The notes below the pieces were generated by a model. The model saw nothing but the letters and a program-made list of their open reading frames with translations. It was not told the origin of the DNA and ran no database searches. A stretch of 33,792 nt of DNA, taken from positions 1 to 33,792 of the forward strand of contig JAJFHU010000002.1 of the NCBI GenBank assembly GCA_021775455.1, given 5' to 3'. Of the stretch, positions 1 through 33,792 are shown piece after piece. The translations under genes were made by a program, and so were the position numbers. Origin of the DNA: Hyphomicrobiales bacterium (GTDB taxonomy: Bacteria > Pseudomonadota > Alphaproteobacteria > Rhizobiales > Rhizobiaceae). How positions within the stretch are numbered: position 1 is the stretch's first letter; the number at the start of each line of letters is the position of its first letter.

Positions 1-88
1 TCGAACTCATCGACTCCCCGCGTTGCCAGCGATCCCAAATCTCGGCGCGCTGGGCAGCAGTATAATAGATACGGCGACGATACTTCAT
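1..88 (-). CDS. IS30-family transposase, N-terminal fragment (cut by window edge)
   Basis: The minus strand from the ATG at 88-86 reads MKYRRRIYYTAAQRAEIWDR and onward into WQRGESM. This is the helix-turn-helix start of IS30-family transposases, which recognises the terminal repeats; the DDE catalytic part lies outside. Only about 29 codons are visible and they are open to the window edge, so intactness cannot be judged. Family recognition rests on the YYTxxQRAEIWDRWQxGES pattern. Confidence 0.7.
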   Translation of the reverse strand, partial: MKYRRRIYYTAAQRAEIWDRWQRGESMSS

Positions 89-146
89 AAGAAACACTCC
101 AATCCTTCTCAAAGATTAAAGTGTTGCGTTCACCTGTTGAATCCAC
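1..146 (-). mobile_element. IS30-family element, 5' end only
   Basis: The window opens inside an IS30-type insertion sequence on the minus strand. Beside the transposase start lies a terminal-repeat-like stretch at about 121-146; read on the minus strand it starts TGGATTCAACAGG and runs into AACGCAACA, resembling IS30-family ends. The stop codon of the thiol oxidoreductase gene lies 27 bases beyond this end, so the element marks a border of the island. The other end and any target duplication are outside the window. Confidence 0.65.
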
Positions 147-172
147 CCATCAAAGAAAACATACGTCACAAA

Positions 173-931
173 CTATTGCGCTAACTGTTTTATCTTTTCA
201 GCAAGTTGGTCATATCCAACTGCGCCGAAAATAACCTCTTCACCAATTATGTAGGAAGGCGTGCCGTTTATTCCCAAATTATCAGCGAGACTGTAGACTT
301 GGGTGATGGCTTCCGCAATAGATGGGTCTTCCATCTCGGTCCGCAATGTGACATCGTCAGCACCCATGGAGACGGCCAATTCGACCGCCCGAGCACCATC
401 CTTGGGCCCGTTCATTGCTAGCAATTCGATATGGAATTGAGCAGATTTTTCGGGCATTAACTTGGTAAAGGCAAGGCTTGCGCGATGGGCATCAACGGAA
501 GCATCTCCAAGAACAGGAAACTCTTTTAGAATGAATCGCACATTCTTGTTAGCCTTAATCAATTGTTCCATATCACTCATTGCGCGCTTGCAAAAACTAC
601 AATTGTAGTCAAAAAATTCCACGATCATAATTGAAGCGTTCGGATCACCAATTTCAATTTGGTTTTCAGACGCGTAAATCAAATCTCTATTGTCGATGAG
701 TGTTTTTTTCTGCCGGGCTGCAAGTTGTTCTTGTTGCCTTGCCTCTAGTACAGCCTGGATATCAAGTAGGATTTCCGGATTTTCAAGCAAATATTCCCTG
801 ACAATATTTTCAATTTCCTGACGGTTTGCATCCTGTGCCATCGCAGCTTGATGGACTATCATCATTGAAAAAAAACCGATCAAAAATGGCGCTGTTAATT
901 TGTAAGTATATGTTAAACACCGATGTAGCAT
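173..931 (-). CDS. DsbA-family thiol oxidoreductase, ScsC/Com1-like
   Basis: A 252-residue exported thioredoxin-fold protein. Residues 1-33 form a signal peptide (hydrophobic core, then QAAMAQ). Residues 36-75 are a Gln/Glu-rich helix of the type seen at the N-terminus of ScsC/Com1 proteins, where it drives oligomerisation. The catalytic CSFC motif is at 111-114 after EFFDYN, and the cis-proline loop GTP is near 223-225. Such proteins form or isomerise disulfides in the periplasm, and ScsC relatives are linked to copper tolerance, which fits the neighbouring metal genes. It is transcribed toward the IS30 end and probably stands alone: the next gene upstream is an acyltransferase remnant. Fold assignment is firm; the copper link is inference. 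Confidence 0.88.
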   Translation of the reverse strand: MLHRCLTYTYKLTAPFLIGFFSMMIVHQAAMAQDANRQEIENIVREYLLENPEILLDIQAVLEARQQEQLAARQKKTLIDNRDLIYASENQIEIGDPNASIMIVEFFDYNCSFCKRAMSDMEQLIKANKNVRFILKEFPVLGDASVDAHRASLAFTKLMPEKSAQFHIELLAMNGPKDGARAVELAVSMGADDVTLRTEMEDPSIAEAITQVYSLADNLGINGTPSYIIGEEVIFGAVGYDQLAEKIKQLAQ

Positions 932-1047
932 ACTAACTCTCCAATGGTTTTGAGCGCAGTCGACTCAACCGCACTTTTGGATTTTTTTAAAGTCTAGTTC
1001 CGCAAACTAAGCCTCCGCATTGCATTTTACCTTTCTCAATGAGCATG

Positions 1048-1227
1048 TTACCGTAACAACCAAACAAATCCGGTCAGCAAGCCAATCAAAATTGGCTGGT
1101 GAAGCAGATAAATCCTTAAGCTGTTTCGACCAATCCATCCCGAGTGTTGATCAATCCGCCGCGAAACTGATACCTTTTCCAGCTTCTCATAGATTCGAAA
1201 TTCCAACATTATTACCAATTTGTCATC
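1048..1227 (-). pseudogene. 3' remnant of DUF1624-type acyltransferase (copy A)
   Basis: Directly after the L,D-transpeptidase stop, the minus strand stays open for about 59 codons and ends GWIGRNSLRIYLLHQPILIG then LLTGFVWLLR and TAA at 1050-1048. WIGRxSLxIYLLHQPxLIG is the C-terminal signature of the heparan-alpha-glucosaminide acetyltransferase-like DUF1624 membrane proteins. Everything upstream of this tail is missing, replaced by the transpeptidase gene. An ATG at 1209 could start a 53-residue product, but nothing suggests that it works. A more decayed, colinear copy lies at 9602-9727 in the opposite orientation. Confidence 0.62.
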
Positions 1228-1451
1228 TCACGTGACAATAATTTCTGAACCGGTAGTGACCCTTCCGTAAAGATCGATTACATCCTGATTCATCATCCGG
1301 ACGCAGCCAGAAGAAACCGCTTTGCCTATTGTCCAGTATTCGGGTGTGCCATGTATTCGATAGAGCGTGTCTTCCTTGCCCTGGAAAATATACAATGCCC
1401 GAGCGCCAAGCGGATTGTTCAGTCCGGGTGGCATTCCACCATTTGCTTCAC
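1224..1451 (-). repeat. Inverted duplication, copy A (3' end of L,D-transpeptidase A)
   Basis: This 228-bp stretch, read on the minus strand, matches 9319-9546 on the plus strand with five substitutions and no gaps (about 98 percent). It covers the catalytic last third of the transpeptidase gene and stops seven bases past the stop codon. The sequence further downstream is also related to the downstream of the other copy, but much less closely. Confidence 0.9.
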
Positions 1452-1938
1452 TGTATTTGGCAAGTTCCGGTTGACGCTCAATCATTTCTTGCGGCGGGGT
1501 CCATTTAGGCCACTCCTGTTTCCATCCGACCCGGGCTCGTCCTGACCATTCAAATCCAGCGCGACCCAAACCAACTCCGTACCGCATTGCCTTGCCGCCC
1601 TCCTGTACGAGATAAAGATAGAACTTTCTGGTATCGACTATCACCGTGCCGACGTTTTCCGTGGTTGGATAATTCACCTGTCTTCGGTAATATTTTGCTG
1701 GAACTTTTTTCAGATTAACAGCCGGGACAGGAAACCGCTCATTTGGCATTGCCCCATAGCGGGTGACAAAGGTTTTATTGGCCGTATCTTCAGCCCCTTT
1801 ATTTGCCTTTCTTTTTTTGAAATATTCTCCAAAATAATCGAATTTGGGAGCGCTTGTGCAGCCGGTGATTATAGTTCCACTGAGCACTGCGGAACCGGAT
1901 AAAAATTTCCGTCGTGTGTAATAGTAATTGGTTTTCAT
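1228..1938 (-). CDS. L,D-transpeptidase A (YkuD domain), Tat/lipoprotein signal
   Basis: A periplasmic enzyme that cross-links peptidoglycan stems (3-3 bonds) or attaches proteins to them through a catalytic cysteine. The YkuD domain fills the second half; the active-site pattern HGTPEYWTIGKAVSSGCVRM places His near residue 196 and Cys near 212 of 236. The open frame extends upstream to 2052, but the ATG at 1938 is preferred: it is followed by twin arginines (TRRKFL), a short hydrophobic stretch and a lipobox-like ITGC, giving a lipoprotein anchored near residue 27. The start overlaps the stop of a 24-codon upstream ORF (ATGA), suggesting coupled translation. The Cys-rich protein at 2085-2435 lies just upstream. 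L,D-transpeptidases are copper-sensitive enzymes in E. coli, which may explain their place among metal genes (inference). Confidence 0.9.
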   Translation of the reverse strand: MKTNYYYTRRKFLSGSAVLSGTIITGCTSAPKFDYFGEYFKKRKANKGAEDTANKTFVTRYGAMPNERFPVPAVNLKKVPAKYYRRQVNYPTTENVGTVIVDTRKFYLYLVQEGGKAMRYGVGLGRAGFEWSGRARVGWKQEWPKWTPPQEMIERQPELAKYSEANGGMPPGLNNPLGARALYIFQGKEDTLYRIHGTPEYWTIGKAVSSGCVRMMNQDVIDLYGRVTTGSEIIVT

Positions 1939-2009
1939 GATATTGCTGAAGCCCCAATTCGGCAAACACTTTCGGAGCCATCCAAGGCAAATGATTCTGG
2001 TGAAATCAT
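1935..2009 (-). CDS. 24-aa upstream ORF coupled to L,D-transpeptidase A
   Basis: Between the Cys-rich protein and the transpeptidase, an ATG at 2009 is preceded by GGAG (2020-2017) with a 7-base spacer, a better ribosome site than the transpeptidase's own. The ORF reads MISPESFALDGSESV, then eight or nine more residues, and its TGA overlaps the transpeptidase ATG (ATGA). This suggests that ribosomes reach the transpeptidase by termination-reinitiation. Nothing is known about the peptide and it may be only a coupling device. Existence as a translated ORF is inferred from the signals alone. Confidence 0.4.
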   Translation of the reverse strand: MISPESFALDGSESVCRIGASAIS

Positions 2010-2084
2010 ATCTATTCTCCGTACTAAACAATTGTTGGTTAAGCGATTTCACTCGCTATTCTTGATCGCAGTATTGACTAGCAA

Positions 2085-2435
2085 TCAAACAATTGGAGGG
2101 CGGAAAAAATTCTGACGATTGTGACTTTCAAGCGAGTTTGGAATAAATGGCAAATGCTTGTCAGTAGATCGAATCGATTGTCTGGGATCAATCGAAATCA
2201 GAAGCTTACAATCAAGCGGACAGTGTGATCCATGTCCGGCCATGTCCGGCTGCTGCTCGGTGCAACATGCCACAGGGTCATGATTGTTTTTCTGATCCAC
2301 ATCAAATCCAATGCTTATGGTACTGATGAAAGATGCAGTCTTGTCTGATCTATCGTTGTATTCGCCAACGCTCCCTGCAATACCCTGCATTGAAGAAAAA
2401 GCCACCAGCAAAAAGATCAAAATCCATTTACGCAT
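2085..2435 (-). CDS. Small exported Cys-rich protein A (CC-X13-C-X3-C, ends FRPPIV)
   Basis: A 116-residue protein with signal peptide MRKWILIFLLVAFSSMQGIAG, a middle segment CCTEQQPDMAGHGSHCPLDC and a C-terminus NFFRPPIV. The start at 2435 is chosen over the longer GTG frame because the signal sequence begins there. It pairs with the protein at 7150-7497: same length, same CC-X13-C-X3-C spacing with GSHC, same FRPPIV end, and each precedes an L,D-transpeptidase. The Cys/His cluster suggests binding of a soft metal. The layout (exported metal-binding peptide, Pro-Pro just before the stop, regulated gene next) resembles CruR/CutF copper-responsive leaders with DUF2946-like features, in which nascent export controls the downstream gene. 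No family was recognised with certainty; the sensor role is inference. Confidence 0.72.
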   Translation of the reverse strand: MRKWILIFLLVAFSSMQGIAGSVGEYNDRSDKTASFISTISIGFDVDQKNNHDPVACCTEQQPDMAGHGSHCPLDCKLLISIDPRQSIRSTDKHLPFIPNSLESHNRQNFFRPPIV

Positions 2436-2526
2436 ATCAATATTCTTATCTATAGCGACAGATATCGTCCATACTAACACCTTCACAGATTTGTGAGGTT
2501 GGGCGGGTTATAATTTTTCCAACCGA

Positions 2527-2541
2527 TTTGAGAATCTCAAA
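2527..2541. promoter_or_regulatory. Perfect 15-bp palindrome upstream of Cys-rich protein A
   Basis: TTTGAGAATCTCAAA has 7-base arms around one central base and lies about 90 bases upstream of the Cys-rich gene start. A possible -10 (TATAAC on the minus strand) lies between it and the gene, near 2511. It could be an operator for the L,D-transpeptidase A unit. No second copy was noticed. Confidence 0.3.
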
Positions 2542-2744
2542 GAATTTGAACAATAGAGCACCACCCAAATTGGTTCATCGTTCCAAAAATTGCTTTCTCC
2601 AAGTCATCGAATATCCACGCTTTGCATGAAACTCACATTGCAATTTCGTCCTTAGCAACTGCCGATCATCAATTGCAACCGGACACGTCCGCTAGTGGAC
2701 ACCATAGTATCATAAAACCAGACAGTAAAAACTCCAGCATTTCA

Positions 2745-2758
2745 TTGATCCATATCAA
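2745..2758 (+). promoter_or_regulatory. FNR/FixK-type box with class II promoter spacing
   Basis: TTGATCCATATCAA is a perfect TTGAT-N4-ATCAA site. A -10-like TTAAAT lies at 2781-2786, which would put the transcription start near 2793 and the box centre at about -41.5, the classic position for an FNR-activated promoter. The first gene downstream is the cytochrome c at 2872. The roughly 390 bases between the Cys-rich gene start (2435) and this promoter's gene otherwise hold only the palindrome at 2527 and no convincing gene. Confidence 0.72.
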
Positions 2759-2871
2759 TGTTGGGCAATACGGACTTCCATTAAATGAGTACAGGTATTT
2801 TTGCCTTTCGCAAGTAGCGCACTGAAATCGTTTACCGAGTGGAACGACAACGCATGGAAAGGAATGATGCA

Positions 2872-3456
2872 ATGAAATTGTCCAGCCGTATAATGGTTGC
2901 GCTGACTGCAGCCACACTACTTACGAGTCCTGCACAAACAGCTTACGCAGCTGCTGGCCATTCCGACGGAGACCTTGGCCACGATAGCGCCAGGGAAATG
3001 ATGGATCAAATGCGCGAACAACATGGCGACCACGAACACGGGCACGATTTTGAGGCAATGGAAGAAATGTCTCCCGAGCAAATGGAGCGGATGATCACCT
3101 TGATGCGCGATGTTGGCATTGTTTTGCCAAGCATGAACTCCAAGCGCGGCCGCAAGCTGTTTGTTAAAACCGGATGCGTTGTTTGCCACTCGGTAAATGG
3201 GGTCGGTGGAGAAATCGGTCCGAGCCTTAATGCAGCAGAAATGCCTTCCCCAATGAACTCCTTTGAGTTTGCTGCTCGGATGTGGCGCGGAGCGGCGGCC
3301 ATGACCGCAATGCAACAGGATATGTTTGGCGATGTCATTTCATTAAACGGTCAGGATTTGGCAGACCTGATTGCATTTGCCCATGATGGGAAGGAGCAGA
3401 AAAAACTAAAAAAGCGCCAAATCCCGAAAAAATTTCGAGATTTATTGAATGAATGA
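2872..3456 (+). CDS. Periplasmic cytochrome c with His/Met-rich N-terminal region
   Basis: A 194-residue mono-haem c-type cytochrome. The signal peptide MKLSSRIMVALTAATLL runs to about AYAA (residue 26). A His/Asp/Glu/Met-rich stretch (HGDHEHGHD) follows and may bind metal. The haem motif CVVCH is at 102-106, and several later methionines could be the axial ligand. The start at 2872 is supported by AAAGGA eight bases upstream; two earlier in-frame ATGs lack this and precede the signal peptide. Its stop overlaps the next gene (ATGA), so the two cytochromes are translationally coupled and probably pass electrons in one chain. The partner oxidase or reductase is not in the window. Confidence 0.86.
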   Translation: MKLSSRIMVALTAATLLTSPAQTAYAAAGHSDGDLGHDSAREMMDQMREQHGDHEHGHDFEAMEEMSPEQMERMITLMRDVGIVLPSMNSKRGRKLFVKTGCVVCHSVNGVGGEIGPSLNAAEMPSPMNSFEFAARMWRGAAAMTAMQQDMFGDVISLNGQDLADLIAFAHDGKEQKKLKKRQIPKKFRDLLNE

Positions 3457-4028
3457 GCATGACAACTGCCAATTTTCAAGAGATTAAGCACAGATCTAGA
3501 ATGAGCAATTCCCAAAATCCACCAACCCGGCGTGGCATAAAAGCAGTCGCCGTCGCTCTTGTAATCCTCATTGGCATTGTCGCCTTATCTTTTCTGTTTG
3601 GACGACATCCAATGTCCAGCCGAAGTAGCTGGCCATCACAATTTACAAGCAATGGGGAACAAATTTACTTCAGCGGATCAAGCGATTCTGGTCTTGCCAT
3701 AATTGCTCGTGGCGGAGACAGGCATATGAGGATGATGTCCGGAAGTAGTGGCTGTGTTACCTGCCATGGTGCAGACCGCCTAGGTGGGCGATTGATGCCA
3801 CGATTCTGGATAACGGTGCCACCTTTGACTTTTGAGGCGCTGTTTAGCGAACACGATGAGGATGGTCACGGCGATCATGAAGGCTATTCTGATGAATCTC
3901 TGCGGCGTGCGATTACCCAGGGTATTGACCCTGGCGGTAAACCTCTAGACTTAGCAATGCCTCGGTGGTCCATGTCTGAGAAAGATCTTGATGATTTGAT
4001 TGCCTTCCTAAAGACGGATATCGATTGA
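3453..4028 (+). CDS. Membrane-anchored cytochrome c
   Basis: A 191-residue protein with a single N-terminal membrane helix (about 29-50) and a periplasmic haem domain carrying CVTCH at 101-105. The segment SEHDEDGHGDHEGYSDESLRR is His/Asp-rich, and LAMPRWSMSEKDLDDLIAFL is the typical end of a class I cytochrome with the candidate Met ligand. The start overlaps the stop of the preceding cytochrome gene by four bases. An internal ATG at 3501 is possible, since residues 1-16 look unlike a normal N-terminus. The 165 bases after its stop hold no gene; a short open stretch there (LIFGPTLVAAVTFVSTLAFL) may be a membrane-protein relic. Confidence 0.85.
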   Translation: MSMTTANFQEIKHRSRMSNSQNPPTRRGIKAVAVALVILIGIVALSFLFGRHPMSSRSSWPSQFTSNGEQIYFSGSSDSGLAIIARGGDRHMRMMSGSSGCVTCHGADRLGGRLMPRFWITVPPLTFEALFSEHDEDGHGDHEGYSDESLRRAITQGIDPGGKPLDLAMPRWSMSEKDLDDLIAFLKTDID

Positions 4029-4193
4029 GCACTATCGTAAATAGCTGCCAATACGGTGCAGGTTCTCGTATGATCTGAACTTTCTATTGTAGAGGCTTAT
4101 TTTTGGCCCAACGCTGGTGGCTGCGGTTACGTTTGTTTCCACTTTGGCATTCTTGCAATATCCAATTCGCCGACGACTTAGATTAAATGAGTG

Positions 4194-4625
4194 TTACATC
4201 TTGTGTGGTCGAGTTTTGATCCCATTCGCGACTTGTAGTTCCCGGACATACTGAATAATTTTCGCGATGTCATTCTTCTCCAGATTGTCAATTCTTGGCA
4301 TATTACCATATGGCCAATGGTGCTGCCTGACACCGTTGGCCGTGGCCGCATAGAAAGACTCATCGGGATGATGTCCCGGGTTGTAAATATCGTGAATCAG
4401 CGGCGGCCCCGTTTTGCTACCTGAAGCATTGTCTCCGTGGCACGTCGCGCAATTTCCGGCAAACAAGTCCCGTCCTTCGCTTGCCTCTACAGTAAACACA
4501 GGCAAGACCAAATTCACGGGCTTCGCGGTAGGATCCGGTGCAAAGTTTTTGAAAACTAATGCAATTGCGCCCAACCCAAAGAAGCCGATCACAAACAATT
4601 TTGGATAATTGATTTCACCTTTCAC
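4194..4625 (-). CDS. Membrane-anchored cytochrome c
   Basis: A small c-type cytochrome of about 143 residues with an N-terminal membrane helix (PKLFVIGFFGLGAIALVF), the haem motif CATCH at about 59-63 and a Met ligand in WPYGNMPRID, a typical class I mono-haem layout. The frame is open to a TTG at 4655, but the GTG at 4625 is preferred because AAGGG lies seven bases before it and the membrane anchor follows directly. It converges with the upstream cytochrome pair and has its own FNR-type box at 4755-4768. Its domain resembles that of the cytochrome at 8720-9232. Confidence 0.85.
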   Translation of the reverse strand: MKGEINYPKLFVIGFFGLGAIALVFKNFAPDPTAKPVNLVLPVFTVEASEGRDLFAGNCATCHGDNASGSKTGPPLIHDIYNPGHHPDESFYAATANGVRQHHWPYGNMPRIDNLEKNDIAKIIQYVRELQVANGIKTRPHKM

Positions 4626-4754
4626 TGCCTGACCCTTCTCAAATCTCCAAACCAAAAGGTAATCGCGAATTCAGCGGGACGATTTTCGATACACAAGGAA
4701 TTGCGTTACCTAACTCACATTGAATACCTTTACACAGGAATGTGCCGGGCCTCA

Positions 4755-4768
4755 TTGATCTAGATCAG
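4755..4768 (-). promoter_or_regulatory. FNR/FixK-type box upstream of minus-strand cytochrome c
   Basis: TTGATCTAGATCAG matches TTGAT-N4-ATCAA except for the last base. Transcription leftward with class II spacing would start near 4720; TAAAGG or TATTCA on the minus strand between 4732 and 4721 could serve as the -10. The cytochrome c start lies about 130 bases away. Confidence 0.6.
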
Positions 4769-4802
4769 ACAGGCGCCGAATTTTCCGCATATGCCAGATT
4801 GT

Positions 4803-5118
4803 TTGAGTCATCGAGAAATGGTTATAAGCCGTTGCGTGAATTAACGAGAATTTCTGTATGTTGGCGCATCGCCTGAATTTCTGCATGCTCTGTTCTCGTC
4901 GACAAAAAGGCTGAAGTGAGTTCTCAGCCGTTTGAATTCCCTGTTGTAAAATTCATGGCACGACGAAAGCCGCAATTCACTAATTGTGGCTTCGTAAGAT
5001 CGTAGTCTGCCCGAAACGATTGCCTTGGGTGATCCGTGTCTCTTCATAGTGTTTGTCAGAAACTCAATGCATCCCATTTATCGCAGCGCTTTGAAACATA
5101 GGATTCCAGGAGTTCACC
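4803..5118 (-). pseudogene. Degraded IS6-family transposase remnant
   Basis: Three minus-strand pieces in shifting frames align in order with the intact IS6 transposase at 30422-31123: GELLESYVSKRCDKW (5118 down to about 5075), then FLTNTMKRHGSPKAIVSGRL and SSCHEF (about 5060-4940), then PFCRREQSMQKFRRC and ASN-type C-terminal residues ending NHFS (about 4915-4805). Frameshifts and stops separate them, and the second catalytic Asp (TDK in the intact copy) is replaced by Gly. The N-terminal third is missing. The upper end abuts the stop codon of the cytochrome b561 gene, which may therefore have a borrowed or trimmed C-terminus. Confidence 0.8.
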
Positions 5119-5664
5119 TTATCGTAATATCCGCCGCAACGTATCGTCCCTATCTATAAAATGATGCTTTAGCGCAGCAAACGCATGTAGCGCAATTAGC
5201 GCAAGAAACAGTTTTCCGCCCCAATTGTGGATCAAGTGCCAGTTGATGCCATAATCCGGCAACAGTGGAATCTTGGTCCCGAACCAACGGGCCGGTTGAA
5301 CACCGAATGACCGCCGTACATGTTCAGTGTAGGCTAGCCAACCGGTCAGCGGAATCAGGAACATCGCAATATACATGATAGTATGCACGGCACGAGCGGC
5401 AAGAGCTTCGATACGATTTTGTGCTAACGGAGCAGGAGGGGAACGTCGAAGTCGACAAAACAACCGTACACAAACCAGAAAGAACAATATTAATCCAAGG
5501 CTGGTATGCAGCGATGGAAGGAATTGTATTCGATGATTTCCCATGGTCTGTTCACCAGTGATCAACATGCCAACCAACAAAACTGCCATTAACCAGTGAA
5601 GGAAAATTGCGATCCTCGAATATGCCTTCAATCCGGCTTCCTTTGAGTTTGAAGTTTTTGTCAC
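5119..5664 (-). CDS. Cytochrome b561-type membrane protein
   Basis: A four-helix di-haem membrane cytochrome of about 181 residues that passes electrons between the quinone pool and periplasmic or membrane partners. Likely haem-ligand histidines sit in IFLHWLMA, LPSLHTSLG, WHLIHNWGG and ALHAFAALKHHF. The frame opens 40 codons earlier at a TTG (5784), but GTG at 5664 is preceded by GGGAG and gives the usual family length; the extra N-terminus has no membrane or signal character. It follows the ferric-reductase-like gene on the same strand, separated by about 120 bases if the later start is right, and probably shares its FNR-like promoter. Its stop coincides with the edge of the IS6 remnant. 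Confidence 0.85.
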   Translation of the reverse strand: MTKTSNSKEAGLKAYSRIAIFLHWLMAVLLVGMLITGEQTMGNHRIQFLPSLHTSLGLILFFLVCVRLFCRLRRSPPAPLAQNRIEALAARAVHTIMYIAMFLIPLTGWLAYTEHVRRSFGVQPARWFGTKIPLLPDYGINWHLIHNWGGKLFLALIALHAFAALKHHFIDRDDTLRRILR

Positions 5665-5787
5665 ATTGCTCCCTATCCAGATTGAAATCGTTGAGTTGAA
5701 TAACGCTAAGCAGTTTGAATTTGCTTTTTCATTTGCCACGGGGATTGTGGTTGATGTGGTAAGGTTACAATCAGAGTCATGCAATTT

Positions 5788-6561
5788 TTAGCGCAGCGCT
5801 TTTTTAGGCGAAAGCCCCCTGTTTCTGTTCCTGCGCCAAACCTTCCAGGTTGCCAGAGCCTGAAGCAACAAGACCAATATTACCATTCCTGCAAATGGCC
5901 ATTGTAACCAATTTGGCTCCGGTGCAGGCCTGTGAAAATGTTGGAAGTGCATGTAAAGAAAATAGGCCACGTGAACCACAATTAATGCCCATAGCGGATA
6001 AACACCAAGCTGGATGAATTTCCAGGTCGATCCAAGCATCCGCTGACTCGCGTTATTTGATGTGAACAACAGAATTAGGCCGTAACAAAGGGCGAAAATA
6101 CCGATAATATTTGCCAATCCAAAACCGTGTTGAACCATTACATATTGCAGTAATTGTGGATGGATTTCATACCCAACTAGACGCAGCATATCCCATTGAA
6201 CCCACCCTTGAAGAATGATTACTGTGTGAGTAATCGCCAATAGAACACCATAAATTCCCGTCTCCCGACGCCACAGAGTAAGCCATTTCATTCCGCCCCA
6301 GAGCCGGGCCAATGGCCCCGATACAATAGAAAGGGCGATAAGGATCGAAGAAGCGTCGGCAAACGCGCGATTCCAAGCATGCATAGGCGACCACTCACCG
6401 CGGCTTATCAAAAATCCAGCCGTGACAATGATTGCGAGCAGAATTGTAACAGCATGACGCAGACGCCAGTCTCGTCCCCATCGCGATTGTTCTGCCGGTT
6501 GTTGAATATCGTTCGTAGCGCTCAAATTCTTTCCACCTATAACTTTGGTGCCAGTACTCAA
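5788..6561 (-). CDS. Ferric-reductase-like transmembrane protein (MsrQ/YedZ-like)
   Basis: A 257-residue haem b membrane protein of the ferric reductase-like transmembrane superfamily, with about six helices from residue 35 on. Candidate haem ligands are the His in LLAITHTVII, in YVMVQHGFGL and in LIVVHVAYFLYMHFQHFH. MsrQ relatives carry electrons from quinol or flavin to a periplasmic methionine-sulfoxide reductase; no MsrP is seen here, so the partner is unknown and may be the neighbouring b561 or a c-type cytochrome. The start at 6561 is a TTG without a ribosome site; a TTG at 6525 preceded by AGGTGG is an alternative. It is the first gene of a two-gene unit. Confidence 0.8.
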   Translation of the reverse strand: MSTGTKVIGGKNLSATNDIQQPAEQSRWGRDWRLRHAVTILLAIIVTAGFLISRGEWSPMHAWNRAFADASSILIALSIVSGPLARLWGGMKWLTLWRRETGIYGVLLAITHTVIILQGWVQWDMLRLVGYEIHPQLLQYVMVQHGFGLANIIGIFALCYGLILLFTSNNASQRMLGSTWKFIQLGVYPLWALIVVHVAYFLYMHFQHFHRPAPEPNWLQWPFAGMVILVLLLQALATWKVWRRNRNRGLSPKKALR

Positions 6562-7149
6562 TAAAGAACTTGGCTACTTTGTGGTTTTTCTCCAGTTGTA
6601 GGTCAAGTCCAATTGGTCAATTTTCTATAAAGTTCAGTTAACGCAACAATGCCGGAGTAGTTGATTATTTCATTAGGTTTCAAATAAGGCATTAATTTGG
6701 ATCAACTACGATGCTGGTTGTCTTGGTGTTGATACCGGCACATTCGTTATGGCCGGAGGCTCAAGGTTTTGAACACTGGCTTCGGAATCCATGTGTGACA
6801 CGGTTTCCCGTGAGATTGGCTCACGTAAAACGGTTGTATCTTGAACCGTTGTTACGGCAGCAATTCGGTTTCCATACTGGTAATTTCGTTTTCTAATCGA
6901 CAGCAAGAAAAAGTTGTTACTGAAAAATGACATGCCCCAATATGGGTCATACTTTATTGATTTGTGTCTAATTGATCCCGAGCGCAGTCCCTATTCAATC
7001 GCTCTACGATTTTTAATCTTGACCTTCCAATAAGTGGAACCTCTATATCCAGATTCGATGACAGGAGTAAAGAATTCCGGATTTGTTGATCACAATTGGT
7101 ACTTTGAGCGCTGTTGTATCTAAAATCGATTTCCTGTATTTTCTGGATT
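6562..7149. other. 588-base stretch without a convincing gene
   Basis: This divergent intergenic region separates the ferric-reductase unit (minus) from the second Cys-rich protein (plus). It holds an imperfect FNR-like box at 6692-6705. Open frames at 6706-6933 (minus) and 6711-6896 (plus) overlap each other and show no signal peptide, ribosome site or recognisable family. No clear promoter for the Cys-rich gene and no terminator hairpin were recognised. Confidence 0.5.
6692..6705 (-). promoter_or_regulatory. Imperfect FNR-type box upstream of ferric-reductase/b561 unit
   Basis: On the minus strand the site reads TTGATCCAAATTAA, a perfect left half and one mismatch in the right half of TTGAT-N4-ATCAA. 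AATAAT lies at 6669-6664, where the -10 is expected if the box is centred at -41.5 (start near 6657). This agrees with the spacing at 2745-2758. Confidence 0.5.
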
Positions 7150-7497
7150 ATGAGAGCAATTGCCACTGTTTTGATCTCGATGTTGTTTTTAAGCAGCCAC
7201 ATTGTGGCGGGCCCGGGCGCATTGCTGGTGGATAGCCAAATTGAACATCGCTCGCAGATTCAGATAATGGATATTCTTGATCTATCTGATGCCAATCAAG
7301 AAGCCACTACGAAGTGTTGCGAAAAACAAACGTCAGATTATCATTCAACTGGATCACATTGCCTGGCCGATTGTATTGCGGTCATTGTTATATCCAATAT
7401 TGATTTCTCAATGATTAGGCAGGTGTCGATCGCCGTAGCCGCTGGATTAATTGGCTTAGACAAATACCACTACCTTTTCCGACCTCCAATTGTTTGA
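7150..7497 (+). CDS. Small exported Cys-rich protein B (CC-X13-C-X3-C, ends FRPPIV)
   Basis: A 115-residue paralogue of the protein at 2085-2435. It has a signal peptide (MRAIATVLISMLFLSSHIVAG), a motif segment CCEKQTSDYHSTGSHCLADC and the end YLFRPPIV. The last 15 bases of both genes are identical (CCTCCAATTGTTTGA) although most of the rest has diverged. ATG 7150 is chosen because the signal begins there; an upstream TTG at 7114 is in frame. L,D-transpeptidase B starts 70 bases after its stop. Conserved spacing of the four Cys plus GSHC suggests a metal site; the C-terminal Pro-Pro before the stop suggests a stalling leader. Outside the pair, no family was recognised with confidence. Confidence 0.72.
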   Translation: MRAIATVLISMLFLSSHIVAGPGALLVDSQIEHRSQIQIMDILDLSDANQEATTKCCEKQTSDYHSTGSHCLADCIAVIVISNIDFSMIRQVSIAVAAGLIGLDKYHYLFRPPIV

Positions 7498-7560
7498 CTC
7501 CTGAATTGTAAGTCGTCCTATCGGCGCGACTTGTCCTATGGGAAATCACACATTTTGGAG
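7484..7560 (+). promoter_or_regulatory. Possible leader switch: Pro-Pro codons complementary to the L,D-transpeptidase B ribosome site
   Basis: The bases CTCCAA at 7484-7489, within the Pro-Pro-Ile codons of the Cys-rich gene, are the exact complement of TTGGAG at 7555-7560, the ribosome site of the transpeptidase. Between them a hairpin AAGTCG/CGACTT with an 11-base loop can form near 7511-7533. A ribosome paused at the Pro-Pro codons would uncover the ribosome site. This is a prediction from base pairing only; six base pairs can arise by chance. Confidence 0.35.
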
Positions 7561-7567
7561 CAGTAAT

Positions 7568-8128
7568 ATGTTTTGTAGAAGAGTCTTCATAGTGGGCGGT
7601 GGGCTGGGATTGTTAGCCACCACATATCCAGCCCTGGCGCACAACACAAAAAACTTTAGGCTTGAACCAAAATTCATGCCGCAGACGGTTCGGTTCAGGG
7701 GGTATGCGCCAGGAACTATCGTTGTCGATCCAAACAATCATTTTCTTTACCTCGTTCAGACTGCCGGTCGGGCACGACGATACGGCGTTGGAGTTGGCAA
7801 GGCCGGGCTAACGTTCAAGGGACGCGCACGAGTTGGGCGCAAAGCCAAATGGCCGAGTTGGACCCCGACCGCCAACATGATCCGTCGCAGTCCAAAAAAA
7901 TATGCCAAATTTGCCAATGGTGTTCCAGGCGGCCCAAATAATCCTTTGGGCGCTAGGGCATTATATCTTTATCGAGGTGAACGCGACACATATTTCCGAA
8001 TCCATGGAACCAACCAACCATCTTCGATTGGGCAGTCGGTTTCAAACGGGTGTATCCGGATGATCAATGACCATGCCATCGATCTATACGAGCGTGTACC
8101 GGTTGGTGCGAAGGTGGTGGTATTGTAA
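7568..8128 (+). CDS. L,D-transpeptidase B (YkuD domain), Tat-like signal
   Basis: A 186-residue exported peptidoglycan L,D-transpeptidase. Start 7568 is supported by GGAG seven bases upstream and by the twin-arginine signal (CRRVFIVGGGLGLLATTYPALA); an in-frame ATG at 7538 lies in the leader region. The active-site pattern HGTNQPSSIGQSVSNGCIRM puts His near 146 and Cys near 162. It shares with copy A the blocks VDPNNHFLYLVQ, RYGVGVGKAG, ARVGRKAKWPSWTP and PNNPLGARALYL, but the two are clearly diverged and B lacks the lipobox. It is followed without a gap by the DUF411 gene (TAATG), giving a unit of Cys-rich protein, transpeptidase, DUF411 and cytochrome c. Confidence 0.9.
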   Translation: MFCRRVFIVGGGLGLLATTYPALAHNTKNFRLEPKFMPQTVRFRGYAPGTIVVDPNNHFLYLVQTAGRARRYGVGVGKAGLTFKGRARVGRKAKWPSWTPTANMIRRSPKKYAKFANGVPGGPNNPLGARALYLYRGERDTYFRIHGTNQPSSIGQSVSNGCIRMINDHAIDLYERVPVGAKVVVL

Positions 8129-8718
8129 TGAAAAACTCCCCGAAACACTCTATGAAAATTGGAAAAATGAATCGCTGGATTCACTCCAATCAACACTTCT
8201 GGATTGTTGACGGACTTGCAACAGTTGACAAATTGTACTGCTATTTTGCCACAATCACGGCTGCTCGAACATGGCAGATGCTTGTTGGAGCATTTCTCTT
8301 GATATCGATTACCACTGCTCCAAGTGCCGCAAATCAGGATAAAAGAATAACGATTTTTACTACACTGGAGTGCACTTGTAACAATCTCTGGGCTGCAAAA
8401 CTGGCAAACGCTGGTTTTACGATCGTAATTGAGGATACCAAGGATCTTACTTCGATTAAGAGACAAGCGGGCGTTCCAAATACACTGCAGGGATGTCAGA
8501 CCGCCGTTATAAGCGAGTACATTTTAGAAGGGAGAATTCCCTTGCCAGCGATTAAAAAATTGTTGAGCGAGCGTCCCAATGTCCGAGGAATTGCGCTGCT
8601 GGAAAAACCAGTCGGGCAAACGAAATCAACCTGCGATGTAAGTAGCGATTTGAAGGTTTATGCCTTCAGCTACGATTCTGGCATTACGCCCAGGTTATTC
8701 TACGAAACTGGGGACTAG
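8128..8718 (+). CDS. DUF411 family metal-associated protein
   Basis: The C-terminal two thirds match DUF411, a small periplasmic family common in copper and silver resistance clusters: ITIFTTLECTCNNLWAAKLA, then AGVPNTLQGCQTAVISEYI and LEGRIPLPAIKKLL. The usual CGCC is changed to CTCN here, so one metal-ligand Cys may be lost. The first 50 residues are unusual; a hydrophobic segment (MLVGAFLLISITTAPSAA) starting at an internal ATG (8278) looks like the real signal peptide. The ATG at 8128 overlaps the transpeptidase stop (TAATG), so translation may be coupled and start there. The next gene begins one base after its stop. Confidence 0.75.
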   Translation: MKNSPKHSMKIGKMNRWIHSNQHFWIVDGLATVDKLYCYFATITAARTWQMLVGAFLLISITTAPSAANQDKRITIFTTLECTCNNLWAAKLANAGFTIVIEDTKDLTSIKRQAGVPNTLQGCQTAVISEYILEGRIPLPAIKKLLSERPNVRGIALLEKPVGQTKSTCDVSSDLKVYAFSYDSGITPRLFYETGD

Positions 8719-8719
8719 C

Positions 8720-9232
8720 ATGGCTAACATTGGTGCAAAAAAGGCAAATCGGCTTAAGATCTGTGTTGCTTCGGCTACGGCCATTGCGGTGATAGTTCTT
8801 GTGTTCTTTTTTGTTTGGAATTCGCTCTACGGAAAACCACAATTGCTCCTGCAGCCTACAAACGCAGATATTGTTGCATTGGGGCAAGAAGTCTATGCGG
8901 TGAATTGTGCCTCGTGTCACGGTAAAAGTCTCGAAGGTGAGAAGAATTGGCGCAGTCCCGACGACTTTGGAATGTTGCCGGCACCTCCGCACAACATAGA
9001 TGGCCATACCTGGCACCACACCGATGATGTTTTGTTCGGAATTACGAAATTCGGCTTGGCTAAATTTGGTGGGCTGAAGAACCATCAATCCAATATGCCA
9101 ATTTTTGATGGAATTCTCACCGATGATGAAATTATTGCAGCGTTAAGTTACATCAAGTCATATTGGCCAATCGAAACGCAAAAGCGCCATGACGAACTGA
9201 ATTATCAAAAAGAAAAAACAAAGAATCAATAA
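8720..9232 (+). CDS. Membrane-anchored cytochrome c
   Basis: A 170-residue mono-haem cytochrome with an N-terminal helix (about 13-35), haem motif CASCH at 63-67 and axial Met in NHQSNMPIFDG. The start is set at 8720, one base after the DUF411 stop and with GGGGA just upstream; the longer frame from 8660 overlaps the DUF411 gene. Its placement after L,D-transpeptidase B and DUF411 suggests one transcript. Likely role: electron transfer at the periplasmic face, partner unknown. The next gene-like sequence is a broken transpeptidase copy. Confidence 0.85.
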   Translation: MANIGAKKANRLKICVASATAIAVIVLVFFFVWNSLYGKPQLLLQPTNADIVALGQEVYAVNCASCHGKSLEGEKNWRSPDDFGMLPAPPHNIDGHTWHHTDDVLFGITKFGLAKFGGLKNHQSNMPIFDGILTDDEIIAALSYIKSYWPIETQKRHDELNYQKEKTKNQ

Positions 9233-9318
9233 ATTACAGACTAATCCTTTTGGTTCAGCGATGATTTACGCACTGTTCGTGAGAGTCATTGAATTCCCGC
9301 ATCTTGGTATCACTTTTG

Positions 9319-9542
9319 GTGAAGGAAATGGTGGAATGTCACCCGGACTGAACACTCCGCTTGGCGCTCGGGCATTGTATATTTTCCAGGGCAAGGAAGA
9401 CACGCTTTATCGAATACATGGAACACCCGAATACTGGACAATAGGCAAAGCGGTTTCTTCTGGCTGCGTCCGGATGATGAATCAGGATGTAATCGATCTT
9501 TACGGAAGGGTCACTACCGGTTCAGAAATTATTGTCACGTGA
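9319..9542 (+). pseudogene. Truncated second copy of L,D-transpeptidase A (3' end)
   Basis: The frame ending at 9542 encodes the last 74 residues of L,D-transpeptidase A, including HGTPEYWTIGKAVSSGCVRM, nearly unchanged. It lacks the signal and the first two thirds of the enzyme. An ATG at 9261 would add about 19 unrelated residues without a signal peptide, so no exported product is expected. With the acyltransferase tail that follows, it mirrors the layout at 1048-1451. Confidence 0.85.
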
Positions 9543-9546
9543 GATG
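9319..9546 (+). repeat. Inverted duplication, copy B (with 1224-1451)
   Basis: This is the plus-strand partner of the repeat at 1224-1451: 228 bases, five substitutions, no gaps. The two copies face each other across about 7.9 kb holding the cytochrome and Cys-rich/transpeptidase genes, so recombination between them could invert that segment. Confidence 0.9.
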
Positions 9547-9601
9547 GCACTGGTGGGAGTAACCAAGGACGGATAGATAGCATACATTTAGGCTTCATGA
9601 T

Positions 9602-9727
9602 TTTCGATCTGATTTATGGATCGACCAGAACTTAGTGTAAAAGGGAGAAAACAATCTGGCAAATTACTTGAATCACTAGCTGAATTGGATTGGCTTGCTG
9701 ATTGGAATTGTTTGGATGTTTCGGTAG
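9602..9727 (+). pseudogene. Decayed DUF1624-type acyltransferase tail (copy B)
   Basis: In one frame the plus strand reads WIDQNLV, stop, KGENNLANYLNH, stop, LNWIGLLIGIVWMFR, stop. This aligns without gaps over 35 codons to RIDQHSGWIGRNSLRIYLLH and onward to the stop in copy A (1048-1227), including the shared end WIGLL/LIGLL-xG-x-VW. Two in-frame stops show that it is dead. The rest of the 9547-9841 gap holds nothing else recognisable. Confidence 0.6.
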
Positions 9728-9841
9728 CGGGCGCATCGAAACGATGCTTTGATTGAATGCAAAAAGCGTGGCATGCGACTTCGCGCCAACCAAATACATA
9801 AAACGTAGCAAACGCAGCTGCGATGGACATTGGAAGAAGCA

Positions 9842-11179
9842 ATGAAGACTGACAGTGAACCGACCTACCAGAAAAACAGCCTAAGCCTCTTTGGAACCGT
9901 GGCGATGGGTACCGGCGTCATGATTGGAGCTGGTATTTTTGCACTGACTGGGCAAATAGCAGAATTTGCTGGGCCCTATTTCCCATTGGCTTTTCTCGTT
10001 GCTGCAATTGTCAGCGGATTTAGCGCTTACACCTATATTAAAATGTCGAACGCATACCCCTCTGCTGGTGGGATCGCGATGATTCTCCAAAAAGCCTATG
10101 GGCGTTCAACCATGACAGGGGCATGTGCCCTGTTGATGGCCTTTTCGATGATTATCAATGAAAGCCTGGTTGCGCGAACATTTGGAACATATGGAATCCA
10201 ATTATTCAATGTAGGCGACGAGAGATTTTGGATTCCGGTACTGGCTTTGGGCCTAATTCTTTCTGCATTTTTGATCAACATTGCGGGAAATTCGACCATC
10301 GGAACAATTTCCAAAATTACCGCGATCGTCAAGATTGGCGGTATATTTGGGTTTGCAATTGCGGCCCTTTGGATATCGGGGATTACTTTTCAGACAGAAC
10401 TAGGTGGCCTTGATAATAGCGATAGTCTGGTTGGGTTTTTTGCTGGTGTTGCGCTGGCTGTGTTGGCATTCAAGGGTTTTACGACGATAACCAACAGTGG
10501 TGATGAGGTTAAAAACCCGAAACTGAATGTCGGGCGGGCGATTATGATTTCGCTTGCGATCTGTCTTGTCGTCTACATGGTTGTAGCGCTTGCGGTGGGA
10601 AGCGCACTGCCAATTGAGAAAATCATCGCCGCGAAGGATTTTTCATTGGCTGAGGCCTCACGACCTGTTTTCGGTGAGTATGGTTTATTTTTTACAGTCT
10701 TGATTGCGATTGTGGCAACTTCTTCAGGACTTCTTGCCAGCATGTTTGCAGTTTCCCGAATGCTGACCATGCTGACCAATATGCAACTTATCCCGCATCG
10801 ACATTTTGGAATGTCGGGTGATATTCAAAGACATATGTTGGTTTACACGGTTGTGCTTGCGGGATTGCTGGCAGTATTGTTTGATTTGAGCCGCATCGCC
10901 TCTCTAGGGGCAATCTTCTATCTTGTAATGGATATGGCAATACACTGGGGCGTGCTACGCAGGCTTCGCGGAGAAATCGATGCGCATGCAGGCATTTTAT
11001 GCATCGCTATTTTTTTGGATGCGCTCGTATTGGCTGCGTTTCTTTGGATAAAGGGAACCAATGATCCGACTATTTTGATAATAGCATTTGGATCGATGAG
11101 TGCAATTTTCCTGTTTGAATCTATTTATCTCTCGCGCATCAATCCTGGATCTGACCCACATGATCATCATATGCATTGA
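9842..11179 (+). CDS. APC-superfamily amino acid/amine permease
   Basis: A 445-residue inner-membrane transporter with about 12 helices. The N-terminus has the APC signature GTVAMGTGVMIGAGIFALTG (helix 1 with the broken GxGxxIGAGIF motif), and FKGFTTITNSGDEVKNP fits the loop after helix 6. It probably moves an amino acid or amine; the substrate cannot be read from the sequence. The C-terminus ends in a short His/Asp tail (DPHDHHMH), which may be a metal-binding add-on. The ATG at 9842 has GGAAGA close upstream; a TTG at 9830 is less likely. It is isolated: pseudogenes before it, convergent Rieske gene after it. Confidence 0.85.
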   Translation: MKTDSEPTYQKNSLSLFGTVAMGTGVMIGAGIFALTGQIAEFAGPYFPLAFLVAAIVSGFSAYTYIKMSNAYPSAGGIAMILQKAYGRSTMTGACALLMAFSMIINESLVARTFGTYGIQLFNVGDERFWIPVLALGLILSAFLINIAGNSTIGTISKITAIVKIGGIFGFAIAALWISGITFQTELGGLDNSDSLVGFFAGVALAVLAFKGFTTITNSGDEVKNPKLNVGRAIMISLAICLVVYMVVALAVGSALPIEKIIAAKDFSLAEASRPVFGEYGLFFTVLIAIVATSSGLLASMFAVSRMLTMLTNMQLIPHRHFGMSGDIQRHMLVYTVVLAGLLAVLFDLSRIASLGAIFYLVMDMAIHWGVLRRLRGEIDAHAGILCIAIFLDALVLAAFLWIKGTNDPTILIIAFGSMSAIFLFESIYLSRINPGSDPHDHHMH

Positions 11180-11253
11180 GGAAGGTTTTTTACAATTTGA
11201 TTTGTGCTGAAATGCCCGAAACCAAGTATTTTTTAGAAAAGTTTTTGATCCAT

Positions 11254-11844
11254 TTACCCGATAAGAATTTTTCCGTTCGGCAGTAAGGTATAGGGTGGGA
11301 TTGCCAGGTTTTTGGGGGCTGGGCCCTTTCTAATGCGGCCCGATGTATCATAGTGCGAACCGTGGCAAGGGCAGAACCAACCACCCCATTCACCCAATGA
11401 ATCGCCCCTGCTCTGTCCAAGAGGTATGCATCCAAGATGCGTGCACAATCCGATGACAACGAGCAATTCAGTTCGCTGAACCCGCTCATCATCTCGTTCT
11501 GGATCCTTCAGAATAGCAGCATCATCGGCACGAGCATTTTCAATTTGCGCGCTAGTTCGATAGTCGATGAATATCGGGATTCCTCTCCATTTGACAGTCA
11601 CACGCTGGCCCGGCTGCATCAGGCTGGCATCAAATTCGACTGTCGACACCGACAGCACATCAGCAGATGGGTTCATGCTGTCAATAAACGGCCAAGCTGC
11701 CAGGCCAGTACCGACGGCGGCTGCAGCACCAGTGGCGATATAAAGGAAGTCCCGCCGCTCGCTACCAGTCTTGGTTGAAGCAACAGTTGCTACCAAAGTT
11801 TTGTTACCGCTTCTTGTTTTAATCTTGGCCATCTGCGCTTTCAT
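11254..11844 (-). CDS. petA: Rieske iron-sulfur protein (cytochrome bc1-type), orphan
   Basis: A 196-residue Rieske protein. The N-terminus has a Tat motif with uncleaved membrane anchor (ERRDFLYIATGAAAAVGTG), and the 2Fe-2S ligands lie in CTHLGC and CPCHGSHYD, with the usual disulfide cysteines. Length and the insert between anchor and cluster fit ubiquinol-cytochrome c reductase subunits of alphaproteobacteria. Cytochrome b and c1 genes, normally adjacent, are absent from both sides, so this is either a second copy serving a bc1 complex encoded elsewhere or part of an unusual chain with the local b- and c-type cytochromes. The 94 bases upstream hold no recognised regulatory site. Confidence 0.92.
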   Translation of the reverse strand: MKAQMAKIKTRSGNKTLVATVASTKTGSERRDFLYIATGAAAAVGTGLAAWPFIDSMNPSADVLSVSTVEFDASLMQPGQRVTVKWRGIPIFIDYRTSAQIENARADDAAILKDPERDDERVQRTELLVVIGLCTHLGCIPLGQSRGDSLGEWGGWFCPCHGSHYDTSGRIRKGPAPKNLAIPPYTLLPNGKILIG

Positions 11845-11938
11845 GTCCGTTCAGTATCATTGTTTTTTCAGAAACTTCATCCTTGGGAAAAGTACCCTCA
11901 GTTTTCACAGGGTTTCATTATGTTTAGCGTTGCCCTAG

Positions 11939-14299
11939 TCATATTCGAATCCTGCGCAATCTGAGCGCATTCCCAATCACGGATACTGATGAAAAACTCA
12001 TGGCGGCGGCGGCAAAGATCGGTGAGATCAGGATATCGAAAAACGGATAGAGAATGCCTGCTGCCACCGGCACACCGGCAGCGTTGTATGCTAAAGCAAA
12101 AAACAAATTCTGCTTGATATTGCGCATCGTCGCGCGAGACAGACGCCGGGCTCTTACGATGCCATCGAGATTACCCTTGACCAAGGTGAAGCCTGCGCTT
12201 TCGATTGCAACATCGGCGCCGGTACCCATGGCAATACCGACATCGGCCTGGGCCAGCGCCGGAGCATCGTTGACGCCATCACCAGCCATCGCCACCTTGC
12301 GGCCGTTAGATTGCAGCTCACTTATGATCTGGGCCTTGTCCTCTGGCAGCACGTCGGCACGGATTTCGTCAATGCCGAGTCTTCCTGCCACAGCCTTGGC
12401 TGTCCGCTCATTGTCGCCGGTTGCCATGATGATACGAAATCCCTCCCGATGAAGTGCCTTCAACGCATCAGGTGTGGTCTCTTTCACGGGATCGGCAACA
12501 GCGACCATTCCTGCAATTTCGCCTCCTAGCACAACAAACATCACTGTCTCGCCTTCGTCGCGCCGAGCGTTGGCTGTTTTGGTGAGGCGTCCTCCATCGA
12601 GACCGAGATCGGAAATCAGTTTGGCATTGCCCAGCGCTACCGAATTGCCGTCAACGACACCCTTTACGCCCTTGCCGGTGACCGCTTCAAATTCTTCCGT
12701 GTTGGTCATCTCGACACCGCGTTCTTCGGCACCAGCAACGATCGCTTCGGCCAGGGGGTGTTCCGAACCACGCTCTAGCGAGGCTGCAAGACGCAGAACC
12801 TCTGTTTCGTCATGTCCGACCTCAGGCAGTATTGCTACGAGCTTGGGCTTGCCCTCGGTCAGCGTTCCGGTCTTGTCGACTATCAGAGTGTCGACTTTGG
12901 CGAACCGTTCCAACGCCTCGGCGTTTTTGATCAGCACACCGATTTGGGCACCGCGTCCTGTGGCGGTCATGATAGACATCGGTGTCGCTAAACCTAACGC
13001 GCAGGGGCAAGCGATAATCAGTACTGCGACGGCGGAAACCAGCCCGTAGGCCAGTGGAGGGACCGGTCCCCATAACGCCCAGGCAGCGAATGAAAGGATC
13101 GCGATGCCGATCACCGCCGGTACGAACTTCCCGGCCACCGCATCCGCAAGTTTTTGGATCGGCGCGCGTGAGCGCTGGGCGTTGGCGACCATCTCAACGA
13201 TTTGGGACAGCATAGTATCGGTGCCGACACGTTTTGCCTCCATAATCAAGGACCCTGTACCGTTGATTGTGGCACCAGTCACTGGATCTCCCGCAACCTT
13301 TTCCACCGGTATCGGTTCACCGGAGATCATCGATTCATCGATCGAGGAGCGACCATCAACCACTTCACCGTCGACCGGCACTTTATCGCCCGGGCGTACG
13401 CGAAGCCGGTCACCGACTATGACATCCTCAAGCGGGATCTCCTCTTCCGAACCGTCAGGCCGAATAATCCTCGCCGTCTTTGCAGCCATGTCGAGTAGCG
13501 CTTTTATTGCTGCACCGGTGCGTTCGCGTGCGCCCAATTCCATGACCTGTCCGAGTAAAACCAGTACCACAATGACGGCACCTGCCTCAAAATAGACCCC
13601 GACATTGCCCTCAGGATCGCGAAAGCCGTCCGGGAATATCCCCGGCGCAAGCACCGCAACGACGCTGAACAGGTAGGCTGCACCCACGCCCATGCCAATT
13701 AAGCTGAACATGTTGAGGTTCATAGTCAGGAATGATTTCACGCCCCGCACGAAGAACGGCCAACCCGACCACAAGATAACCGGGGTGGCCAGTACCAGTT
13801 CGATTAACAGATTCGTAGGCTCACCGAAGAATTCGCGGATTGCCGTCACGCCAACAAAGGGGCTCATGGTCAGTATCAGCAGCGGCACGGTCAGTACGGC
13901 GCCGACCCAAAACCGCCGCTTGAAGTCCATCAATTCAGGGTTAGGGCCTTCGTCGCCAGTCGGCACGCCCATCGGCTCCAGGGCCATGCCGCAGATTGGG
14001 CAGTCACTTGGCTCATCCCTGACGATTTCGGGATGCATTGGGCAGGTCCATTTAGTGCCTTGCGGCACTGCTTCGGCCTGCTGCTTGTGTGCACCCGTGA
14101 GATAGTGATCCGGATCGGCCGCGAACTTATCGTGGCATTTGTTTGAACAGAAATGATAGGTATTTCCATCATGCTCAATGTTTGGATTGCCCGTGTTCGG
14201 CGTCGCGGTCATCCCACAGACTGGATCCTTGGTGACGGAAGTATTGTTGGGCGCGTGATCTTGGCTATGATCATCGTGATGGTTAGTTGATTTGTTCAT
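11939..14299 (-). CDS. copA: Copper/silver-translocating P1B-type ATPase with YHS and heavy-metal-binding domains
   Basis: A 786-residue inner-membrane pump that expels Cu+ or Ag+ from the cytoplasm. Order: His-rich start ([10 protein letters not shown]), YHS domain (DPVCGM at 25-30, YHFCSNKC near 48-55), a TCPMHPEI...CPICGM heavy-metal-binding domain (about 85-108), membrane helices, phosphatase SGEP (about 326), CPC at 431-433 in helix 6, DKTGT at 475-479, HP at 514-515, GDGVND at 673-678 and MSFSSVSV near the end. CPC plus MSxSS marks Cu+/Ag+ (P1B-1) specificity. There is no CxxC MerR-like domain; YHS and TCPMHP domains take its place. The gene looks GC-richer than its neighbours, suggesting separate acquisition. 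It follows the YHS and DUF5676 genes on the same strand. Confidence 0.95.
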
Positions 14300-14507
14300 G
14301 GTTTCTCAATCGATAACATTGTGCTTCTAATCTTTTATGCCGTTGACGCGCCGAGCGCCATCGCCCGATATCAAGCGTAAAAACCCGATGCCAACCTTGC
14401 CAGGTTGCGTTTTGTGTTTGAGCATGTGGGACAAAAACATTTCAGTTTCTTTCTGACGCTAACGTTGAAAGAGAGCAGGCCTTGCAATCCATCCGGCGGT
14501 TTCTGAT

Positions 14508-14846
14508 TCACAATCCTGCAGTACCACCAAACTTTGCGACAAAAAAATTGTAAAGCGGTCCAAACACCAAAGCTACATACCAGCCATAGGCAAAACTCTC
14601 GACTAAACCGAGCAGGAAGCTCGGCCAGCTGATCCAAGTGAACCCGGGTAACAGTGGTGACCAAACTGGATTCATTGCCAATGCTGGGAGCCACAAGTCA
14701 AACAGCACGCACAACACGAAGGTCACTGCGAAAAACGTGCCCAAACCTGTGCCCAGGGCCAATATCGGAATACGCGCAACACTGTGTACGGACATCGGGA
14801 TTCCTGAACGGCCTTGCTGATCATGAGTTGTCATTGTGTCATGCAT
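14508..14846 (-). CDS. DUF5676 family membrane protein
   Basis: A 112-residue protein with two or three membrane helices: ILALGTGLGTFFAVTFVLCVLFDLW, then SPLLPGFTWISWPSFLLGLVES and WYVALVFGPLYNFF. The pattern of a first helix followed by PGFTWxxxxSFxxGxxExFxYGxYxAxxFxPLYN fits DUF5676 proteins, common beside copper ATPases and of unknown biochemical role. Its start overlaps the end of the YHS gene by eight bases. The 208 bases between its stop and the ATPase start hold no recognisable gene. Confidence 0.75.
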   Translation of the reverse strand: MHDTMTTHDQQGRSGIPMSVHSVARIPILALGTGLGTFFAVTFVLCVLFDLWLPALAMNPVWSPLLPGFTWISWPSFLLGLVESFAYGWYVALVFGPLYNFFVAKFGGTAGL

Positions 14847-15171
14847 GAGAATGCTCCAATTTTTGGTGATTAGGATTGGCGTCTAGGTAAAGCTTGGGTG
14901 CTGCTTCAAACATTTCACGACATTCCCGCGAGCAAAAATAGTAGACATTACCGGCGTGGACGCTGGGTTTTGCATTGTCAGTCGCAACTGTTTTTCCGCA
15001 AACGGGATCGGTATCCCGGTTTGGGGGTACCCAGTCTGATCTGGGATTGCCAATTTCATTTTGGCTCCCTCTATTAGCGCGGTTGCGTCCCATCACATGT
15101 GCACCGCAGCTAATTCGCATAACTAGTAAAATCAAGGCTGCCCAAATGATGAAATAAAGTAGTGCTTCCAT
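14839..15171 (-). CDS. Membrane-anchored YHS-domain protein
   Basis: A 110-residue protein with one N-terminal helix (MEALLYFIIWAALILLVMRI), then CGAHVMGRN, and a C-terminal YHS domain with DPVCGKTV and YYFCSRECREMFEAAP, the Cys set that binds a soft metal. The start at 15171 is preferred over 15210 because GGAGG lies six bases before it and the helix starts there. It is first in the YHS, DUF5676, ATPase unit and may capture metal for the pump, whose own YHS domain is similar (inference). The unit runs away from the 46-bp motif at 15320-15365. Confidence 0.85.
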   Translation of the reverse strand: MEALLYFIIWAALILLVMRISCGAHVMGRNRANRGSQNEIGNPRSDWVPPNRDTDPVCGKTVATDNAKPSVHAGNVYYFCSRECREMFEAAPKLYLDANPNHQKLEHSHA

Positions 15172-15319
15172 GATATCCTCCGCTGTTCCGGTTTCGATGT
15201 TTGCTGCCACAGCTTTGAACTTTTAGGCAGCCTCATGGTATTGCTCTTCGCTAGGAAACGTTGCGTGCTCTTGTTGTATTTATCTATTGTAACCGATTGA
15301 TAACGGCCATTTGGTTCTC

Positions 15320-15365
15320 GGTAACGAAGTGTCACAAGCTCGGCGTCGGTTATGATCTGTTACAA
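15320..15365. promoter_or_regulatory. 46-bp composite operator, copy 1 (between YHS unit and two-component system)
   Basis: The site is built as GGTAAC-N5-GTCACAA-N11-GTTATGATCTGTTACAA. An element with identical order and spacing lies at 25232-25277; the two share all four blocks except one base. It ends 27 bases before TATAAT at 15393-15398, so it sits directly upstream of the response-regulator promoter, and it faces the YHS/DUF5676/ATPase unit on the other side. Repeated GTxACAA units fit dimer binding by an OmpR-type regulator. Assignment to the adjacent regulator is inference. Confidence 0.6.
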
Positions 15366-15392
15366 ATTTCTTTGCGATTGTGCCGGGCGACG

Positions 15393-15398
15393 TATAAT
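15393..15398 (+). promoter_or_regulatory. -10 hexamer of the two-component promoter; probably leaderless mRNA
   Basis: A perfect TATAAT lies nine bases before the response-regulator ATG at 15407, with a weak -35 (TTGCGA near 15372). Transcription would start at or within a few bases of the ATG, and no ribosome site is visible, so the transcript is probably leaderless. Confidence 0.5.
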
Positions 15399-15406
15399 TT
15401 ACCTTT

Positions 15407-16165
15407 ATGATCGCATCGGACACAGAACCAACTGCTCACATCCTGGTTGTGGATGATGATCGCGAAATTCGCGATCTTCTCGCGCGGTTTCTTGCCAAAC
15501 ATGGTTTTAGAGTTACGACAGCCCAGGACGGCAAGGAAATGCACCGGGCCTTAGCAGATTGGGGTATCGATCTGGTTGTCCTCGATTTGATGCTACCTGG
15601 AGAGGACGGTCTTTCGCTGTGCAGGAATTTACGGGCCAAATCACAGATACCAGTCATCATGCTGACAATGATGGGTGAGGAAACTGATCGAATAGTAGGT
15701 CTCGAAATGGGTGCCGACGACTATATTGCCAAGCCGTTCAATCCGCGTGAGCTGCTGGCGCGGATGAAGGCAGTTCTACGTCGAACGAACAGTGTCACTG
15801 CTGCTGGCAACCGCTTCAGCCCGGCGAGCTACAAAACGTTGCGCTTCAACGGGTGGGCGCTTGATCTGGCGCTGCGTCGACTCGAATCTCCGCAACAATT
15901 GATTGTCGAACTAACGTCTGGTGAGTTTGAAACCCTGATTGCTCTGGTCGAGCACCCGCAAAGGGTGTTGAGCAGGGATCAACTCCTTGATCTCACACAC
16001 AGTCGTGTTGAGGTTCCATTCGACCGTAGTGTGGACATGCAGATCAGCCGACTACGCCACAAGATTGAGGTTGATCCAAAAAAACCCGAGCTGATTAAGA
16101 CGGTGCGGGGCGGCGGTTATGTATTTGCAGGAGTTGTAACCCATGATGACCCGATTGATACCTGA
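15407..16165 (+). CDS. OmpR/PhoB-family response regulator
   Basis: A 252-residue two-component regulator. The receiver domain (about 10-125) has the acidic cluster VVDDD at 14-18, phospho-acceptor Asp60 in VLDLMLPGEDG and Lys109 in YIAKPF. The C-terminal winged helix (about 150-243) has ELTSGEFETLIALVEHPQRV and VDMQISRLRHKIE then VRGGGYVF, typical of OmpR-type DNA binding. It overlaps the sensor gene by 23 bases. The 46-bp motif upstream and at 25232-25277 suggests that it controls itself, the copper-pump unit, the phosphoketolase and the 46-aa peptide. The signal sensed cannot be read; metal or envelope stress is a guess from context. Confidence 0.93.
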   Translation: MIASDTEPTAHILVVDDDREIRDLLARFLAKHGFRVTTAQDGKEMHRALADWGIDLVVLDLMLPGEDGLSLCRNLRAKSQIPVIMLTMMGEETDRIVGLEMGADDYIAKPFNPRELLARMKAVLRRTNSVTAAGNRFSPASYKTLRFNGWALDLALRRLESPQQLIVELTSGEFETLIALVEHPQRVLSRDQLLDLTHSRVEVPFDRSVDMQISRLRHKIEVDPKKPELIKTVRGGGYVFAGVVTHDDPIDT

Positions 16166-17516
16166 TACCCTGGCAGCCCAAATGTTCTTGGTGCTTACCA
16201 TCGGCCTGATGTTGTCACATGCACTCAGTGTTGCTTTGTATTTTAACGACCGGACCAGCGCTCTACTCACTACCGGTGGTGAACACACTGCTGAACGGAT
16301 CGTGTCGATCAGCGAGATAATCAATCGGGCACCTCAGATCGACCGGCAGCAGATGGTAGCATCAGCGGATCAATCAAAGTTGCACGTTACCTGGTCGCCG
16401 GAGTCGGTAATTGATACTGAATCGGATGATAGCAGGCAGGTCACTATTTTTCGGGACGCCTTGGTTAAACATTTTGAAAAGACTAAAGACCCAATGTTCC
16501 GAATTGCTATTGTCGACAGGGTAGAAGGCGGCTCTTGGCAGGATCATTTCCAAAAAGCACACCAAGGGAAAAAACCTGGAGCGACACTTATGGTCTCGCT
16601 TCAGGCAAAAGATGGTAGCTGGCTGAACTTTGCCGCACCGACCGGGCCCATTGAGTCTTTCTGGACTTTACGGTTTGTGCTCTCATTGCTGGTGATGCTG
16701 CTGGCAGTAATGGTTTTTGCAGCATTTGCGGTGCGCAAATTGACCAAGCCAATTATCACATTCGCAAGTGCTGCGCGTGAGCTTGGTTTCAACCTGAATG
16801 CACCTTCTTTACCCGAAGTCGGTGCATCGGAAATTCGCAATACCGCGCATGCGTTTAACAAGATGCAAGATCGGATCAAGCGTTTGATCGAGGACCGCAC
16901 CCGAATGGTCGCCGCAATATCCCACGATCTCGGGACACCGATTACACGATTGCGGTTGCGCGCCGAGTTTGTTGAGAACGAAGAACAGCAAAAAAAAATG
17001 TTGAGCGACCTTGATGACATGGAGGTGATGGTGAATTCAGTCATGTCTTTCGCTCGCAATGAGGCAAGCCGTGAACCCCGAGCAGCGGTGGATATTCGGA
17101 CGCTCTTAAGACGTATTTGCGATGACAAGGTCGATGCGGGTGACTCTGTAAAGCTGGATGCCGATGGCGAAGCGGTCCGTTATGTGTGTCAGCCGGTGGC
17201 AATGCGCCGTGCGTTGACAAATCTGATCAACAATGCCGTGAACTACGGACACGAAGCCCGGGTATCCCTACAAGCGCTGGAGTCTGGTATCGAGATACAA
17301 ATAGACGATGATGGCCCTGGCATCCCAGAAGAATCTCAAGCGGATGTTTTTAAGCCATTTCATCGGTTGGAACGGTCACGGAATCGGGAAACCGGTGGTG
17401 TAGGCCTTGGTCTAAGTGTTGCCAGGACAATAATCCGTGGGCACGGTGGTGAAATATGGCTGAAAAATCGAAGCGAGGGTGGACTTCGAGTTACGGTGAG
17501 TTTGCCATTGCAGTGA
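16143..17516 (+). CDS. EnvZ-like sensor histidine kinase
   Basis: A 457-residue inner-membrane kinase and partner of the preceding regulator. Helix 1 (about 11-34), a periplasmic sensor region of about 135 residues without Cys or His clusters, helix 2 (about 175-197), a HAMP domain (about 198-250), the phospho-acceptor His261 in AAISHDLGTPITRLRLR, and the ATPase domain with NLINNAVNYG, DDDGPGIP and GGVGLGLS. The ATG at 16143 has AGGAG nine bases upstream; the adjacent ATG at 16146 is equally possible. A periplasmic domain poor in Cys, His and Met argues against direct copper sensing of the CusS kind. Confidence 0.93.
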   Translation: MMTRLIPDTLAAQMFLVLTIGLMLSHALSVALYFNDRTSALLTTGGEHTAERIVSISEIINRAPQIDRQQMVASADQSKLHVTWSPESVIDTESDDSRQVTIFRDALVKHFEKTKDPMFRIAIVDRVEGGSWQDHFQKAHQGKKPGATLMVSLQAKDGSWLNFAAPTGPIESFWTLRFVLSLLVMLLAVMVFAAFAVRKLTKPIITFASAARELGFNLNAPSLPEVGASEIRNTAHAFNKMQDRIKRLIEDRTRMVAAISHDLGTPITRLRLRAEFVENEEQQKKMLSDLDDMEVMVNSVMSFARNEASREPRAAVDIRTLLRRICDDKVDAGDSVKLDADGEAVRYVCQPVAMRRALTNLINNAVNYGHEARVSLQALESGIEIQIDDDGPGIPEESQADVFKPFHRLERSRNRETGGVGLGLSVARTIIRGHGGEIWLKNRSEGGLRVTVSLPLQ

Positions 17517-17645
17517 AGGGTAATCAACCACAATACAAAGGGCATGAATTAAACTGCAAACAAACATCTGTCCCTTCTCGTTCATCTTCTAAAACTAGGC
17601 GATGATGACATTGTGTATCGAACTGAATCCTGAATTGCTGAGCCA

Positions 17646-18563
17646 ATGACACTCTTCACGACAAGCAAGATCCTGTTTGCGATGTTTCTTTGGGCAATCT
17701 GCTATCCGCTGATCACGGTTGGCATTGTGTATGCACCGCACATCACTTTTGCCGCATTGCGCGCTGCACTAGCCGGGCTGGTCCTTTTAGGGCTCGCGGT
17801 TGCAATGCGCCGCCCATTTCCACGGGGCATCAAAATCTGGGCAACACTGGCCATGGTAGGATTTGGCGCCACCAGTCTTGGGTATATTGGGATGTTTCAC
17901 GCTGCTGAATATGTCTCGCCGGGAATTGCCACGGTCATTGCCAACTCACAGCCGCTAATGGCGGCGGGATTGGCGAGTGTCGTGCTGGGTGAGCGGCTGA
18001 CGGCATGGGGCAAAGTTGGGCTGTTTCTTGGTTTCTTGGGTATTGTGATTATTGCGGTTCCGCGGATTATTGCTGGCGGCCAGGACAGTTATGTCATCGG
18101 CGTCGCCTATATCGTTTTGGCGGCTGTGGGAATTACCATCAGCAATGTAATGCTCAAACGGATTGCAGGCGTGGTCGATCCGATGATGGCAATCGGATTG
18201 CAACTACTAATCGGCGGTGTTCCTCTGGCAATTGTGGCGGGTATTGTGGAAGATCCAATATCAATCCAGTGGTCGATCACCTTTGTTTCTGTCCTGCTGG
18301 CACTGGCCCTGTTTGGGTCGGCGCTCGTTTATGTCGTCTGGGCATCGGTTCTGAACGAAGTGCCCCTAAGTAGTGCAAATGCGTTCAGTTTTCTGGTGCC
18401 TATTTTCGGACTCGCAATGGGCACGATGTTTTACGGTGAAACCCTGGGCTGGCCTGAGATGATAGGGATTGTCCTTGCTGTTATCGGCGTTGCAGTGGTC
18501 ACTCAAAAAGGTATCGTGCCGTCCGGCAAATTTTCGAGACAACCAATCGACACGTCGACTTGA
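17646..18563 (+). CDS. DMT-superfamily exporter (EamA-type)
   Basis: A 305-residue inner-membrane protein with ten predicted helices in two EamA repeats (about 10-135 and 150-285). Signatures include the first-repeat end ATVIANSQPLMAAGLASVVLGERL and the second-repeat end SSANAFSFLVPIFGLAMGTM with FYGETL. Such proteins export metabolites such as amino acids or nucleosides; the substrate is not predictable. It starts 129 bases after the sensor kinase and could share its transcript. No strong ribosome site was seen before the ATG. Confidence 0.87.
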   Translation: MTLFTTSKILFAMFLWAICYPLITVGIVYAPHITFAALRAALAGLVLLGLAVAMRRPFPRGIKIWATLAMVGFGATSLGYIGMFHAAEYVSPGIATVIANSQPLMAAGLASVVLGERLTAWGKVGLFLGFLGIVIIAVPRIIAGGQDSYVIGVAYIVLAAVGITISNVMLKRIAGVVDPMMAIGLQLLIGGVPLAIVAGIVEDPISIQWSITFVSVLLALALFGSALVYVVWASVLNEVPLSSANAFSFLVPIFGLAMGTMFYGETLGWPEMIGIVLAVIGVAVVTQKGIVPSGKFSRQPIDTST

Positions 18564-18697
18564 TGCAGATTTCCGCTCTTCTGGTAGGGGCCTTTGCGTA
18601 GTGTATTGGTTTTCGCCGACCCTTTGACTAATATCTACGAAGAAGGCATTGCCACGCCAGCACCTGGCTGCATATCTTCAAACCAGAGGATCAAATT

Positions 18698-19384
18698 GTG
18701 TGTATGTCTGCACCCGTTAGTTTTGCCGCCAGTGTATTCCTGGTGGGGGGTGGCACGATGATCTCGATCGCAGCCTGGCAGAAAAATCTGCGCTACCTAC
18801 CAATCGCCCTGATGCCGCTTTTCGCTGGATTGCAACAGTTCATGGAAGGTAATGTTTGGCTTGGGATGAACGCGAATGATTCGTTCACGGTGCTTTGGGG
18901 CGCGCTGGGATTCATTTTTTTTACCTGGTTCATGTGGCCGATCTGGATTCCTTTTTCCATCTATGTGCTGGAACCCGATGAAAGTCGGCGCAAACCGCTA
19001 CTTCTGATACTGACTGCAATCGGTCTGCTGTTCGGTCTACTACTTTATGTTCCACACGGGCTGAACAGCGACATGGTAATTGTTGAGATAAACAACCAGT
19101 CATTGGCCTATGAGCGCTCGATGTGGCTTGACTATATGATGCCGCGCTGGTTGACCAATTCAATCTATCTGATTTTGATCATCGCGCCGCCACTGATGTC
19201 GCGTTATTTGCATTTGCGCTGGTTTGCATTGACGATTGTCGTGGTCGTCGTCGTCGATTTGCTGTTTCTACGCTACGCTTATATCTCATTCTTTTGCCTG
19301 CTGGCAGGCCTTGGCACTCTGCACCTGGTTTATATTGTTCTTCGTAATAAGTGCACACGCGAATGCCCGGTATTGTTCTCGTGA
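18698..19384 (+). CDS. DUF6629 family membrane protein
   Basis: A 228-residue membrane protein with seven or so helices. It begins MCMSAPVSFAASVFLVGGGT, matching the MCFSAxASFxA start typical of DUF6629 proteins, and continues with LPIALMPLFAGLQQFMEG. That N-terminus supports GTG 18698 as the start, with GAGGATC about eight bases upstream, rather than the ATG two codons later. Function of the family is unknown. The C-terminus is Cys-containing (NKCTRECPVLFS). It faces the convergent PRPP-synthetase-like gene. Confidence 0.75.
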   Translation: MCMSAPVSFAASVFLVGGGTMISIAAWQKNLRYLPIALMPLFAGLQQFMEGNVWLGMNANDSFTVLWGALGFIFFTWFMWPIWIPFSIYVLEPDESRRKPLLLILTAIGLLFGLLLYVPHGLNSDMVIVEINNQSLAYERSMWLDYMMPRWLTNSIYLILIIAPPLMSRYLHLRWFALTIVVVVVVDLLFLRYAYISFFCLLAGLGTLHLVYIVLRNKCTRECPVLFS

Positions 19385-19459
19385 GGTCCTGAAACTGTGA
19401 TGTGAAAAGCATTTCTCGCCACAAATATCGAAGACCGGGCCCAGAGGATTTGCGATCTA

Positions 19460-20350
19460 TTACGTCGGTGTCACATCGGAAATCCCGGCTGCCAACAGTC
19501 CTGAAACATCTATCTGGTTGCTGTCATGGGTAATGGTGTTGCTGGTTACGATGCGCCCTGCTCCAGCAAATTTGAGATCGGTATAGGCATTCTGGGCAAA
19601 GACGGCGTGAATACCTATGCAAATCGGGGCAGGTAAATTGACAGCTTTCAAATGCTGAACCGTCTCAATCATTGTCCGGGCGGTTGAGATAATATCATCA
19701 ATCAAGACCGGAGTGCAATTTTTCCATTTATCAATTTGAGGCACTGACACTTCAACATCCCGGTCGCCCTTGCGCGTCTTATTAAGAACGATAAAATGTG
19801 CCGCTGCATCCAATGCAACAGCGCCAACCCATTGCTCACTTTCACCGTCGGGGCCGACGACAAGCGGATTTTGGACATTTTTTTTCAGCCATGTTGAAAG
19901 CAACGGTGCAGCATGAACGGCTTTGGCCGGGATAGAGTATATTTCACTAAGAAATTTGTATCGATGCAGATGAGGATCGATGGTCACCAGCCAATCAAAC
20001 CACTGATCAAGGGTGTGGGCGAAGTGAACCGACGTAATACTCTCACCGGGATTAAACCTTTTGTCCTGACGCATGTAACCCAGATAGGGGCTTACCAGAC
20101 CAATCTCTGTTGCTCCGAGTTTTCGCAACGCACCTGCGGCAAAAATCAGAGGTAAGACTTTGCCATCCGGCTGATCCAATGAGCTAACGATGATCGTTTG
20201 TTTGCCCTTCGGCGATGTCAGGATGCGGACGTAGTGTTCACCGTCAGGAAACTGCCGAAGTTCCAGCTGGCCATTTTCCATGCTGCGCTCACGGGCAATT
20301 TTGCCGGCGATTTCTTCGTTACCGGGGAGTGCAAATACAATACCGCTCAT
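19460..20350 (-). CDS. prs: Ribose-phosphate diphosphokinase-like protein
   Basis: A 296-residue cytoplasmic protein of the PRPP synthetase family, which interconverts ribose 5-phosphate plus ATP and PRPP plus AMP. Visible family blocks are ELRQFPDGEHYVRI, GYMRQDKRFNPGESITS, DPHLHR and the PRPP loop VLIDDIISTARTMIE, a variant of the usual DDxxxTGxT (START here). It is shorter than housekeeping Prs (about 315). Its ATG overlaps the stop of the phosphorylase gene (ATGA) and has GGAG seven bases upstream. Tight coupling to an AMP-phosphorylase-type enzyme suggests nucleotide breakdown or salvage rather than general PRPP supply, possibly feeding pentose phosphate to the nearby phosphoketolase (inference). 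Confidence 0.85.
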   Translation of the reverse strand: MSGIVFALPGNEEIAGKIARERSMENGQLELRQFPDGEHYVRILTSPKGKQTIIVSSLDQPDGKVLPLIFAAGALRKLGATEIGLVSPYLGYMRQDKRFNPGESITSVHFAHTLDQWFDWLVTIDPHLHRYKFLSEIYSIPAKAVHAAPLLSTWLKKNVQNPLVVGPDGESEQWVGAVALDAAAHFIVLNKTRKGDRDVEVSVPQIDKWKNCTPVLIDDIISTARTMIETVQHLKAVNLPAPICIGIHAVFAQNAYTDLKFAGAGRIVTSNTITHDSNQIDVSGLLAAGISDVTPT

Positions 20351-21864
20351 TTTGGTTCTCCTATTTCCACAATGACTTTACGGGCGGACACATAATCAAA
20401 TGCATACTCCAGTGCAGCTTTTGTCTGGGCGTGCACCGTCAGAAGATCCTGTCCATTTTGCAATACCTCACCAAGCCTGACGTGGAAATCTACACCAGCG
20501 GCCGGGACATCAGGTGCACCAGCTAATTTGGCCAGTTTTGCCAACCGTCGGTTGTCGATTGAATGCACAACGCCATTGTGTGCAGCCTTTAGAGATTGGT
20601 GATATGCGGCTGATGGCGGCTGCCGCATTCCGCCCTGGGCATCACAAATTCGTTGGAATTTGTTCCAAGCCTTTCCGTTTTCAAGGGTTTCAAGCGCTAG
20701 CTGATTACCACCTCCAGATTTGGATTTTTCTGCCAGGTCGATCAATGCACCGGCTAATGTGACGGCCCTTTGTTTGAGATCCTGCGGTGCGTCTACTGCG
20801 TTGTTCAGCACTGACAGCACGTCACGTGCCTCTAGAGCCGGGCCAATACCTCGCCCAACCGGTTGACTTCCGTCTGATTGAATGATGGCAGTTTTTATAT
20901 CGAAGGCATTGGCGACATCACGCAACATTTTGCCAAGAAATTCGGCATCCTTCAGTGATCTGATTTTCGCGGTCGCACCGACTGGCAGATCCAACACCAA
21001 ATGGGTTGAACCGGCGGCAATTTTTTTTGATAAAATTGAGGCAACCAATTGGCCTTCACTATCGATTTCAAGAGCCCGCTCAACAGCAATCAAAATGTCA
21101 TCTGCAGGACTTAGATCTACCGAACCACCCCAAACAATACAGCCATTCTCTTTTTCGACAACGCGACGCATGGTTGCGATATCAAGGTCAACGGGTGCCA
21201 GGGTTTCCATCATATCGGCGGTGCCTGCCGGAGAGGTAATTGCCCGTGATGATGTTTTTGGCATGGTGAAACCACAGGCGGCGACGATTGCAACAACAAT
21301 CGGAGTGGTGCGATTACCAGGCAATCCGCCAACGCAGTGCTTGTCGACGATTTTCGTATTACCCCAGTCAATGCGTTGCCCAACATCCACCATGCTTTGC
21401 GTAAGGTCGACGGTCTCAGAAATTTCCAAGCCTCGCGCTGCGCATGCGGTGAGGAATGCTGCAAGGTGAATGTTGGAATATTTTTTTGCTGCGATATCAC
21501 TGATAATGTTTGACAGTTGGGGTTGTGTGAGTCGCTTGCCAAAAATTTTCCCCCTGACTTGGCTGAGAGAATTCAATGCATCTAGGTGACTAACACGGAT
21601 CAATTCATCGCCCATCCACCCGTGTTGTCTCCATGCGTGTTCGGACAAACCCGCTTCTCCTCGTTGTAGTAGAATGTTACCGCTGACATGGTTTACGGTT
21701 GCGACCAATGAGGTTTGCCCAATATCAACCTGGACTCTCGTGTGCTGAGCGAGACCTTCACTGAGGCATACGTGGCAATCATCGCGCATGAACAGCACGG
21801 TTTCACCATGGGTATCGATGCCTAGCCGCTTCAGTCGCAAAGTGTTGCTCTTCGTGTTGCTCAT
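20347..21864 (-). CDS. Thymidine phosphorylase family protein, AMP-phosphorylase type
   Basis: A 505-residue enzyme with a double-psi-barrel-like N-terminal extension (about 1-85), the helical and alpha/beta phosphorylase domains, and a C-terminal domain. The motif KHCVGGLPGNRTTPIV at 175-190 matches the GGVPGNR form of archaeal AMP phosphorylases rather than the GGVGD form of DeoA, and the length (about 500 versus 440) agrees. AMP phosphorylase turns NMP plus phosphate into base plus ribose 1,5-bisphosphate. The later archaeal steps (isomerase, RuBisCO) are absent here. It lies 16 bases after the beta-CASP gene and overlaps the PRPP-synthetase-like gene. Substrate (NMP versus nucleoside) is not certain. 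Confidence 0.85.
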   Translation of the reverse strand: MSNTKSNTLRLKRLGIDTHGETVLFMRDDCHVCLSEGLAQHTRVQVDIGQTSLVATVNHVSGNILLQRGEAGLSEHAWRQHGWMGDELIRVSHLDALNSLSQVRGKIFGKRLTQPQLSNIISDIAAKKYSNIHLAAFLTACAARGLEISETVDLTQSMVDVGQRIDWGNTKIVDKHCVGGLPGNRTTPIVVAIVAACGFTMPKTSSRAITSPAGTADMMETLAPVDLDIATMRRVVEKENGCIVWGGSVDLSPADDILIAVERALEIDSEGQLVASILSKKIAAGSTHLVLDLPVGATAKIRSLKDAEFLGKMLRDVANAFDIKTAIIQSDGSQPVGRGIGPALEARDVLSVLNNAVDAPQDLKQRAVTLAGALIDLAEKSKSGGGNQLALETLENGKAWNKFQRICDAQGGMRQPPSAAYHQSLKAAHNGVVHSIDNRRLAKLAKLAGAPDVPAAGVDFHVRLGEVLQNGQDLLTVHAQTKAALEYAFDYVSARKVIVEIGEPK

Positions 21865-21880
21865 GATGCAGGGTCGGCTT

Positions 21881-23239
21881 TCATGTTAAATCAACGCTTT
21901 GTCTGTATTTCGGTATGGTGCAGTCCCACCCCAGTTCATTGATGATACGACGCTCAAGCGCTGTTGACGATTCCTGTTCTCCATGGATGATGAAAGTTTT
22001 TCGCGGCGGCATTTTGAAGTTTCCCAGCCAAGTCATTGTCTCATTCGAATCTGCGTGGGCAGAAAGCATATGAAGGGCGGAAACCTCTGCCCTGATTGGG
22101 ACCTGTTTGCCAAAAATTTTGATGTGCTTGGCGCCTCGAGTCATTGCCGCTCCCCGGGTCCCGGCGGCTTGGTAACCTGCAAACAGGATAGCGTTCTTTT
22201 TATCCGGGCCGTAATGACGAATGTGGTGGAGGATACGCCCACCTGTGGCCATGCCACTGGCCGAGAGTATGATCTTGGGCACTCTATTGAAGGATAGTTG
22301 CTTGGATTCGTCTGTACGGCGGGTGTATTTTGCAACTTCGCAAGCGGCGTTACATTCATCCGCTGTCAACCGGTGTTCATCCATATGCGCGCAAAAGATG
22401 TTGCTTGCGTTTATCGCCATTGGGCTATCCAGAAAGACGGGTAGATTTGGAATTGTTTGCGCGACTTTTAGTTTCCAAATTTGAAACAGTAAACTTTGCG
22501 CCCTACCAACTGCGAAGGAGGGAATTACGACTGTGCCGCCTCTTGACGTGACCCGTTTAATCAATTCTGCAAGAATAGTTGCCGGATCACCCGGCTCGTG
22601 CACCCGGTTTCCATAGGTGGATTCCATCAGCAGATAGTCGCATTCTTCAATCGGTAATGGATCAACCATCACCGGATCGTCATAGCGCCCGAGATCACCA
22701 GAAAACACAATCTTCGTGGTTCCGATAGTGAGTTCAATTGTGGCCGCGCCCAAAATATGACCTGCCGGTCTGAACAATGCAGAAATGCGGGAGGTAATGC
22801 TGGCGGGCTCAAGAAACTCAACTGGGTTGAAATGTTTCATGCAGCTCTCAGCATCCTTTTGATTATACAAGGGCTTTGCAGGTCGGTGTCTGGAATAGCC
22901 CTTTCGGTTGGCGTACTCAGCTTCGCGTTCCTGAATGTGACCGCTATCAGCTAGCAAAATCGTGCAAAGATCTTTTGTGGCTGACGTTGTAATGATTGGC
23001 CCTTTGTATCCCTCTTTGCAGAGTACAGGGATGTAGCCAGAGTGATCCATATGGGCGTGTGTCAGTAAAACCGCATCAATCTGGGATGAGTTAATTGGAA
23101 GTGGGTTCCAGTTTCTTTCACGTAATTTTCGACCGCCCTGAAACAGACCGCAATCGACAAGCACGGATTTTCCCTGTGTTTCGATAAGGTATTTTGATCC
23201 GGTAACACTGCCAGCCCCACCAAGAAATGTAATATTCAT
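21881..23239 (-). CDS. Beta-CASP metallo-beta-lactamase-fold hydrolase (RNase-like)
   Basis: A 452-residue zinc hydrolase. HAHMDHSG at about 61-68, later FSGDLG and STYGNRVHE are the metallo-beta-lactamase motifs; SFAVGRAQSLLFQIW and the end segment with SAHADSNETMTWL and IIHGEQESS are the beta-CASP/RNA-specificity parts seen in CPSF-like ribonucleases. It probably cleaves RNA, which could supply NMPs to the phosphorylase next door (inference). The start is placed at 23239: AAAGGAG lies six bases before this ATG but touches the alternative ATG at 23245. It belongs to the run of minus-strand genes from 24675 to 19460. Confidence 0.88.
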   Translation of the reverse strand: MNITFLGGAGSVTGSKYLIETQGKSVLVDCGLFQGGRKLRERNWNPLPINSSQIDAVLLTHAHMDHSGYIPVLCKEGYKGPIITTSATKDLCTILLADSGHIQEREAEYANRKGYSRHRPAKPLYNQKDAESCMKHFNPVEFLEPASITSRISALFRPAGHILGAATIELTIGTTKIVFSGDLGRYDDPVMVDPLPIEECDYLLMESTYGNRVHEPGDPATILAELIKRVTSRGGTVVIPSFAVGRAQSLLFQIWKLKVAQTIPNLPVFLDSPMAINASNIFCAHMDEHRLTADECNAACEVAKYTRRTDESKQLSFNRVPKIILSASGMATGGRILHHIRHYGPDKKNAILFAGYQAAGTRGAAMTRGAKHIKIFGKQVPIRAEVSALHMLSAHADSNETMTWLGNFKMPPRKTFIIHGEQESSTALERRIINELGWDCTIPKYRQSVDLT

Positions 23240-23309
23240 CACCATCTCCTTTCTGGCCCGACCGTCTTCAACAGAATGGATCGGGCTAATGTTTCAATGG
23301 AGCTGTTCA

Positions 23310-23666
23310 TTAGCGTGCGTAGAACCCAGTGATGATCAATCCACTAACGATGGTTGATCCGATTACGGCAACAATTAGTGAATTGGCGTTGGCTGATTTG
23401 GTAAATTGGCTTTTCGACAAGATCCAGCCGATGACTAGAAACAGCAGAATAGCGAGGAGGCCATGGGTAACCCAGTGGTGGCCTGTTAAACCGACCATAA
23501 AACCGAGTACCGATTGGTTGGATTCCTTTAGAACAACCAGAAGCGCGCTCGCAAAACTTGTAAGGGAGTAGGAGTAACCAAATCCGGCGACTTGTGCGCC
23601 AATCACGTCAATAGTCCCAGCAGGTGCTGCTGGAGATACAGTCGTTCGTTTGATAGCCTTAGTCAT
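23310..23666 (-). CDS. Small membrane protein, unrecognised
   Basis: A 118-residue protein with three membrane helices (about YSYSLTSFASALLVVL, WVTHGLLAILLFLVIGWIL and SLIVAVIGSTIVSGLIITGF) after a polar N-terminus. No family was recognised. The ATG at 23666 has AGGAG eight bases upstream; the frame open to 23783 overlaps the gene before it and has no signal. It lies 14 bases after the preceding gene and 70 before the beta-CASP gene, so it is probably in the same operon. Confidence 0.75.
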   Translation of the reverse strand: MTKAIKRTTVSPAAPAGTIDVIGAQVAGFGYSYSLTSFASALLVVLKESNQSVLGFMVGLTGHHWVTHGLLAILLFLVIGWILSKSQFTKSANANSLIVAVIGSTIVSGLIITGFYAR

Positions 23667-23680
23667 TGTTTGATCTCCTG

Positions 23681-24166
23681 TTAAACCGGTTTTGCCATAA
23701 GGCCGACTTTGGTCCCCATGCTGATGAGTGCACCGGCGCCTTCCATGGCAAAGCCGATCAGAATGACAAAGGCTGCTACCCACAAAATCAATTTTCTACC
23801 ACCGATGGATTTCGCCGTATGCGAGGACGCTACAATGGGTAGAAAAGTTGCCAACAGCAGAAGCATGAAAAAAACGTGTTCCTTTGTTTCCATCACAAAA
23901 CTATGAGTAAATGGCCAAGGCCCAGCCTTGATGATCGCTTTGTCAATCGCGTATTGGGTGACGTACCAATATCCACCGACAATGTAAGTCAGCCACATAA
24001 GCACGGCGCTAATATAGCTAGCGGATCGCAATCGAGTCATGTTTCCCGGCCCTGCAATGTCAGGTCGCATGTTGAGAGCCTCAACAAAGGCCCAGACAGT
24101 TACCATGATCGCCAATGCACCAAATGTCGGATGAGCCAAAAGAATAATTTCATTAAGATACACCAT
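23681..24166 (-). CDS. Four-helix membrane protein, unrecognised
   Basis: A 161-residue inner-membrane protein with helices near 8-28, 50-70, 95-118 and 125-148. The second and third helices are joined by a loop rich in aromatics (YWYVTQYAIDKAIIKAGPWP) followed by HSFVMETKEHVFFMLL; His11, His88 and His97 lie near membrane borders and could hold haem, but this is only suggestive. GGAAGTAACC precedes the ATG. It starts two bases after the upstream gene's stop. No family was assigned. Confidence 0.78.
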   Translation of the reverse strand: MVYLNEIILLAHPTFGALAIMVTVWAFVEALNMRPDIAGPGNMTRLRSASYISAVLMWLTYIVGGYWYVTQYAIDKAIIKAGPWPFTHSFVMETKEHVFFMLLLLATFLPIVASSHTAKSIGGRKLILWVAAFVILIGFAMEGAGALISMGTKVGLMAKPV

Positions 24167-24168
24167 GG

Positions 24169-24675
24169 TTACTTCCTTTCAGATATAACTGGATCTAGGC
24201 TTGGAGTTGGAACCTTTATGACAATTAGAGTTGCCAGCATTGCGAGGGCAAACAGCAGTTTCGAAACAAGGCCAAAACCCGCCGGAACCAGTTCGAGGAA
24301 TTCTGGACTCACGACAGGTGATACAATATGGAAATTCACGGCCCAGATTAAAATGAGGGTGAAGATTGCAAAGAGCGCCCCGAACCAGCGGGGGAAATGC
24401 TTGGCCAAGAATGACGCCCAAATCACCATCATGGCAGATCCCAGCATCGCTGCAAACCAAAGGTGAATGGCAAGACCAAGCAGGACTCCACTCGGAGATA
24501 CATTGAGACCTGAAAAAATGGCATTTGAAATACCCTGTGCGACGTCAGTTACCGGAGTTCCTCCGCGTGAGGCTAGCACCCAGATCCATCCAATTTCAGC
24601 TAATCCCCCTGCAAGACCTGCAATTGCCCCAACGATAAATGTTTTTCGGATTCGAGTTGATGGATCGATGGCCAT
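24169..24675 (-). CDS. Membrane protein, unrecognised
   Basis: A 168-residue protein with about four helices (AIAGLAGGLAEIGWIWVLA, LLGLAIHLWFAAMLGSAMMV, WFGALFAIFTLILIWAV, LLFALAMLATLIVI). GAGG precedes the ATG by about nine bases. It is the first gene of a closely spaced set that runs through two more membrane proteins, the beta-CASP hydrolase, the AMP-phosphorylase-type enzyme and the PRPP-synthetase-like enzyme. The 237 bases upstream, to the 46-aa peptide gene, hold no recognised operator. No function can be offered. Confidence 0.78.
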   Translation of the reverse strand: MAIDPSTRIRKTFIVGAIAGLAGGLAEIGWIWVLASRGGTPVTDVAQGISNAIFSGLNVSPSGVLLGLAIHLWFAAMLGSAMMVIWASFLAKHFPRWFGALFAIFTLILIWAVNFHIVSPVVSPEFLELVPAGFGLVSKLLFALAMLATLIVIKVPTPSLDPVISERK

Positions 24676-24912
24676 GAGCAGTTCCTCACTTTTGGCTTGC
24701 GTTTCCTAACACCGGAAATTGTTTGTGCTGTTAGCAAGTTGCATAGCGACCTGGTGGATATCGGCGTGCTGATTGCGCCTTCGCCCACACCGGCAAACAC
24801 GTCTACCGTGTCCGGCTGATATTTGATCATTCAGGGTAAGGTCGATTGGCTGCAGTAAATAAAGTCAACCAAGCGGCCGTGTCACAGGCACAGGCTTTGG
24901 GCATCTTGCTTA

Positions 24913-25053
24913 TCAATTTACGGCGTACCAAATGACTGCGGCCAGCAATGCGAAACAAAATATTGTAATGCTCCACAATTGGAATTTGGTCATGCTGCGC
25001 ATGCTAAAGGATTCGCGGGCAAACTTTTCTTGATCTCTGTTTATATTGGTCAT
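24913..25053 (-). CDS. 46-aa single-span membrane peptide
   Basis: A short polar, charged N-terminus (MTNINRDQEKFARESFSMRS) is followed by one helix (FQLWSITIFCFALLAAVIWY) and three more residues. The ATG at 25053 has AGGAG eight bases upstream, a good signal; the longer frame upstream lacks one and runs through the promoter region. Its gene diverges from the phosphoketolase across a region with the second 46-bp motif, so both are probably controlled by the same regulator. It may be a small membrane regulator or subunit; nothing more specific can be seen. Confidence 0.65.
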   Translation of the reverse strand: MTNINRDQEKFARESFSMRSMTKFQLWSITIFCFALLAAVIWYAVN

Positions 25054-25231
25054 TTTTCTATCTCCTGTTTGGATCGCACCAAAATTTAGGCATTTGTAGA
25101 TTTGATCACTCAATAGTGGCCAAGAATGATGCGGCGCAATTCGTTCGAGATACGAACGTTGTTTAGGCATCTTTGCCTGCCTATCAGATAGGTATCTGAT
25201 GTAACCGGATGACAACGGGCTGGGCGGATTT

Positions 25232-25277
25232 GGTAACAATCGGTCACAACAGCTGTGTTCGTTATGGTCTGTTACAA
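25232..25277. promoter_or_regulatory. 46-bp composite operator, copy 2 (between 46-aa peptide and phosphoketolase)
   Basis: This element has the same order and spacing as 15320-15365: GGTAAC-N5-GTCACAA-N11-GTTATGGTCTGTTACAA. Only the spacers and one base of the last block differ. It lies about 107 bases before the phosphoketolase start and about 180 from the 46-aa peptide start. No strong -10 follows at the spacing seen in copy 1, which suits an activator-dependent promoter. The rest of the 330-base gap holds no gene. Confidence 0.6.
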
Positions 25278-25383
25278 TATTTTTTTTACTCGCCATGAGA
25301 ACGGTTAGACAGGTCCTGGAACAAGTTGTGAATGGCACAACCATTCCTGCTGAAAATATTCTATGGGCAAGCGAGGATTTTTA

Positions 25384-27267
25384 ATGGCCACTGAATCAAT
25401 GAAGACCGAACATGGCCGCATCCGATCGCTTGCTGCCAAATTTCGTAACGAGGGCGAAGACTTTTCCAATTGGGCGCGAGGTTACGGTGTTATCCAGCAT
25501 GCTGAAACAACGCAGGTTCGCATTCATGCCCTGCTTGAATTATTGCATGAGCGAGGAACCATCAACGACACAGCAAGCGCCTATCGTTTGCTTGCCGCAA
25601 TTGATCGAATAACGAGTGCTGCAATGTGGTTGGTGGTCCACATGACCTACGTTCAAAATATGGGTCTTGCAGGCAGTTCTCTTGGGCCAGATAATTTTAA
25701 GGAACATCCAGAGGGGCATACGGGTGGATCACTCAATATGGTGCCAGCCTATGTGGGATATATGGCTATCAATGCCCTTACCGGGATCACTAGGGCTTGG
25801 CTGATGGGCCAAGGGCATTGCGTTGCTGGGATTGATGCAACAAATGTCATTGTCGACAATATGTCCCTAGCACAGGCGGTAAAATATGCGTTAACCGACG
25901 ATGGTTTGAGTAGTTTCGTTCGAGATTTTTATTCCTACGAGACTTTGAAAGGTGGATCTCCAGCATCGCCGTTGGGGAGCCACGTCAATCCCAATACAGC
26001 CGGTGGATTGATTGAAGGCGGTTATCTGGGGTTTGCCGAACTATTGTATATTCATATGCCGCTGCCCGGTGAGCGCTTGGTCGCCTTCTTGAGTGATGGC
26101 GCATTTGAAGAACAGCGCGGAAGCGATTGGGCGGCGCGTTGGTGGAGAGCGGAAGATTCCGGGCTTGTAGCTCCAATCATGATCTTGAATGGACGACGAA
26201 TAGATCAGCGCACAACGATGGCCCAATCGGGAGATGCAGACTGGTTTTGCAAGCACCTTCTCCTCAATGGCTTTGATCCAATCGAAATTGATGGACGCGA
26301 TCCGGCCGCCTTTGCCTGGGCAATTTTTGAAATGGAGGATCGACTTGAATCAAGTGCCGAGGCAGTTACATCCGGGCGGTTGCGCTATCCTGTACCACTT
26401 CCCTACACGATAGCGGAAACCGTTAAAGGTTTCGGATTTCCGGGCGCTGGTACAAACCGGGCGCACAATTTGCCGCTTCCTGGAAATCCACGTCACGACA
26501 AAAATGCTCGCGAAGCATTCAATGCGGGAGCAGATAAATTGTGGGTGCCGGAAACAGAACTAAAGAGCGCTGTGTCCTGCATGAATAGTCACGCGGCTCA
26601 GGACCGTCCAAAAGAAAGAGGCAACCCAATTGCATGCCGAGTGGTTGCGGAGCCGGTTCTACCTCCGCCAGCCTGGAAAAAATCGACTGAAGATGAATTC
26701 TGTTCTGCCATGGCAGGCATTGATCAGTGGTTCTGTGATTTTGTGAAGGCAAATCCGAATTTGAGGCCGCGCGTCGGCAATCCGGACGAGATGCGCAGCA
26801 ACCAAATGAATCAAACGCTTGATCTCCTAAAACATCGCGTCACCCGTCCCGAGGAGGGGATCGCTGAGAGTATTGTAGGCTCGGTGATCACGGCGCTTAA
26901 CGAAGAAGCCGTTGCAGGTGCTGCGTTTGGAAACAAAGGGGGTATAAATCTGCTGGTTTCCTACGAGGCATTCGCGGTTAAGATGCTGGGCACCATTCGG
27001 CAGAACCTAATTTTCGCTCGACACCAGCGCGAAAACGGCGCCGAAGCAACTTGGATAGGCTTGCCGATTGTTTTGACATCACATGTTTGGGAGAACGGCA
27101 AGAATGAGCAGTCTCACCAGGATCCAACTTTGTGTGAGGCGTTACTGGGTGAGATGTCCGATGTATCGCGTGTCGTCTTCCCAGCTGATTGGAACAGCGC
27201 TGTAGCCACACTACGAGAAGTCTATAAAACACGCGCGAATATCTGGACACTGGTTGTACCAAAGTAA
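25384..27267 (+). CDS. Phosphoketolase-family protein, N-terminal and middle part (interrupted gene)
   Basis: Thiamine-diphosphate enzyme of the phosphoketolase (XFP) type; full-length relatives of about 800 residues are often annotated as xylulose 5-phosphate 3-epimerase. Visible family features are EHPEGHTGGSLNMVPAYVGY, GQGHCVAGIDATN, FLSDGAFEEQRGSDWAARWW (thiamine-binding GDG/SDG region) and NQTLDLLKHRV with SYEAFAVKM in the transketolase-like middle domain. A phosphoketolase would split xylulose 5- or fructose 6-phosphate to acetyl phosphate. The frame stops at TAA 27265-27267 after LVVPK and resumes in the same frame. AGGA eight bases before supports ATG 25384. The 46-bp motif lies upstream. 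Confidence 0.82.
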   Translation: MATESMKTEHGRIRSLAAKFRNEGEDFSNWARGYGVIQHAETTQVRIHALLELLHERGTINDTASAYRLLAAIDRITSAAMWLVVHMTYVQNMGLAGSSLGPDNFKEHPEGHTGGSLNMVPAYVGYMAINALTGITRAWLMGQGHCVAGIDATNVIVDNMSLAQAVKYALTDDGLSSFVRDFYSYETLKGGSPASPLGSHVNPNTAGGLIEGGYLGFAELLYIHMPLPGERLVAFLSDGAFEEQRGSDWAARWWRAEDSGLVAPIMILNGRRIDQRTTMAQSGDADWFCKHLLLNGFDPIEIDGRDPAAFAWAIFEMEDRLESSAEAVTSGRLRYPVPLPYTIAETVKGFGFPGAGTNRAHNLPLPGNPRHDKNAREAFNAGADKLWVPETELKSAVSCMNSHAAQDRPKERGNPIACRVVAEPVLPPPAWKKSTEDEFCSAMAGIDQWFCDFVKANPNLRPRVGNPDEMRSNQMNQTLDLLKHRVTRPEEGIAESIVGSVITALNEEAVAGAAFGNKGGINLLVSYEAFAVKMLGTIRQNLIFARHQRENGAEATWIGLPIVLTSHVWENGKNEQSHQDPTLCEALLGEMSDVSRVVFPADWNSAVATLREVYKTRANIWTLVVPK

Positions 27268-27270
27268 CCG

Positions 27271-27831
27271 ATGCCGGTTGTGATGTCAAAAACCCAATCT
27301 GAGGAACTTGTCGCTAATGGTGCCATTCGCTTGGTGGGGGAGGGGACAGCAGACGAGGATACAATTCTCGTTGCAATCGGCGGATATCAACTTGCGGAGA
27401 TGCGCAAAGCAAGCAAAAGACTTCAATCATGCAACATTCCGCACAGCCTTGTTTACGTCCTGGAGCCAGGTCGATTCCGTACTGTCCGCGATACTTGGGA
27501 AGCCGCGGGCGCGGTTGCGCAAGGCGTCGCTGAAGACTTGTTTCCAACTTCGGCGCAGCATAGGGTTTTTTTATGCCACACAAGGCCAGAACCAATGACT
27601 GGTGTGTTGCGACCGCTCGTGACCGGGTCTGGAAAGACCAAAGTTCTAGGTTTTATCAATCGTGGTGGAACTCTTGATACGGATGGCATGTTGTTTGCAA
27701 ATAAGTGCACCTGGGCACATGTGCTTGAAGCGGTTGCTGACTTGCAGGATTTGAAGCTATCAGAAGTTTTGAGTGGCCAAGAAATCGCTGCGGTTCATGG
27801 TGAGATTAGGCCAAAAGGAATTCTGTTCTAG
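27271..27831 (+). CDS. Phosphoketolase-family protein, C-terminal domain (in frame after a single TAA)
   Basis: This 186-residue frame continues the preceding gene in phase, with only TAA-CCG between. It contains the C-terminal domain expected of the enzyme: SEELVANGAIRLVGEGT, ILVAIGGYQLAEMRKASKRL and VVxxxLEPGRFR-type segments, then GFINRGGTLDTDGMLFANKC. In phosphoketolases this junction usually reads SKQP or similar, so a Gln (CAA) to TAA change would explain the split. An ATG at 27271 allows separate translation but has no ribosome site. Either one gene with a nonsense change, a sequencing error, or two subunits made from a split gene. Confidence 0.72.
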   Translation: MPVVMSKTQSEELVANGAIRLVGEGTADEDTILVAIGGYQLAEMRKASKRLQSCNIPHSLVYVLEPGRFRTVRDTWEAAGAVAQGVAEDLFPTSAQHRVFLCHTRPEPMTGVLRPLVTGSGKTKVLGFINRGGTLDTDGMLFANKCTWAHVLEAVADLQDLKLSEVLSGQEIAAVHGEIRPKGILF

Positions 27832-27904
27832 AAGAACTCAGAGCGAACCGGATCCATTCGAAGCAGCCTCAATTTTCCACATTGGATGGATGCGATGTCT
27901 ATCT

Positions 27905-28558
27905 TCAAGCCTGTGAGCTGGATGACGTCTGCAAGCGTGGAATGAATCTTGGGGTGTTGCTGATGTAGCGCCGGTATTCTTCACCAAAACTGGCTTCAGC
28001 TTCACGCTCCTCGCTGAGCGACAGCCGCCAATACATGACAACAAGAACCGGAAACATTACCAGGGTGAGAATTGTTGGCCATTGGAACAGGAACCCGACC
28101 AGGATAGCGACGAAGCCGACATATTGTGGATGCCTGATACGCGCATAGGGGCCAGTGGTTGCGAGTTTCCCCGCCTTTTGGGCGGCGTGCAGTACCGGCC
28201 ATGCGGATGACAGGAGAATAAAGCCGCCACCGATGAAGAAGAAACTAATTATATGAAAGGGTCCAAGATGGGGATTGGACTTCCAGCCGAACAACATCTC
28301 CGGCAAATGACCCGCATCGTGCGACAACCAATCAATTCCTGGATAAGTCGTCTGCAGCCAACCCGATAACAGATAAATCGTCAGTGGGAATCCGTACATT
28401 TCGGTGAACAAGGCAACCAGAAAAGCACTGAATGCACCAAAGCTACGCCAGTCCCGTGTGGTTTCAGGTTTGAAAAAGCTGAAGGCAAATATAATAAACA
28501 CGGCCGAGTTTAACAAAACCAGAGACCACAGTCCGTACTCGAATGTGCCATCACTCAT
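27905..28558 (-). CDS. ICMT/PEMT-like membrane methyltransferase family protein
   Basis: A 217-residue membrane protein with five or six helices. The C-terminal part carries the family pattern TGPYARIRHPQYVGFVAIL, then SEEREAEASFGEEYRRYISN, that binds S-adenosylmethionine in isoprenylcysteine carboxyl methyltransferase and phospholipid methyltransferase relatives. Bacterial members of this type are frequent in metal-resistance islands but substrates are unknown. The ATG at 28558 has GGGGA five bases before it and overlaps the DUF2933 stop, so the two are coupled. It converges on the phosphoketolase. Confidence 0.82.
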   Translation of the reverse strand: MSDGTFEYGLWSLVLLNSAVFIIFAFSFFKPETTRDWRSFGAFSAFLVALFTEMYGFPLTIYLLSGWLQTTYPGIDWLSHDAGHLPEMLFGWKSNPHLGPFHIISFFFIGGGFILLSSAWPVLHAAQKAGKLATTGPYARIRHPQYVGFVAILVGFLFQWPTILTLVMFPVLVVMYWRLSLSEEREAEASFGEEYRRYISNTPRFIPRLQTSSSSQA

Positions 28559-28850
28559 GATCATCCCCACGGTCTAATTTACCGACGCGAGGCACGGATG
28601 CTTTTTTGGAAGTGTTTTGCTTTTTATTACCACTCAGGACTGGCGGAGCATCATTGTCTTGTTCTTTGTGTTGATCGTGTCCGCCATGCCCACCATGCAT
28701 GAACAAATGCATCAGTGGGCAGACCAGAATTATCAACCAGGGTAACCAGGCTATGGTATGTGCGGCATGTTCGGTGATCAGAAAATAGCCCCCAAAGACC
28801 AAAAAACCGAGTGCTATAATTCCAGGAGTGGTTTTGAAAAAGGCCATCAT
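28551..28850 (-). CDS. DUF2933 family small membrane protein
   Basis: A 99-residue protein with two hydrophobic segments (IIALGFLVFGGYFLI, IAWLPWLIILVCPLMHLFMH) followed by HGGHGGHDQHKEQDND and a charged tail. CPLMHLFMHGGHGGH is the DUF2933 hallmark, a family seen with copper efflux genes; Cys, Met and His side by side suit metal binding. It lies 19 bases after the beta-propeller gene and overlaps the methyltransferase gene by eight bases, forming a three-gene unit. Confidence 0.85.
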   Translation of the reverse strand: MMAFFKTTPGIIALGFLVFGGYFLITEHAAHTIAWLPWLIILVCPLMHLFMHGGHGGHDQHKEQDNDAPPVLSGNKKQNTSKKASVPRVGKLDRGDDHE

Positions 28851-28869
28851 CTCTAGGTTCTCCCGGCGC

Positions 28870-29940
28870 TCATGTTCCGGGGCTGAATGTTATTTGATGC
28901 CCCATTCCACCGATGTCTATCGTTGAGACCACGTTCATTGACGCAGGATCGACAACCCATAGAATCGGATCTGAAGCGCTGGTGACATAAAGCTTGTTGG
29001 TGTTTGGAATTGCTGCGAGATGGTAGGGTTCGGGAGAAAGGGCAGTGCCTGCAACAGTGCCTTCGCCAAGGTCAACCCGCGCGATCTGGTCATTCTCGAG
29101 ATCGGCAACAAACAAGAAACGGTCATCGTCCGTGAGGCCTATTCCGTGAAGCGTGCCGCCAATTTTAAAGGTGCGTTTCACCGCCTTTGTATTCAGGTCA
29201 ATTTCGGAAACGGTTCCGTCATCGACGTTGTTGACGTAGAGCCGATCCCCGCCTTTTGAAAGTGCCAGATGTTCGGGGCTATCACCGACTGTTATGGTCG
29301 CTTGAACTCGCCACTTCGAGCTATCGACAATGGCTACGGTTCCATCACCGGCATTACTGACATAGAGAGAGTTTCCATCTGGGCTAAAGGCGACGTAATT
29401 CGGCAGGGAACCTGTCTTTGTGTTGGCGATTACCGCTAATGCCGCCAGATCAATGACTGAGATACCATCCTCGCCTGGAAGAGTCACGGCTGCATATTGG
29501 CTATCCGGATTGACAGCGACGTGATGAACAGCGCCAGGAACGTCAACTGCACCGATGATTGTTTGGTCTAATCTTCGAATAATCGAGACGGTGCTGATCA
29601 AGTTTGATGTCGTGTCAGCTGGATCGGATGGCTTGGCAGTGTGATGCGCATTGTGATCAGCCTCAGAAACAGATGTTGGTTTTTTTGGTTTCGTACCCGC
29701 TTCGTGCGCATCAAAGCTTCCCGCAATCAGCAGATTGCCATCAGGTGTTGCCGCCAATCCGTGAGCAGCGGGAATATCGATGATTGTGTTTACGACCTGA
29801 TCATTAGCCGCATCAATAACAACGATTTTGTCATCACTTCCCATGGGTACATAGACAAACGGCTGTGCCGCAGTTAGGGAAGTAAATCCAACGGCCATGA
29901 GGCTTGCCGCCAGAAGCTTCAGAAAAAGTGACCTTCTCAT
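28870..29940 (-). CDS. Periplasmic YVTN-type beta-propeller protein
   Basis: A 356-residue exported protein. A signal peptide (MRRSLFLKLLAASLMAVGFT to about AAQ) is followed by repeated strands of the YVTN/YncE kind: FVYVPMGSDDKIVVIDAAND, YVAFSPDGNSLYVSNAGDGT, RLYVNNVDDGTVSEID, FLFVADLENDQIARVD, KLYVTSASDPILWVVD. A low-complexity insert between blades (about 80-112) is rich in His, Lys and Pro (EADHNAHHTAKPSDPAD) and may bind metal. Such propellers act as scaffolds or in cofactor or metal handling; the exact role is unknown. AAAGG eight bases before the ATG supports the start. First gene of the unit with DUF2933 and the methyltransferase. Confidence 0.87.
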   Translation of the reverse strand: MRRSLFLKLLAASLMAVGFTSLTAAQPFVYVPMGSDDKIVVIDAANDQVVNTIIDIPAAHGLAATPDGNLLIAGSFDAHEAGTKPKKPTSVSEADHNAHHTAKPSDPADTTSNLISTVSIIRRLDQTIIGAVDVPGAVHHVAVNPDSQYAAVTLPGEDGISVIDLAALAVIANTKTGSLPNYVAFSPDGNSLYVSNAGDGTVAIVDSSKWRVQATITVGDSPEHLALSKGGDRLYVNNVDDGTVSEIDLNTKAVKRTFKIGGTLHGIGLTDDDRFLFVADLENDQIARVDLGEGTVAGTALSPEPYHLAAIPNTNKLYVTSASDPILWVVDPASMNVVSTIDIGGMGHQITFSPGT

Positions 29941-30086
29941 AATCGTGACCTTTCAAGATTGCGGCCAGCATAATGTTGCGATATTCGCGATAGATTTGTC
30001 AGTGATTCACCGAGTAAATTTCCGAAGTGCATCCGGGTAATTCGCTGACAGTGTCAATTTGTTGTAGTTGAAAGCAGCCCACCTGC

Positions 30087-30100
30087 CTTGATTCAAATCA
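30087..30100. promoter_or_regulatory. Perfect FNR/FixK-type box
   Basis: TTGATTCAAATCAA matches TTGAT-N4-ATCAA fully. It lies between the beta-propeller unit (start 29940, minus) and the truncated exported ORF (start 30222, plus). No clear -10 is found at class II spacing on either side, so the target cannot be fixed. An AT repeat (ATATATATAT) lies at about 30178-30188. Confidence 0.6.
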
Positions 30101-30221
30101 ATCGTTTCAAAGTTGGAATGAACCAATGGGCTGATGCAATTGCACTCGGTTGCAAACCCTTCAGCTACCTGCGATCATATATATATATGCAACTTAGATC
30201 AGCCGAGCCAACGGAATTCTT

Positions 30222-30398
30222 ATGAAAGCCAACTTATTACCGGTTCGCTTCCGATTGATTACCCCAATTACCATTTTCATGATCGCCGGAATATTGTTGC
30301 TTACCCAAGCAACCCCAAGTCAGGCAAAATGCGCCAAATTAAAGACCTCCCGTCCTGGCGAAGTGGCATTGTCAGAAGAAACCGACTTGAAACAGTAA
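30222..30398 (+). pseudogene. Truncated exported small protein interrupted by IS6 element
   Basis: From ATG 30222 (GGAA upstream) the frame encodes a signal-type segment (PITIFMIAGILLLTQATPSQA) and then KCAKLKTSRPGEV. From 30365 the reading frame runs into the terminal repeat of the IS6 element and stops at 30398, so only about 48 native codons remain. The original C-terminus was not found beyond the element. Its function is unknown. Confidence 0.6.
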
Positions 30399-31174
30399 GG
30401 GTGGCCCCGTAACATTTTCAGATGAAGAATCCTTTCAGCTATTTCAAAACGTCACCCGAGATCATCCGACTTGCAGTAATGCTGCATGTTCGCTTTCCGC
30501 TTTCACTTCGTAATGTGGAAGATTTGCTTCATGAACGCGGGATTGATGTCAGCCATGAAACGATCAGATATTGGTGGAATCGGTTTGGTCCGATGTTCGC
30601 AAGAGAAATTCGTAAGCACCGTGTGCGCAGCCACAAAGGATATAGGCAATGGCAGTGGCACCTGGACGAGGTATTCGTGAAAATTAATGGGAAAGCATTT
30701 TATCTCTGGCGCGCGGTCGATCATCAAGGTGAAGTGCTTGAAGCGTTCGTTTCCAAGAAGCGCGACAAGCGCGCTGCACTGAAGTTTCTGCGAAAAGCAG
30801 TAAAACGCTTCGGCCAGCCTAAGACAATCGTTACGGACAAACTCCAGTCGTATGGTGCCGCACTGAAGGATCTGGGTCTTTCATCTTGTCATGAGTTCGG
30901 CGGCAGAAAGAACAATCGTGCTGAGAATTCACATCAACCATTTCGACGACGAGAAAAGATCATGCAAAAGTTCAGGCGATCCAGCAGCCTTCAGAAATTC
31001 GCATCAATTCACGCATCCGTTTACAACCATTTCAACCAGGACCGACACCTAAACAAGCGACAGACATTCAAAGAAAACCGTTCTTCCGCGATGGCTGAAT
31101 GGAAGATGTTGTTGGCGGTTTGAAAATGGTGCCGACTGTTTTGATTGCCGACGTGTTTTAGTCTGACAATGCCG
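30365..31174 (+). mobile_element. IS6-family insertion sequence, complete
   Basis: About 0.8 kb, the usual IS6 size. The left end begins GGCATTGTCAGA (30365) and the right end is its inverted copy, TCTGACAATGCC, ending near 31173; further matching bases continue inward (AAAC, then GGC.CC and ATTTTCA). The flanking eight bases differ on the two sides (left TGGCGAAG or similar, right CGACGCGG), so there is no simple target duplication, as is common after IS6 cointegration or deletion. It interrupts the exported ORF at 30222. Confidence 0.75.
30422..31123 (+). CDS. IS6-family transposase
   Basis: A 233-residue full-length DDE transposase. Catalytic residues are Asp82 in WHLDEVFVKING, Asp139 in IVTDKLQSYG and Glu168 in NNRAENSHQPFRRRE, followed by the usual RREKxMQKFR basic segment. 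The N-terminal zinc-finger/HTH part (SPEIIRLAVMLHVRFPLSLR, then VSHETIRYWWNRFGP) is complete. It looks functional. The copies at 33613-33792 and 4803-5118 are from different, diverged members. Confidence 0.93.
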   Translation: MKNPFSYFKTSPEIIRLAVMLHVRFPLSLRNVEDLLHERGIDVSHETIRYWWNRFGPMFAREIRKHRVRSHKGYRQWQWHLDEVFVKINGKAFYLWRAVDHQGEVLEAFVSKKRDKRAALKFLRKAVKRFGQPKTIVTDKLQSYGAALKDLGLSSCHEFGGRKNNRAENSHQPFRRREKIMQKFRRSSSLQKFASIHASVYNHFNQDRHLNKRQTFKENRSSAMAEWKMLLAV

Positions 31175-31400
31175 ACGCGGGCAAAACCGGAACATTACAG
31201 AAAACTCGAAGGCCAAAACGGAACCGCGTCAGCCAGCGCGTGTGCAGTTCGCCTTCGGAGGGCTTCGCAGGCTCTCAGTTTTGCGACCCAGAGTTGAGAC
31301 TAACCCAAATCAGGGCACCACATGCGCCACACCCTTAATGTTGAACCTACGACAACCATTTTGGGGTGGCCTGATGGAGGGAAGCACACAACGACCGACG

Positions 31401-31742
31401 ATGAAAAACAGATCAGCGCTGCGGGTGGCAGTTGCTCTGATGTTTGTGGCGTTCGTCTTTGTTTCTTCTGCTCAGACGGTGGCTTCGGCAGCGCGAGGTT
31501 GCTTTGCCGAGCAAAGTGACGGTGCCGCCGCTCACCTCGACCTAGCAGTAATTCACCGTTCTTCGATCAGTGACCACTGCCGTGTCCTATATGTTGCTGT
31601 CACACGAACTTTGACTTCCACCACGCCATTTTGGCCCCTCCCTCGTTTAGGCATCTGGCGAATTGAGGGTGCAATCACCGCCCCGGTTGGCTACATAATC
31701 CAATTTTTTCGCCCGCCGAAGACGCTGCCAAAGCAAGTCTGA
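31401..31742 (+). CDS. Small exported protein ending in FFRPP-type tail, upstream of ECF sigma factor
   Basis: A 113-residue protein with signal segment MKNRSALRVAVALMFVAFVF to about AQTVASA, two Cys (RGCFAEQ and SDHC), and the end YIIQFFRPPKTLPKQV. The FFRPP before the stop and SDHC recall the two Cys-rich proteins at 2085 and 7150, but the CC pair and CX3C are absent. ATG 31401 is chosen for the signal; ATG 31373 with GGGGTGG upstream is an alternative. The sigma gene follows after 72 bases. It may be a leader or sensor for the sigma factor; no family was recognised. The 226 bases between the IS6 end and this gene show nothing clear. Confidence 0.55.
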   Translation: MKNRSALRVAVALMFVAFVFVSSAQTVASAARGCFAEQSDGAAAHLDLAVIHRSSISDHCRVLYVAVTRTLTSTTPFWPLPRLGIWRIEGAITAPVGYIIQFFRPPKTLPKQV

Positions 31743-31814
31743 TTGGAGCGGAGCGAGGCAATACGACGGCACTCTACTCCTTCGTAATTCAAACCGTCGA
31801 ATACGGAGATTCAC

Positions 31815-32399
31815 ATGCATACCCAAACTCATGGCCCGGACCTAGCTCAAAAATCGCTGCCCGACCGCGACTTCGTCAACCAGCGCTTGCTAGAGAGGAG
31901 ACGCGCGTTCCTGGCGTATTTCCGACATAAACTTGGCAACCCGCAAGATGCGGAGGATGCGTTTCAGGATTTTAACCTCAAAGTCATCCGATCCGCACGG
32001 TCGTTGCAAAACATCGAGAAAACAGATGCCTGGCTTGGCCGCACAATGCGCAACACGCTGATTGACCATTATCGTCGACGCGCGACAAGAAAACATGCTG
32101 AAACAACATATGCGCAAGAGGTCAAAATCACTGCGAACGCGATCAAGGAAACCCAAGTCGAGACACCGTGCAAATGCCTCGGTGCGGCCCTGTTAGATCT
32201 GAAACCCGAATATGCCAGCCTCTTGCAACGTGCCGATCTTACCGAAGAACCCCGCGGTCGTATCGCGACCGATCTTGGCATAACAACCAATAGCCTAAAT
32301 GTGCGACTGCATCGAGCCCGTCAGGAGCTGAAGTCCAAGCTTGAAAGGTCATGTCCAGCCTGCTGTGCTGGAACTTTCATGGATTGTGAATGCGAATGA
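31815..32399 (+). CDS. ECF-type RNA polymerase sigma factor with Cys-rich C-terminal tail
   Basis: A 194-residue sigma-70-family factor. Region 2 (about 25-95) includes RRRAFLAYFRHKLGNPQDAED, AFQDFNLKVIR and DAWLGRTMRNTLIDHYRRR; region 4 (about 120-175) includes LLDLKPEYASLLQRADL and LGITTNSLNVRLHRARQELK. The tail SCPACCAGTFMDCECE holds five Cys, and CKC lies in the linker between the domains. Cys-rich tails switch activity with metal in CorE-like ECF factors, so a metal-responsive sigma is likely here (inference). No anti-sigma gene is adjacent. GGAG seven bases upstream supports the ATG at 31815. Confidence 0.88.
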   Translation: MHTQTHGPDLAQKSLPDRDFVNQRLLERRRAFLAYFRHKLGNPQDAEDAFQDFNLKVIRSARSLQNIEKTDAWLGRTMRNTLIDHYRRRATRKHAETTYAQEVKITANAIKETQVETPCKCLGAALLDLKPEYASLLQRADLTEEPRGRIATDLGITTNSLNVRLHRARQELKSKLERSCPACCAGTFMDCECE

Positions 32400-32585
32400 C
32401 ACAGAGGACGAAAGGACATTGGCGGAGGTTTCGCCGATGCCCGAAAATCGCGGCCGCTACATTGCTCGCGCTTCCTTACCAAACAGGGGTCTTCAGCGGT
32501 GCGTTGGATCATTCGACGCTATCGCCCGTTTTAGGTGCCGCTTGATTGGGAGACGGAGCTCACGTTGAAGGACCGGAAAAGAAAG

Positions 32586-33506
32586 ATGCAAAAAAAACGC
32601 GTTCCTGCCAGATGCAAACCTTGTCGCACTATTGCACTTTTAGTCTTGTTGACCCTCGCTATCTCCACCAATGCGCGGGCTGACATTCTTTTTGACGGTT
32701 TCGAATCGACGACTCTTAATTCTGACAATTGGTCACTACAACAAGCTGTTCCTGGCAGCTATTGGCTGGAAAAAGGACAGTCCAGGAACGGCAAACAGTC
32801 CTTGGCTTTTGGCATTGGGCCCCGGGATTTGTCCTGTGAAGGTTATTGCCAACGTACGGAAATACGCTTGGCCAAAAAACACCGCATTCTGTTTGGGACC
32901 GACGCTTGGTACAGTTTTAGCTTTTTCCTGACTGCGGAAACACGTGTTCGCGAAAACACACGGTGGGTGTCCGGGCAATGGAAGCAGGAAGGGGATGGAA
33001 GCCCATTTCTGGCGCAACGCTTTGAACACGGCGTATTTCATATTACCGTGCAAGACGGCAATTGCCGGGTGCTCGTCGCACAATCTGCATTGGAGAATTT
33101 GGCGATCCCCGATACGAAAGACTTGGAAACTCAGGATGGTGAGTTCCCTGACAGAGTCACGCTTCGTCACTCCTTATTGAGGGACAAGTATTTAATTAAG
33201 TGCAGCACTGACATTGAAGTCCAACAGTCCGCTGACCCGACATTGCCGGAACCGTTCGGCAGTTGGATAGATATGAAATATCGGGTTCGCGCAGGTCTTG
33301 ATGGTATGGGACTGGTGGAGATTTGGGCCAATGGAAAATTCATCGCCCGAGTGACAGGCTCTATCGGATATCCAACTGAGCCGGGAACAACACAATACTT
33401 CAAGTTTGGAATTTATCGCGACGTGATGGAAGGTGATGGTTTGGTCTATTTAGACAATTTCAAACGGGAAACTATCGCCCCAACAAATGCGCTGGGAAAC
33501 AAGTGA
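32586..33506 (+). CDS. Secreted polysaccharide lyase-like protein (heparin-lyase-type jelly roll)
   Basis: A 306-residue exported protein: signal peptide with hydrophobic core IALLVLLTLAISTNARA, then a beta-sandwich domain starting FDGFESTTLNSDNWSLQQ. Blocks such as RTEIRLAKKH, WYSFSFFLT, WVSGQWKQEGDGSP, WIDMKYRVRA and TTQYFKFGIYRDVMEGDGLVYLDNF fit the bacterial polysaccharide lyase family (PF14099-like). It probably binds or cleaves an acidic polysaccharide outside the cell; activity is unproven. ATG 32586 is used, with a purine-rich GGAAAAGAAAG before it; a GTG at 32535 only adds a polar stretch. The 186 bases after the sigma gene hold nothing else. It may belong to the sigma regulon. Confidence 0.72.
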   Translation: MQKKRVPARCKPCRTIALLVLLTLAISTNARADILFDGFESTTLNSDNWSLQQAVPGSYWLEKGQSRNGKQSLAFGIGPRDLSCEGYCQRTEIRLAKKHRILFGTDAWYSFSFFLTAETRVRENTRWVSGQWKQEGDGSPFLAQRFEHGVFHITVQDGNCRVLVAQSALENLAIPDTKDLETQDGEFPDRVTLRHSLLRDKYLIKCSTDIEVQQSADPTLPEPFGSWIDMKYRVRAGLDGMGLVEIWANGKFIARVTGSIGYPTEPGTTQYFKFGIYRDVMEGDGLVYLDNFKRETIAPTNALGNK

Positions 33507-33560
33507 CCGAGGGTTGTGGTTAGCTAAATTGGCAATGCCGATTGTGATCTGCACCATTGA

Positions 33561-33792
33561 CGGCATTGTCAGACCAAAACGTCCTGTCGGTCAAATCCCG
33601 CTGGTACTGATTTCAACCTGCCAACAATGTCCGCCACTCCTGCAGTGCAGCGGTTCTGTTTTCCTTAAAATTATGCCTGCTATATTGGTGGCGTTCGTTA
33701 TTAAAATGGTTGTGAATTGAGGAGTGAATACTCGCGAATTTCTGTAGACTTCGCATAAGCCGGAAGCGTTGCATTGCACGTTCTCGTCGTCG
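33561..33792 (-). mobile_element. IS6-family element, right end, inverted (cut by window edge)
   Basis: The element enters from the right edge on the minus strand. Its inner end is CGGCATTGTCAGACCAAAAC at 33561-33580, the inverted match (one mismatch in 20) of the right end of the other IS6 copy at 31155-31174. With that copy it brackets 31175-33560 in the manner of a composite transposon whose two ISs face each other. Confidence 0.7.
33613..33792 (-). CDS. IS6-family transposase, C-terminal 59 residues (cut by window edge)
   Basis: The minus strand from the window edge is open to TGA at 33615-33613 and reads RRRERAMQRFRLMRSLQKFA, then SIHSSIHNHFNNERHQYSRH, then FKENRTAALQEWRTLLAG. It aligns with the end of the transposase at 30422-31123 (RRREKIMQKFRRSSSLQKFA, ending EWKMLLAV) but differs at many positions, so the two ISs are related yet distinct. 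No stop interrupts the visible part. Confidence 0.88.
   Translation of the reverse strand, partial: RRRERAMQRFRLMRSLQKFASIHSSIHNHFNNERHQYSRHNFKENRTAALQEWRTLLAG

Follow-up and report, generated by a model that had tools for sequence, protein, structure and literature searches.

A candidate metal-sensing nascent-chain leader paired with L,D-transpeptidase genes in Hyphomicrobiales

In this study, we analyzed a 33,792-nucleotide stretch of DNA from a Hyphomicrobiales bacterium (contig JAJFHU010000002.1; hereafter the window), which carries two modules of a small Cys-rich protein, the leader, followed by a gene for an L,D-transpeptidase (Ldt); two more modules lie elsewhere in the same genome. 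The pairing of leader and Ldt is conserved, mainly in Hyphomicrobiales, the spacing between the last Cys and a terminal Pro-Pro is fixed, and across the family the last codons of the leader show pairing and covariation with the Ldt ribosome-binding site. We consider it likely that these are CutF-type nascent-chain leaders, in which binding of a metal, most likely copper, would stall translation, open the Ldt Shine-Dalgarno sequence and allow LdtB and LdtA to be made.

Gene organization of the modules

The first-pass annotation had placed the same two-gene module at 2435-1228 (minus strand) and 7150-8128 (plus strand), with an Ldt as the downstream gene, and both points are borne out by the open reading frames (ORFs) and by the Pfam YkuD matches of LdtA and LdtB (E 6e-23 and 2e-25; 82.5 and 90.7 bits, cut-off 23.4). 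CC-X13-C-X3-C, GSHC and FRPPIV, which it had listed for the leaders, were confirmed in both window copies, and so was the identity of their final 15 bases. The features are as follows:

173..931, minus strand: DsbA/thioredoxin-like protein 3' of LdtA on the same strand (ORF; family by eye), also a seed in the neighbor comparison
1228..1938, minus strand: LdtA, YkuD L,D-transpeptidase, likely start 1938, end 1228 (Pfam YkuD, alignment)
1935..2009, minus strand: mini-ORF MISPES..., start after ACGGAG, its TGA overlapping the LdtA ATG
2085..2435, minus strand: leader A, 116 aa; signal peptide, CC-X13-C-X3-C, 36-residue linker, FRPPIV (ORF)
7150..7497, plus strand: leader B, 115 aa, layout as leader A (ORF)
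7484..7560, plus strand: predicted stem-loop from the leader B Pro-Pro codons (CTCCAA) to the LdtB Shine-Dalgarno sequence (TTGGAG), enclosing an inner hairpin; MFE -25.7 kcal/mol
7568..8128, plus strand: LdtB, YkuD L,D-transpeptidase, twin-arginine start MFCRR (Pfam YkuD, alignments, model)
8128..8718, plus strand: DUF411 protein (Pfam, E 7.7e-11)
8660..9232, plus strand: cytochrome c, of the family seen after LdtA in other loci (Pfam and locus comparison)
9319..9549, plus strand: copy of the LdtA 3' end, 97.4% identical to 1221-1451

The start of LdtB was set at 7568, and not at 7538 as in the ORF list, because of the TTTTGGAG Shine-Dalgarno sequence at 7568 and the MFCRR beginning. For LdtA, 2052 is merely the start of the longest ORF, and the true start is likely 1938. 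Read by eye, the mini-ORF is probably what is left of a lost LdtB start, and the copy of the LdtA 3' end suggests that LdtA may once have been the last gene of module B. The two further modules of the genome stand in tandem on contig C41, where one leader retains three of the four Cys; the C41 counterpart of the mini-ORF (MISQRQIVL...FKL) still looks, by eye, like an LdtB N-terminus. A scan of the window against Rfam gave no match at gathering scores.

By domain and motif, and in the case of LdtB also by predicted fold, LdtA and LdtB are YkuD L,D-transpeptidases, and cross-linking activity is predicted for them. The active-site His and Cys motifs HGT and S-x-GC-[VI]-R are kept (alignments of 4, 4 and 16 rows), reading HGT...SSGCVR in LdtA, whose N-terminus, TRRKFLSG...ITGC, is twin-arginine and lipobox-like (signal type by eye). 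The predicted fold of LdtB (pLDDT 76.9, pTM 0.70) has a PDB list led by L,D-transpeptidases or YkuD proteins, save for a differently named top entry at 60% identity. Other YkuD L,D-transpeptidases of Hyphomicrobiales are alike in Pfam YkuD, active-site motif and fold, whereas the leader is almost confined to the two clades of LdtA and LdtB, some of whose members have metal or redox genes around them. Unlike LdtA and LdtB, the four other full Ldt genes detected in this genome (L003, two in L004, and L008) have no leader.

Association of the leader with L,D-transpeptidases

The leader was found upstream in 34 of 45 loci chosen by similarity to LdtA alone, compared with 2 of 35 Ldt loci of lower identity and with a leader-like ORF upstream of 5 of 697 other genes taken as a control. 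Among the LdtB-type loci of the order (249-genome sample), 19 of 23 had the leader; inspection by eye left two of these 19 in doubt, and no fewer than five of the 23 were loci that had already come up. Given the 34/45 and 19/23 loci, the first-pass idea survived a check on whether the small family is unlinked to YkuD genes elsewhere. In the Ldt tree, leaders were almost confined to two clades: directly upstream in 39 of the 44 rows of the LdtB clade, while among the 48 rows of the LdtA clade 27 were second in a leader operon and 17 had the leader directly upstream. On several separate branches LdtB is lost and the leader stands directly before LdtA. At class level, 30 Ldt loci (25 outside the own genome) showed no leader beyond the own modules.

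Chance motif matches were ruled out by the control sets (other genes, distant Ldt loci, junction controls and tree). One of the two positives among the distant Ldt loci, L088, is a true Labrenzia leader. Among the class-level loci, a loose script picked up a Pro-Pro ORF at four (L112, L131, L133, L134), and the stricter script labels all four as none.

Characteristics of the leader protein

The last Cys and the Pro-Pro were 36 residues apart in 34 of 45 leaders, and 35 (n = 6), 34 (n = 2), 40 (n = 2) or 22 (n = 1) in the remainder, yet linker identity among 23 representatives was 9.5%, against 6.6% for shuffled linkers. Most leaders have C-X3-C or C-X4-C and end in FRPPI or similar, other C-termini including LRPPI, KPPNS and PPPR; L056, L063 and L067 are without the CC pair, and L035 and L038 also deviate in their motif Cys. 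Against Pfam and NCBIfam the leaders gave nothing above cut-off and a few sub-threshold matches. A leader profile built from the genome's own four sequences proved too narrow, since in 249 genomes of the order its clear matches outside the own genome were limited to G080 and G115, while three of four weaker matches were inspected and none was a leader adjoining an Ldt, and in 385 genomes of the class it gave two weak and no clear matches; the search through Ldt was the productive route.

Judged from sequence features, the layout is that of CutF-CutO of Rhodobacter capsulatus with a new target. By the CutF-like size and end limits of PMC9973294, the window leaders are shorter than 150 residues with Pro-Pro in the last 15; a signal peptide is indicated by a hydrophobic-stretch criterion, and the next gene on the same strand begins within 1000 nt (70 nt from leader B to LdtB, 146 nt between the stop of leader A and the ATG of LdtA). 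CutF-CutO, as described in that paper, likewise combines an exported small ORF, a Cys motif, a C-terminal Pro-Pro, a short junction, a stem-loop shielding the downstream Shine-Dalgarno sequence and a Tat-exported enzyme. The system here differs in that its target is an L,D-transpeptidase and not a multicopper oxidase (an oxidase precedes the leader in several loci), the Cys to Pro-Pro spacing is 36 and not 45, the site has four Cys, the pairing arm lies within the leader's own last codons, and none of 11 scanned leaders (two from the window, nine others) matches Pfam DUF2946, in which its authors placed CutF.

CruR of Bordetella pertussis, a DUF2946 protein, shares the upstream position, Cys pair, C-terminal Pro-Pro and conserved spacing (PMC9426467), whereas the leaders here have no DUF2946 match, no RAPP, no CXXC and RAPP 45 residues apart but a spacing of 36, a short junction, and a target other than a TonB receptor. 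The RAPP/RGPP arrest peptides (PMC12992588, PMC10987492) are similar in that they are small exported upstream ORFs with a Pro-Pro close to the C-terminus, and their arrest has been demonstrated (PMC12992588); here the ends are FRPPI, KPPNS or PPPR instead. The available parts of the literature examined yielded no report of arrest for xRPPI, KPPNS or PPPR ends, and the downstream genes named in those of PMC12992588 and PMC10987492 do not include Ldt. The main texts of PMC9973294, PMC9426467 and PMC12992588 have no match for transpeptidase or YkuD, and the top 4 to 20 titles and abstract openings of each literature topic search gave no description of such leaders before Ldt genes; Fig. 6B and the supplement of the CutF paper, outside the search, may have a YkuD row.

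Pairing of the leader end with the Shine-Dalgarno sequence

At 31 junctions of 46-96 nt, the leader end paired with its own downstream arm at -13.98 kcal/mol, compared with -9.81 kcal/mol for swapped arms. None of 20,000 permutations matched the own-arm pairing, and again none for 20 cluster representatives, although 3 of 10 shifted-arm controls were also below 0.05 (0.030-0.040) and relatedness is not fully removed. The stem-loop over the downstream Shine-Dalgarno sequence, as shown for CutF, was present at 27 of 31 junctions and, in the control set, at 39 of 244, sequestration being counted at a score threshold of 0.5, below which 4 of the 31 fall. Junction B of the window is one of these four (score 0.43), and its own pairing (-11.4) is no better than that with foreign arms (median -11.8). 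The fixed spacing despite about 10% linker identity, together with the covariation of leader end and Shine-Dalgarno sequence, argues for a nascent-chain switch, and the analogy to CutF and CruR drawn by the first-pass annotation is thereby strengthened.

It is very unlikely that the finished small protein acts instead, as a periplasmic metallochaperone or Ldt regulator with the hairpin as ordinary translational coupling. The signal peptide and Cys motif would suit a small exported metal-binding protein, and the initial conjecture for CutF itself was a copper chaperone (PMC9426467); yet the 36-residue linker keeps its length and hardly its sequence, the Pro-Pro end is retained, the leader stands directly before LdtA where LdtB is gone in several separate branches, and its end pairs specifically with its own Shine-Dalgarno sequence. 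Quite unlikely, too, is a switch of opposite sign, in which metal would relieve the stall and the Ldt genes would be shut off through Rho-dependent termination or closing of the hairpin. CruR has the same parts with that sign (PMC9426467), so that the direction is not readable from sequence, but the 31 junctions are short with the Shine-Dalgarno sequence in a hairpin as in CutF, against 162 nt for CruR (PMC9973294), and the metal-gene neighbors, where seen, resemble copper defense and not uptake.

Gene neighbors and the nature of the signal

A multicopper oxidase (MCO), DUF411 or metal P-type ATPase gene was found in the examined flank of 9 of 36 leader loci and 1 of 34 controls; the neighbor-gene control covered 133 of 199 genes, near-duplicate loci being dropped, and the neighbor Pfam counts, given for the 25 commonest families, show trends only. 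In one of the nine loci, L037, the MCO match has just 27% identity. The order multicopper oxidase, leader, LdtB, LdtA occurs in two genomes of one other family. Among four of five plasmid records (all but H3), those of Hoeflea and Nitratireductor have the oxidase immediately before the leader and P-type ATPases on the same plasmids, while on the two of Martelella no oxidase adjoins the leader, the only metal genes near it being one for a cation diffusion facilitator on its upstream side and, about 3.4 kb downstream, one for a P-type ATPase. In L050 the leader is directly upstream of a DUF411-like gene (by eye). A C41 copy adjoins a MerR regulator and a Zn/Cd-like P-type ATPase (by eye), and the metal may therefore differ. 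Copper as the ligand is thus suggested by neighbors that many loci lack, and the metal-sensing interpretation of the first-pass annotation is partly supported.

Ldt enzymes depend on a single reduced catalytic Cys, and a cell might on that account raise Ldt and a thiol reductase together. The same nascent-chain switch could then respond to periplasmic thiol oxidation, through disulfides between the Cys pairs, and not to metal, which we regard as unlikely. In its favor, 14 of 36 leader loci, mostly of Roseibium and Anderseniella and with no copper gene recognized among the 14, have a thioredoxin-like protein with a Tat-type start after LdtA, compared with 0 of 34 controls; DsbA-like proteins lie 3' in the window, L048 and L049 (window and L048 by eye); and RAPP/RGPP leaders are reported upstream of DsbA and thioredoxin genes (PMC12992588). 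However, other loci have the MCO, DUF411 and P-type ATPase neighbors, and the precedents CutF and CruR sense copper via Cys motifs.

Proposed mechanism and significance

In the CutF-type mechanism that we favor, the Sec signal peptide would thread the leader chain into the translocon while still ribosome-bound. With the ribosome at the Pro-Pro codons, the four-Cys site, 36 to about 55 residues distant, would have reached the tunnel exit or passed it and could there bind metal, most likely copper, and bound metal would prolong the stall at (F/L)RPPI. The stalled ribosome would cover the last codons of the leader, otherwise paired with the Ldt Shine-Dalgarno sequence, and the freed sequence would permit translation of LdtB and LdtA, which have Tat-type signals. 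According to PMC10864386, Cu2+ fully inhibits a 1,3-Ldt in vitro, and the paper cites inhibition of 3,3-Ldts as well. LdtB and LdtA may sustain wall cross-linking, or anchor the envelope anew, at a time when copper disables the housekeeping members of their enzyme class, and the system would thus adjust the cell wall under copper stress. The chances seem evenly balanced that the leader gauges copper cotranslationally, has a 36-residue ruler of its own and Pro-Pro and stop codons that also serve as the anti-Shine-Dalgarno sequence, and controls a dedicated Tat-exported Ldt pair, so that Hyphomicrobiales replace copper-poisoned housekeeping cross-linkers by reserve, perhaps copper-tolerant, ones.

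The system is compact, with ruler length, Cys site and anti-Shine-Dalgarno sequence separately variable, and it occurs in genera with cultured strains (Roseibium, Hoeflea, Aminobacter). If true, the mechanism would join two copper effects on the envelope, namely inhibition of Ldt enzymes and sensing on nascent exported chains, and would carry metal sensing by nascent chains beyond metal handling, into construction of the cell wall. Hyphomicrobiales are an order known for polar growth, and copper-conditional changes in wall cross-linking would be predicted in them.

Leader-transpeptidase modules of the genome

The first-pass annotation had described two modules in the window, each pairing a small exported ORF that carries a Cys motif and a Pro-Pro end (the leader) with an L,D-transpeptidase (Ldt) gene, and both were found in the places it had assigned:

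2435-2085 (-), leader A
1938 (-), likely start codon of LdtA
7150-7497 (+), leader B
7568 (+), likely start codon of LdtB

Both downstream partners are YkuD proteins according to Pfam, and the strong divergence claimed for the leaders corresponds to 26% identity between A and B, which indeed have CC-X13-C-X3-C and FRPPIV in common, together with an N-terminal MR. Two further modules lie in tandem on another contig of the genome (C41), in the single-strand order MerR, leader B', LdtB', leader A', LdtA', PCuAC-like, transglutaminase-like protease and P-type ATPase (neighbours named by eye). Four more full-length Ldt genes were found in this genome, and each lacks a leader. Judged by the relatives found, the genome would belong to Hyphomicrobiales.

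Positions 9319-9549 of the window are a 97.4% copy of the LdtA 3' end (1221-1451) in opposite orientation, a sign of recent exchange between modules A and B. A transposase-like ORF (30422-31123, +) and a similar fragment (4841-5077, -), both recognized by eye, have much of the metal gene cluster between them.

Association of leaders with Ldt genes in other genomes

Whether the small family stands beside YkuD genes elsewhere had been set beforehand as a test, and the association was found in two samples. For the first, 84,980 species genomes were queried with LdtA alone, the leader being unused, and a fixed rule was applied: an exported product, at least two Cys, Pro-Pro within the last 15 residues, and a position at most 420 nt upstream of the YkuD domain. 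Among the best 80 loci listed, a leader was present in 34 of the 45 closer loci (L028-L072) and in 2 of the 35 more distant ones (L073-L107), the boundary at L072 having been set after the listing was seen. Of the two distant cases, the one in L088 is a genuine Labrenzia leader; the other is L104. Other genes of the same 80 loci satisfied the rule in 5 of 697 cases, one being the leader of L050. As for the 11 misses among the closer loci, two start too near a contig end (L029, L036), two contain the leader in an ORF exceeding the length in the rule (L035, L064), and two have Pro-Pro candidates outside the rule (L043, L051); by eye, a DUF411-like gene separates the leader of L050 from LdtA, the leader of L042 looks broken, and L053, L069 and L071 have no leader upstream of Ldt.

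In the second sample, for which loci resembling LdtB were taken from 249 genomes of the order, a leader was present at 19 of 23 loci; two of the 19 are doubtful by eye (L155, L148), and at least five of the 23 duplicate first-sample or earlier-examined loci (L137, L141, L142, L144, L145). Clear cases extend to ten family labels beyond that of the window (f7, f12, f14, f16, f21, f24, f29, f40, f43, f44). A class-wide sample of 385 genomes gave 25 Ldt loci from other genomes, none with a leader.

In a quick Ldt tree of 178 rows, 39 of the 44 rows of the LdtB clade (support 92) have a leader. Of the 48 rows of the LdtA clade (support 84), 17 follow a leader directly and 27 occupy the second place of a leader operon. 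Beyond both clades, L104 is the one row with a leader, and another four rows take that second place. Since leaders before a lone LdtA fall in several separate branches, and several leader-LdtA junctions hold apparent LdtB DNA remnants by eye (2009-1935 in the window), the leader seems to have been retained when LdtB was lost. At locus L068 (5854-6581), pieces of LdtB and LdtA are fused as if by internal deletion, with the leader still upstream.

Fixed spacing and junction pairing

Spacing between the final Cys of the motif and Pro-Pro was counted in 45 leaders (the four of this genome, L020, the definable ones of L028-L072, and L088), setting aside any Cys at most 15 residues from Pro-Pro, as in leader B'. 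It is 36 in 34 leaders, 35 in six, 34 in two, 40 in two and 22 in one; the signal-core-to-Cys distance, by contrast, ranges from 7 to 72 (n=39). Linker identity among 23 representatives is 9.5%, against 6.6% when shuffled. A nascent-chain sensor that spans the tunnel requires just this, a linker of constant length whose sequence is free. Leaders on Hoeflea and Nitratireductor plasmids also have a spacing of 36, and two mutually identical Martelella plasmid leaders have 40. Leader A' (7922-8272, - strand of the C41 locus) has lost one of four Cys (GSHC to STHS) and nevertheless keeps the 36-residue spacing and FRPPIV. In CruR and CutF the spacing is 45 (PMC9426467; PMC9973294).

Pairing between the leader end (last 18 nt plus 12 nt) and the Ldt ribosome-binding site was computed for 31 junctions with gaps of 40-100 nt (actual 46-96), including the B copies of the window and C41 and omitting longer junctions and L104. 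Mean pairing was -13.98 kcal/mol with own arms and -9.81 with arms of different loci, the own-arm mean being matched by 0 of 20,000 permutations in all 31 and in 20 cluster representatives, with sequence relatedness only partly removed; ten controls with arms shifted 40-60 nt gave p from 0.03 to 0.46, three below 0.05. In 27 of the 31 junctions the leader end pairs with the Shine-Dalgarno, compared with 39 of 244 same-strand controls of similar gap; L028, L041, L043 and window B are the exceptions. Two pairing registers seem to exist: GGAG core with the Pro-Pro codons, and TCAGG with the last codon and stop (CCTGA). In 14 junctions chosen for the second, all five CCTGA/TCAGG pairs are intact, partly a result of the choice, and past the stop pairing covers 7 to 11 of 14 positions, with varying standard pairs. 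Own pairing in window B is no better than with foreign arms, so the claim of an RNA switch rests on the family.

Metal and redox context

Two loci (L020, L021) have the order multicopper oxidase, leader, LdtB, LdtA. On the plasmids of Hoeflea and Nitratireductor, where P-type ATPases are also encoded, the leader again has a multicopper oxidase beside it; the Martelella plasmids are without this leader-adjacent oxidase. DUF411, which we take to be the copper protein CopG, directly follows LdtB in the window and lies between LdtB and LdtA in L031, L039, L044 and L046. On a strict reading, an oxidase, DUF411 or metal ATPase occurs at 9 of 36 leader loci, one of which (L037) rests on a 27% match, versus 1 of 34 controls. 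A thioredoxin-like neighbour with a Tat-type start occurs at 14 of 36 versus 0 of 34; in E. coli, DsbG protects the Cys of L,D-transpeptidases. Copper inhibits Ldts, according to two papers (PMC10864386; PMC9302775). Judged from these neighbourhoods, copper is the likely ligand of the leaders. The C41 modules (2952-10149 of their locus) have, by eye, a MerR-type regulator on one side and a Zn/Cd-like P-type ATPase on the other, and therefore this pair may answer a metal other than copper.

Further Pro-rich small ORFs were observed, one pair lying in the window:

31401-31742 (+), small ORF, exported product containing two Cys, FFRPPKTLPKQV ahead of the stop; Pfam match none
31815-32399 (+), sigma-factor-like gene (by eye), 72 nt after the small ORF, with the Cys-rich tail CPACCAGTFMDCECE

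Their junction holds a CGACGG/CCGTCG inverted repeat ahead of the Shine-Dalgarno, and the small ORF could be another leader of the CutF type, in this case serving a metal-sensing sigma factor. In L042 and L045, small ORFs with Cys and the Pro-rich end LDPPPPR lie upstream of other genes (at 2773 and 1976) near a multicopper oxidase.

CutF-CutO (PMC9973294) has in common with the present modules a Sec-exported leader, Cys motif, Pro-Pro, a stem-loop over the downstream Shine-Dalgarno, a short junction and a Tat-exported target. Pfam DUF2946 matched 0 of 11 leaders, and RAPP is absent from the leaders here. By analogy, the leaders would work like CutF, and it is well supported that they are nascent-chain leaders of L,D-transpeptidase genes across many families of Hyphomicrobiales.
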